From Paenibacillus sp. FSL H8-0537 (GTDB lineage: Bacteria > Bacillota > Bacilli > Paenibacillales > Paenibacillaceae): a stretch of DNA of 64,000 bases. The stretch spans positions 297,501 through 361,500 of the forward strand of contig NZ_CP150290.1 of NCBI RefSeq assembly GCF_038051995.1, given 5' to 3'. Under the pieces are notes generated by a model. It ran no database searches. It saw only the letters and a program-made list of their open reading frames with translations, and was not told where the DNA came from. Positions 1 through 64,000 of the stretch are shown piece by piece; the first letter of the stretch is position 1; each line of letters starts with the position of its first letter. The translations under genes and the position numbers were made by a program.

Positions 1-1077
<1,077 letters not shown>

Positions 1078-1192
1078 AAACAACACGCTAAATGTTTCAA
1101 TATTTGGCTTTCGCATCCAGTTTTCAACGTGCAATTCACGTTGATATTGCAGTACATCCCGAGGTCTGCAATGTAAGTAATCGGGAAAATGT

Positions 1193-1269
1193 GGCGGTGT
1201 AGCTCAGCTGGCTAGAGCGTACGGTTCATACCCGTGAGGTCGGGGGTTCGATCCCCTTCGCCGCTACCA
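1193..1269 (+). tRNA. tRNA-Met (CAT), elongator type
   Basis: 77-nt cloverleaf with an encoded CCA end and anticodon CAT at 1227-1229. The acceptor stem GGCGGTG pairs with the 3' arm, with one imperfect pair. It starts with G1, unlike the initiator tRNA at 1370. A CAT anticodon can also be tRNA-Ile2, but the body resembles elongator tRNA-Met of Bacillales. It is the first gene of a seven-tRNA cluster behind 23S rRNA. Confidence 0.93.
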
Positions 1270-1276
1270 TATTTTC

Positions 1277-1352
1277 GGAGGCTTAGCTCAGCTGGGAGAG
1301 CATCTGCCTTACAAGCAGAGGGTCGGGGGTTCGATCCCCTCAGCCTCCACCA
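1277..1352 (+). tRNA. tRNA-Val (TAC)
   Basis: 76-nt cloverleaf with acceptor stem GGAGGCT/AGCCTCC, anticodon TAC, the usual T-loop sequence and an encoded CCA. Second gene of the cluster, seven bases after tRNA-Met. Confidence 0.96.
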
Positions 1353-1369
1353 TATATGTTTTACAATGA

Positions 1370-1450
<81 letters not shown>

Positions 1451-1465
1451 TAAGCAATAATTTAT

Positions 1466-1542
1466 GGAGCTGTGGTGTAGAGGCCTAACATGCCTGCCTG
1501 TCACGCAGGAGACCGCGAGTTCGAATCTCGTCAGCTCCGCCA
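1466..1542 (+). tRNA. tRNA-Asp (GTC)
   Basis: 77-nt cloverleaf with acceptor stem GGAGCTG/CAGCTCC, anticodon GTC in the loop CTGTCAC, and an encoded CCA. Fourth gene of the cluster. Confidence 0.96.
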
Positions 1543-1559
1543 TTTTCTTTTCGTTATAC

Positions 1560-1635
<76 letters not shown>

Positions 1636-1642
1636 TTTTTAT

Positions 1643-1726
1643 GGAGGGCTAGCGAAGTGGCTAAACGCGGCAGACTGTAAATCTGTTCCTTCGGGTTCGG
1701 TGGTTCGAATCCATCGCCCTCCACCA
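1643..1726 (+). tRNA. tRNA-Tyr (GTA)
   Basis: 84-nt class II tRNA with a long variable arm, acceptor stem GGAGGGC/GCCCTCC, anticodon GTA in the loop CTGTAAA, and an encoded CCA. Confidence 0.96.
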
Positions 1727-1741
1727 TTTCTTTTACATCGA

Positions 1742-1817
1742 GAGTCATTAGCTCAGCTGGTAGAGCACCTGACTTTTAATCAGGGTGTCGTAGGTTCGAA
1801 TCCTACATGACTCACCA
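1742..1817 (+). tRNA. tRNA-Lys (TTT)
   Basis: 76-nt cloverleaf with acceptor stem GAGTCAT/ATGACTC, anticodon TTT in the loop CTTTTAA, and an encoded CCA. Last tRNA of the cluster; a terminator follows at 1881. Confidence 0.96.
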
Positions 1818-1880
1818 TTTTTTAAAAAGCCAATTTGCAGAAAATAATCTGCGAATTTTTTTGTTTATATGTAAATTTAA

Positions 1881-1920
1881 AAGCTCGGTATTGGTGTAAT
1901 CACTAATACCGAGCTTTTTT
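1881..1920 (+). terminator. terminator of the rRNA-tRNA operon
   Basis: The stem AAGCTCGGTATT pairs with AATACCGAGCTT (extended by GTG/CAC) and is followed by TTTTTT. It ends transcription from the tRNA cluster and may work weakly for the convergent gene at 1934. Confidence 0.9.
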
Positions 1921-1933
1921 GTATGCTTTTTTA

Positions 1934-2482
1934 TTAGGAGCGAAGCTTTAATTCGGCTAGCAGTTCAGTTAATGAAGCGTCGAGACGAAGCTTTAATTCG
2001 TCATTTAGCTCGAATCCAGCTGCCCCACCATCCAATTGTACACGAGCAATTTGAGAATCTACCGCATAAACGCCGCTGGAAAAATGCTTGGCACCCATGG
2101 AAGCAAGTACAGGCTTCAGGGAGTAATCAATAGACAACAGATGGGCCAGAGAGCCTCCAATGAAAAAGGGCGTAATAATTTTTCCTTCTAAACCTTTTTG
2201 GGGCAATAGATCGAGGAATGTTTTAAGAACACCAGTGAAAGAGGCTTTGTAGACTGGACTTGCAATAATAACGGCCCCAGCGCCTTCTACTAATGCTGTT
2301 GCTTCCACAATGGCAGGGCTGTCGAAACGGGCGTTAATTAGATCTTCCGCTGGCAAAGAAGCGACAGTAATATGGCTGAGTGTTATATTTTGGCTAATGA
2401 GCTGCTGCTCGATATATTGAGTAATGCCGGTTAAACGGGAACCAGGATTCGGGCTGCCCGAAATGATGACAATCGTTGACAT
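1934..2482 (-). CDS. ssuE: NADPH-dependent FMN reductase (SsuE-like)
   Basis: 182-aa flavodoxin-like protein of the NADPH-dependent FMN reductase family. The N-terminal strand and phosphate-binding loop (IVIISGSPNPGSRL, about residues 4-17) would bind the FMN phosphate; the SPVYKASFTG segment near residues 75-84 is typical of SsuE. Known members supply reduced FMN to two-component monooxygenases that release sulfite from alkanesulfonates. No ssu transport or monooxygenase genes lie beside it, so the partner is unknown. It is convergent with the tRNA cluster and has an AGGAG-type ribosome site just upstream of its start. The family call is firm; the sulfonate role is inferred from similarity. 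Confidence 0.85.
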   Translation of the reverse strand: MSTIVIISGSPNPGSRLTGITQYIEQQLISQNITLSHITVASLPAEDLINARFDSPAIVEATALVEGAGAVIIASPVYKASFTGVLKTFLDLLPQKGLEGKIITPFFIGGSLAHLLSIDYSLKPVLASMGAKHFSSGVYAVDSQIARVQLDGGAAGFELNDELKLRLDASLTELLAELKLRS

Positions 2483-2654
2483 GATAATCGCTCCTTATTG
2501 TATGTATATTTATTCCGATAAGTTAACTTTGTTTAATCTTAACATTCCAATCTTTTCGGCGTCAATGACATTTATGGAAAGTGTTCATGATTTTTAGCTC
2601 ATTAGGGAACAATAGGCGGAAACAAGCTGATTAGCGATGCAAAGGGGTCCGTCT

Positions 2655-3605
2655 ATGATGATGTATGGGTTGGCGGCTTTTATAAGTTTGGCTATTGTGA
2701 GTGTAATGGTTCCCATTGTGAGAAGGTTCGCTTTGCAATACGGTATTATGGATCGGCCGAATGCGCGAAAAATTCATCGGCAGCCGATTCCCTTGCTTGG
2801 AGGGATAGCGATCTATGTGGCATGCACCGTTACGATTATTGCTTTTCAGGGGATGACATCGTTAAGCTGGACGATTGCAGCTGGTGGCGCGGTGCTTGTC
2901 ACCGTTGGATTATTAGATGATAAAGCCAAAGCGGAGGGAAGAGATTTTCCTGTCTGGCCTAGAGTGCTTGTTTATGGCGCGGTGTCCACGCTCCCGCTCT
3001 GGTTCCATATTCAAATAACAGGGGTGACGAACCCTGCTTCGGGCCTGTTCTTTTTTCTCCCGCATTGGGTAGCTTGGCTCGGGACGTCGATCTGGATATT
3101 CGCACTTATCAACATGATTAATTTCATGGATGGGGTGGATGGATTGGCATCTGGAGTATGTGTTTTATCGGCGGTCACGCTGTTCATTACTGCCTTGGTC
3201 AAAGGGCAGGCTGAAACGGCGATTTTAGCTGCTATTGTAGGAGGGGCGTGCCTGGGCTTTCTCGTGTTTAATTTTTATCCGGCCAGAATTTTTATGGGGG
3301 ATGCAGGAGCTACGTTTCTTGGTTATACGCTCGCTGTTGTGGCCGTGGACGGTGCATTTAAGAAAGCAACCTTCATTACAGTGCTTGTGCCGCTGCTGGC
3401 GCTGGGCTTGCCTATTATGGATACTTCCATCGTCATGCTGCGGCGGCTCGTCCGTGGCAAAGGACTGCATCATGCGGACAAGCTGCATACCCATCATGCG
3501 CTGATGAAGTGGGGATTGAACCAGGTGCAAACCGTATCCTTTCTATATTTAATTGCTGCGTTGTTCTCCATGCTGTCGATCATTCTTTTGTTGGTCATGG
3601 GCTGA
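2655..3605 (+). CDS. polyprenyl-phosphate GlcNAc-1-phosphate transferase (WecA/TagO/MraY family)
   Basis: 316-aa polytopic membrane protein that would transfer a sugar-1-phosphate from a UDP-sugar to undecaprenyl phosphate. This is the first step in wall teichoic acid or other surface polymers. Family motifs are visible: the acidic GLLDDK stretch, the catalytic-loop segment MINFMDGVDGLASG, FMGDAGATFLGY, and a C-terminal His-rich loop (HHADKLHTHHALMKWG). The whole protein is hydrophobic with about ten helices. An upstream ATG at 2637 is possible, but the AAAGGGG ribosome site at 2641-2647 sits correctly for 2655. It resembles TagO more than MraY, which usually lies in the mur cluster. The acceptor pathway cannot be read from the neighbours. 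Confidence 0.85.
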   Translation: MMMYGLAAFISLAIVSVMVPIVRRFALQYGIMDRPNARKIHRQPIPLLGGIAIYVACTVTIIAFQGMTSLSWTIAAGGAVLVTVGLLDDKAKAEGRDFPVWPRVLVYGAVSTLPLWFHIQITGVTNPASGLFFFLPHWVAWLGTSIWIFALINMINFMDGVDGLASGVCVLSAVTLFITALVKGQAETAILAAIVGGACLGFLVFNFYPARIFMGDAGATFLGYTLAVVAVDGAFKKATFITVLVPLLALGLPIMDTSIVMLRRLVRGKGLHHADKLHTHHALMKWGLNQVQTVSFLYLIAALFSMLSIILLLVMG

Positions 3606-3680
3606 AATACCTGCCCCAATATGTTACAATGACGAGAAAAAGCGTTCATTCGTGAGGCTTGCGATAGGAGATAGCAGAAA

Positions 3681-4826
3681 ATGAGCACGACAGAATGGTT
3701 GAAACCGCTGGAGCGCATTTTGGACTGTCCAGTTCGTCTATTTAAAATGCAAATGTCCGAATGGAATGATATAGCAGATAAAAATCACTACCTGCAGGCA
3801 GGGGAGCCAGGACGCGGCTCCGCCTTGGAAGGACAACGTGTCCAGCGCGAGGATAAAATGTGGGTGGCCGTCCGAGCAGTGGAGCATGAAATAGAGGTTT
3901 TAGAAATAGAGGGCAGCCGCTTTGAGGCGAGTACGCTGGATTTATTGAGCTTTATGCTGCGCTGGAATGAAACGATGCCAATGCATGATAAGGCGGCCGG
4001 CAAGCTGACGGAAAGCGAGAAAACAGCCCGCAGTATTGGCGAGTGGATTCAGGAGCAGTTCGAATCAGGCGAGCCGGGGCAATCGATGCCGGATCACTTG
4101 ACCGCGGGCGGCAAACTGTTTGCCGATATGATTCCTTTTTTATTAGTAACGGAATATTCGAATACCAAGCAAGCGGCGTATGTGGAGTTGGAGAAGCTGC
4201 TGCGTTCCTTTCTCGCCGAGGAAATTTTATTAATACCGCTGCGGGAGCAGGAATGGCTCATTTGGGGTCCGGTATCGCTGCTTAAGGAAGCGGATTCGGA
4301 GTTGTATGATGACGACGATGAAGAATCGGTGGAGGATAACTTGGCTTCCATCTGTCTGGGGCTGCATGAGATGCTTGCCAGTGAGTGGATCGGTGAATGC
4401 CATCTGGCGGTCTCGCATCCGATCAGACCGGCGAAAGGCATTGTAGAAACGACGGCTGCGCTGCGCGAAACGATAAATTTGGGACGAAAATTCCATGTTG
4501 GCAGCAATATTCATTTTCCGTGGAATTTGCAGCTGGAGCGTCTGCTGAATAGCATACCAGAGAGCCAACGGGCCCGATATTTGGAGCAATCACTAAAGCG
4601 TACAGAGCTTTTCGTAGAGGCAGAAATGCTTGCAACACTGGAAACATTCTTCTCATTAGACTGTAATGTAAGCGAAACCGCGAAGAAGCTTTATATCCAC
4701 CGCAATACGTTATTATATCGTCTGGACAAGCTAAAACAGGAGACGGGGCTTGATGTTCGACAATTTCGTGACGCCGTCTTAGTCAAAATTATATTGCTAT
4801 TGTACAAAGTTACGAAAAGACATTAG
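3681..4826 (+). CDS. PucR/CdaR-type transcriptional regulator
   Basis: 381-aa protein whose last 60 residues form the PucR C-terminal helix-turn-helix (NVSETAKKLYIHRNTLLYRLDKL). The long N-terminal part has no catalytic motif I recognise and probably senses a ligand; it has an acidic run DDDDEE near residues 212-217. A TGTTACAAT extended -10 lies at about 3620-3628. It stands directly upstream of the msmX-type ATPase gene on the same strand, so control of carbohydrate uptake is a reasonable guess but not shown. DNA-binding function is well supported; the inducer is unknown. Confidence 0.8.
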   Translation: MSTTEWLKPLERILDCPVRLFKMQMSEWNDIADKNHYLQAGEPGRGSALEGQRVQREDKMWVAVRAVEHEIEVLEIEGSRFEASTLDLLSFMLRWNETMPMHDKAAGKLTESEKTARSIGEWIQEQFESGEPGQSMPDHLTAGGKLFADMIPFLLVTEYSNTKQAAYVELEKLLRSFLAEEILLIPLREQEWLIWGPVSLLKEADSELYDDDDEESVEDNLASICLGLHEMLASEWIGECHLAVSHPIRPAKGIVETTAALRETINLGRKFHVGSNIHFPWNLQLERLLNSIPESQRARYLEQSLKRTELFVEAEMLATLETFFSLDCNVSETAKKLYIHRNTLLYRLDKLKQETGLDVRQFRDAVLVKIILLLYKVTKRH

Positions 4827-4913
4827 TTTTTTTGTAAAGTTTGTGCATAGTCATCTGAGGGCATGTGGGATAAGATAGGTTTATAAGAAAATTTCTTTTA
4901 GGGGGAAATTCAC

Positions 4914-6035
4914 ATGGCAGGCGTACGTTTAGAAGGCATTTACAAAAAATATCCGGGAACTGATAAAGCATCGGTAACTGACGTTAACTTAGATATCAAG
5001 GACAAAGAATTTCTAGTGCTTGTAGGTCCATCCGGCTGTGGTAAATCGACAACTCTTCGTATGATCGCAGGTCTTGAAGAAATTTCCGAAGGTAAATTGT
5101 TTATTGGTGAGCGTCTTGTCAATGACGTAGCTCCTAAAGATCGTGATATCGCGATGGTATTCCAATCTTACGCTCTTTACCCGCATATGAACGTATACCA
5201 AAACATGGCTTTTGGTTTGAAACTTCGTAAATTCAAAAAAGCAGACATCGACAAACGTGTTCGTGAAGCTGCTAAAATTCTAGATATCGAGCATTTGCTT
5301 GACCGTAAACCGAAAGCTCTTTCCGGTGGTCAGCGTCAACGTGTCGCTCTTGGTCGTGCGATCGTTCGTGAGCCGCAAGTATTCTTGATGGATGAGCCGC
5401 TTTCCAACTTGGATGCGAAGCTTCGTGGTCAAATGCGTGCTGAAATTTCCAAGCTGACTAAACGTCTTGAAACAACAACAATCTATGTAACGCATGACCA
5501 AATCGAAGCAATGACGATGGGTGATCGTATTGTTGTTATGAAAGATGGCTTTATTCAACAAACAGCTTCTCCGGAAGTTCTTTATAACCACCCCGTTAAC
5601 ATTTTCGTTGCTGGCTTCATCGGTGCTCCTTCCATGAACTTCATTAGAGGGGCAGTTACGGAGCAAGGCGGTACTGTTCGTTTCAAAGCTACTGGCGTAG
5701 ATGTAGTTGTACCTGAGGGTAAAGCGGCTACACTTCGTTCCAGAGGCTACATTGGCAAAGATGTAATCTTGGGTATTCGTCCAGAGGATCTTCATGAAGA
5801 GCCTGTGTTTATGGAAGCTTCGCCTAACACGATCGTTAGCGCTACGATCGAAGTTGCAGAGAACCTGGGTCACGAAATGTACCTGTACCTGAACGGTATT
5901 GGCACAGACACAGTTATCGCACGTGTAGACGGACGTTCCGCTCTGCGTGATGGCCTGACCGTTAAACTTGCTTTGGACATGAACAAAGTTCACCTGTTCG
6001 ATACAGAGTCCGAGCTTAACATTTTCGAAAACTAA
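4914..6035 (+). CDS. msmX: multi-sugar ABC transporter ATPase, MsmX/UgpC type
   Basis: 373-aa ATPase with Walker A GPSGCGKST (about residues 38-46), Q-loop FQSYALYPHMNV, signature LSGGQRQRVALGRAI, Walker B FLMDEPLSNLD and switch His (YVTHDQ). A C-terminal TOBE/MalK-like regulatory domain follows (about 240-373). In Bacillus, MsmX is a shared ATPase serving several sugar importers that lack their own. That fits here, as no permease or binding-protein genes are adjacent. Codon use favours a few highly used codons compared with neighbours, suggesting strong expression. Start at ATG 4914 behind AGGGGG. A terminator follows at 6066. Confidence 0.9.
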   Translation: MAGVRLEGIYKKYPGTDKASVTDVNLDIKDKEFLVLVGPSGCGKSTTLRMIAGLEEISEGKLFIGERLVNDVAPKDRDIAMVFQSYALYPHMNVYQNMAFGLKLRKFKKADIDKRVREAAKILDIEHLLDRKPKALSGGQRQRVALGRAIVREPQVFLMDEPLSNLDAKLRGQMRAEISKLTKRLETTTIYVTHDQIEAMTMGDRIVVMKDGFIQQTASPEVLYNHPVNIFVAGFIGAPSMNFIRGAVTEQGGTVRFKATGVDVVVPEGKAATLRSRGYIGKDVILGIRPEDLHEEPVFMEASPNTIVSATIEVAENLGHEMYLYLNGIGTDTVIARVDGRSALRDGLTVKLALDMNKVHLFDTESELNIFEN

Positions 6036-6065
6036 TTGCTAAAGCCATTATAGATTTCATAAAAG

Positions 6066-6093
6066 AGCTGTTGGATTCGTCCAACAGCTTTTT
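6066..6093 (+). terminator. terminator downstream of msmX
   Basis: The stem AGCTGTTGG/CCAACAGCT with loop ATTCGT is followed by a T-run. It separates msmX from the hprK operon. Confidence 0.9.
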
Positions 6094-6242
6094 GTTATTC
6101 CACTGAGGATAAATTGGCGAAGAGTATCATTCATTTGAGCGTCAGAAAGCGGGAAGACGTTGCTTTCGGCGCTTTTTTCCTATACGATGAAGTCATTGGT
6201 AATTAGCTTACATACGCTGTTGTGATATAAGGAGGCCATGCT

Positions 6243-7181
6243 ATGCCTAAAAAAGTGAAAGTATCAGAATTAGTGCAGCATTTTTCGTTGGAAATCATAT
6301 CGGGTGAAGAAGGCTTAAAGCGTGCTATTACGGTTGATGACCTCTATCGTCCTGGGCTTGAAATGGCCGGATATTTTGATTATTTTCCGAGTGAGCGAGT
6401 TCAGCTGTTAGGAAAAACGGAAATTACGTTCCTCAGCACGTTGACGTCAGAGGAGCGTAGACTGCGGATGGAGCGTCTGTGCCATTCAGACACGCCTTGT
6501 ATTATTTTGACCCGCGGACTGGAACCGCCCGATGAGCTGATAGCTTATTCGAATAAAACGAAAATTCCCGTGCTTGGCAGTCATGTGGCAACTACAATTT
6601 TGACCAGCCGGATTACAGATTTTCTAGAGAAAAAGCTTGCGCCTACCGCGACTATTCATGGTGTTCTGGTAGATATCTACGGGGTGGGCATGCTCATAAC
6701 GGGCGGCAGCGGCATCGGTAAGAGCGAGACGGCGCTTGAGCTTGTAAAGCGCGGACATCGGCTTGTTGCCGATGATGCAGTTGAAATCAGACAAACGTCT
6801 GACAGCCAGCTGCACGGGACAGCTCCGGAATTAATCCGTCATTTACTGGAAATTCGCGGCTTAGGCATTATTAATGTCATGACGCTGTTCGGCGCGGGTG
6901 CCGTACGTACACAGAAGCGGATTGCATTAGTCATCAGACTTGAGAATTGGCAGCAGGACAAACAATATGACCGTCTGGGTCTAGATGAAGAGAAGACGCG
7001 TATCATTGATACAGATGTTCCACTTGTAACTGTTCCTGTAAGACCAGGGCGTAACCTTGCGGTTATTATTGAGGTTGCGGCTATGAACTTCAGGCTGAAG
7101 CGGATGGGCTATAACGCTGCGCTGCAGTTCACTAATAAGCTGACCGAAACTATTGCCGAAGATGCGGATGATTACGATTGA
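6243..7181 (+). CDS. hprK: HPr kinase/phosphorylase
   Basis: 312-aa bifunctional sensor enzyme that phosphorylates HPr on Ser46 with ATP or pyrophosphate and removes the phosphate again. This sets CcpA-dependent catabolite repression. Walker [10 protein letters not shown] is at about residues 154-162, and the HprK signature [11 protein letters not shown] follows near 203-213. Length is normal. The start at ATG 6243 follows an AAGGAGG site. It heads hprK-lgt-ppaX-acyltransferase, the same order as in Bacillus. A likely substrate, the HPr with Ser46, is encoded in this window at 25966. Confidence 0.97.
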
Positions 7182-7201
7182 TATGAAGGAGCTAATAAAA
7201 G

Positions 7202-8158
7202 ATGCTTACATCGCTAATTGACCCGATTGCTTTTTCGCTGGGTCCCCTAACTGTTCGTTGGTATGGCATTATTCTCGGCACAGCTGCCCTGGTAGGCTTG
7301 CTGCTGGCGATACAAGAGGGCAAACGCTTTGGCATTAAGCCGGATTTCTTTATGGATATGCTGCTGCTTGGCGTTCCATCCGCTGTTATCTGTGCTCGCA
7401 TATATTATGTTGCCTTCAAATGGGAAGATTATAAGGAGAACCCGCTCGATGTGTTTAAAATTTGGGAGGGTGGCATAGCCATTTACGGTGCGTTGATCGG
7501 TGCCTTCCTATGCGGATTCTTCTATTTCCGTTATAAGGGCTACAGTTTCTTGAGACTCGCCGATGTGTGCGTGCCAGGCTTGCTTGCCGGTCAAATGATT
7601 GGCCGTTGGGGCAATTTCATGAACCAGGAGGCATATGGCGGTCCCGTAGAGGAAAGCTTCCTGCGTGATACGCTTCACCTGCCTTCCTTTATTGTGAATC
7701 AAATGAATGTGAATGGCGTCTTCCATCACCCGGCCTTTTTGTACGAATCGCTGTGGAGTCTTGTAGGTATCATTCTGCTTTGCGTATTGCGTCGTCAACG
7801 CTTCCTGCGTGCGGGTGAATTGCTAGCCAGCTATTTCATCTGGTATTCCCTCGGACGCTTCTACATTGAGATGGTGCGTACGGACAGCTTGGCCTTCCAT
7901 GGCCCAGCGTGGCTGGTAAACCTTGTGGACGCTCTTTGGTCGCCGATGACGATTTTGTTCCAGCCGGGCTATTTGGACCCGTCTTATGGCAACCTGAGGA
8001 TTTCACAGCTGCTTGCGCTGCTGCTTATTGTTGGAGCCATCGCTTTTATCGTGATTCGCCGCAAAACAGGAGCTGCCAAAGAGCATTATTCCGATCCTAT
8101 CGTCTCCACGAAGGTGGAGCATGCGGCTATTGCAACGGATGATGCTCCAAAAGCATAA
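7202..8158 (+). CDS. lgt: prolipoprotein diacylglyceryl transferase
   Basis: 318-aa integral membrane enzyme that transfers diacylglycerol from phosphatidylglycerol to the lipobox cysteine of prolipoproteins. The Lgt signature GRWGNFMNQEAYG is at about residues 136-148, and the segment FYIEMVRTDS, with its conserved Arg, is near 220. About seven membrane helices are visible. The C-terminal 30 residues are hydrophilic and longer than in many Lgt proteins. RBS AAGGAG precedes ATG 7202, twenty bases after hprK. The lipoprotein at 51083-52978 would be a client. Confidence 0.96.
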   Translation: MLTSLIDPIAFSLGPLTVRWYGIILGTAALVGLLLAIQEGKRFGIKPDFFMDMLLLGVPSAVICARIYYVAFKWEDYKENPLDVFKIWEGGIAIYGALIGAFLCGFFYFRYKGYSFLRLADVCVPGLLAGQMIGRWGNFMNQEAYGGPVEESFLRDTLHLPSFIVNQMNVNGVFHHPAFLYESLWSLVGIILLCVLRRQRFLRAGELLASYFIWYSLGRFYIEMVRTDSLAFHGPAWLVNLVDALWSPMTILFQPGYLDPSYGNLRISQLLALLLIVGAIAFIVIRRKTGAAKEHYSDPIVSTKVEHAAIATDDAPKA

Positions 8159-8186
8159 AGGTAAAAGTTAAATTCAGATGAGACGA

Positions 8187-8212
8187 GCTATTGCCTTCTC
8201 GAAGGCAATAGC
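8187..8212 (+). other. hairpin between lgt and ppaX
   Basis: A perfect 12-bp stem GCTATTGCCTTC/GAAGGCAATAGC with a two-base loop. The T-rich run begins only about ten bases later (GTTATGTTTTT), so it may be a weak terminator or a messenger-processing hairpin inside the operon. Confidence 0.6.
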
Positions 8213-8283
8213 CGTTATGTTTTTGTAAAGCTTTTTGAAAGGCTTATAGAGAAGCATTAAAGTGGATTTAGGAGGAGACAGAT

Positions 8284-8940
8284 GTGCTAGGTAACATAAA
8301 AACGATGCTGTTTGATTTGGATGGTACTATTATTGATACGAATGAACTGATTATCCGCTCGTTTCTGGATGCGCTGAAAGGTGTCGTTCCGGCGGATTTC
8401 AACAGAGAGCATATTATTCCAAGCATGGGACAGCCTTTAACGATGCAAATGCAGCAGTTTTCTGGACTTGAGGATGTAACGCATCTGGTAGCGGCTTATC
8501 GCGAAGTAAACCTTCGTCTGCACGATGAATACGTGAAGCCTTTCGACTATGTGGTAGAGGTTATAAAAAATTTGCATGAACAGGGCATTCAGATCGGCAT
8601 TGTAACGACGAAAATGCGTCTGACGACAGAGCGCGGCTTGAAATATGTTGGCTTGAGCGACTATATCGACACGGTTGTGACCATTGATGATGTCACACAT
8701 CCGAAGCCGCATCCAGAGCCTGTCAGCATGGCGATTGCTGCGCTTGGTGCAGATCCGGCGACGACATTGATGCTGGGCGACAGCTCCGTCGATATTTTAT
8801 CCGCTGAGGCGGCTGGTGCTTTGTCCGTTGGTGTAGCCTGGTCGATGAAGGGGGCACAGCTGCTTAGAGATTCTGGCGCTCAGTATGTCATTGATGATAT
8901 GCGGGAGCTGTACGCTTTCGCAGGATTGGAGCGGAGATAA
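8284..8940 (+). CDS. ppaX: pyrophosphatase PpaX (HAD family)
   Basis: 218-aa HAD hydrolase. Motif [10 protein letters not shown] is near residues 10-18, motif II VTTK near 105, and motif III/IV KPHPEP with MLGDSSVDI near 140-165. PpaX hydrolyses the pyrophosphate made when HprK dephosphorylates HPr-Ser-P, which explains its place in this operon. The start is GTG at 8284, eight bases after AGGAGG. The ATG two bases upstream is in another frame and meets a stop after two codons. Confidence 0.92.
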
Positions 8941-8941
8941 A

Positions 8942-9445
8942 TTGCGTAATGTCGAACGTTATCCGGTAGAGGGTCCTAATGCGCTCTGGCAGGTCTATCG
9001 CACGGTCAGCAGCTTCAAGGCGGTTCGTAATTTCATATTCATTCAGCTGGCCCGTTATTGTCCGATTTTGCCGGTCAAAAATATGATCTATCGCCGTGTG
9101 CTTGGCATGAAGGTTGGTCAGCATACCGCTTTCGCGCTGATGGTGATGGTGGATGTTTTTTTCCCGGAACGGATTGAGGTTGGGGATAATACGATTATCG
9201 GATACAACACGACGATTCTTACGCATGAGTATTTAATTCGCGAATACCGGCTTGGCGATGTAAAAATAGGGGCAAACGTAATGATTGGTGCAAACACGAC
9301 GATTTTGCCGGGTGTTACGATTGGTGATCATGCGGTGGTAGCCGCTGGCTCAGTCGTGTACAAGGATGTTCCAGCCCATGCTTTCGTTGGCGGGAACCCA
9401 ATTCGGGAAATTGGAAAAGGGAGCCGCCCAGAGGATCACAGCTAA
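8942..9445 (+). CDS. acyltransferase of the left-handed beta-helix family (YvoF-like)
   Basis: 167-aa protein with hexapeptide repeats ([34 protein letters not shown], about residues 80-135), which fold into the left-handed beta-helix of maltose/galactoside-type O-acetyltransferases. The acceptor is unknown. A TTG start at 8942, one base after the ppaX stop and behind GGAGCGGAG, fits better than the long upstream extension overlapping ppaX. It occupies the place of yvoF in the Bacillus operon. Confidence 0.82.
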
Positions 9446-9460
9446 ATCTGCTAATTCTAA

Positions 9461-9505
9461 CATGAATAAAGCTGATGGTCTATCGAGCATCAGCTTTATT
9501 CATGT
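9461..9505. terminator. terminator-like hairpin closing the hprK operon
   Basis: A perfect 17-bp stem (CATGAATAAAGCTGATG with its complement) and an 11-base loop. The T-rich part lies inside the 3' arm (CTTTATT). It separates the hprK operon from the his operon. Confidence 0.75.
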
Positions 9506-9592
9506 TCATGGAAGCACCTATTGTATTAGTAGCGGCTTTCCTCAACCTTGGCATCTTCATTATAAATCGTAATTTTCGGGAAAGCTCTAATC

Positions 9593-9621
9593 TTGACGGA
9601 GCAGAAGCTTCATGTTACCAT
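9593..9621 (+). promoter_or_regulatory. predicted promoter of the his operon
   Basis: TTGACG (9593-9598), 17-base spacer, TACCAT (9616-9621), with a TG dinucleotide ahead of the -10 box. It lies 80 bases before hisZ. I see no T-box leader between it and the gene. Confidence 0.55.
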
Positions 9622-9701
9622 AACGTCTAGGTACTTTATTTTGGCAGATCGCTAATATGGCAACGCGTTAACATACTAAAGTAAATTGTGGGTGAAAATA
9701 G

Positions 9702-10934
9702 ATGTCTAAACCAAAAGTATTTGAGAAACCGATTGGTGTTAAAGATTATCTTCCGGAGGCTGTTGCAAAGCTGCGCCGAATTGAGCATGCGGCTCTTGCC
9801 TGTATGCAGGGCTGGGGCTATGAGCAGATCATTACGCCAACTATGGAATATTACGACACCGTAGGGGTAGCAAGCTCTACCTCTGACCAAAAGCTGTTTA
9901 AGCTGCTCAACAACCGTGGAACAACGCTTGTACTGCGTTCGGATATGACAGCACCTATTGCGCGTGTAGTATCCTCGCTATTAAAGGAGTCCCCATTCCC
10001 GCTGCGACTGTCGTACCATGCGAATGTGTACCGTGCAATTGAAGAGGAAGCGGGCCGGGAAGCCGAGTTTTTCCAGACGGGCGTTGAGCTTGTTGGCGAT
10101 GCTTCGGCTGATGCGGATGCGGAGGTTGTGGCGCTCGCTATTGCTTCCTTGAAGGCAGCTGGCGTAAAACGTTTCAAGATTGCTATCGGTCATGTCGGCT
10201 TCCTGAACGGACTGTTCGAGGAATCGCTGTCTGGACGCAAGGAAGAGCAGGAGCAGCTTAAAGCGTGCCTGCTGGGACGCGATTACGTCGGCTATCGGGA
10301 GCAGCTGCGCCAGCTGTCGCTGGAGGAGCCTGTAAAGCGCGAGCTGGAAGGGATTTTAAGGCTGCGCGGCGGCCAGGAGGTATGCAAGCAGGCGCTTGAA
10401 TTAAGCGCAGATGAGACGGCACAGGCGTCTATCCAGCATTTATGCGAGATGTGGGACGTGCTCGACGCTTACGGACTAAGCGAGCATGTGCTGATCGATC
10501 TGACGATGATCGGCGATTTCTCTTATTATACAGGCATGACCTTTGAAGGTTATGCGGCGGATCTTGGATTCCCTGTAGTGAGCGGCGGAAGATACGACAA
10601 TTTGCTTGCTCAATTCGGCCGTCCGGCTCCAGCAACAGGCTTTGCGCTGAAGACGACGCGGATACTGGAAGTGCTCGGCAATGAAGATGAGCCTGCTAAG
10701 GCAGAGCGCGTGCTGATTGGCTACGATGAGACGGAGCGCAAAGCGGCGCTGGCAATCGCGCAGCAGCTCAGAAGCCAAGGAGCGGCAGTTGTGACAGAGC
10801 GTATCGGGAAAGAAGAAGCAGCGGAGCTTTCGAAGAACACGTCTGGACGGTTTATTTTCAAAGGCGTAGAATATGTGGAGTTTTTACTGTTTACCGAAGG
10901 ATTGAATGGAATGCTTGGAGGGGATGGCAAGTGA
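9702..10934 (+). CDS. hisZ: ATP phosphoribosyltransferase regulatory subunit HisZ
   Basis: 410-aa protein derived from class II histidyl-tRNA synthetase: motif 2-like DMTAPIARV near residues 80-88, then FFQTGVEL and, in the C-terminal half, the [10 protein letters not shown] histidine-binding segment. It lacks the anticodon domain. HisZ has no synthetase activity; it forms a hetero-octamer with the short HisG and gives histidine feedback control. Its presence matches the short HisG encoded next. It overlaps hisG by four bases, which suggests translational coupling. Confidence 0.94.
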
Positions 10935-11575
10935 GCGGAGCAGGCAGAGAGATTTTGAAGGTGGCTATGCCAAAAGGCCGGATTTACAAGCAGGCATCAA
11001 AGCTGTTTCGCGAAGCGGGACTGCCGATTCCAAGTGATTTTGACGATACGCGCAGGCTGATCATTGAGCTGCCGGAAGCAGGCATGGAGTTTATAATGGC
11101 AAAGCCTGTAGATGTGCCTACTTATGTGGAATATGGCGTCGCAGATATTGGAATCGTCGGCAAGGATGTGCTGATGGAGGAAAATAAAGATGTTTACGAG
11201 CTGCTGGATCTTGGCATAGCCAAGTGCCGGATGTCGGTAATCGGGCTGCCAGACTGGAAGCCGGTTATAAATCCGCGGGTAGCGACGAAATATCCGAATG
11301 TGGCTTCGCAATATTTTCGCGAGTTGGGTCAGCAGGTAGAGGTGATTAAGCTGAACGGCTCGATTGAGCTTGCGCCACTTATTGGCCTGGCTGACCGCAT
11401 TGTCGATATGGTAGAGACAGGGCAGACACTGCGTGAAAACGGCTTGGTCGAGATGGAGTCCATCTTCGGCATTACGAGCCGCTTGATTGCGAACCGCGTC
11501 AGCTATCGGATGAAAAACGAGGCGATTCAAAGCCTCTGTGATAGATTGCAGGAAACGCTTGGTGCGAAGCTTTAG
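10931..11575 (+). CDS. hisG: ATP phosphoribosyltransferase catalytic subunit, short form
   Basis: 214-aa short-form HisG, lacking the C-terminal regulatory domain of the long form and therefore dependent on HisZ. It condenses ATP with PRPP in the first step of histidine synthesis. The N-terminal [11 protein letters not shown] and the PRPP-loop region [14 protein letters not shown] (about 158-171) are typical. The GTG start lies inside the hisZ end (GTGA), behind a GGAGGGGATGG site. Confidence 0.95.
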
Positions 11576-11662
11576 GATTGCGGAAGCACAAGCTATAGAA
11601 GTAGATGAAACAGAGCCACAAAGCAGATGGTGCAGAGCTTTAAAGGAAAGGGGTTGGCGATT

Positions 11663-12949
<1,287 letters not shown>

Positions 12950-13022
12950 CGAGCAGGACTAAGGTGAGCCAATATAAAACAAAACGAGCATTTATTTTAC
13001 AAGAAGAAAGAAGGAATCGGTA

Positions 13023-13622
13023 ATGGCGGAATTGACAGGACGCGTATCGGAAGTAGCTCGCAAAACAAATGAAACAGACATCAAGCTGGCGTTTTCGGTA
13101 GACGGCAGCGGGACGACCAACCTTGAGACGGATGTGCCTTTCCTGAACCATATGCTGGATTTGTTCACGAAGCACGGACAGTTCGACCTGACGGTCGATG
13201 CGAAAGGTGATATTGAAATCGACGACCACCATACGGTGGAGGATATCGGCATTTGCCTCGGGCAAGCGCTGCGTGAAGCACTCGGCGACAAGCGCGGAAT
13301 CAAGCGCTACGCGAGCGTATTCGTACCGATGGATGAGGCGCTGGCCCAGGTTATTATCGATGTGAGCAACCGCCCGCATTTCGAATACCGTGCGGAGTAT
13401 CCTTCAAGCCAGACAGGCAGCTTCTCTGTGGAGCTGGTACAAGAGTTTCTATGGAAGCTGGCGCTGGAAGCGCGCATTACGCTGCATGTCATCGTACATT
13501 ACGGCCAGAATACGCATCATATGATTGAAGCGGTATTCAAGGCGCTTGGCCGAGCGCTGGATGAAGCGACGAGCATTGATCCTCGCGTACAAGGAGTGCC
13601 TTCGACGAAAGGAGTGCTGTAG
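13023..13622 (+). CDS. hisB: imidazoleglycerol-phosphate dehydratase
   Basis: 199-aa monofunctional HisB (dehydratase only). The two His-rich metal motifs are visible: DDHHTVEDIGICLG near residue 61 and HYGQNTHHMIEAVFKALGRAL near 159. It converts imidazole glycerol phosphate to imidazole acetol phosphate. Its ribosome site is AGAAAGGAATCGGTA. One base separates it from the hisH start. Confidence 0.96.
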   Translation: MAELTGRVSEVARKTNETDIKLAFSVDGSGTTNLETDVPFLNHMLDLFTKHGQFDLTVDAKGDIEIDDHHTVEDIGICLGQALREALGDKRGIKRYASVFVPMDEALAQVIIDVSNRPHFEYRAEYPSSQTGSFSVELVQEFLWKLALEARITLHVIVHYGQNTHHMIEAVFKALGRALDEATSIDPRVQGVPSTKGVL

Positions 13623-13623
13623 C

Positions 13624-14241
13624 ATGATTGCGATCATCGATTACGGCATGGGCAACCTTCACAGCGTCAGCAAAGCGGTTGAGCGTCTGGGCTATGAAAC
13701 GGTTGTAACGGATGATCCGCAGGAAATTTTAGCAGCGGATGGCGCGATTTTGCCAGGTGTCGGCGCTTTCGGTGATGCGATGGGCAATTTGCGCGAGACG
13801 AAGCTGGGTGAGGTTGTGAAGCAATATGCCGCCTCTGGCAAGCCGCTGCTTGGCATTTGCCTCGGCATGCAGCTGTTGTTCACCGCGAGCGAGGAATACG
13901 GCGACAACGAGGGCCTCGGTCTTCTGCCAGGCAAGGTCATCCGCTTCCAAGGCGACTACAAAATCCCGCATATGGGCTGGAACAAGCTAAGCTTTGAGCA
14001 GGAGCAAAGCCCGCTATTCGCAGGACTGGAAGAGGGCCATGTGTATTTCGTCCACTCCTTTCATGCAAAGCCAGAGCAGGGCAGCGATCTGCTGGCTACG
14101 ACCGATTATTATCAGCAGGTAACGGCTATCGTTGGGCGTGAGCAAGTATACGGCATGCAGTTCCACCCGGAAAAAAGCGGCGAGTTGGGCATGCAGCTGC
14201 TTGGAAACTTCCTCGCATTGACTGGCAGCGGAAAGGCCTAG
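13624..14241 (+). CDS. hisH: imidazole glycerol phosphate synthase glutaminase subunit
   Basis: 205-aa class I glutamine amidotransferase. The N-terminus IAIIDYGMGNLHS, the nucleophile elbow GICLGMQLL with its Cys near residue 80, and the His-x-Glu pair FHPEKSG near 181 are present. It supplies ammonia to HisF. ATG 13624 behind AAAGGAG is the start; the longer frame overlapping hisB is not. A 150-base gap follows where hisA normally lies. Confidence 0.96.
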   Translation: MIAIIDYGMGNLHSVSKAVERLGYETVVTDDPQEILAADGAILPGVGAFGDAMGNLRETKLGEVVKQYAASGKPLLGICLGMQLLFTASEEYGDNEGLGLLPGKVIRFQGDYKIPHMGWNKLSFEQEQSPLFAGLEEGHVYFVHSFHAKPEQGSDLLATTDYYQQVTAIVGREQVYGMQFHPEKSGELGMQLLGNFLALTGSGKA

Positions 14242-14391
14242 CCTAGTCGCTGGCTCCCTCACTTGGAGGTCACTTTCCAGCACCATGTATGTATCGATCG
14301 AAAAACGTTATTTTTCACAAAAAATGAATATCTACAGGCTGTATGTAGCAGGCGCAGCACTAGATGAGTCTAATATAAAGGAGCGTGCAAA
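14242..14391 (+). other. hisH-hisF gap where hisA is expected
   Basis: In most Firmicute his operons, hisA sits here and overlaps or abuts both neighbours. This stretch has no reading frame resembling HisA. It contains an isolated GGAGG and, at the end, the AAAGGAG site of hisF. A frame from ATG 14286 reads into hisF out of phase and looks meaningless. No promoter or terminator stands out. Confidence 0.8.
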
Positions 14392-15150
14392 ATGCTGGCA
14401 AAACGTATTATTCCATGCCTCGATGTCAAAGACGGCCGTGTCGTTAAAGGCGTAAATTTCGTTAACCTGCGCGATGCTGGCGATCCGGTGGAGTTAGCTT
14501 CTACCTATGACCGCGAAGGCGCGGATGAACTCGTATTTCTCGATATTTCCGCCTCTGTTGAAGGCCGGGCTACGATGATCGAGGTCGTCAAACGCACGGC
14601 GGGCGAAATTACGATTCCGTTCACTGTTGGTGGCGGCATCTCGCATGTGGATGACATGAAGCGGCTGTTGCGCGCAGGTGCGGACAAGATCGGCATTAAT
14701 ACGGCTGCAGTCAAAAATCCTACGCTCGTGCGCGATGGCTCGCGCAAATTCGGCTCCCAATGCATCGTTGTCGCGATTGACGCGAAATTTAACGCTGCAT
14801 GGGGCGAGTGGGAAGTCTATACGCACGGCGGCCGTCAGGCGACAGGCATTAGAGCGCTGGAGTGGGCGAGCGAGGTTGAGAAGCTGGGCGCCGGCGAGAT
14901 TTTGCTGACGAGCATGGATGCAGACGGCACGAAGGACGGCTTTGATCTGCCGCTGACCTCTGCTGTATCCGGCAAGCTGGGCATTCCGGTTATTGCTTCG
15001 GGCGGAGCCGGCCGCATTGAGCATTTCAGTGATGTTTTCGATCAAGGCAAGGCGGACGCTGCGCTGGCGGCGACGATTTTTCACTACAAAGAAATGACGA
15101 TTCGCGAAGTGAAGGATGATTTGCGGCAGAAGGGCGTGGAGGTCAGATGA
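14392..15150 (+). CDS. hisF: imidazole glycerol phosphate synthase cyclase subunit
   Basis: 252-aa (beta/alpha)8 barrel. The catalytic aspartates sit in [15 protein letters not shown] (Asp11) and [14 protein letters not shown] (Asp130 region), and the phosphate-binding segments VGGGI and ASGGAG are intact. With HisH it converts PRFAR to IGP and AICAR. Its substrate needs HisA, which is not in this operon. Overlaps hisI by four bases. Confidence 0.96.
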
Positions 15151-15881
15151 CAGACTGGTTAAAGCAGATTAAGTGGAGCGAAGACGGCCTTGTGCCAGCG
15201 ATCGTTCAGGATGCGCAGAGCAAGGAAGTGCTGATGCTCGCTTATATGAACGAGGATTCGCTCAAGCTGTCGGTGGAAACGGGTTCGACCTGGTTCTGGA
15301 GCCGCTCGCGCAGCGAGCTGTGGAACAAGGGCGCAACGAGCGGCCACACGCAGCGCATTGAGTCTTTATCCTATGACTGCGACGGCGACACGCTGTTGGT
15401 ACGTGTTCATCAAGTCGGTCCTGCTTGCCATACAGGAAGCTATAGCTGCTTTTTCAATGATATCGAGCTGGCGGATCAAGCAAATGAGGCCAATTCCAGC
15501 GTAGATTCTGCGTTAACTGGGGCAGCTGCAGGCGCAGCCCACCAAGGTGGCGATCGCTTTGCCATTTTGGGAAGTCTGGAAACCGTCATTGCCGAGCGTC
15601 ATGCGGAGCGTCCAGAAGGTGCGTATACGACATATTTATTCGATAAAGGCATCGATAAAATTCTTAAAAAAGTTGGCGAGGAAGCAACCGAAGCGATTAT
15701 CGCGGCGAAAAATCAGGATAACGACGAGCTGCGCTCTGAAGCGAGCGATTTGATTTTTCACTTGCTGGTGCTGCTTAGACAGCGAGGCCTGCCACTCGAT
15801 GATGTGATGCAGGAGCTTGTGCAGCGCCACGGGAAACCAGCCAGCAATAATGCAATGAAACGCGAGCAGTCCAAAGCCTAG
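15147..15881 (+). CDS. hisI: phosphoribosyl-AMP cyclohydrolase / phosphoribosyl-ATP pyrophosphatase
   Basis: 244-aa bifunctional HisIE. The N-terminal cyclohydrolase has the metal-binding set [14 protein letters not shown] and [10 protein letters not shown] (about residues 75-110). After an Ala/Gly-rich linker (about 119-132), the HisE domain carries [15 protein letters not shown] and the LIFHLLVLL helix. It performs steps two and three of the pathway. Confidence 0.95.
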
Positions 15882-15947
15882 CCAGGCGGGTTGCCGCGTT
15901 TTGCGGTTTTCATTCATATCAGTAAAAGGGGAAGGCGGGGCTGTCTT

Positions 15948-16754
15948 ATGCTAATCGATTACCACACGCATCATGTTCGCTGCGGGCATGCAGTGGGCAC
16001 GCTGGAGGAATATGTTCAGAAGGGCATTGAACTGGGGCTTGATCAGCTCGGCCTGTCCGACCATCTGCCCCTAATCCATGTCGATCCGGCAGCGTATTAT
16101 CCAGAGATGGCTATGCCGATGGAAGAGCTGCCGCGTTATGTCGAGGAATGTTTGACGCTTAAGGAGAAGTACAGACATCAAATCGATATACGTGTTGGGC
16201 TAGAAGGGGATTATATCGAAGGTTACGAGCGGCAGATCGAGGATATTCTTAAAGCATATCCGTTCGATTACGTAATTGGCTCGGTGCATTTTCTAGGCGA
16301 GTGGGATATTACTGATTTTCGGCAGACGCATGGCTGGGAAGGCAAAAACCGGCTGGTGGTGTATGAGCAGTATTATGATGCAGTGCAGAAGGCGGCGGCC
16401 ACAGGGCTTTATGATTTTATTGGGCATATCGATGTAATCAAGCGTTTCGGCTTTAAGCCGGAGGAAGATGTGACGCATTTGGAAAATGCAGCGCTCGAAG
16501 CTGTCAAGCGGCATGGCGTTGCGATTGAATTGAACGCATCGGGCTTGCGGACGCCAGCGGAGGAAATGTTTCCGAGCCGCAGAATGCTGGAATATGCGCA
16601 TAAGCTGGGCATTCCCATTACGGTCGGCTCGGACGCGCATCAGCCAGAAAGACTGGCACAATACCTTGATCAAGCGCGTCTGATGTTGAAAGAAGTCGGT
16701 TTTTCGCAGCTCGCGACCTTTGATCGTCGAAAATTAGTCAGTATTGATTTTTGA
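15948..16754 (+). CDS. hisJ: histidinol-phosphatase, PHP family
   Basis: 268-aa PHP-fold metal-dependent phosphatase. Metal-ligand motifs are DYHTHH (residues 4-9), the GLSDHLPL histidine, the E-x-D of GLEGDYIE, GSVHFLG, GHIDVI and the terminal SDAH. It removes phosphate from histidinol phosphate. ATG 15948 behind an AAGGGGAAGG site gives the normal N-terminus; the longer frame from 15891 would add 19 unrelated residues. Confidence 0.92.
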   Translation: MLIDYHTHHVRCGHAVGTLEEYVQKGIELGLDQLGLSDHLPLIHVDPAAYYPEMAMPMEELPRYVEECLTLKEKYRHQIDIRVGLEGDYIEGYERQIEDILKAYPFDYVIGSVHFLGEWDITDFRQTHGWEGKNRLVVYEQYYDAVQKAAATGLYDFIGHIDVIKRFGFKPEEDVTHLENAALEAVKRHGVAIELNASGLRTPAEEMFPSRRMLEYAHKLGIPITVGSDAHQPERLAQYLDQARLMLKEVGFSQLATFDRRKLVSIDF

Positions 16755-16778
16755 ATTATTAGCAATTCGATGTATAAT
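16751..16778 (+). promoter_or_regulatory. predicted promoter of prs
   Basis: TTGAAT (16751-16756), 16-base spacer and TATAAT (16773-16778), preceded by a TG extension. It gives prs a promoter of its own, inside and just past the hisJ stop. Confidence 0.65.
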
Positions 16779-16895
16779 GGTATTGACCAAGCGCAAACGG
16801 GCTGTGCCCAGAGCACAAGCTAGGGCAAGCAGGCGTTGCGCATTGAAAGCCTAGTCAGGTAAAACTTATCTGGTTTAAACGCTCAGGAGGGTATT

Positions 16896-17846
16896 ATGTT
16901 AAGCGACAAGTTGCGTATTTTCTCGGGATCGTCTAATCCGGAACTAGCTCAGAAGATTGCTTCGGATTTAGGATTGACGCTCGGCGCCATTAAGATGTCT
17001 AGATTCAAGAGTGGCGAAATTTATGTCCACTATGAAGAAACCATCCGGAACTGCGACGTATTTCTGGTTCAATCGTTTTCGCATCCGATCAACGAATATT
17101 TCGTAGAGCTGCTCGTAATGATTGATGCGGCGAAACGGGCTTCGGCGAAAACCATTAACATCATTATGCCGTATTACGGTTATGCCCGTCAGGAGCGTAA
17201 ATCCTCGCCGCGGGAACCGATTACCGCAAAAATGGTTGCAGACGTATTGACGACAGTTGGGGCGACCCGCGTCGTTACGATTGACTTGCATGCACCAGCG
17301 ATTCAGGGCTTCTTTAATATTCCGGTCGATCATATGACAGCTCTTGATCTGCTCAGCGATTATTTGAAATCGAAAAATATTAAAAACCCAGTTGTCGTAT
17401 CGCCAGATGCAGGACGCGCTTCAACTGCCGAGAAGCTTGCCAACTACTTGGACACTTCGTTCGCGATTATGATCAAGAAGCGTCCGGCACACAATGAGTC
17501 ATCGATTACCCATGTTATTGGTGATGTTGAAGGTCAGACACCGATTATTATCGAGGATCTGATTGATACCGGCACAACGATTGTCAATGTAGTCGAAAGC
17601 TTGAAGGAACGTGGCGCGGAAGATGTGTACGTGTGCGCTACTCACCCTCTGTTTTCCGGAAATGCTATTGAGCGTTTGGATATTCCAAGTATTAGAGAAG
17701 TAGTCGTAACCGACTCTATTCTCCTGCCTGACAATCGTCCGGACCGTTTCACTGTGCTGTCGGTTGCTCCACTGCTTGCGGAAGCAACACGCATCATTAT
17801 TGAAGGCGGTTCGATCAGCACCCTGTTCAAAAATGCAGGCGTGTAG
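16896..17846 (+). CDS. prs: ribose-phosphate pyrophosphokinase (PRPP synthetase)
   Basis: 316-aa class I PRPP synthetase that makes PRPP from ribose 5-phosphate and ATP. The SGSSNPELAQ N-terminus, the flexible-loop YYGYARQERKSSPREPI, the cation site DLHAPAIQGFF and the PRPP loop IIIEDLIDTGTTI are present. Many Bacillales carry another prs next to glmU, so this may be a second copy serving histidine synthesis; that is an inference from its place behind the his genes. Start at ATG 16896 with GGAGGG. Confidence 0.93.
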   Translation: MLSDKLRIFSGSSNPELAQKIASDLGLTLGAIKMSRFKSGEIYVHYEETIRNCDVFLVQSFSHPINEYFVELLVMIDAAKRASAKTINIIMPYYGYARQERKSSPREPITAKMVADVLTTVGATRVVTIDLHAPAIQGFFNIPVDHMTALDLLSDYLKSKNIKNPVVVSPDAGRASTAEKLANYLDTSFAIMIKKRPAHNESSITHVIGDVEGQTPIIIEDLIDTGTTIVNVVESLKERGAEDVYVCATHPLFSGNAIERLDIPSIREVVVTDSILLPDNRPDRFTVLSVAPLLAEATRIIIEGGSISTLFKNAGV

Positions 17847-17859
17847 CGAGAACTTTTTT

Positions 17860-17955
17860 GAAATATAGGAAAGGATATGATTTTCTCATCCTCTCTCTAT
17901 ATTTCTCGGAATGAAACGCGCTGCGGCGCCAGAGGACGGCGACAGCCGTTTCACC
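17860..17955 (+). repeat. double-hairpin intergenic element, copy A
   Basis: 96-base element. Stem 1 runs from GAAATATAG to CTATATTTC with an inner AGGAT/ATCCT pair. Stem 2 is closed by GAAACG/CGTTTC, with CGCTG/CAGC and a GC-rich inner helix, and ends in CACC. Three relatives lie at 21805, 28699 and 35802, all on this strand. It sits in the 324-base gap between prs and the TPR gene. After it, a GGGCGGTT-rich stretch and CTTTTTTGCC near 18035 hold no gene. The T-run CTTTTTT just ahead of it could help end prs transcription. Confidence 0.85.
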
Positions 17956-18170
17956 TCATGGACTCCTTACCAAAAACAGCATAAATACTTATATGAAATC
18001 GCGGGCGGTTATTAAAACGTCCGCTATTTTCATAGCTTTTTTGCCTGTTGCCCCAAGGGAGCGCGGGCAATAGCGGCCGCGGCGGAGCGTTTCCTTTAGT
18101 TTGAGTGCGCGAGTTGACCGTTCCTATGTTATAATCGTAGAAAATGAAGTTTCCGGGAGGTGCCTTGCCA

Positions 18171-19922
18171 ATGAAGGGAAAGAAACGCGCTGCCACAGCT
18201 GACCCAAAGACGAAAATCATACCTGTTCAGTGGGATGCCACATTCTTTTTCGAACGGGCTGTCCGCTCGTTGGACCGATACCACTATGACAAGGCACTCA
18301 AATATTTTCGCCGTGCTGTGGAATATGAGCCGGAAAATCCGGTTAACCATTGTAATATGGCAGGCATTTTATCGGAAATGGGCAACTATCAGGAATCCAA
18401 TAAAATTTTGCATTGGATCGTCGATGAGCTTGATCCTACGATGACGGAATGCCATTTCTATATGGCGAACAACTATGCCAACATGGAACAATATGAAGCC
18501 GCTGAAGGGGCACTGGTGCATTATCTCGAAGAGGATGCGGATGGGCAGTACCTCGATGAGGCGGAAGAAATGATGGAATTGCTCGATTATGAGCTGGAGC
18601 GTCCAACGCGGGTAACGAGTATTAAGGCGCGTGAAGGCTTGTTCGAGCATGATCAGGCACGCACGCTGCTGGAGGAAGGCAAGTTTACCGAGGCGGTTCG
18701 ACTACTGGAGGACATTATTGCGGCGCAGCCGGAGTTTCTGGCAGCACGCAATAATTTGGCGCTCGCTTATTATTATATGGGCCTGTTTGATAAGGCGATG
18801 GAAACGATACATGAGGCGCTGGATATTGATGCGGGCAACCTGCATGCCTTGTGCAATTTGGCGATCTTTTATCAGCATGCAGAGGACGAGAAAAGTTTGG
18901 CTCCACTAGTAGAGCTGCTGCGCAAGACGGCGCCTTTTCATGAGGAGCATGTATTTAAGCTGGCTACGACGATGGGGATTCTTGGCGAGCACGAGGCGGC
19001 TTACCGCCACTTCCTTCGCTTGCTGAAGGACCCTGATCTGAATCAGGACCCTTGCCTGTATCATTATGCGGCTGTAGCGGCCTGCAATATTGGGCGGTTC
19101 CATGAAGCCGAGCGGCTTTGGCGGCAGACAGCAAAGCTAGATCCAAAATCGAATATTCCTCGCTATTATATGGAACAGCTGGAGCTGGTGAAGCAAGGGC
19201 AGCACAAATCAGCGGTCAGCTACCATTATCATTTGCCGTTTGAGGAGCAGTTCAAGCTTTGGGAAAACTCCTCGGATGGACTGCCCGACCATTTGAAGCG
19301 TGACCCGCTTGTCCGCTCCTCCTTCTTCTGGGCGCTGCGCCACGGTGATCGCAACACGAAGCTGCAGGTCATCCAGGCGCTCGGCATGATTGCTGACAAT
19401 GAAGTAAAGGATGCGCTTAAGGCGTTTCTGATCGAACCGGGCGAAGATGACTATTTGAAGCGGATTGCGATTTTCGTTCTGCGTACGATTGATGTTCAGG
19501 AGCCGCTGCAGGCCATATTGGAGGGCAAGGAAACGGTCATCGAACCGAATCGTGTTCCTTCACGGCTGCCCGTATGGGAAGCCAAGTGGCAGGAAGTTGT
19601 CGAGGCTGCGCTTTCGCGAATGAACAAGCGTTATGATCTAATCCAACAGCATGATCTGATGACGCTGTGGGTCGAGTTTCTAAGCCGTGTATATCCGGAC
19701 GTTCCGAAGCTCAGCAAGGTGGAAGGCTGGGCCGCAGCGCTGGAATATTTGACGGCGAAGATGCATCGGCGCACGATTTCGTATCATGAGGTATCCGTTC
19801 GTTATGGCACTTCCATTGCAACGGTCAGCAAAAATGCGAAGCGAATCGATCAAGTGTGCGGCATAAAGGAAAAAATGCGTTCGATCAATTCGGTATTTGC
19901 GCCAGATGAGCCGCTGGAATAG
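18171..19922 (+). CDS. tetratricopeptide-repeat protein (YvcD-like)
   Basis: 583-aa soluble protein with TPR units across about residues 20-330: for example DKALKYFRRAVEYEPENPVNH, LLEEGKFTEAVRLLEDIIAA and the AYYYMGLFDKAMETIHEAL type helices. The C-terminal part ends with a helix-turn-helix-like segment (SVRYGTSIATVSKNAKRI). It stands directly before trxB, as yvcD does in Bacillus. The function is unknown; TPR arrays usually bind other proteins. ATG 18171 behind GGGAGGTG is preferred to 18144, which has no ribosome site. Confidence 0.82.
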   Translation: MKGKKRAATADPKTKIIPVQWDATFFFERAVRSLDRYHYDKALKYFRRAVEYEPENPVNHCNMAGILSEMGNYQESNKILHWIVDELDPTMTECHFYMANNYANMEQYEAAEGALVHYLEEDADGQYLDEAEEMMELLDYELERPTRVTSIKAREGLFEHDQARTLLEEGKFTEAVRLLEDIIAAQPEFLAARNNLALAYYYMGLFDKAMETIHEALDIDAGNLHALCNLAIFYQHAEDEKSLAPLVELLRKTAPFHEEHVFKLATTMGILGEHEAAYRHFLRLLKDPDLNQDPCLYHYAAVAACNIGRFHEAERLWRQTAKLDPKSNIPRYYMEQLELVKQGQHKSAVSYHYHLPFEEQFKLWENSSDGLPDHLKRDPLVRSSFFWALRHGDRNTKLQVIQALGMIADNEVKDALKAFLIEPGEDDYLKRIAIFVLRTIDVQEPLQAILEGKETVIEPNRVPSRLPVWEAKWQEVVEAALSRMNKRYDLIQQHDLMTLWVEFLSRVYPDVPKLSKVEGWAAALEYLTAKMHRRTISYHEVSVRYGTSIATVSKNAKRIDQVCGIKEKMRSINSVFAPDEPLE

Positions 19923-19982
19923 CGAGCAGGCGTGTCTGTAAAATATAATAGGGATAGGGCAAAATTTAAGGAGGGTTACAGG

Positions 19983-20930
19983 ATGTATAAAGCGATTATT
20001 ATCGGTACGGGTCCTGCGGGACTGACGGCTGCGATTTATTTGGCTCGTGCAAACATGAAGCCGCTAGTTATTGAAGGACCGGAGCCGGGTGGTCAATTGA
20101 CGACGACGACGGAGGTAGAGAACTTTCCGGGCTTCCCAGAAGGTATTATGGGTCCAGACTTGATGGCTAATATGCGCAAGCAAGCGGAGCGTTTCGGCGC
20201 AGAGTTTATTACAGGCTGGGTAAACAGCGTGGATACTTCGGCGAGACCGTTCAAGCTGCAAGTAGAAGGCAAAGGCGAATACGTAGGCGAGTCGCTTATC
20301 ATTTCTACTGGCGCTTCCGCCAAATACCTAGGCATTCCTGGGGAAAAAGAAAACGTAGGCCGCGGTGTCAGCACCTGCGCCACTTGCGACGGATTTTTCT
20401 TCCGCGGCAAGAAAATAATCGTGGTTGGCGGCGGAGACTCCGCTATGGAGGAAGCTAGCTTCCTGACTCGCTTTGCGACGAATGTAGAGCTTGTAAATCG
20501 CCGCGATGAGCTGCGCGCTTCCAAGATCATGCAGGACCGCGCACGCGAAAATGAAAAAATCGACTGGAGCCTAAACCGCACGCCAGTTGAGGTTGTAGCT
20601 GGGCCAATGGGCGTTACTGGTCTTAAAGTACGCAACAATGAAACAGGCAGTGAAGAAGTCATTGAGACGCACGGTATTTTTATCGCGATTGGCCACACGC
20701 CAAACACGGCCTTCCTTAATGGACAAATCGATACGGATGAGCATGGTTACATTAAAGTGAAGCCAGGCACTTCCGAGACGAACGTTCCGGGTATTTTCGC
20801 TTGTGGCGACGTGCAGGACAGCAAATATCGCCAAGCGATTACCGCTGCCGGCAGCGGCTGTATGGCGGCGCTTGACTGCGAACGTTTCCTTGAAGGCAGC
20901 ATGACGCATGACTGGAGCCAATCTCTGTAA
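19983..20930 (+). CDS. trxB: thioredoxin reductase
   Basis: 315-aa FAD enzyme that passes electrons from NADPH to thioredoxin. FAD site GTGPAGLTAAIYLARA near the N-terminus, redox-active CATC (STCATCDGFF, about residues 133-142), NADPH-binding GGGDSAMEEA and C-terminal ACGDVQDSKYRQAITAAGSG are present. ATG 19983 behind AAGGAGGG gives the standard length. It closes a unit with the TPR gene. Confidence 0.97.
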   Translation: MYKAIIIGTGPAGLTAAIYLARANMKPLVIEGPEPGGQLTTTTEVENFPGFPEGIMGPDLMANMRKQAERFGAEFITGWVNSVDTSARPFKLQVEGKGEYVGESLIISTGASAKYLGIPGEKENVGRGVSTCATCDGFFFRGKKIIVVGGGDSAMEEASFLTRFATNVELVNRRDELRASKIMQDRARENEKIDWSLNRTPVEVVAGPMGVTGLKVRNNETGSEEVIETHGIFIAIGHTPNTAFLNGQIDTDEHGYIKVKPGTSETNVPGIFACGDVQDSKYRQAITAAGSGCMAALDCERFLEGSMTHDWSQSL

Positions 20931-20950
20931 GCTTAGATTAAAATAGAGCA

Positions 20951-20990
20951 AATAACCCTTTGCCAGATAAATAAGGCAGAGGGTTATTTT
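20951..20990. terminator. bidirectional terminator between trxB and glpP
   Basis: The stem AATAACCCT-TGCC pairs with GGCA-AGGGTTATT and is followed by TT ATTT. It lies between convergent trxB and glpP. Confidence 0.8.
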
Positions 20991-21101
20991 ATTTGTTGTG
21001 TGCCCGTTTGTCCAGGCCGCACTCCAGAGCAGGAGAACGATGCCTTAGCATATGTTGGTAGCGCAGAATGGAGCCGAGCAGTATTGAGCTGCTGAATAAA
21101 A

Positions 21102-21668
21102 CTATTTGTTCGTAGAAGCGAAGTGCGTCCACAGCTCGCTGCGCGAGGTGGTCACTGCTGAAGCGCCAGCGGCAGTCGCATTTTCTACATCTGCTACAGT
21201 ACGGATCAGTCCGCCGGCAAAAATCGGGATGCCCGTCCGTTCAAAAACTTCACGAATGATATGAGGCATGACGCCTGGCAGCACTTCAATATAGTCAGGC
21301 TTCGTGCGCTCCAGCAGCACATAGCTTTTCTCCAGTGCGTGCGTGTCCAGCAGGAACAAGCGCTGTATCGCAATGAGGCCGTTTTTCTTTGCTGTACTAA
21401 TAACGGCGCCGCGCGTAGAAATAAGCCCGGCCGGGCGAATCATCTGGCACAAATATTCGGCGGCGTATTCGTCATTTTTGAGACCGCCGATTAAATCGGC
21501 GTGGAGCAGAATTTTTTTGCCATGGGCATTCGCCAGCTCGAAAATGCTCTGCAATTGGCTGATATGCGTCTCCAGCAGCACAATATAGGAGAAGTCAGAA
21601 GTCATCAGCTTTTCCAAATCCTTCGTTTTTCGTGGAGCAGGCAATATTTGCTGGTTGTGAAAGGGCAA
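21102..21668 (-). CDS. glpP: glycerol-3-phosphate-responsive antiterminator
   Basis: 188-aa GlpP-family protein, a TIM-barrel-like RNA-binding antiterminator that in Bacillus lets transcription pass a leader terminator of glpD and glpFK when glycerol 3-phosphate is present. Typical segments: LLHADLIGGLKNDEYAAEYL, ISTRGAVISTAKKNGL, and IEVLPGVMPHII with FAGGLIRT near the C-terminus. The start is TTG at 21668, behind AGGAGGT. No glp genes are adjacent, so its targets are elsewhere. Confidence 0.92.
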   Translation of the reverse strand: MPFHNQQILPAPRKTKDLEKLMTSDFSYIVLLETHISQLQSIFELANAHGKKILLHADLIGGLKNDEYAAEYLCQMIRPAGLISTRGAVISTAKKNGLIAIQRLFLLDTHALEKSYVLLERTKPDYIEVLPGVMPHIIREVFERTGIPIFAGGLIRTVADVENATAAGASAVTTSRSELWTHFASTNK

Positions 21669-21804
21669 GGACGAATACCTCCTTCTAGCGGATGTGGATT
21701 TATGGATCTATAATAAGCGGCCAGCTAGGCTTGTATAGGCTGCTTCGGTTCCGATGTGAAACGGACTTCTCCTTCTGATGGACGAGATCGTGCTGTTTTA
21801 GCTT

Positions 21805-21899
21805 GAAATATAGGAAAGTATGTGATGTTCCCATCCTTTCTCTATATTTCATCGCGAAACGAAAGCCCGCCGCCAAAGGGCGGCGTGGCGCGTTTCACC
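21805..21899 (+). repeat. double-hairpin intergenic element, copy B
   Basis: 95 bases between divergent glpP and glcK. Stem 1 (GAAATATAG/CTATATTTC) is nearly identical to copy A. Stem 2 keeps its closing GAAACG/CGTTTC and the trailing CACC, but the inner helix has changed to CCGCC/GGCGG, so both arms changed together. The rest of the 372-base gap holds GC-rich unassigned DNA and the glcK ribosome site. Confidence 0.85.
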
Positions 21900-22040
21900 T
21901 TGACCCTAGTCTAATGGATATACGGGGTGAACTCAACGTGCAAATCCAGCGGCAGCAAGGAGCTTCCCGCCTTGACCAGAGGGAGGAGCTTCGCTTATAG
22001 TGGACAGAGAAGATTAACATATTAATGAGGTGGACTGCAA

Positions 22041-22991
22041 ATGTCTCAAAAGATTTACGTTGGAATCGATGTTGGCGGAACGGCAATTAAGGTCGGATTG
22101 TGCAACGAGAACGGGGATTTGCTTCATACGTATGAAGGTCCCACAGAAACGAATAAAGGTACGGATGCTATCCTTGAAAATATTGCTGCTTATGCACGTG
22201 CCATCGTCGCTGAATCTTCCTATGAATGGGAGCAGGTTGGCGGCGTAGGCGTTGGAATAGCCGGTTTCTTGGACATTCCGACGGGCTATATTAAGTTCGC
22301 GCCGAATTTGAAGATTCGCGACGTAAATTTGAAAGATTATTTGGAAGCCAAGCTTGCAACTAAAGTGCTGGTAAATAATGATGCAAACGTGGCGGCGCTG
22401 GGCGAAGCTTGGGCTGGCGCGGGCAAGGGCATCGATCACTGCGTATGCTATACGCTTGGTACAGGCGTAGGTGGCGGTATTATTATCGGCGGCAAAATCG
22501 TTGAAGGTTTTGCGGGTATGGCTGGCGAGCTTGGACATATTGCGATTGTGCCGGATCTCGAAGCGATTCAGTGCGGCTGCGGCAAAATGGGCTGCCTGGA
22601 AACGGTATCTTCCGCAACGGGCATTATCCGTATGGCGAAGGATGCCGTTGAGCGCGGCGACCGTACGACGCTTGCTCAAGTGACAGATATTATGGCGAAG
22701 GACGTTATCGATGCAGCGAAAGCTGGAGATGAAGTGGCTATACGCATTGTAAGCCGTGCTGCGTATTATTTGGGACGCTCGATGGCGCTCATGGCAGTCG
22801 TGCTGAATCCGCAATGCTTCATTATTGGCGGCGGCGTATCCAAAGCCGGCGATTTTCTATTCGATCAAATTCGCGAAGTATTCGAGAAGTATACACAGAA
22901 AGAAGCGCAGGATGGCGTGAAAATCATCCCTGCTACGCTCGGCAACAATGCAGGTGTCGTTGGCGCGGCTGGATTGATTTTGCGCTCGTAG
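22041..22991 (+). CDS. glcK: glucokinase, ROK family
   Basis: 316-aa ROK kinase that phosphorylates glucose with ATP. The N-terminal ATP motif GIDVGGTAIKVGL, the catalytic Asp in VNNDANVAALGE, the HxxxEXGH-type GELGHI and the zinc motif CGCGKMGCLE (about residues 177-186) are visible. ATG 22041 follows GAGGTGG. It begins the glcK-rapZ-yvcK-whiA-HPr run; copy B of the repeat lies in its leader. Confidence 0.94.
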   Translation: MSQKIYVGIDVGGTAIKVGLCNENGDLLHTYEGPTETNKGTDAILENIAAYARAIVAESSYEWEQVGGVGVGIAGFLDIPTGYIKFAPNLKIRDVNLKDYLEAKLATKVLVNNDANVAALGEAWAGAGKGIDHCVCYTLGTGVGGGIIIGGKIVEGFAGMAGELGHIAIVPDLEAIQCGCGKMGCLETVSSATGIIRMAKDAVERGDRTTLAQVTDIMAKDVIDAAKAGDEVAIRIVSRAAYYLGRSMALMAVVLNPQCFIIGGGVSKAGDFLFDQIREVFEKYTQKEAQDGVKIIPATLGNNAGVVGAAGLILRS

Positions 22992-23045
22992 CGATAAACA
23001 TAGGATAACAGGGACATTTTCCCCGCTTGTAAGGAGGAGAAGAAG

Positions 23046-23933
23046 ATGGAGACGGCAGCAGCACTAGCGAAGCTTGTTATTATTACAGGGATGTCAGGTG
23101 CAGGCAAAACGATTGCTGTACAAAGTCTGGAGGATCTTGGCTTCTTCTGCGTCGATAATTTGCCCCCGGTGCTTATCCCAAAGTTTGCTGAGCTAATTGA
23201 GCAATCAAACGGGAAGATCGGCAAGGTCGCATTGGTTATTGACTTGCGCGGCAGGGAGTTTTTTACAGCTTTGGCGGAGTCCTTAAGTTATATTAAAGAC
23301 CATTCTACCATAAGCTGTGAGATACTGTTCCTGGATGCGACGGATGGCGTGCTTGTTCAACGTTATAAGGAAAGCCGTCGCCGTCACCCGCTTGTGCCCG
23401 ACGGCTTGCCGCTGGACGGCATCAAGCTGGAACGCAGAATGCTGGAGGACCTGAAGGGGTCTGCTTCGCTGGTTATTGATACGAGCAGCATCAAGCCCGC
23501 ACAGTTGAAAGAGCGAATTATTTCCAAGTTTACGAACCTGGAGCAAAATAGCTTATCAGTCAATGTCATTTCTTTCGGCTTTAAATATGGTATTCCGATT
23601 GATGCGGATTTAATTTATGATGTGCGTTTTTTGCCTAATCCTCATTATATTGAGCATCTGCGCCCAAATACCGGCCAGACGCCAGAGGTTTATGAATATG
23701 TGATGAAATGGCCGGAAACGCAGGCGTTTCTGGCTAAGCTGGTTGACATGCTCCAGTTCCTTCTTCCGCTTTATCATAAGGAAGGGAAGAGCCAGGTCGT
23801 TATCGGCATTGGCTGCACCGGAGGAAAACATCGCTCGGTGGCGATTTCGGAATACTTGGGCCGTGTGCTGGGAAGCAGTGATACGGAACGGGTACGCGTC
23901 AGCCATCGCGATTCCGACCGCGACAAGCATTAA
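23046..23933 (+). CDS. rapZ: RapZ/YvcJ nucleotide-binding protein
   Basis: 295-aa P-loop protein with Walker A GMSGAGKT (residues 15-22), DLRGREFF, the conserved [26 protein letters not shown] region (about 178-203) and C-terminal [12 protein letters not shown]. In E. coli RapZ adapts the small RNA GlmZ to RNase E; in Bacillus YvcJ hydrolyses GTP and affects competence. The exact role in this organism is open. It is 12 bases from yvcK. Confidence 0.95.
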
Positions 23934-23945
23934 CGGAGGGAACGT

Positions 23946-24932
23946 ATGCAGAACAGGCACAAAATAGGAGCTCCTCCCAAGATCGTGGTCATTGGCGGAG
24001 GCACAGGATTATCCGTTATGCTGCGCGGGCTTAAGGAAAAGCCTATGGATATTACAGCCATCGTCACGGTTGCTGATGATGGGGGCAGCTCTGGCGTGCT
24101 TCGCAATGAGCTGCAAATTCCGCCTCCAGGCGATGTTCGCAATGTGCTGATGGCACTTGCCGACACCGAGCCGCTGCTCGCAGAGGTGCTGCAATACCGA
24201 TTTAATTCAGGTACAGGACTAGCGGGGCATAGCCTCGGCAATTTAATGCTGGCTGCTATGGCTGACATCACAGGCGATTTTGTGACGGGCGTACGCGAGC
24301 TGAGCAGGGTACTGGCGGTACGCGGACGGGTTTTGCCCGCCGCAGCCCAGGCCATTGTGCTTAAGGCGGAAATGGCCGATGGCTCGATCGTCATTGGCGA
24401 GTCGATGATTCCAAAGGCGGGCCAAGCGATTAAACGTGTATTCATTGATACGGAGAATGCGCACGCGCTGCCGGAAGCGGTCAAAGCGATTGAGCAAGCA
24501 GATGCTATCTTAATTGGGCCGGGAAGCTTGTACACGAGTATTATGCCGAATTTGATTGTTCCGATGCTTGCTCAAGCGATTACGGAATCTTGCGCCGTCA
24601 AGCTGTTTGTATGCAATGTGATGACGCAGCCGGGTGAGACGGACAATTATACGGTATCGGATCATATGAATGCGATTGAGGCCCATATCGGCCTGCAATT
24701 ATTCGATTATGTCATTGTGAACAATGGTGAAATTTCACCGCAAGTGGAAGCCAAATACGCAGAGATGGGCGCGAAGCCCGTCGCTATTGATTTGGAAGCT
24801 ATTCGCAGCAAGGGCTGCGAGGTTATTGAGGATCGTTTTGTTTTATTCCAGACGTTTCTAAGGCATGATGCCGAGCGTCTAAGCCATCATATTTATAAGC
24901 TAGTGGAAAACTGGATGATTAGAAAGAGGTGA
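23946..24932 (+). CDS. yvcK: YvcK/CofD-like gluconeogenesis factor
   Basis: 328-aa protein of the CofD/YvcK family, with the N-terminal VVIGGGTGLSVMLRGLK and the TVADDGGSSGVLR segment. YvcK binds UDP-GlcNAc in Bacillus and is needed for growth on gluconeogenic carbon and for normal cell-wall synthesis. The order rapZ-yvcK-whiA is one of the most conserved in Gram-positive bacteria. Confidence 0.95.
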   Translation: MQNRHKIGAPPKIVVIGGGTGLSVMLRGLKEKPMDITAIVTVADDGGSSGVLRNELQIPPPGDVRNVLMALADTEPLLAEVLQYRFNSGTGLAGHSLGNLMLAAMADITGDFVTGVRELSRVLAVRGRVLPAAAQAIVLKAEMADGSIVIGESMIPKAGQAIKRVFIDTENAHALPEAVKAIEQADAILIGPGSLYTSIMPNLIVPMLAQAITESCAVKLFVCNVMTQPGETDNYTVSDHMNAIEAHIGLQLFDYVIVNNGEISPQVEAKYAEMGAKPVAIDLEAIRSKGCEVIEDRFVLFQTFLRHDAERLSHHIYKLVENWMIRKR

Positions 24933-24938
24933 CAAACC

Positions 24939-25868
24939 ATGTCGTTTGCGGCACAAACAAAAAAGGAACTTACGCTTATTGAAGCGGATTCCTGCTGTGA
25001 GCTTGCAGAGCTTTCCGCGCTCATTCGGATGAATGGTTCTGTCAGCTTATCCAGCCGCAAAGTCATTTTGGACATCTCAACAGAAAATGCTGCAATAGCC
25101 CGTCGTATTTATTCTCTGGTCAAAAGGCACTTTGAGGTACACACCGAGCTGTTGGTTCGGAAAAAAATGCGGCTGAAAAAGAACAATGTGTATATCGTAC
25201 GTATTCCAACAATGGTACAATCTATATTAAGCAAGCTTCATATCGTATCTGAGGGTTTCGTGTTCAACTCCGGAATTGATAAGACGATGATTAAGAAGTC
25301 TTGCTGCAAACGTTCATATTTGCGTGGTGCTTTCCTTGCTGGAGGTTCAGTGAATAACCCTGAGGGTTCCTCGTACCATTTGGAAATCTCTTCAATGTAT
25401 GAGGAGTATTGCGGCTCATTAGTGGAGCTGGCCAATAAGTTCGAGCTGAATGCCCGCTGCATCGAGCGGAAGAAAGGCTTTATTTTTTACATTAAGGAAG
25501 GCGAGAAAATTATTGAGCTGCTGAACATTATTGGCGCTCATCAGGCGCTGTTTAAATTCGAGGATGTGCGAATTATGCGCGACATGCGCAATTCCGTCAA
25601 TCGAATCGTCAATTGCGAGACAGCGAACCTGAACAAGACCATCGGCGCGTCCGTGCGGCAGATTGATAATATTAAACTGCTGGACCGCGAGCTAGGCCTT
25701 GAAAATTTGCCGGATAAGCTCAAGGAAGTCGCTGAAATTCGCCTGCAGCATCCCGATCTGAACTTGAAGGAAGTTGGAGAACTGCTCAAAGGGTCAGTGA
25801 GCAAGTCAGGCGTAAACCACAGGCTTCGCAAAATTGACGAACTTGCTGAAAAAATACGCAACGGCTAA
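24939..25868 (+). CDS. whiA: WhiA DNA-binding protein
   Basis: 309-aa protein with an N-terminal domain related to LAGLIDADG endonucleases ([24 protein letters not shown] stretch near 125-145) and a C-terminal helix-turn-helix ([26 protein letters not shown]). It acts in cell division and chromosome segregation in Bacillus and in sporulation in Streptomyces. It begins six bases after yvcK, behind AGAAAGAGGTG. Confidence 0.95.
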
Positions 25869-25965
25869 ACTTTTAACTTCATGTTTCCGATGGTATAATG
25901 ATACAATGAGTTTAAAATTATCGGCATAATTAAGGATTGAATAAGATATAGGGGGTATGCTTTCC

Positions 25966-26235
25966 ATGACAAGGCTTCCGGTTGTCGTTCGACTAAAAAC
26001 AGGTCTTCATGCAAGACCTGCAGCATTATTCGTACAAGAAGCTAATAAATTTTCATCAGAAGTATTCGTCGAGAAAGACGACAAGAAAGTGAATGCCAAA
26101 TCGATTATGGGAATTATGAGCTTGGCAATCAGTTCGGGCACTGAAGTTTTCATAAGTGCGGAAGGTTCGGACGCAGAACAGGCTGTAAACGCTTTAGCTG
26201 CATTGGTAAGCAAGGAAGAGCTCGAGAACCAATAA
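25966..26235 (+). CDS. HPr-family phosphocarrier protein with both His15 and Ser46
   Basis: 89-aa HPr fold. With the start at ATG 25966 (AGGGGG ten bases upstream), the active-site histidine is exactly residue 15 (TGLHARPA) and the regulatory serine is residue 46 (NAKSIMGIMSL). In Bacillus this locus, behind whiA, carries crh, whose residue 15 is Gln and which cannot take part in PTS phosphotransfer. Here the histidine is kept, so the protein could be an ordinary phosphocarrier as well as an HprK substrate and CcpA partner. A main ptsH may exist elsewhere. Confidence 0.9.
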   Translation: MTRLPVVVRLKTGLHARPAALFVQEANKFSSEVFVEKDDKKVNAKSIMGIMSLAISSGTEVFISAEGSDAEQAVNALAALVSKEELENQ

Positions 26236-26288
26236 GAAGCCTTATGCAGCAGGGACTCGTCTGCTCATAACCATATCTTTTGGCCATG

Positions 26289-26326
26289 CCGCCTTTTGGA
26301 TCAGGATGATCCAGGGCGGTTTTTTT
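26289..26326 (+). terminator. terminator of the glcK-HPr operon
   Basis: CCGCC-TTTGGATC pairs with GATCCA-GGCGG, followed by TTTTTTT. The bases just after it (GAAATATAAGCCATATT) recall stem 1 of the double-hairpin element but lack the rest. Confidence 0.88.
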
Positions 26327-26356
26327 GAAATATAAGCCATATTGAAAAAGAGTCCA

Positions 26357-26400
26357 TAACAAAACAAACCCGGTTCGCCTGAACCGGGTTTGTTTTGTTA
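26357..26400. terminator. bidirectional terminator between the HPr gene and clpP
   Basis: A perfect 20-bp stem: TAACAAAACAAACCCGGTTC, loop GCCT, then its complement ending in TGTTTTGTTA. It serves both convergent transcripts. Confidence 0.9.
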
Positions 26401-26425
26401 TACACCCATATGAATGATGGATGAT

Positions 26426-27007
26426 TTAGATTTTCTCAATAACCTTATCAACCAGACCATACGCGCAAGCTTCTTGGGCGCTCATGAAATAGTCGCGATC
26501 GGTATCCTTCTCAACGCGCTCAAGCGGTTGGCCTGTGCGCTCGGACAGGATTCCGTTAAGATGGTCGCGCATTTTGATAATGCGGCGAGCACGGATTTCG
26601 ATGTCGCTCGCTTGGCCTTCAGCGCCGCCCAGCGGCTGGTGAATCATAACCTCGCTGTTCGGAAGCGCGTAACGCTTGCCTTTGGCGCCTGCTGCAAGCA
26701 GGAACGCGCCCATCGATGCTGCCATACCTACACAAATGGTGGATACGTCAGGCTTGATGTATTGCATCGTATCATAGATAGCCATACCCGAGGTAATCGA
26801 ACCGCCAGGGCTGTTAATGTAAAGGGAGATGTCTTTCTCAGGGTCATCTGCTGTCAGAAACAGCATCTGTGCGATGATGGAGTTGGCTACAACGTCATTG
26901 ACGCCCGAGCCCAAGAAGATAATACGATCCTTCAATAACCGGGAATAGATGTCATAGGAGCGCTCTCCGCGATTAGTTTGCTCAATAACCATAGGAACGA
27001 AATTCAT
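26426..27007 (-). CDS. clpP: ATP-dependent Clp protease proteolytic subunit
   Basis: 193-aa serine protease subunit that forms the tetradecameric barrel used with ClpX and ClpC. Catalytic triad: Ser in [11 protein letters not shown], His in MIHQPLGG and Asp in DTDRDYF. The start [11 protein letters not shown] at 27007, behind GGAGGAGG, gives normal length. No CtsR box is obvious in the short upstream region. Confidence 0.96.
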
Positions 27008-27237
27008 ATCCTGTAAACCTCCTCCGAAAAATAACAAGATTGATATTGCCGTAACATCATAATAGCGGATGAAACGTTAAAAGTCAAAGATAGTCAGACA
27101 AATCAGATTTTTCTCGGGCGCATGCCGTTTCATAGCTAAAAAACGATATAAAAAAACCACCCTTTCATCAGGGTGGCCACATACTAGGCTTCATAAACGC
27201 CTATTGCTCGCTGCAAATTGTTATCGGTTAATCAGAA

Positions 27238-27309
27238 CGCGCCCGCTAGGAATCGAACCTAGATCTCAGGCTCCGGAGGCCTACGTCATATCCATTGGAC
27301 CACGGGCGC
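27238..27309 (-). tRNA. tRNA-Arg (CCG)
   Basis: About 72 nt on the minus strand. Acceptor stem GCGCCCG/CGGGCGC, T-arm GGTTCGATTCC, anticodon CCG in the loop CTCCGGA. No CCA is encoded, unlike the seven tRNAs of the first cluster. It stands alone between clpP and cggR. Confidence 0.93.
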
Positions 27310-27428
27310 ATGTATAAAAGTAACAGCAAGATTTAGTATATGTTAAATGTGAATAGAAATCAAGCCAGCTATTAAAAATAAATTTGCTAAAATCGTGTCG
27401 GTAAACGGTTTCATATGAAATTGTTGAC

Positions 27429-27457
27429 TTGAAATGTTAGATCAAGTTCGGTAAAAT
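27429..27457 (+). promoter_or_regulatory. predicted promoter of the glycolytic operon
   Basis: TTGAAA (27429-27434), 17-base spacer, TAAAAT (27452-27457). It lies directly before the CggR operator, which would block or stall polymerase leaving this promoter. Confidence 0.65.
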
Positions 27458-27462
27458 AGAGG

Positions 27463-27498
27463 TGGGACTTAAAACGAAAGCATGGGACGTTTCGTGTC
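27463..27498 (+). promoter_or_regulatory. CggR operator
   Basis: GGGACGTTTCGTGTC at 27484-27498 fits the known CggR half-site CGGGAC-N6-TGTC, apart from the first base. A second GGGAC begins exactly 20 bases upstream at 27464. In Bacillus two such direct repeats bind a CggR tetramer, released by fructose 1,6-bisphosphate. The site lies between the predicted promoter and cggR, so the regulator would control its own operon. Confidence 0.8.
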
Positions 27499-27560
27499 CA
27501 CCGCTATGCGTGAGTATCGGTTTCGCTTAACTTAGTACGGGTGGAGTGAATAATTAGAAG

Positions 27561-28598
27561 ATGCGCCAGATGATTGAATTGCAGCAGCAGCTTCTGCCAG
27601 ATTTGCTCGACGTGATGAGGAAGCGCTATAGGATACTGCACCAGGTTATGCTCTCTGATCTAATCGGCCGCAGAACGCTTGCGACAACGCTCGGTATGAC
27701 GGAGAGGGTGCTGCGAGCAGAAACGGACTTTCTAAAGTCACAGGGCTTGCTTGAAATTCATGCCTCTGGCATGAGGATCAGTGAACCCGGCAAAGAACTG
27801 CTGGAACAGTTTGAGCCTTTTGTGCAGACGATTTTCGGCTTGTCGGAGCTTGAGGAGAAGATCAGAAGTTATTTTGGGCTGAGCCAGGTTGTCGTTGTGG
27901 CCGGCGATTCTGATGTATCCGCACAGACGAAGCGGGAACTCGGCAGAGCAGGAGGACAGGTACTGCGCAAAGCGATGGAGCAAGGCGACGTTATTGCCGT
28001 TACAGGCGGTACGACGACTGCTCAGGTGGCAAATCAGCTTTCGGCCGTGGCGCCGCTTAAAACCAATTGGTTCGTGCCTGCAAGAGGCGGACTTGGCGAA
28101 AGCGTCGATTATCAGGCGAATACGATTGCTTCCACCATGGCGAAGCGGACAGGTGCCAATTATCGGTTGCTTCACGTTCCTGATCATCTTGGAGAGGAAG
28201 CTTATGCTCCCATTATGCAGGAACCGAATATCCAGGACATTATAGAAGTGATCCGCAGGGCGCGTATTGTCGTGCACGGCATCGGAGACGCTATGGTGAT
28301 GGCTCGGCGCAGGAAGCTTGATGAGGCGACGATGCAGGGTATTGAAGCGGAGGGGGCACTTGCGGAAGCATACGGTTTTTATTTTGATCGGAGCGGGCAA
28401 GTGGTTCACAAGATGCCGACGGTAGGACTACGGCTCGAGGATATTGTTAAGACTGAAGTTGTTATCGGGGTAGCCGGAGGCAAAAGCAAAGGCGAAGCGA
28501 TCGCAGCAGTTATGCGCTTTGGACACAATGATGTTTTAGTTACTGATGAGGCTGCCGCATTAGAAATAATTGCAATTATTGAAGGCTCAGCACCATAA
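27561..28598 (+). CDS. cggR: central glycolytic genes regulator
   Basis: 345-aa SorC-family repressor. The N-terminal winged helix (about residues 30-60, RRTLATTLGMTERVLRAETDFLK) binds DNA. The effector domain has GDSDVSAQTKRELGRA, TGGTTTAQVA and the C-terminal GVAGGKSKGEAI segment. It represses gapA-pgk-tpiA-gpmI-eno in glycolytic shortage. Start at ATG 27561 is preceded by GGTGGAGTG. Confidence 0.94.
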   Translation: MRQMIELQQQLLPDLLDVMRKRYRILHQVMLSDLIGRRTLATTLGMTERVLRAETDFLKSQGLLEIHASGMRISEPGKELLEQFEPFVQTIFGLSELEEKIRSYFGLSQVVVVAGDSDVSAQTKRELGRAGGQVLRKAMEQGDVIAVTGGTTTAQVANQLSAVAPLKTNWFVPARGGLGESVDYQANTIASTMAKRTGANYRLLHVPDHLGEEAYAPIMQEPNIQDIIEVIRRARIVVHGIGDAMVMARRRKLDEATMQGIEAEGALAEAYGFYFDRSGQVVHKMPTVGLRLEDIVKTEVVIGVAGGKSKGEAIAAVMRFGHNDVLVTDEAAALEIIAIIEGSAP

Positions 28599-28653
28599 AA
28601 ATATAAGAATTTATAAGTTGCAGCTTATAAATAGGACTTATATTTCTCCGACA

Positions 28654-28696
28654 AAGCTCTTCGCTCGTCCTAGAAGGACGAAGAAGTCGTTTTTGC
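28654..28696 (+). other. hairpins between cggR and gapA
   Basis: CTTCG-CGTCCT pairs with AGGACGAAG and is followed by TCGTTTTTG, which looks like a leaky terminator. Just before it (28601-28647) AAATATAAG pairs with CTTATATTT around an inner TTATAAG hairpin; this outer stem recalls stem 1 of the double-hairpin element. In Bacillus the cggR-gapA messenger is cut between the two genes, so processing is another possibility. Confidence 0.6.
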
Positions 28697-28698
28697 TT

Positions 28699-28798
28699 GA
28701 AATAGTAAGAAAGTATAAGTTTCACGCTTATACTCCGCTTATATTTCTCGGACTGAAACGCGCCGCGCCACCAAAGGAAAGGCGACAGCCGTTTCACC
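28699..28798 (+). repeat. double-hairpin intergenic element, copy C
   Basis: 100 bases ahead of gapA. Stem 1 has changed to GAAATAGTAAG/CTTATATTTC with an inner GTATAAG/CTTATAC pair, so its arms changed together relative to copies A and D. Stem 2 keeps GAAACG/CGTTTC and ends in CACCTTGG. The gene starts 107 bases later. Confidence 0.85.
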
Positions 28799-28893
28799 TT
28801 GGCAAGTGATCTTGATGCTTCGCGCCGTGCGAGACAATGGCACCCGGCATGCGAAATGTCTTGAAATATATTTTTTATCCCAAAACACTCTAG

Positions 28894-29910
<1,017 letters not shown>

Positions 29911-29956
29911 GAACAAGGGAAATATCCCCCACAATTACATGGAACGCTTTACGTCC

Positions 29957-30152
29957 CAGGCCGGTCTTGCACCGGCTGCGGGATACGCTTAATCCGCGGC
30001 GCTCCCGGGGCATCGTATGCGATTCAAGCGAAACCTTAACAGGGGCGCGATTTTGTCTTCACGACGAAGCGCGGCTTCAGGTTTGCGAGCCTTCTGGCCG
30101 CGAGCCAAGAGGGAGCGTTCCTTCTTTTGATAAAGAGGGAACGCTTCTTTTT
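29957..30152 (+). other. structured gapA-pgk spacer with terminator-like hairpin
   Basis: The 296-base spacer is rich in short helices: GCCGGT/ACCGGC, GCGGGAT/ATCCGC, and at 30113-30152 GAGCGTTCC/GGGAACGCTTC followed by TTTTTG, which resembles an intrinsic terminator. Because pgk, tpiA, gpmI and eno follow on the same strand, it may cause partial termination or stabilise the gapA message. No open frame here looks real. Confidence 0.6.
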
Positions 30153-30206
30153 GTTTGAATATAGATGATGACAAGCTTTGCACGCTAATATCAGGAGGTT
30201 ACATTC

Positions 30207-31388
30207 ATGGCTAAAAAAAGTGTTCGTGACGTAGAAGTAGCAGGCAAACGGGTATTCGTACGCGTCGATTTCAATGTACCGCTCGAAGATGGTAAAATTA
30301 CCGATGACAAGCGTATCCGTGAGACGCTTCCTACGATTAACTTCTTGATCGAAAAAGGCGCGAAAGTTATTTTGGCAAGCCACTTGGGCCGCCCGAACGG
30401 TGAAGTTGTAGAAGAGCTTCGCCACACTGCATCGGCAGCGCGTCTGTCTGAGCTGCTTGGCAAACCGGTAGTAAAAGCAGATGAGTCGATCGGTGAAAAT
30501 GTTAAAGCGCAAATCGCGGCTTTGAATGCTGGCGATGTATTGCTGCTTGAAAACGTTCGTTTCCATGCGGGCGAAGAGAAAAATGATGCTGAGCTGGCGA
30601 AAGCTTTCGCTGAGCTTGCTGATCTTTACGTAAATGACGCTTTCGGCGCTGCACACCGTGCTCACGCTTCGACTGAAGGCATTGCGCACCACCTGCCGGC
30701 TGTTTCCGGTCTATTGATGGAGAGAGAGCTTGATGTTCTTGGCAAAGCGCTGAACAACCCTGAGCGTCCTTTCACAGCTATCGTAGGCGGTTCGAAGGTT
30801 AAGGATAAAATTGACGTTATCAACAAAATGATTGAAATTGCTGACAACATCATTATCGGTGGCGGCTTGTCCTACACGTTCTTCAAAGCACAAGGCCATG
30901 AAATCGGCAAATCGCTGGTTGATAACTCGAAGCTTGATCTGGCGCTTGAGTTCATCGAGAAAGCTAAAAAGCTCGGCAAAAACTTCCTCATTCCAGTTGA
31001 TATCGTTGTCGCTGATGATTTCAGCAAAAACGCCAACACGCAAATCGTTGAAGTTGACGGCATTCCAGCTGAGTGGGAAGGCATTGACATCGGTCCTAAG
31101 ACGCGTGAAATCTACGCTGAAGCGATCAAAAACTCCAAGCTAGTTGTTTGGAACGGACCTATGGGCGTATTCGAAATCGAGCCTTTCTCCCATGGTACAC
31201 AAGCGGTAGCGAAAGCATGTGCAGAAACAGCTGGCTACACCGTTATCGGTGGCGGCGATTCAGCTGCAGCGGCTGAGAAATTCGGTCTTGCTGACAAAAT
31301 GGACCACATTTCCACTGGCGGCGGCGCTTCCCTGGAATTCATGGAAGGCAAAGTATTGCCGGGCGTTGAAGCACTTAACGATAAATAA
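30207..31388 (+). CDS. pgk: phosphoglycerate kinase
   Basis: 393-aa two-domain kinase that makes ATP from 1,3-bisphosphoglycerate. N-terminal [21 protein letters not shown], the Gly-rich [11 protein letters not shown] and the C-terminal [13 protein letters not shown] / [10 protein letters not shown] nucleotide segments are present. ATG 30207 behind CAGGAGG. Thirty bases separate it from tpiA. Confidence 0.97.
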
Positions 31389-32174
<786 letters not shown>

Positions 32175-32175
32175 G

Positions 32176-33708
32176 ATGGCTGCTCCAGTTGCATTAATTA
32201 TTCTTGATGGCTTTGGTCTGCGCGATGACGTTACAGGCAATGCAGTTGCCCAAGCGAAAAAGCCGAACTACGACCGTTACTGGTCGACTTACCCTCATAC
32301 GCAGCTGACAGCGAGCGGTGAAGCGGTAGGCTTGCCAGATGGACAAATGGGCAACTCCGAGGTTGGACACTTGAACATCGGAGCAGGCCGCATCGTCTAT
32401 CAGGATTTGACTCGCATCAGCAAGTCGATCCGCGACGGCGAGTTTTTCGACAATGAAACACTGCTTGGCGCTGTGCGCCATGCAAAAGCAAATAGCAAGA
32501 AGCTTCACTTATACGGCCTGCTGTCTGATGGCGGCGTACACAGCCACATTGCGCATTTGTTTGCTCTGCTTGACCTGGCAAAAAAGGAAGGCCTGGAAGA
32601 GGTCTATATCCATGCATTCCTTGATGGCCGCGACGTTGCCCCGGATAGCGCAAAAGGCTACATGGAGCAGTTAATCGCGAAGATCGAAGAGGTAGGCGTA
32701 GGCAAAATTGCTACGGTACAAGGACGTTATTATGCGATGGATCGCGACAAACGCTGGGAGCGGGTAGAGAAGTCATACCGCGCTATGGTGTATGGCGAAG
32801 GTCCACAATATACGGACCCTCTTAAGGCGATAGTTGAATCGTACGAGAAATCCGTTTATGATGAGTTTGTTATGCCAACGGTTATCGTAGGTGAGGATGG
32901 CAAACCGGTAGGTCTCGTCGAGTCGGAGGATGCGGTTATTTTCTTCAACTTCCGTCCAGACCGTGCGATTCAACTGGGACAAGTGTTTACGAACGCAGAT
33001 TTCCGCGGTTTTGAACGTGGGGAGCATGCTCCGAAAAATTTGTATTTCGTATGCTTGACGCTATTCAGCGAAACGATTGACGGTTTTGTGGCCTATTCGC
33101 CGAAAAATCTCGATAATACGCTTGGTGAAGTGCTTGTGCAAAACGGCAAGAAGCAGCTTCGCATTGCGGAAACTGAGAAGTACCCGCATGTTACGTTCTT
33201 CTTTAGCGGTGGTCGTGATCATGAACTTCCGGGCGAGACTCGCGTTCTGATCAATTCGCCTAAAGTTGCAACGTATGATCTTCAGCCGGAAATGAGCGCT
33301 TATGAGGTGGCAGCAGCTGCGGTCAGCGAGATTGAAGCAGACAAGCATGATGCAATTATCTTGAATTTTGCCAATCCGGATATGGTGGGTCACTCCGGCA
33401 TGCTGGAGCCGACAATCAAAGCGGTAGAAGCAACGGATGCATGCTTGGGTCAAGTCGTTGAGGCGGTGCTTGCTAAAGGCGGCGTATGTATTATTACAGC
33501 TGACCATGGTAATGCCGATATGGTATTTGATGCAAACGGACGTCCGTTCACGGCGCACACAACCAACCCAGTGCCTTGCATTGTGACGGTTGCTGGAGCA
33601 ACGCTGCGTGAAGGCGGAATTTTGGCAGACCTTGCACCTACGGTGCTTGATCTGATGCAGCTTTCCAAGCCGGCAGAGATGACGGGCATTTCCCTGATTC
33701 AGAAGTAA
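32176..33708 (+). CDS. gpmI: cofactor-independent phosphoglycerate mutase
   Basis: 510-aa manganese-dependent iPGM of the alkaline phosphatase superfamily. Metal motif [10 protein letters not shown] near the N-terminus and the nucleophile Ser in [13 protein letters not shown] (about residue 60). Also [12 protein letters not shown] and the C-terminal metal set ITADHGNAD and [10 protein letters not shown]. Start at ATG 32176, coupled closely to tpiA. Confidence 0.97.
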
Positions 33709-33726
33709 CAACAATCATCAAACTAA

Positions 33727-35034
<1,308 letters not shown>

Positions 35035-35135
35035 GCCCAAACCAATGACTACTTGCTCATTATGATTAGCCAGTACTCTGATTCTGACCTTTTCAAGGTG
35101 AGCAAGTATCAATGCGAATAAGCTTTATTGCACTT

Positions 35136-35177
35136 AAAAAACCCCTGCCCACAAATAATGTGGAGCAGGGGTTTTTG
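35136..35177. terminator. terminator of the glycolytic operon
   Basis: AAAAACCCCTGC pairs with GCAGGGGTTTTT around an 18-base loop region. A weaker pairing ACTTGCTCA/TGAGCAAGT spans 35050-35107 upstream. Confidence 0.9.
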
Positions 35178-35191
35178 GTATGTAAAAGGGT

Positions 35192-35404
35192 GAAAGGCTG
35201 CTGAAAAGGCAAGCGGAGTAAAAGGGTTGGGGTGGAGAAGCGCAGCGTTCGTCTAAAGCTTTCCGTAGGAAAGCAGCTTCGTAAGCATATGCTGGTGTCT
35301 TTGGAAATCTACCGCTAAAGCAGTTATTGTTCAGGGATTTCCAAGGGCAACAGCGATCGAACCACAACCCTTTTACGCAGCGCAGATCCTTTTCAGCAGC
35401 CTTC
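35192..35404. repeat. 213-base imperfect palindrome
   Basis: The outer arms AGGCTGCTGAAAAGG (35195-35209) and its complement (35388-35402) match perfectly. A second pair, GTAAAAGGGTTG and its complement (35365-35376), lies inside. Further in are GCTTTCC/GGAAAGC and TTGGAAATC/GATTTCCAA hairpins. The right end coincides with the stop codon of the minus-strand gene at 35404. It could be a mobile-element relic of the MITE type or a large structured RNA. No other copy is seen in the window. Confidence 0.75.
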
Positions 35405-35751
35405 TATCGCGCCGTTTTGCGTCCAACAGCCAACTCCACACGATGCACAACAATGTAGACAACCAGCAAGCCAATAGCAAGCATTAACGAACCTTCCGAA
35501 TACTGCTGAAACAGCCGAACCGACCAGCCATTATCCCCTATAATCCAATAAGCAATAAAATTAGAAACCGCAATACCGTCCTCATATGAGGGAATCAGAC
35601 TGTACAAATAATTTTGTGAAAGACCTATTGCAGCTATGAGCGTAAGGATGACGGAAATGAAGACACCTTTGGAGTAAATGTATAAGGCGCCCGCTTTTTT
35701 GAGAACAATCATGGTTAGGATAATCCCGGCTAAACAAATGATAATAAACAT
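35404..35751 (-). CDS. small membrane protein of unknown function
   Basis: 115 aa with three or four hydrophobic helices (about residues 1-18, 28-46 and 82-103), ending in a basic tail (GRKTAR). The ATG at 35751 follows GAGGGGG at a good distance, so the longer frame to 35790 is not needed. I do not recognise the family. It is divergent from the sugar isomerase gene, with repeat copy D in the shared spacer. Confidence 0.6.
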   Translation of the reverse strand: MFIIICLAGIILTMIVLKKAGALYIYSKGVFISVILTLIAAIGLSQNYLYSLIPSYEDGIAVSNFIAYWIIGDNGWSVRLFQQYSEGSLMLAIGLLVVYIVVHRVELAVGRKTAR

Positions 35752-35801
35752 AGCGGTATCCCCCTCTGCATAAGTAGTGTGCGAATCCATGCACGTTTTT
35801 T

Positions 35802-35897
35802 GAAATATAGGAAAGGAAATGATTTCGCCATCCTTTCTCTATATTTCCCGGACTGAAACGCGCTGTGCCGCCAGAGAACGGCGACAGCCGTTTCACC
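35802..35897 (+). repeat. double-hairpin intergenic element, copy D
   Basis: 96 bases, closest to copy A. Stem 1 GAAATATAG/CTATATTTC; stem 2 GAAACG-CGCTG-GCCG paired with CGGC-CAGC-CGTTTC, then CACCTTGG. It lies 73 bases before the sugar isomerase start and in the divergent spacer of the minus-strand membrane gene. Confidence 0.85.
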
Positions 35898-35969
35898 TTG
35901 GTTACCTCTAATGACGAGCCTGTTTTATAAATGGTTGCTGGATTTGAGCAGAAAAGGAGGTGTTATTTT

Positions 35970-36755
35970 ATGGATAAACAAGTGCTGAGCCTGCAAATGT
36001 ACTCATTGCGGGATATTACAGAAAGCGATCTATTGGGATCGCTGGACAAGGTAGCTGAGATCGGCTATAAGGCTGTCGAATTCGGGGGCTATTTTCACGC
36101 ACCGGCAAGAAGACTGAAAGAACGTTTGGATTCACTGGGGCTTGTGGCGCCGTCCGCCCATGTTCCGCTTAATTTTGAAAATTCGAAAAAAATCCCTTCA
36201 GACTTCGAGAAGCAGGTAGAATATGCGAATGAGCTGGGGCTGAAATATATGGTCGTGCCATGGGTTCCTGTGCCAGAAGTGCCGAAAATGGACGATATAA
36301 AATATTTGGCAGAAATTTTGGAGCGATGCGCTTGGCAAACGAAGCAGCAGGGCATTAAGCTATGCCTGCATAACCACGATGCGGATTGGAAAAAGGTTGA
36401 AGGCAAGCCGCTATATGTCCACCTGCTGGAGCTTGTGCCCGAAGACCTTATGGAAGCAGAGCTGGATTTAGGCTGGATTTATATGGCGGGTTATGATCCT
36501 GCTGAATACGTGAGGTATTATTCAGATCGGCTGCCGCTTGTCCATTTTAAAGATTTTCAGGTGGGGCGCAAGGATACGGAGCTTGGGAGAGGGGATGTGG
36601 GCTACTCCGAGCTGTATGAGGTGGTTAAGCAATCGGGAGTAAAATATATCATTATCGAGCAGCAGCAGTTTACGGAAACTTCGCTGAAAAGCGCAGAGCT
36701 GAGCTTTCATTTTATGCAAAGGCTTATGCAAAATCCGCAGCCAGCAAAAGGGTAG
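35970..36755 (+). CDS. sugar phosphate isomerase/epimerase (xylose isomerase-like TIM barrel)
   Basis: 261-aa AP endonuclease family 2 / xylose-isomerase-like barrel. Metal-ligand regions are seen as LCLHNHDADW, AELDLGWIYMAG, LVHFKDFQ and the C-terminal YIIIEQQQF. Such enzymes act on sugars or inositol derivatives; the substrate cannot be told. ATG 35970 behind AAAGGAGG. It is monocistronic by position. Confidence 0.82.
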   Translation: MDKQVLSLQMYSLRDITESDLLGSLDKVAEIGYKAVEFGGYFHAPARRLKERLDSLGLVAPSAHVPLNFENSKKIPSDFEKQVEYANELGLKYMVVPWVPVPEVPKMDDIKYLAEILERCAWQTKQQGIKLCLHNHDADWKKVEGKPLYVHLLELVPEDLMEAELDLGWIYMAGYDPAEYVRYYSDRLPLVHFKDFQVGRKDTELGRGDVGYSELYEVVKQSGVKYIIIEQQQFTETSLKSAELSFHFMQRLMQNPQPAKG

Positions 36756-36866
36756 CCGTTAACAGGAAATGTAAGGGTTAAACAGCAAAGTATTGTTTTC
36801 AGCAAATCGCTGTGATACAATCATTTTATATGTTTTAATGGAGCTCCTATGCTGGAGGTGGATTGA

Positions 36867-37103
36867 ATGGATATAGCTTTGAAAATACTACTGGTTATTT
36901 TTTCGGTTGGCCTAATTGCTGTCGTATTGCTGCAAAAAGGTAAAAGCGCGGGATTGTCCGGAGCCATCAGTGGTGGCGCTGAGCATTTGTTCGGCAAACA
37001 GAAAGCGCGTGGTTTGGACTTGTTCCTGCAGCGTTTGACGATTGCACTGGCTGTTGGATTTTTCGTCCTGTCGCTCGTTGTTGCTTACGTCGTACAACAG
37101 TAA
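36867..37103 (+). CDS. secG: preprotein translocase subunit SecG
   Basis: 78 aa with two membrane helices (about 4-22 and 53-75) joined by a Gly-rich loop ([25 protein letters not shown], written here in part as family-typical). It is the small auxiliary subunit of SecYEG. The order secG-rnr-smpB-ssrA is conserved in Firmicutes. Start behind GGAGGTGG. Confidence 0.94.
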
Positions 37104-37120
37104 TATTCTGTCTTGCATGC

Positions 37121-37151
37121 AAAAAGTGGGGGAGTTTCCTCCACTTTTTTT
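37121..37151 (+). terminator. terminator downstream of secG
   Basis: AAAAAGTGG-GGA pairs with TCC-CCACTTTTTT. Confidence 0.9.
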
Positions 37152-37269
37152 GTTGTTTCGCGGATGCGATTGGGTAATTTCGTGTATACTAAATGATATA
37201 TAATAATCTATCAACCGGTTGCAAGTGCTGATAGAATGGCCTCCGGTATATGAGGTGACGAGGAAACTA

Positions 37270-40200
37270 ATGATACAAGAGCAGGAATTGCTTGATTTTA
37301 TGCGGGAGACCGCTTATAAACCGATGACTTATCAGGAGCTGGAGCAGCATTTCGGCGTGATGGAGGCTGTTGATTTTAAAGCTTTTTTGCAGCTGCTAAC
37401 TCAACTGGAGGATAGCGGTAAAATCCTACGCACGAGCAATGACCGTTACGGCGTTCCGGAACGGATGAATTTGCTGCGCGGAAAATTGCAGGTCCATGCG
37501 AAAGGCTTTGCTTTCTTGCTGCCTGACGACAAAGAGCATCCTGACATTTACATTCATGCCAATGATCAGCTCAGCGCGATGAACGGCGACATTGTTCTTG
37601 CGCGTGTGACGTCCAAGAGCCAAGCGGGAGGCCGTCTGGAGGGCGAGGTTGTCCGCATTGTGCAGAGAGCGGTTACACAGGTGGTCGGCACTTTTGAAAG
37701 TCATGAAGTGTACGCCTTTGTTGTGCCGGATGACAAACGGATTAACCGCGACATTTTCATCGCCAAAAATGAATTTAAAGGCGCCGTATCCGGACAAAAG
37801 GTTGTCGTGCGCATTGTAACCTATCCGGAAGGCCGTTCAGCGGCGCAAGGGGAAATTATTGAGATTCTCGGGCATAAGGATGATCCGGGCATTGATATTT
37901 TGTCGATTATCCGCAAGCATCAGCTGCCGGAAGGCTTCCCGGAAGAGGTGGATGCAGAGGCGGAAGCAGCGCCGAATTCCATAACGGAGGAAGAAATTAT
38001 TCAACAGGGACGTCGTGACCTGAGGGATGAGGTCATCGTGACGATTGATGGCGAGGATGCCAAGGATCTCGATGATGCCGTACATGTAAAGGTGCTGGAT
38101 AACGGCAATTATTTGTTGGGTGTCCATATCGCGGACGTGGGCTATTATGTGCGTGAAAACTCCGAGCTGGATCAGGAAGCTTTCCGCAGAGGCTGCAGCG
38201 TTTATTTGGTGGACCGGGTTATTCCAATGCTGCCGCATCGCTTGTCGAACGGCATTTGCTCGCTCAATCCACAGGTGGATCGGCTGACGCTTTCCTGCGA
38301 GATGGAATTCGATGCCAAAACACTTAAGCGCGTGCGCCATGATGTGTTTACGAGTGTTATTCGTACGAAGGAGCGCATGACGTACACGAATGTGCGCAAG
38401 CTGCTCACTGCAACCGAAGAGGAGCCGCAGACCGAGCTGAAGGAGCGCTACGCCGATTTGCTGGATATGTTCACGCTCATGGAGCAGCTGGCGATGAAGC
38501 TTCGCAAGCAGCGGATGAAGCGGGGCGCGATTGATTTTGATTTTCAGGAATCGAAGGTTATCGTTGATGAGCAGGGCAAGGCTGTCGATATTGTGAAGAG
38601 GGATCGTTCCGTCGCAGAGCAGATCATTGAGGAATTTATGCTTGTGGCGAACGAAACGGTAGCCGAGCATTTCCACTGGCTGCGTGTTCCTTTCCTATAC
38701 CGGATTCATGAAGACCCGGATCAGGAGAAGCTGATGCATTTCATGCAGTTTGCCGCGAACTTCGGTTATGTTGTGAAGGGCAAAGGCAACTCGGTTCATC
38801 CGCGTGCACTGCAAATGCTGCTGGAGGAAATTAAAGGCGCGAAGGAAGAAACGGTTATTTCCACTGTGATGCTTCGCTCGATGAAGCAGGCAAAATATGA
38901 TGCGCAAAGCTTGGGACATTTCGGGCTGGCGGCGGAATTTTATTCGCATTTCACTTCGCCTATTCGCCGGTATCCGGATTTGGTGATCCACCGCGTCATT
39001 CGTGAGGTGCTGGAAGGCGGCGGAGCGCTCAGCGAGAAGCGCAATGAGGCGCTGACTGCCCGCATGCCGGATATTGCGCAGCATTCGTCTGAGCGCGAGC
39101 GGGTAGCTGCTGATGCTGAGCGTGACACCGAGCAGATGAAAAAATGCGAATTCATGCTGGATAAAATTGGCGAGGAATTTGATGGCATCATCAGCAGTGT
39201 CACGAGCTTTGGGATGTTTGTCGAGCTGGATAATACAGTGGAGGGGCTTATTCGTCTGAGCGATCTGACGGATGATTATTACCACTTCCAAGAGCAGCAT
39301 ATGGTGCTCATCGGCGAACGTACCTCCAAGGTATACCGAATTGGCGATGAGGTGAAAATCCGCATTGGCAATGTGAATATGAATGACCATACAATTGATT
39401 TTGAAATGGTTGATATGAAGCCTCGCGGCGGTTTTAAAGGCATCGCTGATGCCGGGTTCGGCGCTTCGCGCGGCGGGCGCGGGCGCAGCGGCGGCTTTAA
39501 CAAAGGCGGACGCAGCAGCGGTGGCGGTGCGGGCACCGGCACTAGTGCGAAGGGCGATAGTACCGCTGCTGGCGGCAAAGGCGCAAATGGCGGCTACGGT
39601 GGCTTTAAAGGCAAGGGCGGCAAAAGCGCCAAAGCGGGCAATGGAGCGCAAGGTTCTGGAGCAGGCAACGGAGTGAGAGGCGCTAGAGCGGGGAATGAAG
39701 GGCAAGGCAGAGCAGGAAAAAGTGGAAGAGCAGCGAACAGCGGCAGAGCGAGAGATGGCGGCCAGCAAAGCAGTGCTCAAGCCGGAAATGGGCAGAACCC
39801 GTGGCAGCGGCGCGATGTTGAAGGCGCCGCACCGGGGTTGTCGGACGCGCTAAGCCGTCCGGCAGGAGAGAGCCAGCGCCAGGATGGCGGCGCTGGTGAG
39901 GAGCAGCTGTGGTGGAACTCAGCTGCTCAGGCCGGCGGAGCCGGCCAAGGCGCGAAGCGCCAGCGCAAGGGCGCTGGGCGCGGAGCTGCGCCAGGCGCAA
40001 GCGGCGGCGGGAACGCGCCGCGCCGCGGGCGCAAGGGCGACGCTGGCGGCAGCTTTGCGCCGGCGGAGCAGACGCAGCGGATCGTGCGGGCGGAGCCGCA
40101 GGATCGAGGCGAAGGGCGCGGCGGCGAAGGCGCGCCGCGCACGGATATGTGGGGGCTGCCGATTAGAGGAGGCAGCCGTCGCATCGATGGCGGCGAGCGA

Positions 40201-40404
40201 AGCGACGGAGCTAGCCGTGGCTTTGAAGGCGGCAAGCGGCGCCAGGCGGCGCAGCCAGGCTCAGCGCCAAGCGGCGCGAATCCTAGTGGGCAGGCTTCGC
40301 CAGACGCTGCTGGAGCAAGCGGAGACGCGGCTAAGAGGAAGCGCAAGAAGAAAAGCGGAGGCGGCAATTCTACGGCTGCTTTTGTTAGAAAAAAACGTAA
40401 ATAA
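37270..40404 (+). CDS. rnr: ribonuclease R with a 327-residue low-complexity C-terminal tail
   Basis: 1044-aa 3'-5' exoribonuclease. Order: N-terminal winged helix, two cold-shock domains (about 70-215), RNB catalytic domain with the acidic motif [13 protein letters not shown] (near 265) and [20 protein letters not shown], then an S1 domain (about 633-717). From about residue 718 to the end it becomes Gly/Ala/Arg/Lys/Ser-rich with a few islands ([35 protein letters not shown]) and ends in a basic cluster. Typical RNase R is 750-820 aa, so the tail is extraordinary. The tail's DNA is much richer in GC. With SmpB-tmRNA it would degrade non-stop messages. ATG 37270 follows GAGGA. Confidence 0.94.
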
Positions 40405-40433
40405 AACAAAATAGTTGTAAAGTCCCTTGCATC

Positions 40434-40466
40434 GGCGCTGCCCCTCATACAGAGGCTCGGCAGCGC
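40434..40466 (+). other. GC hairpin downstream of rnr
   Basis: GCGCTGCC pairs with GGCAGCGC around CCTCATACAGAGGCTC. No T-run follows, so termination here is doubtful. Confidence 0.45.
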
Positions 40467-40509
40467 TGGTACAGCGGGCCAAGCTTTAAAAATTATTTAA
40501 GCTTGTCGC

Positions 40510-40538
40510 TTGCTTTTTGAATATGGGTATAGTACACT
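40510..40538 (+). promoter_or_regulatory. possible promoter of the cold-shock gene
   Basis: TTGCTT (40510-40515), 17-base spacer, TACACT (40533-40538). Both boxes are imperfect. Confidence 0.4.
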
Positions 40539-40562
40539 CAAAGCAATTGATGATATGGACCT

Positions 40563-40626
40563 GAATTCACATATTGAAAAGGGTGTCATTACAGTCATGG
40601 ACCTTTTTCAATGTGTGAATTTTTTG
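40563..40626 (+). promoter_or_regulatory. terminator-like stem in the cold-shock gene leader
   Basis: A near-perfect stem of about 19 bp: AATTCACATATTGAAAAGG against CCTTTTTCAATGTGTGAATT, directly followed by TTTTT. It lies downstream of the possible promoter and 51 bases before the cold-shock ATG. It may end rnr transcripts, or act as an attenuator of the cold-shock gene. Confidence 0.7.
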
Positions 40627-40677
40627 TTTCTCAAAACGAAACAGGCGCATATTAATTTTATTTTGGAGGTTTTACAA

Positions 40678-40878
40678 ATGCAACAAGGTACAGTTAAATG
40701 GTTTAACGCTGAGAAAGGCTTTGGCTTCATCGAAGTTGAAGGCGGCAACGATGTATTCGTACATTTCAGCGCAATCACTGGCGAAGGCTTCAAAACGCTG
40801 GAAGAAGGACAACGCGTAGAATTTAACGTTGTTCAAGGCAACCGCGGACCACAAGCTGAAAACGTAGTAAAACTGTAG
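40678..40878 (+). CDS. cold-shock protein (CspA family)
   Basis: 66-aa single cold-shock domain. RNP1 KGFGFIEV and RNP2 VFVHFSAI are intact, with the N-terminal [13 protein letters not shown]. It binds single-stranded RNA and DNA and melts RNA structure. ATG 40678 follows TTGGAGG. The long leader with a stable stem is typical of temperature-controlled csp genes. It sits between two other RNA-quality genes, rnr and smpB. Confidence 0.96.
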
Positions 40879-40901
40879 TAGTTTAATCAACTGCGAAATT
40901 T

Positions 40902-40936
40902 AGCCGCTTTCGACCGTAAGGTCGGAGCGGCTTTTT
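40902..40936 (+). terminator. terminator of the cold-shock gene
   Basis: AGCCGCT-CGAC pairs with GTCG-AGCGGCT, followed by TTTT. Confidence 0.9.
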
Positions 40937-41070
40937 ATGGTTTTGACGATCAAACCATATTTTACAATATGGCCGTTGCTTTCTTGCTTTCATTTTCAAA
41001 AATTGCTACAATATATATCTAGCGGCTTTTTCAAATTTCTGGAGCTAATTATGATGTCGAGGTGATAAGA

Positions 41071-41550
41071 ATGGGCAAGAAAAACGACGGTAAGCAGCTT
41101 GCACAAAATAAAAAAGCTTCCCATGATTATTTCATCGAAGACACGTATGAAGCGGGAATGGTGCTAATGGGGACTGAAATTAAATCGCTCCGCAACGGAC
41201 GAGCCAATATAAGCGACGCATTTGCGACGATACGTAACGGCGAAATTTTTATCCACAATTTGCATATCAGTCCTTTCGAGCAGGGGAATCGCCACAATCC
41301 AACGGATCCGACGCGTGCCCGCAAGCTGCTGCTTCATAAAGTTCAGATTCACAAGCTGCTCGGTCAATCCAAGCAGGAAGGCTACTCCATTGTGCCGCTC
41401 AAAATTTATGTGCGCAATGGCTATGCGAAGCTTCTGATTGGGTTAGGTAAAGGTAAGAAGCAGTTCGACAAACGCGATTCCGCGGCAAAACGCGATGCCC
41501 AGCGTGATATTCAGCGGGTGCTGCGCGAGAAGCAGAAGATTATACGTTAA
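41071..41550 (+). CDS. smpB: SsrA-binding protein
   Basis: 159-aa OB-fold protein that binds the tRNA-like domain of tmRNA and guides it to stalled ribosomes. Typical segments: [47 protein letters not shown] and the basic C-terminal tail ([17 protein letters not shown]). ATG 41071 behind GAGGTGATAAGA. Directly upstream of ssrA. Confidence 0.97.
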
Positions 41551-41662
41551 GCGCGAGATTGTGCGAGTAAGCGCAAGTCAGAGCGTCTGTAGATTTTCAA
41601 GGAAAGCGTGTTGAATTTTACTAGCAGTTCCAATAACATTTTAGGGATTATTCCTTGAATCG

Positions 41663-41671
41663 TGTTATACT
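41663..41671 (+). promoter_or_regulatory. predicted extended -10 promoter of ssrA
   Basis: TG-T-TATACT with no good -35 box. It lies about 90 bases before the mature 5' end of tmRNA, leaving a 5' leader for RNase P to remove. Confidence 0.5.
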
Positions 41672-41761
41672 AAGCAAGTAGCAAAGCAATATCTTAAGCT
41701 AAATGATGATCAGGTTGAGCTTCTTTCGGAGCCGGCAGTGATACGTCATTTATGCCAACTC

Positions 41762-42124
41762 GGGGGCGTTCTTGGATTCGACGGGGATAGGACGAGCGCG
41801 GGTTGCGGGTAGTGGGGACGCGTCCACTTTATCAACGCTAAAGCCTATTAAATGGCAAACAACAAACAAACTACGCTTTCGCAGCCTAAGAAACTGTGAG
41901 CGTGCTCCTACCTAGCATCGCCCATGTGACTAGACTAGGGGCTAACAAGTAGTGGGATACGCTGTCTCATCTCCGCCTGGGGTGAGCTGAAGAAGACAAT
42001 CAGGCTGACCTTGGAAGAAGCTGGTTACGAGGCGTCCTCCTGGGTGACATCAAATTCGTGACTACACCCGTAGATGCCTGTGTGGCGTGATCTTCGGACA
42101 GGGGTTCGACTCCCCTCGCCTCCA
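41762..42124 (+). ncRNA. ssrA: transfer-messenger RNA (tmRNA)
   Basis: 363-nt tmRNA. The acceptor arm GGGGGCG (41762-41768) pairs with CGCCTCC (42117-42123), and the T-arm GGGGTTCGACTCCCC precedes it. The tag frame starts at GGC 41854 and reads GKQQTNYAFAA, then TAA at 41887-41889. Its start GKQ is like tags of other Bacillales, but it ends AFAA rather than the usual ALAA. CCA is not encoded (ATTA follows). The 3' end is the probable attachment site of the island that follows. Confidence 0.95.
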
Positions 42125-42132
42125 TTAGAGTG

Positions 42133-42167
42133 AAAGCCACCAACCAGTGTTCTGGTTGGTGGCTTTT
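42133..42167 (+). terminator. ssrA terminator
   Basis: AAAGCCACCAACCAG, loop TGTT, then the complement CTGGTTGGTGGCTTTT: a 15-bp perfect stem. Confidence 0.92.
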
Positions 42168-42212
42168 CAGTTTATGATATAATAAACACAAATTTAGATT
42201 GGGGGACTGGGA

Positions 42213-42410
42213 ATGATTGAAAATCGAGAACAGCTCCAAGAAATTTTAAAAAAAGCGAATCAACATGCACGGAAGCAAGCTAAAGAGTTGGGTGCCTCTA
42301 TTTATTATATAAAGAATAACAAACGTGTTCGTGAAGATGCTGAAGGTAAGAAATTCGAAATTATTTTCGATGCTACTGGGGAACGCCAGGAGTTTGAGTA
42401 TCATGAGTGA
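42213..42410 (+). CDS. small protein paired with a zeta-type toxin, probable antitoxin
   Basis: 65-aa charged protein (MIENREQLQEILKKANQHAR start) that overlaps the toxin gene by eight bases. Small proteins of this kind are often encoded ahead of zeta-like kinases. A good ribosome site (GGGGGACTGGGA) precedes ATG 42213. The partner is broken, so the pair is probably inactive. The antitoxin role is inferred from position only. Confidence 0.55.
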   Translation: MIENREQLQEILKKANQHARKQAKELGASIYYIKNNKRVREDAEGKKFEIIFDATGERQEFEYHE

Positions 42411-42750
42411 AACTAAGCCAGTCATGACTATGTTTGCTGGTACCAATGGAGCAGGGAAAAGTACACTCAGCATGCAAATGAGAGAGTGGCTTGGTGAACT
42501 GGTTGATCCTGATCAGATTGCAAGAGAGTTGAAGCCAGAGGACCCGCGTAGCTGACCTGTCTGCTGGAAGGGAAGCTGTGAAAAGAATTCGATCTCTCAT
42601 AAAAAGTGGTAAAAGCTTCGCTATTGAAACGACATTATCTGGATCATTTGTTTTGAAACACATGCAAAGGCGGAAATCATGCAGGGTAACTTGATCTATT
42701 GTTTTGAGACAATACCTGCTTGGTCTAATCCTGTTCTTGTTGGGTACTGA
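42403..42750 (+). pseudogene. zeta-toxin family kinase, frameshifted and truncated
   Basis: The N-terminus MSETKPVMTMFAGTNGAGKS carries the Walker A of zeta toxins, UDP-GlcNAc kinases. The frame stops at LKPEDPRS*. The following codons continue the family sequence in the next frame (VADLSAGREAVKRIRSLI, FAIETTLSGSFVLKHMQ), then shift again (AEIMQGNLIYCFETIPAW) and end near 42750, before the ssrA-like repeat. At least two frameshifts and loss of the C-terminal half are visible. Confidence 0.8.
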
Positions 42751-42757
42751 TAAAAGT

Positions 42758-42837
42758 GTGACATCAAAACTGTGACTACACCCGTAGATGCCTGTGTGGC
42801 GTGATCTTCGGACAGGGGTTCGACTCCCTCGCCTCCA
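42758..42837 (+). repeat. second copy of the ssrA 3' end
   Basis: About 80 bases nearly identical to 42044-42124, from GTGACATCAAA to CGCCTCCA. One C is lost in the T-arm (ACTCCCTCG instead of ACTCCCCTCG), so it cannot fold as well. It has its own terminator behind it. It looks like an attachment-site duplication left by an element inserted at ssrA. Confidence 0.85.
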
Positions 42838-42842
42838 CTATG

Positions 42843-42872
42843 AAAACCCAGTCCGCATGAGGGCTGGGTTTT
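42843..42872 (+). terminator. terminator behind ssrA-end copy 2
   Basis: AAAACCCAG-CC pairs with GG-CTGGGTTTT. The same hairpin recurs at 49482-49512. Confidence 0.85.
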
Positions 42873-42969
42873 GTGTTGGAAAGGATTTTGGGAATGGAAT
42901 CAGTATTTGTCTGAAATCATGCTATAATGAAGTATTCCGATCGATTAGGAACGAGAGAGGAAACTCAAT

Positions 42970-43203
42970 ATGAACAGATTTGAAGACTGGAATCTAAAAG
43001 TGAAAAAGACGTTTAATGCAACGAGCAACCTAGTTGTATTAACCGTAACGGAGGCAGGAGGATTAATGGGTCTCTCCAAAGACCAAATGAAGATCTTCGT
43101 GGATAAATACAACTTAACAAAAGTCCCGATCATGAGAAGTGCCCATAGATACCTGTTGCTGAAATGTGAAATAGACGAGATTGTTGCGAATAGGGCCGTT
43201 TAG
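42970..43203 (+). CDS. 77-aa HTH-like protein, copy 1
   Basis: Small protein identical to that at 49609 except for residue 3 (Arg for Gly). Its middle (VTEAGGLMGLSKDQMKIFVDKYN) resembles a winged-helix/excisionase HTH, and the basic C-terminal half could bind DNA. It is transcribed from the module's own -10 element. The near-perfect protein identity against a more diverged leader suggests recent duplication or selection. Excisionase or replication control is a guess. Confidence 0.7.
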   Translation: MNRFEDWNLKVKKTFNATSNLVVLTVTEAGGLMGLSKDQMKIFVDKYNLTKVPIMRSAHRYLLLKCEIDEIVANRAV

Positions 43204-43235
43204 TACAGGGTGCTCCCGCAAACGAAATCCAAACA

Positions 43236-43304
43236 ATGAGTACACCCGTAGAAGCAAGCGTGGTGTGGTCTTCGGATAGGCTTCAAATCCCCAAACATTC
43301 ACTA
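43236..43304 (+). repeat. third, degraded copy of the ssrA 3' end
   Basis: GTACACCCGTAGA is kept; then GTGTGGTCTTCGGATAGG and CTTCAAATCCCC align with the ssrA T-arm region with many changes. It sits exactly where module copy 2 reads AAACAATCCCCGACC without interruption, so it is an insertion in copy 1. A terminator (CCCCGACC/GGTCGGGG) follows at 43308-43338. Confidence 0.7.
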
Positions 43305-43307
43305 TGT

Positions 43308-43338
43308 AAACCCCGACCGCAAAAGGTCGGGGTTTTTT
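43308..43338. terminator. terminator behind ssrA-end copy 3
   Basis: AAACCCCGACC pairs with GGTCGGGGTTT, then TTT. The same hairpin follows the 77-aa gene at 49875. Confidence 0.85.
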
Positions 43339-43490
43339 CCTACCCAGTTGTCTAACCTTTACGATAAAGGGGCTTCTAGGATTTTTCATATGGTAAAAGC
43401 CAGGTATACGCATGATTCTTGATAAATTGGTTAAGGGGATCAGAGCTGAATTTTTTATAAACACCTCCTTCAATTGTGTTATTCTCTGAA
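43338..43490 (-). pseudogene. AEP-type primase remnant
   Basis: The minus strand encodes LSRIMRIPGFYHMKNPRSPF, the C-terminal part of the primase at 49950-50804. Against that intact copy, about 118 bases are missing between two TGAATTTTT repeats, and the rest of the gene is absent beyond 43490. It marks a decayed second copy of the module. Confidence 0.85.
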
Positions 43491-44296
43491 TCCTGGTCGC
43501 TGGTCAGGGGCAACGCGCGATTGCGGCCTGGATGAAGAAGTTGGGCTCAATTCGGAAAAAGCGAGCGCTATTCAAGCTGAGCAAAAGGCTCAAGCATAGC
43601 TATCTTATATTTATATATTCGTGACAACTATCTTGACTAACACCGATCATAAGTTCATCCGCATTATATTAAACCGAAATATATAATAATCATAACAAAA
43701 TGTAATAAAATACTGATTTTTTTAAAATGGTACAGGAAATAGATTAGAGTATATCTTCGTTTATAGATTTCATAAGGTGTTTACAACCGGGATAAAGAGG
43801 GAGAATCGGCTGAGAGTGGCATGAGGAGGAACTTTCTGAATTCCTGCCCGATTTTTGGGATTAATTATAAAAATTTTTAATTAATTCAATTTACAGCAAT
43901 ATATCCATAAAGTATAATCGATTCATAAGGAGGTGAACATGCGATGTGAAGTCTATATCGAGGGTAAGCCTTTTTTAAAACCTCAAAAAGTAAGCGCTTC
44001 CCTGTTTGGAATCCGGTTACATGTCCTGAAGCTTTTACACCGATGATCACCTGCATTTACCCACAAGCGGTACCCCCTCACCAAGGAAACTGATTTGCAT
44101 ATTCAGTCACCCATTTCTGTTTCTCTGTTTGCAGCTTTAAAGGCTATCTGTTCGCCTTGTTGCAAGCGCAATCATTTTAGACGGAGGTGAAAATTCACAG
44201 TTCATCCGTACGTTCTCTAGGGTGCATACACATCATGCCGACACAGAGGATCAAATACGAATGTTTAATAAATCTAACCAAAGGAAAGGTGGATCC
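43491..44296. other. gene-poor stretch before the cellobiohydrolase gene
   Basis: No clear gene. The start (43491-43600) has open frames that end at TAG 43598 but match nothing I know. The part 43620-43920 is AT-rich. At 43928 a strong AAGGAGGTG precedes ATG 43939, which opens a 35-codon frame of unknown meaning, perhaps a leader peptide. A CcpA-like site lies at 43989. The last part carries the GH6 leader. Confidence 0.6.
43989..44002. promoter_or_regulatory. possible CcpA (cre) site upstream of GH6
   Basis: AGTAAGCGCTTCCC has the palindromic core AAGCGCTT and matches most of the cre consensus TGWAANCGNTNWCA, but deviates at the first and last bases. It is about 300 bases ahead of the cellobiohydrolase gene. 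Catabolite repression of a cellulase would be sensible. Confidence 0.4.
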
Positions 44297-46726
44297 ATGA
44301 TGACGAAATTGAAAACCAAATTTATTGGCGGTAAGGCTCTCCGTGAAGGTATTAAGCAAATACTTGTAATCGCGATGCTTGTCGGGGGGATTTTCCATGG
44401 TATGGCCCCGGGGACGATCCAGGCTGCGGAAGCGCATCAGAATAATCCGTTTGTCGGAGCTACGGGGTACCTGAACCCGGATTATTCCACCCTTGTCGAT
44501 ACATCCATCGGGCTTACTAGTGATGCGTCGCTAAAGGCAAAGATGGAAACGGTCAAATCTTATCCAACTGCAGTCTGGATTGACCGAATTGACGCCATTA
44601 ATGGCGGGGCGAACAATGCCGGACGCAAAAGCATCGAGGAGCATCTGGATGCTGCTCTTGCTCAAAAGAAAGCGGGTACTCCGATTACCGCTTCATTCGT
44701 CATTTATAATCTTCCGGGCCGGGACTGCCGTGCGCTGGCGTCCAACGGTGAATTACCACTGACGCTGGCCGCATTGCAGACGTACAAAACGGACTATATT
44801 GATGTCATCGCAGGTATTTTTGCGAAACCCAAGTATCAGGACATTCGCATCATTGCCATTATTGAACCGGACAGTTTGCCTAACCTGGTCACCAATCTCA
44901 ATACACCGGCCTGTGCTCAAGCCAGTTCGACAGGCATCTACGAAGCTGGCGTGAAATATGCATTGGACAAGCTGCATGCCATTCCGAATGTGTACAACTA
45001 TCTGGATATCGGTCACTCCGGCTGGCTCGGATGGGATAACAACCGGACAGCTACAATCTCGCTGTATACGAGCGTTGTCCAAGGGACAGTGGCTGGTCTG
45101 AATAGCGTAGACGGCTTCATTACCAACACGGCGAACAGCACACCGTTGAATGAACCGAATCTGTCCAACCCGGATCTGAACATCGGAGGACAACCGATCA
45201 GGTCGTCCAAGTATTATGAGTGGAATCCGTATTTTGATGAAACCGATTTTACGGCTGCCTTGTATAGCGGGTTTGTACAGGCAGGCTGGCCGACCAGCGT
45301 AGGCTTCCTGATTGATACCAGCCGCAATGGTTGGGGAGGGGTGAACCGTCCGACAGCGGCTATAGGCAGTGATATTAACACCTACGTAAATTCTGGGCGT
45401 GTCGATCGCCGGAATCACCGGGGGAACTGGTGCAACAACAGTGGAGCAGGTATAGGTGAAGCACCTAAAGCGGCACCAGGGCCTGCCCATTTGGATGCCT
45501 ATGTGTGGGTCAAGCCACCAGGTGAATCTGACGGCTCCAGTTCGGAAATTCCGAACAATGAAGGCAAAGGATTCGACCGGATGTGTGACCCAACGTTTAT
45601 AACTAGTGATGGGGTATTGACGGGCGCGCTTCCTAACGCTCCAGTATCCGGTCACTGGTTCCATAATCAATTCGTCATGCTGGTGCAAAACGCATTCCCT
45701 GTTCTTCCGGCTACCAATGTCGGCGAACCTACCGCTCCAGCGGCTCCGGCAGCACTGACTGCGACAGCAGGCAATGCACAGGTGTCACTGAGCTGGACGG
45801 CTTCCGCAGGAGCGACGAGCTATAACGTGAAGCGGGCGTTGAGCGCGGCCGGACCATTCACAACCGTTGCCGCCAATGTGAGCGGCACATCGTATGTCAA
45901 TACAGGCTTGACCAACGGAACAACCTACTATTATGTGGTCAGCGCCGTAAATGCCGTAGGTGAAAGCGCGAATTCGGCTGTAAAAAGTGCTGTGCCGGTA
46001 GCTGGAGCCACCGCTCCTGCTGCACCTACTGCATTGACGGCCACCGCAGGCGATGCACAGATCAGCTTGTCCTGGACGGCTTCCGCAGGGGCGACCAGTT
46101 ATAACGTGAAACGCGCGCTGAGTGCGGCCGGACCATTCACTACGGTTGCTGCCAATGTGAGCGGCACATCTTACACGAATACAGGTCTGACCAACGGCAC
46201 GACCTATCACTATGTTGTGAGTGCTGTGAACGCTGCGGGGGAAGGTGCTAATTCTGCCGCTGCTTCCGCAACTCCGCAAAGCGTGGTTGTTCCATCCAGT
46301 GATCTGGTCTTGCAATATCGTGCGGGAGATACCAATGCGACAGACAGCCAGATCAAGCCGTATTTCAATATCAAAAACATCGGCAACACGGCTGTAGATC
46401 TGAGTGATCTGAAAATCCGTTATTACTTCTCGAAGGAAGGCACCGCAGCTATGGACTCGGCCATTGACTGGGCTCAGGTTGGCGGTACTAACATTCTGCG
46501 CACGTTCACCGATACGTATGTAGAGCTCAGCTTTACTTCCGGAGCCGGTGCGATCCAGGCAGGTGGACAATCCGGGGATATCCAGCTCCGCATGTACAAA
46601 ACGGACTGGACCAACTTTGACGAAACGAATGATTATTCCTACGATTCAACCAAAACATCCTATCAGGACTCGAACAAGGTGACCCTCTATAAAGGCGGCA
46701 ACCTAGTGTGGGGAATTGAGCCTTAA
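44297..46726 (+). CDS. secreted GH6 cellobiohydrolase with two FN3 domains and CBM3
   Basis: 809-aa multi-domain cellulase. Signal peptide in the first 43 residues (hydrophobic core [12 protein letters not shown]). GH6 catalytic domain, about 50-470, with [14 protein letters not shown] (Asp143, candidate acid), IEPDSLPN (Asp192), [22 protein letters not shown] and [11 protein letters not shown]. Two nearly identical FN3 domains (about 478-565 and 572-660) and a C-terminal CBM3 (667-809). GH6 enzymes release cellobiose from chain ends. ATG 44297 behind AAGGTGG is preferred to 44222. It lies between two decayed island modules and may be cargo. Confidence 0.95.
45728..46276 (+). repeat. tandem duplication of the FN3 coding unit
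   Basis: Units at about 45728-46003 and 46013-46276 are nearly identical in DNA and protein (both contain [20 protein letters not shown]). This shows a recent in-frame duplication or ongoing homogenisation inside the cellulase gene. Confidence 0.9.
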
Positions 46727-46804
46727 AAGACGGAAAAAGAATCTCCAGAGTTGATTAACGAATCGGTCGAAGATAAAGACGTATGCAGACCATCATTCTA
46801 AGCA

Positions 46805-46850
46805 GGGGCGTTTCAAAGTCATGTTCATGACTTTTGAAACGTCTCTTTTA
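46805..46850 (+). terminator. terminator of the GH6 gene
   Basis: GCGTTTCAAAGTCATG pairs with CATGACTTTTGAAACGT around TTC, then CTCTTTTA. Confidence 0.88.
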
Positions 46851-47467
46851 CAATTTTAACGAAACTGAAGGCGTCTTATTTACTGTACTTGCCAACAATT
46901 GCATCAATAATTTGGAATCTGAAGGTCGATGGGGAACTTAATTGTTTATTAGCTGATGAAGGATTTTTGCAGGCATGCGTTGAAGAGCATTAGTAATAAG
47001 AATTAGCATCAGGGGGATATATAAATGTCTAAATGATTCCACCTATCTAAAATTCTGCTTAACACGCGGCGGCGAATTGTGGTTTTGCACAACCAGCCGA
47101 AACGCCATTATTGACGTCAGTTCCCCGCTCTCTAACTAATAATATTGGAATTCCGAATTGAAAAGCCATGGCAGGCTCAATTTTCACATCTCCAATGCAA
47201 GAAGTTTTTACAAAGGATGTTTTGGTATCTGGGCATGATTATGAAATCCATCCCAAAAGCTATTTCCAAAAGGAGATACTTTAATCTTGTACTGGCTGCA
47301 TAACCAATTCTTCGTAATAAGGGTTTGTTCTTCTTGGTAAAACTCTATTTTGGGAATTGATGCATAGGCTTTATCAAAAAGAATTTGCATGGTAAGATAA
47401 ACGCTTCTAACCATGCTGTCTAGCAGCATGTCATTTTTTCATAATACTTCCTAAGGAGTCATGTCCA
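46851..47467. other. gene-poor stretch with fragments
   Basis: No supported gene. A short frame ending at 46992 (GELNCLLADEGFLQACVEEH*) and a 73-codon minus-strand frame (47208-47429) look like worn fragments; neither has a good ribosome site or a family I know. At 47014 a CAGGGGG site is followed by ATGTCTAAATGA, a three-codon frame, as if a gene had been cut away. Confidence 0.5.
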
Positions 47468-48361
47468 TTGGCTGTACCCTTGAGTAAGTTGACAAAAATA
47501 CCCCGAATCCTAATTCAAACACCAACCCATCAACAAAAAATATTGAGAATGAATGGACTGTCTGCGATAGAGTCTTGCACACGTACAGAGGGCGCCACTG
47601 GCACGTTGTTTCTAGAAGACCATATGCTCTTAATCGTAATTGAAGGGATGTATACCGTACGGTTTGGAACCGAGGTGTATACGGTAAACAAGCATGAAAT
47701 GGTACTGATTCATAAATCCATTGCGTTTCAATATGAAAAAAGCGGGGAACCGAACTTCGATTATGTACTCAATTATATGATGTTCTTCTTAAAAGACGAA
47801 ATAATTAACGAGTTTATGAAACTAGCAGATTATACTCCTACTTCAGCAGCTAGGGTACCGGCTCAGGTATCTGTACATGCGATTGATGATAGACTTTTCA
47901 GCTATCTGGAATCATTGAAGCCGTATTTTAATGAACCGGAACGAATTAGAGATGGGTTGGTTAAGGTGAAGTTATTAGAATTATTATTTGGCATAGCTGA
48001 TAGAAATGATATTTTCCTATCTGAGCTTGCCCATATTAAGCGCCAAGAACGAAAAAGCATCAAGGACGTCGTTGATGCGAATATCACAAATCCCGTAACC
48101 TTGCATGATCTCGCCTACTTATCTGGCCGAAGCCTATCCTCCTTTAAACGTGATTTTAAAGCGATCTATAATACTTCTCCGCTCCAGTGGATACGAAATC
48201 GCCGATTGGATAAAGCACAAGAAATGCTAATCCATTCATCCTTATCCGTAACTGAAATTTGCTTCTCAACGGGTTTTGAGAACGTCTCACACTTCTCCAA
48301 AGTGTTTAAGCTGAGATTCGGAATCCCGCCTTCCGCACTCAAACAACCGCCAAAGCTCTGA
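47468..48361 (+). CDS. AraC-family transcriptional regulator
   Basis: 297 aa. An N-terminal sensing domain (about 1-180, with a cupin-like VIEGMYTVRFGTEVYTVNKHEMVLI stretch) and a C-terminal double HTH (about 197-295: LHDLAYLSGRSLSSFKRDF, SVTEICFSTGFENVSHFSKVFK). Start at TTG 47468, ten bases after TAAGGAGT; the ATG at 47461 is in another frame and stops after eight codons. Inducer unknown. It may control the VOC gene that follows. Confidence 0.88.
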   Translation: MAVPLSKLTKIPRILIQTPTHQQKILRMNGLSAIESCTRTEGATGTLFLEDHMLLIVIEGMYTVRFGTEVYTVNKHEMVLIHKSIAFQYEKSGEPNFDYVLNYMMFFLKDEIINEFMKLADYTPTSAARVPAQVSVHAIDDRLFSYLESLKPYFNEPERIRDGLVKVKLLELLFGIADRNDIFLSELAHIKRQERKSIKDVVDANITNPVTLHDLAYLSGRSLSSFKRDFKAIYNTSPLQWIRNRRLDKAQEMLIHSSLSVTEICFSTGFENVSHFSKVFKLRFGIPPSALKQPPKL

Positions 48362-48492
48362 TAATCTGAACCCTGAGCCGAATGAACAACGGATTTGGAC
48401 CTCCGAACAAAGTATAGCGTGCATTCATCTGGTACATTTATATATGTCAACCAGACGAACTCTAGCCCTATTACATCCAAGGAGGAAAAATC

Positions 48493-48948
48493 ATGCCTGA
48501 CTCTAACCTTCGGCAGGATTCCGCTGCCACCCCTATTGCATCAATGAAAGGTCATCATATCGCCATCCGTGTGCCAGACTACGAGGCTGCAAAGAGCTGG
48601 TACGTGGAGAAGCTGGGCTTCCGTGTTATTCAAGAATGGCCGTTTGGAGACCTGCAGCTTGCTTATGTCGCTCCGCCTCATGACGACTCCTTTTATTTTG
48701 AGATTATTGGAGACGGAGAGGTAAATGACGCTCCCATTTATCATGATATTAACAGCAGTATGTATAAGGCTGGTTACCATCATCTCTGCATGAGCGTGAA
48801 CGACGTGGATGAAGCGATTGCATATTTGGATTCAAAAGGGGTCGCCCTCATCGGGGAGCCCTTTAACTTGGAGGCCATCCATCGCCGCCTCGCATTTTTC
48901 ACCGATCCGTGGGGGAATATATTCGAATTGGCTCAGGTGATAGGTTAA
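48493..48948 (+). CDS. VOC-family (glyoxalase/dioxygenase-like) protein
   Basis: 151 aa with the beta-alpha-beta-beta-beta VOC fold: HHIAIRVPDYEAAKSWYVEKLGF at the N-terminus and the metal-type second half HHLCMSVNDVDEAIAYLDSKG, ending FFTDPWGNIFELAQ. Members include glyoxalases, dioxygenases and resistance proteins, so the reaction is open. ATG 48493 behind AAGGAGG. It lies at the far side of the GH6 region, just before another ssrA-end scar. Confidence 0.85.
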   Translation: MPDSNLRQDSAATPIASMKGHHIAIRVPDYEAAKSWYVEKLGFRVIQEWPFGDLQLAYVAPPHDDSFYFEIIGDGEVNDAPIYHDINSSMYKAGYHHLCMSVNDVDEAIAYLDSKGVALIGEPFNLEAIHRRLAFFTDPWGNIFELAQVIG

Positions 48949-48991
48949 TAAGATTAGAGTAATGAAACGAAAGCTATGGTGAAGCAACTAA

Positions 48992-49063
48992 GGTGACATC
49001 AAAATCGTGACTACACCCGTATTAAGAACGAACACAATATACTTAGTTGGTGGATTTTCAGTA
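48992..49063 (+). repeat. fourth, truncated copy of the ssrA 3' end and terminator
   Basis: GGTGACATCAAAATCGTGAC followed by TACACCCGTA (48992-49021) matches ssrA 42043-42072 with one change. After a break, GTTGGTGGATTTTCAG (49048-49063) matches the end of the native ssrA terminator. So the scar kept both ends of the ssrA-terminator unit and lost the middle. Confidence 0.75.
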
Positions 49064-49085
49064 ACAACCTGGTTGTATTGAATAG

Positions 49086-49124
49086 AAGGGCAGTTAAGAG
49101 AAATCTTAGCTGTCCTTTTATTTT
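49086..49124 (+). terminator. terminator-like hairpin
   Basis: AGGGCAGTTAAGA pairs with TCTTAGCTGTCCT, then TTTATTTT. Confidence 0.75.
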
Positions 49125-49206
49125 AGTATACATTGGAGGAATTTGTTGTAAGATGTAGAAAGGTTCAGATAATAATTGGTTTTGGTGCTGTTAGGATTCC
49201 TGAGCT

Positions 49207-49408
49207 TTATAACTTCCGTACCTCAACGGGAAAATTATCAATATCGCTTTTTATGATAAAGACATGACCGCCTTTTTGAATTTGTGCTTTATCCATGCCG
49301 GCATATTCTTTTTCAATCAGTTTGTTGTTATGACGTTGAATAATTTTATTTCGTCACATTTGATGACGGGTTTTGTCTTTGATATACGGCAGCCGCCTAT
49401 AAAATGAA
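49207..49408 (-). pseudogene. fragment of an unknown gene
   Basis: The minus strand reads ...KDKTRHQM*RNKIIQRHNN..., then EKEYAGMDKAQIQKGGHVFI and IKSDIDNFPVEVRKL*. It has one in-frame stop and no start. The even, protein-like composition suggests a decayed C-terminal gene end; the family is not recognised. Confidence 0.45.
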
Positions 49409-49481
49409 CTTGGTTATTCGCAAGTCGTTGTGAAAAATACAGAGGACATACAATCGTTTTTAGGTAGCACGCTCCAGCATG

Positions 49482-49512
49482 AAAACCCAGTCCGCATAAG
49501 GTCTGGGTTTTG
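49482..49512 (+). terminator. terminator at the start of module copy 2
   Basis: AAAACCCAG-CC pairs with GG-CTGGGTTTT, as at 42843. Confidence 0.85.
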
Positions 49513-49608
49513 TGTTGGATTGGATATACGGAATAGAATCAGCATTTGGCTGAAATCATGCTATAATGAAGTATTACGATCGACTAGGAATGAGAGAGGA
49601 AACTCAAT

Positions 49609-49842
49609 ATGAATGGATTTGAAGACTGGAATCTAAAAGTAAAAAAGACGTTTAATGCAACGAGCAATCTAGTTGTATTAACCGTAACGGAGGCAGGAGG
49701 ATTAATGGGTCTCTCCAAAGACCAAATGAAGATCTTCGTGGATAAATACAACTTAACAAAAGTCCCGATCATGAGAAGTGCCCATAGATACCTGTTGCTG
49801 AAATGTGAAATAGACGAGATTGTTGCGAATAGGGCCGTTTAG
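49609..49842 (+). CDS. 77-aa HTH-like protein, copy 2
   Basis: Twin of the protein at 42970 (Gly3 instead of Arg3). HTH-like middle and basic C-terminal half. An extended -10 (TGCTATAAT, 49559-49567) precedes it and a GAGAGGAAAC ribosome site lies at the start. It is convergent with the primase gene, with a terminator between them, as in small satellite or plasmid replication modules. Function unknown. Confidence 0.72.
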   Translation: MNGFEDWNLKVKKTFNATSNLVVLTVTEAGGLMGLSKDQMKIFVDKYNLTKVPIMRSAHRYLLLKCEIDEIVANRAV

Positions 49843-49874
49843 TACAGGGTGCTCCCGCAAACGTATCCAAACAA

Positions 49875-49903
49875 TCCCCGACCGCCAAAGGTCGGGGTTT
49901 TTA
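49875..49903. terminator. terminator between the 77-aa gene and the primase
   Basis: CCCCGACC pairs with GGTCGGGG, then TTTTT; suited to both convergent genes. Confidence 0.85.
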
Positions 49904-49949
49904 CTATTTTAGACATACTAACAGCTTTTCTAAGCTCAATTTATATAAG

Positions 49950-50804
49950 TTAATTAAAAGGTTTTAATGCTAGAGACTGAATAATTTCCTCTTGGGAAAA
50001 AGGTTTTTTCCTGCCCAGTTGTCTAACCTTTACGATAAAAGGGCTTCTAGGATTTTTCATATGGTAAAAGCCAGGTATACGCATGACTCTTGATAAATTG
50101 GTTATCAGAGGATCAGAGCTGAATTTTTGGGCTAATGCTTTTTGAATGGGAACGAATTTGCTTACGGATGCGCCTTGAACAACCCAATAGATGTGATATC
50201 CGTTTTTAGTTTCGATGATCATCGTATCCTTAATTTGAAGCTTGAATTTTTTTATAAACGCCTTCTTCAATTTCGTTACTCTCTGTTTTGATCGCAGAGC
50301 TAACAGATGGTATTGGCCTTTTTTATTTCTTTTAACTGTAATCGATTGAAGCTGTTCTTCAGGGTCGGAGTGAATCGATTCAATCATCTGCTTAACTTGT
50401 TCTTTTGTGTCTAAATGCATGGAAATCTTGTTCAGATCTACATCGATGAACTGTGCTCTGATTTTTTTGAAATCACTAGTCCTTGTTTCACGGTAATTGA
50501 TCTCCATAAATACGGCATAACCTTTTTTATTTTGACTGAGAACGTGTATACGTTTATTTCTCTTGGTAAAGAGTGTGAATTGAGAGGTGCGTCTTTCAAG
50601 TAGACTTAGAGGTTTATGCAGTGTCATCGCTGGGTGAATTAATGAAGTACTGTATCTTTTATTTTTGTTTTTATCGTCATGGACTAAAGTGAAATACAGT
50701 TGTTCGTTCTGTCTACAGCCTAGTTTTTTTATAAAGTAGCTTGCGTGACTGGAAAACCTTCGCAAATTTCTGGAATATGTCGTTGAACTTAATCGCGGTG
50801 TCAT
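49950..50804 (-). CDS. AEP-type primase / replication protein (RepB-primase-like)
   Basis: 284 aa with the marks of archaeo-eukaryotic-type primases found on plasmids and phage satellites: the acidic DxD motif QFIDVDLNK (Asp121, Asp123), the sGxHhYW motif NGYHIYWV (His204), and LSRVMRIPGFYHMK (about 237-250). It probably starts replication of a mobile element. A truncated copy lies at 43338-43490. ATG 50804 has AAAGGAGATG upstream. No helicase or integrase accompanies it, so the element is incomplete or depends on others. Confidence 0.8.
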   Translation of the reverse strand: MTPRLSSTTYSRNLRRFSSHASYFIKKLGCRQNEQLYFTLVHDDKNKNKRYSTSLIHPAMTLHKPLSLLERRTSQFTLFTKRNKRIHVLSQNKKGYAVFMEINYRETRTSDFKKIRAQFIDVDLNKISMHLDTKEQVKQMIESIHSDPEEQLQSITVKRNKKGQYHLLALRSKQRVTKLKKAFIKKFKLQIKDTMIIETKNGYHIYWVVQGASVSKFVPIQKALAQKFSSDPLITNLSRVMRIPGFYHMKNPRSPFIVKVRQLGRKKPFSQEEIIQSLALKPFN

Positions 50805-51082
50805 TAAACCACATCTCCTTTAAAGCATGCGCTACACTTTTGCTCCTTTTCTAAACAATCATATTCTGGCAAGCGGACACAAGTGTAAGTGAGAGTACCC
50901 ATTTTTCGACATTAGATAGGCTAATCAAATAGTCAGGGCGTTTGCTAGGGTGACATCAAAAGTAGGTGAGCATGATTTTTTCAATATAATAAATATAAGC
51001 TCTCAAGATAAAGAAATTGGGCAAGTGGGCAATGCTGAGGGTGTGGCTGAATTTACCCAAACAGTGAAAGGGGGAGAAACAT
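50805..51082 (+). other. right edge of the island
   Basis: No gene. At 50948-50961 GGGTGACATCAAAA repeats the first bases of the ssrA-end scars; alone it could be chance, but it marks the last such match. The rest is AT-rich leader of the next gene, with AAAGGGGGAG before ATG 51083. Confidence 0.5.
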
Positions 51083-52978
51083 ATGGATTGGGAAGCCCAC
51101 ATCGAACGGTGGAGCCGAGCCGCTGTTAGACTGCTGGATATTCGACAATATGGTGTGGAGCATGGAAATGTCCCTGAGCGCTATGTGGCGCATAGCAGTT
51201 TTTTTGTAGTTACTACTCGTGGAGAGGCAAGAGTGAGCCTGTCGGGAGCGGTCTATCGAGCCCAATCCCACCACATTCTGCACGGAGGAAAGGAAGCGGA
51301 GCTGGGTATTATGCCGCTAGAAAACGATTTTGAATGCTATTTGATTCTGTACAAAGCTGATTGTGAATTGCCGGAGGATCGGGAGAGCTTCCATATGTCT
51401 TATGCATTCACGCCTTATGCGTTGCTGCCATTGCAGGAGAAGTGTAAAACGATGAATCACCTGTGGCAGCAAGCCACCCCAATGGAAAAGCTTCAGGCGC
51501 AGTCTGTCTTTCTGCCGTTTGTATATGAGGTTATGCGGCAAATCCGCACGTTAAAAACGGAAAACAGCAGGCCGAACTTGGTAACCGAAGCGATTCATTA
51601 CATTCAAGAGCATTACAGGAATTCGATTACAGCCGAGGAATTAGCCGGGATCTACAGCTGCAGTGCGAGCTACTTATCTCGCTTGTTCAAAAACCAGATA
51701 GGAACCGGTCCGATTGAATACCTGATTCATGTACGCATTCACAAATCGAAGCAGCTTCTGCTCAAATCGGAGGCGCGTATTCAGGAAATAGCCAGCAGCG
51801 TTGGCTATGCGGATGTCTATTATTTTAGCCGCTTATTTAAAAAGCACACGGGCTGCTCACCTCTTCAATTTAGAGAGAACAATCGGCAGGCGGTTCAGAA
51901 TAATCCATTACGTCTATTAAAATCGTCTATTGTATCCCCGAAGCTTGTTTCCCATAATGAGAATGAGATTTGTTATCAATGCAATGGGGAAGGGGAAACA
52001 TCCATGTTTAGATTTTCAAGACCAGCGTTCGGAGCCATGCTGCTATTATGCACAGCTTTGCTGCTGAATGCATGTCAGACAAGCAGCAATACAGGGGCAG
52101 TGGCCTCCCAGCCTGCGTCAGCAGGTGTCGCTACAGAAAGCACAGCTGCAGAAACGCGTATTTACGAGCATTTGAAAGGCAAAACGGAAATTCCTGTGAA
52201 TCCTCAGCGGGTGGTCAGCCTCTTTCATTTGGGTGAGCTAATGGCAATTGGGGTAAAGCCAGTAGGTGCAACCACCTACATTCTGAGTAACCCGCTGATA
52301 AGCGATACTTCCGGTATTGAAGATATAGGTATTCCGCCAGATCCGGAGAAGATTCTCTCGCTTGCGCCTGATCTGATTGTTACAACGGTACCATTCGCTG
52401 AGGCAGTAGATGGCGGGTACGAAGCATTGAGCCAGATCGCCCCAACCATTGTCGTAGAGCAGCACAACGATCCGATAAAGGATGTTGCAATGTTTGGCGA
52501 TATTCTTGGCAAGCAAGAGGAAGCCAAGCAATGGAATGAGGCATTTGCGGCAAAATTAGCCGATTACAAGGAGAAGGTTAGCCCGTTTATTGGGGCTGAT
52601 GAAACCTTCTCGATTTTGAATGTGCGTCCTAATGCTGTTTTTATTTACGGTGATACCAATATGGGAGGCAACATTCTTTACAGGTACCTGGGCTTGAAGC
52701 CAACCGAAAAAATAAAGACGGATGTTATTAATGGAGAAACATGGGAAATATCTACCGAGGTCATTCCCGATTTCATAGGCAATCGGTTATTTCTAGCTGT
52801 AAATGAAGGAGCAGAGGAAGAGTTGAAGAAAGTGGAGAAGCTCATTAAAAACTCTCCAGCAGGGAAAGCAGGAAAGATCTACAATATTGATTTCAATACA
52901 TTTCTTCTCAGTGATCCGATCTCAGTCGAACATCAGTTGGATATCATCGTTGATTTGCTGGTTGAAGGTAACAAATAA
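51083..52978 (+). CDS. AraC regulator fused to a siderophore-binding lipoprotein
   Basis: 631-aa open frame. Residues 1-160: AraC sensing part; 166-270: double HTH (SITAEELAGIYSCSASYLSRLF; IQEIASSVGYADVYYFSRLFKKHTG). Residues 308-331 form a full lipoprotein signal (MFRFSRPAFG..., LLLNAC, lipid Cys331). Residues 360-628 are a Fe-siderophore/cobalamin binding domain (PQRVVSLFHLGELMAIGVKP). Bacillus Btr is also an AraC-binding-protein fusion, but without a signal peptide. An internal ATG (52004) has its own AAGGGGA site, so a separate lipoprotein may also be made. Two formerly separate genes joined by stop loss is the likely history. Confidence 0.85.
   Translation: MDWEAHIERWSRAAVRLLDIRQYGVEHGNVPERYVAHSSFFVVTTRGEARVSLSGAVYRAQSHHILHGGKEAELGIMPLENDFECYLILYKADCELPEDRESFHMSYAFTPYALLPLQEKCKTMNHLWQQATPMEKLQAQSVFLPFVYEVMRQIRTLKTENSRPNLVTEAIHYIQEHYRNSITAEELAGIYSCSASYLSRLFKNQIGTGPIEYLIHVRIHKSKQLLLKSEARIQEIASSVGYADVYYFSRLFKKHTGCSPLQFRENNRQAVQNNPLRLLKSSIVSPKLVSHNENEICYQCNGEGETSMFRFSRPAFGAMLLLCTALLLNACQTSSNTGAVASQPASAGVATESTAAETRIYEHLKGKTEIPVNPQRVVSLFHLGELMAIGVKPVGATTYILSNPLISDTSGIEDIGIPPDPEKILSLAPDLIVTTVPFAEAVDGGYEALSQIAPTIVVEQHNDPIKDVAMFGDILGKQEEAKQWNEAFAAKLADYKEKVSPFIGADETFSILNVRPNAVFIYGDTNMGGNILYRYLGLKPTEKIKTDVINGETWEISTEVIPDFIGNRLFLAVNEGAEEELKKVEKLIKNSPAGKAGKIYNIDFNTFLLSDPISVEHQLDIIVDLLVEGNK
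52004..52978 (+). CDS. possible internal start: siderophore-binding lipoprotein
   Basis: ATG 52004 lies in frame within the fused gene, eight bases after AAGGGGAA. It would give a 324-aa prolipoprotein with an n-region (RFSR), a hydrophobic core, the lipobox LNAC (Cys24), a Ser/Ala-rich linker and the binding domain. Lgt would lipidate it, and it would feed an iron-siderophore ABC permease not present in the window. It is listed separately because its topology conflicts with that of a cytoplasmic regulator. Confidence 0.6.
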   Translation: MFRFSRPAFGAMLLLCTALLLNACQTSSNTGAVASQPASAGVATESTAAETRIYEHLKGKTEIPVNPQRVVSLFHLGELMAIGVKPVGATTYILSNPLISDTSGIEDIGIPPDPEKILSLAPDLIVTTVPFAEAVDGGYEALSQIAPTIVVEQHNDPIKDVAMFGDILGKQEEAKQWNEAFAAKLADYKEKVSPFIGADETFSILNVRPNAVFIYGDTNMGGNILYRYLGLKPTEKIKTDVINGETWEISTEVIPDFIGNRLFLAVNEGAEEELKKVEKLIKNSPAGKAGKIYNIDFNTFLLSDPISVEHQLDIIVDLLVEGNK

Positions 52979-53013
52979 ATGAAAAAATAAATGCTTCCTG
53001 TCTCTGCTATGTA

Positions 53014-53045
53014 AATCCACAACCGCTTAAGGTTGTGGATTTTTG
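53014..53045 (+). terminator. terminator of the AraC-lipoprotein gene
   Basis: AATCCACAACC pairs with GGTTGTGGATT, then TTT. Confidence 0.88.
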
Positions 53046-53128
53046 CTTTTCATCTACATTTTGCCCTAGAATAAGTACCAAATATAACTGCGGATTTGTT
53101 TAGATGTTCAATATAAAAAATACTCTCG

Positions 53129-53467
53129 AAATTTGGGTGTTGCCCGGCACATACCATTCGTTATTATGAGAAGGAAGGATTACTCCCTTACATTAAGCGA
53201 GACAAGCATGGGAATCGTCTGTTTGAGCAAGAGCATTTAGATTGGATAAGGCTGATGACATGTTTTCGAGCAACTGGAATGAAGCTATCTTTGCTAAAGC
53301 AAATGGTCAATCTTGCATTAGATGGGGATTCCACCATTCCGCAAAGAAAAGCTGTGGATGTTGAGCTAACGGCTCAGTACCTGCTTCGTATTGAAGATGT
53401 TAGCCCTAAACATGTCGTTCACGGTACCCGCTATATGCAAGAACAGATGACCCTGCTTGATGGGTAA
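53129..53467 (+). pseudogene. MerR-family regulator, N-terminus lost by frameshift
   Basis: The frame encodes HTIRYYEKEGLLPYIKRD, the hallmark of the MerR HTH, then about 95 residues of the effector part ending ...EQMTLLDG. The preceding residues of the HTH (RNLGVAR) lie in another frame just upstream (about 53129-53150), and no start or ribosome site is present. One frameshift and a missing beginning make it a pseudogene. Confidence 0.75.
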
Positions 53468-53473
53468 GATAAA

Positions 53474-53519
53474 AAACGAACAGTGACTCTCTTCCGTGGA
53501 GAGTCACTGTTTGTTTTTT
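53474..53519 (+). terminator. terminator behind the MerR fragment
   Basis: AACAGTGACTCTC pairs with GAGAGTCACTGTT, then TGTTTTTT. Confidence 0.88.
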
Positions 53520-53631
53520 ATAAGGGTGATAATATATGCCATTCTAGAGCTTGACAGAAAAGAGGGAATTAAAGTGATTTTATAGAGGAATCCTTGGAAT
53601 ATTCATTCTGGTTGGAGAGGAAGAAGTCGTA

Positions 53632-53811
53632 ATGGCGGCTAATTGGTGGCTGGCTCTTATTATTATGGTTGTGTTTAATGGAATTATAGCTTGGACATTA
53701 TTTACAGGACTAGAGCCCGTAAGCCGCAGAGCCAAAAAGTGGTTGTTTATTGTTGCCAATGTTGTTGCGCTTGTGCTTGCTGTCTCTCAATTTTTTTGGA
53801 TGGATTTTTAA
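53632..53811 (+). CDS. 59-aa membrane protein of unknown function
   Basis: Two hydrophobic helices (about residues 5-25 and 38-57) joined by a basic turn (RRAKK). ATG 53632 follows AGAGGAAGAAG at a good distance, and a terminator lies directly behind it, which supports a real gene. Family not recognised. Confidence 0.6.
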   Translation: MAANWWLALIIMVVFNGIIAWTLFTGLEPVSRRAKKWLFIVANVVALVLAVSQFFWMDF

Positions 53812-53824
53812 TAGAATAAGATAA

Positions 53825-53866
53825 AAAAACCATTAACCATTAACCAGTAATGAGTTAATGGTTTTT
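53825..53866. terminator. bidirectional terminator
   Basis: AAAAACCATTAAC pairs with GTTAATGGTTTTT; lies between convergent genes. Confidence 0.85.
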
Positions 53867-53911
53867 GTTTGTTTATTAATAGTGCGCAGCTACAAAGCGA
53901 TATTCATATTC

Positions 53912-55156
53912 TTACTTCAGCTCATACTTTGCAAGACTCGTACCCATATCCAGATAAAAGGTATTTGCATTCAAGAATCGAATATTTCTCTCGGCAAACC
54001 GAGCTTGCTCCAGTATTAATGAGTTTTGCGTTTTGAGCGTGCGAGAATCGACTACGTAGATGACTGCTTTTGATGGTTTTTCAAAATCAAACCAAGAGCC
54101 TTTGGACACGACACCACCGAAGGCGATACTTTGGTTTCCTAGCAGTTGCAGCGTGTATTGGTCAGGTAAGTCAACGAAGGTTCTCGTTGCGATAAGCTTA
54201 TTATTTGTATCGTAGACGGTAAGCGTGTTTTTATCCTGAACCAGATAGTGATTGCCTAGGGACATGAACAATCTATCTTTACGATCAGACTCAGGTGTCG
54301 GCATAATGCGGCTCCATTTCTTTTTACCGTCAGGTGAATAGCCGTATAGAGTTTCGATTCCGGTCTTTGCATCTAATACCGGAACAAGTAGAGTGCCACC
54401 ACTGAGAACATCGAAGTCAGCATGTATATAGCTAAAATAATCCTGCGGGTATTTGGCAGTCGTGATTTTTTTGTTAGCCGAAATAGAATAGATATCTAAA
54501 ATCGTTGCAGCCCCTACATAGTTAGCGGAGCCGACATAATTTCCTTGGATGTGGCGTATAACACCATCATATTCTCGATTAAGAAGCTGTTTGCCTTCCG
54601 TTGAATAAAGAACTAAATGGCTCTTATCTTGAATCGTATCAATAGTAGCAATGCGTCCATCATCAAGCACGTACCAATTAAAACGATAAGCAAGGGTTTT
54701 CGACCATCGCTGCTTATTGTTTGAATCAAGCGCGACTAGCTTACTGAAGTTTTTCTTTTCGATCTTTACCTGCTCTACATAGTATAAGTTCCCGCTACGA
54801 TCCATATCGAATACATTGTACGTGTAAGGCGAGTTGCGTGTCCATTTTTGCTTTCCCGTCGTATCGTCAAAAGCCATCATCTTGTAAGTAGGTTTGTTTT
54901 TTCCGCCGGGGTGATAATACTGAAACATATATCCAGTACGGGAAGCGTTATGATCAGCTACGATAGGAAAATATTTTTTGCCTAGAAAGTAATAATTTCT
55001 ATCTAAAACAGTGGTTGATGTGTGATCTGGAACCGTTATGGTCCATCGTGGCTCGGGGAGCTCTGTAAAGTCAGCAGCAGATACGTTATGCGGAAAAAAG
55101 GTTGTCAAAATGGCAATCAGAGCTAGCAATTGAATACGTAAAGCAAACTTTCTCAT
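53912..55156 (-). CDS. secreted PQQ-like beta-propeller protein
   Basis: 414 aa with a signal peptide (MRKFALRIQLLALIAILTTF; cleavage after VSA near residue 27). Repeated blade-like motifs follow, for example MMAFDDTTGKQKWTRNS, LVALDSNNKQRWSKTL, LYGYSPDGKKKWSRI and LTVYDTNNKLIATR: a beta-propeller of the PQQ/WD-like type. No catalytic site is evident. It is probably an exported or wall-associated binding protein of unknown role. Start at 55156 behind TAGGAGG. Confidence 0.78.
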   Translation of the reverse strand: MRKFALRIQLLALIAILTTFFPHNVSAADFTELPEPRWTITVPDHTSTTVLDRNYYFLGKKYFPIVADHNASRTGYMFQYYHPGGKNKPTYKMMAFDDTTGKQKWTRNSPYTYNVFDMDRSGNLYYVEQVKIEKKNFSKLVALDSNNKQRWSKTLAYRFNWYVLDDGRIATIDTIQDKSHLVLYSTEGKQLLNREYDGVIRHIQGNYVGSANYVGAATILDIYSISANKKITTAKYPQDYFSYIHADFDVLSGGTLLVPVLDAKTGIETLYGYSPDGKKKWSRIMPTPESDRKDRLFMSLGNHYLVQDKNTLTVYDTNNKLIATRTFVDLPDQYTLQLLGNQSIAFGGVVSKGSWFDFEKPSKAVIYVVDSRTLKTQNSLILEQARFAERNIRFLNANTFYLDMGTSLAKYELK

Positions 55157-55358
55157 TATAGTAGAATCCTCCTAGTTATATGTAATTCATTAACTATGGC
55201 GATTATATCATATAATTTGGGATATTTCCCCACATAGAAAGATGTGCTTTTGCTGCCGCTGTCCATTGCCTATGAATAAATGGCGTATTTTCGATTTCTG
55301 CGTTATATTTAAAATACTGAAGCTTCAATATACAGACACGGATTGGGGAAACTCCATA

Positions 55359-56177
55359 ATGAACAGCTTAGAATCTCTTGAAAGTATGATTGCATGGATT
55401 CCAATCTTTAAAGCGGCAGTTCCTGCCGAATTATCAATCGCGATTTGTGATACAGAAAAATTTATTGCTTATTGGGCTGGCGAAAATATTGATTTGCACA
55501 TACAAGTTGGTCAACCGTTGCATCACGAGGAACCGTTAATGCATGCGATTCGGAATAATGTAGCGCTAAGGGCAGAAGTTCCTGCTACCTTTTATGGTTT
55601 TGAATTTATTGGGACGGCAACACCGCTTCATGACATCAATGGCAATGTAATCGGCGGAATAGCCATTCAGCTTCGAAAACAGAGCGAATTAGTAGCAATT
55701 GCCGATCAAATTTCGTTTTCACTATCGCAGGCCAACAATCAACTCTCACAAGTCGCCGATAGCTCCGCTACTCTGGCAGCGTCTGCCCAGCAGCTTCTTT
55801 CACTCGCCAATCGGACGGTAGAACAGGTAGATGAGGCGGGGAAAGTGGTGTCGATTGTCAGAAAAGTAGCGGATCAGACGAACTTATTAGGCATTAATGC
55901 GGCGATTGAGGCAACCCATGCAGGGGATCGAGGCAAAGGCTTTGGCATTGTAGCCAGTGAAATACGGAAATTGTCCAATGAGACGCTTACCTCTACAAAC
56001 GCGATTCAGCATACTCTGAAAACATTTGAAGAGGCAATAAGCGGCATGCGTGCATCTATCGAAGGTATGACATCCGTTGTTGATCAGCAGGCCGTATCAT
56101 CCCGACAGGTTTTGGATTTTATCGAAGAGGTTCATCGCATGTCGGAGCAGCTCAATCAATTCGCAAAGAAGTTGTAA
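55359..56177 (+). CDS. soluble methyl-accepting chemotaxis-like protein
   Basis: 272 aa without membrane segments or HAMP domain. N-terminal sensor region about 1-110 (with FYGFEFIGTATPLHD and GIAIQLRKQSEL), then the coiled-coil signalling domain with the hairpin tip VADQTNLLGINAAIEATHAG (about 185-205). Bacillus YfmS is a comparable soluble receptor that couples to CheA/CheW. ATG 55359 behind TTGGGGAAAC; the longer frame from 55242 adds an odd Cys-rich start and is rejected. Confidence 0.82.
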   Translation: MNSLESLESMIAWIPIFKAAVPAELSIAICDTEKFIAYWAGENIDLHIQVGQPLHHEEPLMHAIRNNVALRAEVPATFYGFEFIGTATPLHDINGNVIGGIAIQLRKQSELVAIADQISFSLSQANNQLSQVADSSATLAASAQQLLSLANRTVEQVDEAGKVVSIVRKVADQTNLLGINAAIEATHAGDRGKGFGIVASEIRKLSNETLTSTNAIQHTLKTFEEAISGMRASIEGMTSVVDQQAVSSRQVLDFIEEVHRMSEQLNQFAKKL

Positions 56178-56198
56178 CCGATTATCCGGAAAAAGAGC

Positions 56199-56226
56199 AA
56201 AGAGCACCGTGTCAGGTGCTCTTTTT
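56199..56226. terminator. terminator behind the chemoreceptor-like gene
   Basis: AGAGCACC pairs with GGTGCTCT around GTGTCA, then TTTTT; also serves the convergent gene at 56232. Confidence 0.88.
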
Positions 56227-56231
56227 GCTTT

Positions 56232-57023
56232 CTAATGATCCGAAGAAGCATACACCTTATCGAGGTATGCAATAGAAACCTGCTCCGCTTCATCCTTTAA
56301 AACGAGTGTATCCGATTGTTGACGCAAGCTTTTATATAAATCAATTGTGCTTTTTAATGCATGGTAGCAGCTCTCGAAATGATGCGAAGGAACTGTATTT
56401 TTTAGCTCTTCTATTTCACTAATGGCGTACTGTTCCAGTTTTCTAACGCCTCTAGGCAGCTGGCCATTCTTTATTAATACCAACGGGCCTAAGACAGCAC
56501 CGCGAATAAAGGTTAGATGGTCAATGAATTCAAACCATTCTCCTCTTCCCAGCTTCGTTGCGCCGTAATGGACCCAGACCCAGAAACGGTCCTCTATCCA
56601 TTGGGCATCTGGGTAAGGATGGGAGGGAGAAGTTTTTTCATAAATGCTGCTGATTTCCTGAGCCCTTTCCCATAAAATAAGAGGGTTTTCGATTCGTATT
56701 TCAAGCTCTTCCAATGTAACGAATTTAAGATCGACATGCAGTGGTTCTGGTCCGTATAAGCAAATCACCACACGAGGCTCGCCGATATGTTCACCTGTGA
56801 ATCCAGAAAGCAGCTTGCCCAAGCCTTCAGCAATGGTAATCCGTTGATTCATGATTTGATCCTGGTAGGCTGAGTTATAAACGATGATTAAGTCTAGATC
56901 GCTATACTCATCCATCGTATTCGTCATCATGGAGCCGCCTGCAAGGAGGCCGCGAACTCGTTGATCCTGGCTGAGTTTTTCCTTTGCTTGATGGATGAAT
57001 CTTTCGTGCACAGGTAAAAACAT
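56232..57023 (-). CDS. Pol-beta-type nucleotidyltransferase
   Basis: 263 aa. The nucleotidyltransferase motif is LLAGGSMMTNTMDEYSDLDL (GGS...DxD, about residues 26-45), with a third acidic residue in LHVDLKFV. A helical C-terminal part follows. It resembles aminoglycoside adenylyltransferases in layout, but the substrate cannot be named. ATG 57023 behind AAGGGG is favoured over GTG 57032. Confidence 0.8.
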   Translation of the reverse strand: MFLPVHERFIHQAKEKLSQDQRVRGLLAGGSMMTNTMDEYSDLDLIIVYNSAYQDQIMNQRITIAEGLGKLLSGFTGEHIGEPRVVICLYGPEPLHVDLKFVTLEELEIRIENPLILWERAQEISSIYEKTSPSHPYPDAQWIEDRFWVWVHYGATKLGRGEWFEFIDHLTFIRGAVLGPLVLIKNGQLPRGVRKLEQYAISEIEELKNTVPSHHFESCYHALKSTIDLYKSLRQQSDTLVLKDEAEQVSIAYLDKVYASSDH

Positions 57024-57286
57024 ATCAAACACCCCTTATAATATGACCCATAAAAATGGGTATTACGCCAACTTATCATCTCGAATGCCCGTTGTCAATT
57101 TATGGCCGCCAAGTGAAAATGAAAAAGTGGACAATATGTATCTGTTTACATTATAATCAAGTTAATTCCATATTTTGATAGGAGGTAGATGGTGGCCTTT
57201 TAGGAGTAGGCGTTTCTATGAAAGGTGAGAAAGCTTGAAGTCTCGTAGCCGTACTAATCTATCAAAAGAAATGGAGGGAGAATGAA

Positions 57287-57736
57287 ATGAAGAAAACATT
57301 GTATTCTGCTATTATGTTAACACTGTTATCAGGCTCAATTGCAGGTGCCGCCTGGGCGGATAATTATGAGTCGAATGACACTTTAAGTACAGCATATAAA
57401 ATTCCAACGCAAACGGTGGTCACTCCTTATGGTCTGGCATACTGGGGAGGAAGTGCTTGGTCCTATTTATCATCCCCAACAGATGTAGATTACTTTACAT
57501 TCAGAGGGCATGGCAAATCTGTCTTGCTGGGTTCTCCTTCCGGCTATGATTACGATTTATACGCCTATGACAGTGCTGGCAATTTGGTTGCTTCTTCTAC
57601 GAATACGTCAGGAACAGATACGATTCTTGTCGACTACGATAATGTATATTTTAAAGTAATAAGCAAAGATGGACGATACAGCGACACGGCAGCTTACAGC
57701 GTAACCTTTTACAAAAGGGATGTTTGGGTACCGTGA
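57287..57736 (+). CDS. small secreted protein with PPC-like domain
   Basis: 149 aa with a signal peptide (cleavage after AWA, residue 24). The mature part looks like a bacterial pre-peptidase C-terminal domain: ESNDTLSTAYKI, then VDYFTFRG, SGYDYDLYAYDSAGNLV and YFKVISKDG. Such domains usually end secreted peptidases; here it stands alone. RBS GGAGGG before ATG 57287. The 263 bases upstream hold only the leader and no further gene. Confidence 0.72.
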   Translation: MKKTLYSAIMLTLLSGSIAGAAWADNYESNDTLSTAYKIPTQTVVTPYGLAYWGGSAWSYLSSPTDVDYFTFRGHGKSVLLGSPSGYDYDLYAYDSAGNLVASSTNTSGTDTILVDYDNVYFKVISKDGRYSDTAAYSVTFYKRDVWVP

Positions 57737-57801
57737 CAAGGAAGTAAACATAAAATAACGGTAGGCACCGTGGCCTTTTTATTGTTTGCCTCCACCAATA
57801 G

Positions 57802-57836
57802 AAACTCTACAGCCTCTTGGAGGTTGTGGAGTTTTA
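57802..57836 (+). terminator. terminator behind the PPC-like gene
   Basis: AAACTC-ACA-CCTC pairs with GAGG-TGT-GAGTTT, followed by TA TT. Confidence 0.7.
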
Positions 57837-57945
57837 TTATTTTCAGCCAATGGGGGATAAGCTGGATGACAGCTGCTGCCATTGGGAGCTTTTTGGGCAA
57901 GCGGCCGTTATCGACCACCTCTACACTTCATAATTAGAATCAGTG

Positions 57946-57970
57946 AAGGCGCCCTAGAGGGTGCCTTTTT
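57946..57970 (+). terminator. terminator-like hairpin
   Basis: AAGGCGCCCT pairs with AGGGTGCCTT, then TTT. Confidence 0.8.
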
Positions 57971-58077
57971 CATTTGAACATTATTTTTTAACTCGGTGTG
58001 AGAGTAACTCTACACATCTTTACGAGGTTCAAATAAACGGAAAAATGATATAATAATAACGAATGGAGCTGATGCCG

Positions 58078-59001
58078 ATGGATTTGTTGGACCCGCGCGT
58101 GGATTTTGTATTCAAACGGATATTTGGAAGCGAAAACAATAAAGATGTGTTGTTAGCGTTTTTGAACAGTATTTTCATTGAAGCCGGAGAACCTCCGCTG
58201 ACTGAGATTATTCTTATGAATCCCTATACGGATAAAGACGATCCACTTGATAAACAGTCTATTTTTGATGTTTATGCCAAGACTGCGGAAGGCAAGCTGA
58301 TTGATATTGAGATGCAGCTTTTCAATAAGTACGACATAGAGAAACGAACGCTGTTTTATTGGAGCAAACGATATGCGAGCCAACTTAGTGAGGGTGACAA
58401 ATATCTGGAGCTTAAGAAATGCGTGACGATCAACATTTTAAACTATTCGTTCTTGAAGAACGATCAATATCACAATGTGTTTCATCTGCGTGAGGATCGG
58501 ACAGGAATATCCTTAAATGATGATATTGAGGTTCATTTCTTGGAGCTGCCTAAGCTGGATGAACGTATTGTTCCATCAGAGGGTGGGTTGATCAACTGGC
58601 TGCTGTTTTTAAAAGGGGCCAATACATCACAATGGGAGGTACTGAGAATGAATGAGCCGAGCTTAGAGAAGGCGATGGATACACTGCAATATTTGAGCCA
58701 AGATTCAGACGCCAGACGATTGTACGATGCTAGGCAGAAGTATCTGCATGATGAAGCATCCATGATGGATAGCGCGATGCAAGCAGGTATGAAAGCGGGT
58801 ATGAAGGCAGGCATGGAGGAAGGTAAGAAGGAAGGTATGAAGGAAGGTATAAAGGCGGGTAAGGAGGCAGGCCTACAGGAAGGCATGAAGACAGGTATAA
58901 GAGAAGTGGCGGAGAATATGTTAAGCCTAAATCTGGACCTAGCAACGATATCTAAAGCCACTGGGCTAACGGAGCAGGAAATTGCCGATCTGAAAAAATA
59001 A
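58078..59001 (+). CDS. Rpn-family PD-(D/E)XK nuclease/putative transposase
   Basis: 307 aa. N-terminal LLDPRVDFVFKRIFG and the nuclease core KQSIFDVYAKTAEG...IDIEMQ (Asp, and Glu-x-Gln, about residues 60-81) define the Rpn/PDDEXK family linked with RecA-independent recombination. Residues 235-280 are four-residue repeats of Gly with Met/Lys/Glu (for example AGMKAGMEEGKKEGMKEG), which probably form an extended helix. ATG 58078 behind GGAG is favoured over 58063. Such genes are often found in variable regions; true mobility is not established. Confidence 0.88.
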   Translation: MDLLDPRVDFVFKRIFGSENNKDVLLAFLNSIFIEAGEPPLTEIILMNPYTDKDDPLDKQSIFDVYAKTAEGKLIDIEMQLFNKYDIEKRTLFYWSKRYASQLSEGDKYLELKKCVTINILNYSFLKNDQYHNVFHLREDRTGISLNDDIEVHFLELPKLDERIVPSEGGLINWLLFLKGANTSQWEVLRMNEPSLEKAMDTLQYLSQDSDARRLYDARQKYLHDEASMMDSAMQAGMKAGMKAGMEEGKKEGMKEGIKAGKEAGLQEGMKTGIREVAENMLSLNLDLATISKATGLTEQEIADLKK

Positions 59002-59370
59002 ATAAAGACTGTTTAAGCCTAGTTCAACATGAAAAATGAAATTCGAGTGCGCATCCTTTTGGGTGCGCACTATTTGTATTTACCCATACATATAAAAAAG
59101 AGGAACAAGAAAAAAGCCTTCCCATGAAATTCACTCCGGTACCGCAAACCATTAATGACTTCTAATTGACGTATACTGCCTAACCTATTAGACTGATGGT
59201 ACATAACGATGTTTAGATATTACATAACAAAAATAACAATAGAATTGAATCATGCTGGCAGCGTGGTGCGCAGGAAAGCACGATAAGTTCAGTGACGTAA
59301 CGTTTCGTCGGGCGATGAATTTTACGTCACGTATACGGGTGACAGCAGGAAAGCAAAGGCGGTGTTTTTT
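59002..59370 (+). other. spacer before cutC with terminator and inverted repeat
   Basis: No gene. AGTGCGCATCC/GGTGCGCACT (59046-59074) ends the Rpn gene. A perfect inverted repeat GTGACGTAA (59292-59300) / TTACGTCAC (59322-59330) lies 41 bases before the cutC start and could be an operator or leader hairpin. The part 59080-59280 shows nothing. Confidence 0.65.
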
Positions 59371-60087
59371 ATGACCAGTAAGCAGCCCTTATTAGAGGTA
59401 ATCGCAGTGAATGCGGCCGACGCGAGAGCAGCAGAAGCGGGCGGCGCGGATCGCATCGAGCTGGTTTGCGCTATGTCAGAAGGCGGGCTCACACCTAGCT
59501 TTGGAATCATCGAGCAGGTGGTTTCCAGCGTTTCAATTCCAGTGTATGTCATGATTCGGCCTCATAGCCGCTCATTCTGCTACAACGAGGATGATAGGAA
59601 GGCAATGAAAAAAGATATTCATACGGCCCGTAGGTTGGGAGCCTCGGGAATCGTTATAGGTGCTTTGACGGATAAGCGCGAAGCGGACCTCTCGATGCTG
59701 CAGGAGTGCTTGGCTGAGACTCAAGGGTTAGGCGTTACTTTTCACCGAGCGATTGATGAGAGTGCTAGCCTGACCCGAACGTTAGACGCCATAAGCGCGT
59801 TCTCTCAGATTGAACGGGTACTCACATCGGGTGGAAAGTGTACCGCCTTGGAGGCAAAAGACGAATTAAAGGAGCTGTACAAACGAGGAGAAAAACGAAA
59901 CGTTGCAGTAATGGCCGGGGCTGGGTTGAGCATAGATCAAATCCATTCCTTCGTCCTGCATACGGGTATTACGGAGCTGCATTTTGGCTCAGGAGTGCGC
60001 CACGAGGGCAGTTTTCATTCACCCGTTGACTTCAATTTAGTAGCAAGGGCAAAGCAGTACTTAATTAACGCGGCAAATGAACTTTAA
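59371..60087 (+). CDS. cutC: CutC-family protein
   Basis: 238-aa TIM barrel. LEVIAVNAADARAAEAGGADRIELV, GGLTPSFG, VMIRPHSRSFCY and TFHRAIDES are typical CutC segments, with the C-terminal LHFGSGVR. CutC was named for copper homeostasis in E. coli, but that role is doubted and the reaction is unknown. ATG 59371 behind AAAGGCGGTG. First gene of a run of five on this strand. Confidence 0.9.
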   Translation: MTSKQPLLEVIAVNAADARAAEAGGADRIELVCAMSEGGLTPSFGIIEQVVSSVSIPVYVMIRPHSRSFCYNEDDRKAMKKDIHTARRLGASGIVIGALTDKREADLSMLQECLAETQGLGVTFHRAIDESASLTRTLDAISAFSQIERVLTSGGKCTALEAKDELKELYKRGEKRNVAVMAGAGLSIDQIHSFVLHTGITELHFGSGVRHEGSFHSPVDFNLVARAKQYLINAANEL

Positions 60088-60129
60088 AATTGTTAATCCC
60101 CTAATTCTATAACAAGAGGTGATTCGGTT

Positions 60130-61164
60130 ATGCAGGTTATGGCACCACATTTGGTAGAGGAATATAGAGGCGGAACGCTTGAAAATATTCATCACGGTCA
60201 TATTTGCGGAATCGATGATAAAGGTGAAGTCATCTATAGCGTAGGTGATCCGGAATGGGTGTCCTATATGCGCTCTGCGGCCAAGCCGTTTCAGGCGATT
60301 CCAGCTTTTGTGCATGGCGTTCCTGAAACTTACAACCTAACGGATCAGGAACAAACACTGATGACAGCCTCGCAACGCGCTGAGTCTTATCAAGTAGAAG
60401 CGCTGAAATCAATGCTTGCCAAAATAGGCGTAGAGGAGCGGTGTCTGGTTTGCTCCGAGTCTTATCCTTTAAGCATGCAGGCGCGGGATGCACTCCTGCA
60501 GGGCAGTCAGCCGCCGCGTCGTCTGTATCATAATTGTTCAGGCAAGCACTTAGGCGTGCTGGCGTTATGCCAAGCAAAGGGATATCCATTAGAGGGCTAT
60601 GCGGACCCTGAGCACCCGGCGCAGAAAGAGATTTTACGGACAATTGCTGAATTTTCGGGGGCGAAAGCGGGAGAGATCCAGTTGGGCACGGACGGCTGCG
60701 GTTTTCCGGTATTTGCATTGCCACTGCGGCAAATAGCGAATATGTTTCTAAAGCTTGCTTGCCCGGATTTGCTGGAGGATCATCGCGTGCGAGAGGCGGC
60801 CTCACAAATAGGAAGACTGATGAACGAAAATCATAATATGGTTTCGGCTCCCTGGTTCATATGCTCGAATCTATTAAAGGATAGCAATATCGTGGCGAAG
60901 GGCGGAGCCAAAGGCATTTATGGGTTTGCGCTTCACAAGGAAAGAGTGGCGTTCGCATTGAAGGTGCTGGACGGCTCTGAAGAGGAATGGGCACTGATTA
61001 TTGCATCCATTTTGGAGCAGATAAACTATAGCAATCGGGTTACAATTGACCTGATGTATCAGCTTGCGTCGCGGGAGCTCAAGAACGACGGCGGTCTTGT
61101 TGTAGGTACCAATAAAGCGGTATTTAAACTGAATAGAGCCGAGGAAGGAAGGCGGTCCCAATGA
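60130..61164 (+). CDS. L-asparaginase, type II Rhizobium (thermolabile) family
   Basis: 344 aa of the asparaginase II family of Rhizobium type, unrelated to the bacterial AnsA/AnsB enzymes. Family segments: SAAKPFQAIP, SQRAESYQVEAL, HNCSGKHLG (the nucleophile region) and GTDGCGFPVFALPL with a conserved Cys. It would hydrolyse asparagine to aspartate and ammonia. Its stop overlaps the next start (ATGA). Confidence 0.88.
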   Translation: MQVMAPHLVEEYRGGTLENIHHGHICGIDDKGEVIYSVGDPEWVSYMRSAAKPFQAIPAFVHGVPETYNLTDQEQTLMTASQRAESYQVEALKSMLAKIGVEERCLVCSESYPLSMQARDALLQGSQPPRRLYHNCSGKHLGVLALCQAKGYPLEGYADPEHPAQKEILRTIAEFSGAKAGEIQLGTDGCGFPVFALPLRQIANMFLKLACPDLLEDHRVREAASQIGRLMNENHNMVSAPWFICSNLLKDSNIVAKGGAKGIYGFALHKERVAFALKVLDGSEEEWALIIASILEQINYSNRVTIDLMYQLASRELKNDGGLVVGTNKAVFKLNRAEEGRRSQ

Positions 61165-62612
61165 TCCAAGCGCAATGGGTAAAATCGGCGGCAAGCGTGT
61201 CGCCATCAGAACGTCAACTTAAATGGCAGTCACTGGAGTTTTATGCCTTTATTCATTTTACGGTAAACACCTTTACAGATCAGGAATGGGGCTTAGGCAA
61301 TGAAGACCCCGCTGTTTTTAACCCGACGGAGCTAAGTGCTGATCAATGGGTAGAGGCGTGCAAATCGGCTGGGATGAGGGGGCTAATTTTGACCTGCAAG
61401 CATCACGACGGTTTCTGCCTGTGGCCTAGTGATTATACGGATCATACGGTAGCAGCAAGTCCTTGGGAAAATGGCTCCGGCGATTTGGTGCGGGAAGTAG
61501 CCGAGGCATGCCGAAAAGGTGGAATCCAGTTCGGTGTGTATTTGTCGCCATGGGATCGCCATGAAGCCTCCTATGGGGACTCGGAGCGTTATAATGAATT
61601 TTTCAAAAATCAGCTTAGAGAGCTGTTGACGAATTATGGAGATATTTTTTGCGTGTGGTTTGACGGGGCTTGCGGGGAAGGGCCTAATGGCAAACGGCAG
61701 GTTTATGATTGGGACGGGTATTATGCGGTCATCCGCGAGCTGCAGCCCAATGCCGTTATTTCCGTTTGCGGCCCCGATGTGCGCTGGTGCGGCAATGAAG
61801 CGGGACATACAAGAGCTTCAGAGTGGAGCGTCGTGCCAGCCCATTTGCAGGATAATGAAAAAATCCAAGAGCAATCCCAACAGGCGGATGATCGTGAGTT
61901 TACAACTAGAATTAACTCGCAGGAAAGTGATCTAGGCAGCAGAGAGATCGTTAAACAGTACGACGAATTAATCTGGTACCCAGCCGAAGTGAATACATCG
62001 ATCCGTCCGGGCTGGTTTTATCATGAAGCGGAGGATGATCAGGTAAAATCGCTGGAAGAGCTGCTCAGCATTTATAATGGCTCGGTTGGCGGCAATGCCA
62101 CTTTTCTGCTGAATCTTCCGCCGGATAAGCGCGGGCTCGTTCACGAAAATGATATAGAGCGCTTACAGCAGCTGGGCGACGCCTTGCGAAGCACCTTTAC
62201 TCATAATTTAGCGGCACAACCTCAAGTGGAAATACAAGCGTCGGAAACGATGGATGCTGCTGGGGCCGCTCACGCAGTGTCACAGCTGTTAAATGATGAT
62301 TTGGCTACGTTCTGGTGTCCTCGCGAAGGAACGGAGCAGGCCTGGGTCGAGCTGGATTTGCAGGAAGAACAGCGCTTTGACCGAATCGTGCTCCAGGAAC
62401 ATATTAAGACGGGGCAACGAATCGAACGTTTCCAGCTGGAATATTTTGAGGGGGATGGCTGGAAGCCTTTATATGAAGGGACGATAGTGGGCTATAAGCG
62501 CATTTGCTGCTTCGAGCCGGTAACCGCGAGGAAAATCCGTCTCACCGTACAAGAATCGAGATGGTGTCCGACTTTATCTGGGCTGGGCGTCTATTTGAGC
62601 AATCAATTGTAG
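61161..62612 (+). CDS. alpha-L-fucosidase, GH29
   Basis: 483 aa without a signal peptide, hence probably cytoplasmic. GH29 core: FIHFTVNTFTDQEWGLGNED, LTCKHHDGFCLWPS, YLSPWDRHEASYG, and the nucleophile region CVWFDGACGEG (Asp). The C-terminal part (about 345-483) is a discoidin/F5-8 type sugar-binding domain (RFDRIVLQEHIKTGQRIERFQL). It would release fucose from imported oligosaccharides. Translationally coupled to the asparaginase gene. Confidence 0.92.
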   Translation: MIQAQWVKSAASVSPSERQLKWQSLEFYAFIHFTVNTFTDQEWGLGNEDPAVFNPTELSADQWVEACKSAGMRGLILTCKHHDGFCLWPSDYTDHTVAASPWENGSGDLVREVAEACRKGGIQFGVYLSPWDRHEASYGDSERYNEFFKNQLRELLTNYGDIFCVWFDGACGEGPNGKRQVYDWDGYYAVIRELQPNAVISVCGPDVRWCGNEAGHTRASEWSVVPAHLQDNEKIQEQSQQADDREFTTRINSQESDLGSREIVKQYDELIWYPAEVNTSIRPGWFYHEAEDDQVKSLEELLSIYNGSVGGNATFLLNLPPDKRGLVHENDIERLQQLGDALRSTFTHNLAAQPQVEIQASETMDAAGAAHAVSQLLNDDLATFWCPREGTEQAWVELDLQEEQRFDRIVLQEHIKTGQRIERFQLEYFEGDGWKPLYEGTIVGYKRICCFEPVTARKIRLTVQESRWCPTLSGLGVYLSNQL

Positions 62613-62741
62613 ATACCCCGGATTTGGGCGGCTAGACTGGAAAATAGAATAGTAGACGATTATTGCGAATTGTGTAATACCCGGGAAAAGGGTATACGTT
62701 GGTGTGAGGATACAAACATGCGGGAGAGGATGAGGGAAGAA

Positions 62742-63608
62742 ATGAAGGTAGGACTCAGCACATATAGTCTTCAGCAAGCTTTGAACAAAAAAGAAATGAC
62801 CGTACCGGATGCGATTCGTTTTATCGCCGAGCAAGGCGGGGAACATGTGGAAATCGTTCCTATTGGCTATAGCCTAATCGACAATCCAGAGTTGGTTGAT
62901 CAAATTGTACAGACTGCCAAGGAAGTGGGCATCGACATTTCCAATTATGCCATCGGAGCTAATTTTGTTGCAAATGACGGCCCCGAAGCGTTGGAGAACG
63001 AAATTCAAGCCGTCAAGAAGCATGTCGATGTAGCTAGAGTACTTGGTGTCACCAAAATGCGCCATGACGTCGCCTTCCGCCCCGCGCATGAGGGAACGAT
63101 CGCCCAGTTTGAGGCAGATCTGCCGATTCTTGCAGAGGCATGCCGCACCATTGCTGATTATGCAGCAGGCTTCGGCATTACAACAAGCGTAGAGAATCAT
63201 GGGTATTATGTACAATCCAGTGAGCGAATCCAACGATTATTGCATGAAACAGCGCGAGATAACTTCCAAACGACGCTGGACATCGGCAATTTCCTCTGTG
63301 TAGATGAAGATCCTGTCAGCGCTGTGAAAAATAATATTCCTTATGCCTCGATGGTTCATGCCAAGGATTTTTACCTTAGACCCTCCTATCGCAACCCGGG
63401 AGCGGGCTGGTTTCAGACGGCGCACGGCAATTATTTGCGGGGTGCAATTGTGGGGCATGGAGACATCGACATGTACGAAGTGTTCCGCGTGTTGAAGCAG
63501 TCTGGCTATGACGGGTATATTTCCGTTGAGTTTGAAGGCATGGAGGATTGCAGAACGGCCTCCAAAATAGCAATGGACAACGTACGCCGTTTCTGGCAAG
63601 AGGCGTAA
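62742..63608 (+). CDS. sugar phosphate isomerase/epimerase
   Basis: 288-aa xylose isomerase-like barrel: KVGLSTYSLQQAL at the start, ITTSVENHGYYVQSSERIQRLL, LDIGNFLCVDEDPVSAV, MVHAKDF and a C-terminal GYISVEFEGMED (Glu). ATG 62742 behind GAGGGAAG is chosen over longer frames. With the Gfo/Idh/MocA gene downstream it is a common pair for keto-sugar or inositol conversion; the substrate is not readable. Confidence 0.85.
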   Translation: MKVGLSTYSLQQALNKKEMTVPDAIRFIAEQGGEHVEIVPIGYSLIDNPELVDQIVQTAKEVGIDISNYAIGANFVANDGPEALENEIQAVKKHVDVARVLGVTKMRHDVAFRPAHEGTIAQFEADLPILAEACRTIADYAAGFGITTSVENHGYYVQSSERIQRLLHETARDNFQTTLDIGNFLCVDEDPVSAVKNNIPYASMVHAKDFYLRPSYRNPGAGWFQTAHGNYLRGAIVGHGDIDMYEVFRVLKQSGYDGYISVEFEGMEDCRTASKIAMDNVRRFWQEA

Positions 63609-63665
63609 GCATCAAGCCCAGTAGCAAATGAACAGGCCAAAAAGCAGATCATGGAGGGTAGTAAA

Positions 63666-64000
63666 ATGTCCAAATTAAAAATCGCCGTCATCGGCGCAGG
63701 CTCTATATCAGATTGCCATTTGCAGGCGTATGCCAGCAATTCGGAAGTTGAAATCTACGCCATCTGTGACTTGAACGAAGGCCGGGCGCAGGAAATGGCG
63801 AAAAAATATAAGGCTTCTAAAGTGTTCACCGATTATAAAGAACTGCTGGCGCTGCCTGAAATCCACTCGGTCAGCATTTGTACGTGGAATAATTCGCATG
63901 CCGAAATTAGCATTGCCGCCTTGGATGCTGGTAAAAACGTTCTATGCGAAAAGCCGCTCTGCCAAACCGTCGAGGAAGCGCTCGACGTGGAGAAGGCGGT
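63666..64000 (+). CDS. Gfo/Idh/MocA-family oxidoreductase, 5' part
   Basis: The gene runs past the window end. ATG 63666 behind GGAGGG. The first 110 residues show the Rossmann dinucleotide site IAVIGAGSISDCHLQAYAS, then ICTWNNSHAEISIAALDAGK and the family motif CEKPL. It would oxidise or reduce a sugar or inositol with NAD(P). Confidence 0.9.
   Translation, partial: MSKLKIAVIGAGSISDCHLQAYASNSEVEIYAICDLNEGRAQEMAKKYKASKVFTDYKELLALPEIHSVSICTWNNSHAEISIAALDAGKNVLCEKPLCQTVEEALDVEKA

Follow-up and report, generated by a model that had tools for sequence, protein, structure and literature searches.

Double-hairpin elements upstream of Paenibacillus carbohydrate and redox genes are copies of a genus-scattered DNA repeat whose orientation tends to follow replication

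Four double-hairpin elements lie upstream of carbohydrate and redox genes in the genome of Paenibacillus sp. FSL H8-0537. Are they RNA regulators in the leaders of these genes, or copies of a dispersed repeat? The original prediction allowed for either or both. A mobile hairpin family can look like a riboswitch when its copies lie upstream of genes and differ by two-sided base changes. The four elements are copies of a double-hairpin DNA repeat scattered across the genus, not leader regulators, and the orientation of the repeat tends to follow DNA replication rather than adjoining genes.

The window (the whole 64-kb stretch of DNA analysed) contains the four elements where they were predicted (17860-17955, 21805-21899, 28699-28798, and 35802-35897), all on the + strand. 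The proposed common design, GAAATA...TATTTC followed by GAAACG...CGTTTC and then CACC, is present in every copy, and alignments show inner helices that differ on both arms between copies. The pattern GAAACG-N20-50-CGTTTCACC has exactly four matches in the window, copies A to D, compared to 0.00 in 100 shuffles. The pattern GAAATA-N25-45-TATTTC has five (0.10 expected), which are copies A to D and an unrelated match at 52745. Folding predicts two hairpins in each copy (z-scores -5.0, -7.7, -4.2, and -6.8). In the unit, which is about 97-101 bases long, hairpin 1 is AT-rich and is separated by a short linker from hairpin 2, which is GC-rich; a CACC-like end follows. The predicted spacing of 58-220 bases to the next + strand start holds, as do the assignments of the neighboring genes given below.

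Copy A (17859..17955, + strand, 111.6 bits) has hairpin 1 at 17860-17905 and hairpin 2 at 17913-17952, followed by ACC. The stop codon of a gene for ribose-phosphate diphosphokinase is 12 bases upstream, and downstream are genes encoding a TPR protein and then thioredoxin reductase. Copy B (21804..21899, + strand, 79.7 bits) is upstream of the ROK glucokinase gene (glcK), and copy C (28698..28798, + strand, 91.8 bits) is upstream of gapA, encoding type I GAPDH. Directly upstream of copy C is a diverged unit, C0 (28598..28696, + strand, 28.2 bits, E 0.011), which belongs to another subfamily with the right end TTTTTGC and forms a head-to-tail pair with copy C. Copy D (35801..35897, + strand, 107.5 bits) is located between divergent genes, upstream of a gene encoding a xylose-isomerase-like TIM barrel. 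At its left end is a T-tract (35795..35800, + strand), for which the empty site in the relative G013 reads GCACGTTTTTGGTTACC, and at its right end is a TTG (35898..35900, + strand) that is part of the target and also occurs in the empty site. Unit C0 and the T-rich and TTG flanks had been overlooked in the original prediction.

Copy number and site differences between relatives strongly support the dispersed repeat that was proposed as one explanation. The 7.0 Mb genome has at least 150 full-length copies in at least 135 places, and 131 of 135 places among the matches listed are intergenic. Distant copies can be nearly identical (one difference between those at 1907394 and 4018204), and the subfamilies of the repeat are mosaic. 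Copies also form head-to-tail arrays, with a one-base linker in 10 of 11 among the copies listed. A genus-wide search gave matches in 30 of 37 Paenibacillus genomes and none in the other seven. Two plasmid records matched, both large P. cellulosilyticus replicons with half of the query covered, and phage sequences searched with the repeat gave no match. No autonomous parent was found in the 125 bases upstream of each of 19 right ends beyond the 150 copies; about nine of these resembled full units, eight had hairpin 1 missing, truncated, or collapsed, and two were chance-like.

Every window site differs in at least one of two relatives with about 94% identity (G013 and G032). Site A is occupied in G013 and lacks the element in G032. 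Site B has a three-unit array in G013 and is lost within a larger deletion in G032. At site C, G032 is without both units, and the second unit in G013 comes from another subfamily. Site D is empty in G013 and has two units in G032. The empty sites indicate insertion at a T-rich tract ending in TTG or TTA. Clean empty sites are few (four: A, C, D, and 137364), several differences at other compared sites are deletions or remnants, and two T-run or left-flank details fit imperfectly (left side of site C). Among the copies listed from the FSL H8-0537 genome, the left flank has T in 59-70% of cases from position -6 to -3 and in 96% at -1, and the right flank is TTG at 94, 92, and 82%. Directly after the right end, the target pattern is TT followed by G or A. 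Two empty sites would fit a target duplication of 3 bases, but the wider set of flanks does not, as the left and right third bases show no association (p 0.53); a duplication of one or two T is compatible.

Orientation was compared with both replication and genes. Among the matches listed in the FSL H8-0537 genome, 98 of 135 places (73%) run along replication (p 1.5e-7) and 37 run opposite; the lowest-scoring third of copies shows no significant bias (27/45, p 0.23). Other chromosomes have the same tendency (73/88 in G010, 32/43 in G032, and 23/26 in G013). The share of copies along replication is not above that of genes (473/611, 77%), and separation of the two effects rests on places with both neighboring genes against replication, on convergent gene pairs, and on a T-tract control. 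Where both neighboring genes run against replication, 10 of 11 copies follow replication and are antisense to both genes. Between convergent genes the ratio along replication is 18:5, and between divergent genes it is 13:12, with no bias. The strand bias of copies (96:35) exceeds that of T-tracts (404:340, p 5e-5). Of the 131 intergenic places, 23 have convergent genes on either side, and at 27 the copy is antisense to both neighbors.

Covariation in a larger alignment bears out the double-sided changes of the original prediction, with such changes in 15 of 22 pairs and in both hairpins across 30 genomes. This count comes from a cleaned 30-row alignment in which each genome is represented by its best-scoring copy, fitted to the model; a 59-row alignment was passed over because it contains opposite-strand and array matches. 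The first 20 copies from the FSL H8-0537 genome show weak covariation (1/22 pairs), and the signal is clear across genomes only. Four shared copies are 92.0% identical compared to 93.6% for their flanks, so in this small sample they diverge like the flanks. Six places whose counterpart in a relative was of element length formed the starting set for the divergence count; places 326198 and 4018204 were dropped beforehand because the flank alignment was poor or the second unit was different. Place 5009747 was kept outside the G032 tally because the G032 locus there had been chosen for its element.

A cis-regulatory leader RNA for carbohydrate and redox genes would account for the good folding of copies A to D ahead of + strand genes and for the two-sided base changes. 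The original statement that the element matches no known riboswitch holds in Rfam 15, where no family matched, and this also speaks against a leader RNA. Copies A to D all face + strand genes because the genes and copies of this replichore are mostly on that strand. Leader function would predict that copies lie in the same orientation and position with respect to genes and that orthologous genes retain this arrangement, and the repeat does not behave in this way. Convergent and antisense places, orientation that tracks replication rather than genes, site turnover between relatives, and flank-like divergence (small sample) rule out leader RNA as a general function. A terminator scan within the window copies made opposite-strand calls only, in copy B, with no forward-strand terminator-like site. 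Leader regulation is therefore extremely improbable, and a single exapted copy is possible. Selection might instead keep a site useful to the host, such as a polar site related to replication or the nucleoid, an mRNA stabilizer, or an attenuator. Replication-aligned orientation in several chromosomes, high copy number, and conserved hairpins are consistent with this, but it is very unlikely given the reversed places among the matches listed, locations that vary between close relatives, the seven matchless genomes of the genus, and the divergence of the four shared copies.

If an IS200/IS605- or RAYT-type (Y1) system had left the repeat behind as a relic and most carriers had since lost the transposase, recent change would be mostly recombination, array slippage, and deletion. 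Two hairpins and replication-aligned orientation recall the ends of IS200/IS605 and the role that the lagging-strand template plays for them, as far as the cited text covers them (PMC6006769). The FSL H8-0537 genome, G003, G014, and G035 retain Y1 genes, and remnants and deletions are common at the compared sites. However, Y1 (PF01797) was found in only 8 of 60 genomes and in none of seven copy-rich ones with 62 to at least 69 copies each (G010, G013, G016, G022, G026, G028, and G032), the near-identical distant copies imply recent copying, and the consensus has no GTAG at the hairpin foot, which makes a relic unlikely. Retro-type spread, in which element RNA is copied into DNA with priming at a T-tract, has a counterpart in group II introns without an endonuclease, which spread in this manner at replication forks. 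The T-rich left flank, the replication-aligned orientation, and some copies whose left hairpin is truncated or absent while the right end is intact resemble such spread. Reverse transcriptase is not general in carriers; RVT_1 is in 32 of 60 genomes, absent from copy-rich G013, G022, and G026, and present in G032 as no more than a broken fragment. There is also no clear excess of G.T over A.C in 218 distinct ungapped copies drawn from all loci in the analysis (291 to 409; 286 to 248 without the two A.C-richest pairs, 2-47 and 64-86). The 150 copies listed from the FSL H8-0537 genome have G.T and A.C counts of 16 and 22 in hairpin 1 and 12 and 49 in hairpin 2; the 30-genome set (29 to 14; 16 to 3 once two border pairs are removed) gives a hint only. 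We regard retro-type spread as quite unlikely.

On balance, we favor a non-autonomous, non-coding mobile repeat, which probably enters the lagging-strand template as a single strand. When exposed as the template for lagging-strand synthesis, the forward strand would fold into two hairpins and be recognized by an enzyme acting in trans, with the joining point presumably just before the last TTG or TTA of a T-rich tract. The next copy could then insert at the TTG at the left end of a resident copy. The head-to-tail arrays fit re-insertion at this TTG, and renewed insertion and array growth would be possible because the resident copy again offers it. The hairpins may be kept because they are needed for spreading and not for a host gene, and any influence on gapA, glcK, and similar genes would be a side effect of insertion. 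Searches of carrier genomes for Y1, Y2, TnpB, and reverse-transcriptase domains found no mobilizing enzyme. An IS91/Helitron-like or TnpB-linked element should have Y2 or TnpB in its carriers; Y2 (PF04986) is in 6 of 37 genomes and TnpB (PF07282) in 16 of 37, and both are absent from copy-rich G013, G016, and G022. Two copy-rich genomes have none of the four domains. A more specific form of the proposal, possible but doubtful, is a replication-coupled single-strand repeat with an enzyme outside these four classes and a self-renewing TTG target, which would both disperse to T-rich tracts and grow head to tail.

Because copy-rich genomes occur without four known classes of mobilizing enzyme, what moves orphan palindromic repeats is testable in cultivable bacteria. 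Paenibacillus gains a genus-wide, highly polymorphic repeat that is useful for typing, and knowledge of it helps correct the reading of core-gene leaders such as that of gapA.

The double-hairpin repeat of Paenibacillus is apparently undescribed; no description was found in the literature searched, which covered few subscription journals. Comparisons with known families draw on partial texts of the cited sources. BOX, RUP, and SPRITE of Streptococcus pneumoniae are small, interspersed, structured, and mostly intergenic, and BOX has a modular structure in which tandem units vary (PMC3049150). They are 60.8-63.3% on the leading strand, with an orientation reported to mirror coding bias, and a link has been drawn between them and the terminal inverted repeats found on resident IS (PMC3049150). 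The Paenibacillus repeat is likewise small, structured, and mostly intergenic in a Gram-positive host, but it departs from gene orientation on the lagging strand, has T-rich and TTG flanks, and has terminal inverted repeats of no more than about 5 bases (TGAAA); BOX was compared by description only.

IS200/IS605 elements have left and right end hairpins and use the lagging-strand template (PMC6006769), whereas the hairpins of the Paenibacillus repeat are at the very ends and seven copy-rich genomes have no Y1 gene. REP/REPIN sequences with RAYT are high-copy extragenic palindromes, some arrayed, that likely move as single-strand DNA (PMC3733652, PMC6006769). The Paenibacillus repeat is similarly high-copy, extragenic, palindromic, and partly arrayed, but its unit has two unlike hairpins and occurs in abundance without a Y1 domain. 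The GTAG/GTGG foot tag of REP/REPIN is absent; in the 20-copy consensus, hairpin 1 is preceded by TG/TA and hairpin 2 by GGACT. CGTC-tagged palindromes are a family reported without a dedicated transposase, in an account whose available portion does not mention Paenibacillus (PMC3733652), and the consensus has no CGTC at a hairpin foot. The defining features of bacterial MITEs are terminal inverted repeats and duplication of the target (PMC10969869). In the Paenibacillus repeat, the inverted ends do not exceed about 5 bases (by inspection, TTGAAATATAG and, as reverse complement, CAAGGTGAAACG have only TGAAA in common), and a duplication of 3 bases is not seen, although one or two T may be duplicated. 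Like MITEs and the bcr repeats of Bacillus cereus, it is small, non-autonomous, intergenic, and stem-loop forming, and it has the insertion polymorphism with empty sites that characterizes MITEs in the broad sense.

The four double-hairpin elements on the + strand of the window, at 17859-17955 (A), 21804-21899 (B), 28698-28798 (C), and 35801-35897 (D), have the two-stem design of the original prediction. The stem-2 pattern has four matches in the window (0.00 in shuffles), and the stem-1 pattern has five (0.10 expected from shuffles), the fifth of which, at 52745, is unrelated. RNA folding z values for A to D are -5.0, -7.7, -4.2, and -6.8. The elements had been said to match no known riboswitch, which agrees with the Rfam comparison: no family reached gathering scores, and none had E up to 5. 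Head to tail with copy C, on its upstream side at about 28598-28696 (+), is a diverged unit whose right end reads TTTTTGC; at its left end this unit shares sequence with the stop codon of a DeoR/CggR-like gene (27561-28598). A glycerol-3-phosphate responsive antiterminator gene (PF04309; 21102-21668, -) lies between trxB and the glucokinase gene. The longest stem in a terminator-like scan of 17700-36100, with 20 pairs, belongs to a stem-loop that has a T-rich tail after it (26355-26402, -). Elsewhere in the window, a 12-base tandem repeat of 9.5 copies (58785-58898) lies within ORF 58063-59001. A RepB primase-like domain is encoded by the ORF at 49950-50804 (-), 8 kb past the tmRNA gene (41762-42127), where genes are separated by long gaps; this is possibly an integrated remnant.

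A covariance model built from 20 copies of the FSL H8-0537 genome (7,005,912 bases) matched at least 150 copies there over full model length. Scoring covered 150 candidates, and the genome therefore holds more copies than that: the 12-base right end by itself has 144 occurrences (two for the reversed control), and of 19 further right ends retrieved beyond the 150-copy list, about nine look like full units. The left hairpin is missing, truncated, or collapsed beside the right hairpin at own-genome loci L392, L393, L395, L396, L403, L407, L408, and L410. The listed copies occupy 135 places. Arrays of two to four units stand at 11 of these places, and 10 of the arrays have a one-base linker. With stricter filters and up to 69 copies counted per genome, 33 of 60 genomes searched, own included, had matches (30 of 37 Paenibacillus, three of 23 outside the genus). 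Matches are numerous in comparison genomes G003, G011, and G020, but even the top ones score low (best E 1.5e-8 to 7e-8); these are clade-specific, diverged versions of the family. A GTDB pattern scan found at least 120 stretches; among the 80 listed, the model matched 70 of 73 from Paenibacillus and none of seven from other organisms. Of those listed, the stretches nearest to the own genome come from P. algorifonticola, at 89-94% identity over the overlap.

In hairpin 1, an outer helix of about 9-10 pairs is set off by a bulge of 1-2 bases in its 3' arm from an inner helix of 8-10 pairs, which carries the loop. A short linker, hairpin 2, and CACC follow; other subfamilies have ACGC or TTGC instead of CACC. 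Among own-genome loci, both hairpin-1 types (I and II) are found combined with each of the three right ends, indicating that units are mosaic; the combination is non-random (p 0.013). At own-genome positions 2028645, 2640345, 2753177, and 4925830, a copy is followed by a unit beginning GAATTCTAAG, in which the outer stem GAAATA/TATTTC is swapped on both arms for GAATTC/GAATTC. In a model-fitted alignment of one best copy from each of 30 genomes, 624 of 653 pair cells were paired. Covariation, proposed as a check, was evident in this larger alignment: 15 of 22 pairs had double-sided change, reached in none of 500 shuffles. Nearly all of these copies have TTG or a close variant on the right flank, and most have a T-rich left flank or another unit.

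Genes were called in 117 fetched own-genome regions with a home-made codon-usage caller. The repeat is intergenic at 131 of 135 places and overlaps a called gene at four. The consistent direction relative to genes described for the window does not extend genome-wide: only 56 of the 131 places are sense to both neighbours, 27 are antisense to both, 23 lie between convergent genes, and 25 lie between divergent genes. With the origin at base 1 and the terminus at the midpoint, 98 of 135 places run along replication (p 1.5e-7; 36, 35, and 27 of 45 by model-score third). Called genes also tend to follow replication (473/611), and the overall count therefore cannot by itself tell replication from transcription. 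The two are separated by gene pairs: copies are 55 sense and 17 antisense in leading-strand pairs and one sense and 10 antisense in lagging-strand pairs (Fisher p 3e-5). Convergent pairs have 18 copies along replication and five against; divergent pairs have no orientation bias (13 vs. 12). Other intergenic T-tracts of the same sequence are less biased than the repeat (404:340 vs. 96:35, p 5e-5; p 0.002 and 1.4e-6 under two other definitions). Among the 150 listed of 266 matches in G010 and G032, and assuming an origin at base 1, places along replication number 73 of 88 in G010 and 32 of 43 in G032; among the matches listed in G013, with the origin placed by synteny, they number 23 of 26.

The relatives G032 and G013 share about 94% identity with the window. 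Site A is empty in G032 and occupied in G013. Site B, a single unit in the own genome, is a three-unit array in G013, and in G032 a larger deletion has removed it. At site C the own genome has two units, G032 none, and G013 two, the second from another subfamily; site D has no unit in G013 and two in G032. Including window sites and 20 more G032 stretches picked by expected position, 14 of 135 places were comparable with G032. G032 has a full-length insertion at two of these, and at the remaining 12 it shows a clean empty site, a larger change, or a remnant. Four empty sites are readable (A, C, D, and 137364), and in each of them TT and the next base after the right end are part of the target; the left side of site C matches its empty counterpart poorly. 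The third bases on the two sides show no association (p 0.53), and no 3-base target duplication was seen; one or two T may be duplicated.

The original prediction allowed a dispersed repeat, an RNA regulatory element, or both. The dispersed repeat is strongly supported by copy number and by site differences between relatives; a general leader role is not supported. At the four sites where a relative shares a copy at the same place, copies are 92.0% identical and flanks 93.6% (element/flank 95.9/94.3, 85.6/91.0, 90.6/91.6, and 95.9/97.3). At these four sites resident copies drift like their surroundings while structure is kept family-wide, which fits a spreading element rather than a useful leader.

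Orientation, flanks, empty sites, and arrays were observed. Orientation along replication makes the forward strand the lagging-strand template, and we favour insertion of a presumably single-stranded form, by a putative trans-acting enzyme, immediately ahead of the final TTG/TTA in a T-rich tract. Arrays would grow by renewed insertion at the TTG that a resident copy provides. The main rivals are a Y1 system that has since been lost and spread by a retro-type route. Y1 (PF01797) is found in eight of 60 genomes and RT (PF00078) in 32 of 60; Y2 (PF04986) is in six and TnpB (PF07282) in 16 of 37 genomes, a set excluding G026, G028, and G032. The own genome has three Y1, five TnpB, and one RT matches, and these are not common to other carriers. 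G013 (one contig) and G022 (draft), with at least 69 copies each, lack all four domains. The mobilising enzyme may belong to a class other than the four searched, may be a protein of the host, or may have been lost.

Interspersed repeats made of small hairpins are already known as a kind (PMC3049150, PMC3733652, PMC10969869). A search of open-access literature found no description of this Paenibacillus repeat, which is apparently an undescribed family within that class. By the defining features tested, it is unlike REP/RAYT in tag and Y1 (PMC3733652) and unlike MITEs in terminal inverted repeats (PMC10969869). It resembles IS200/IS605 elements, which use the lagging-strand template (PMC6006769), in that the forward strand of copies oriented along replication is the lagging-strand template.
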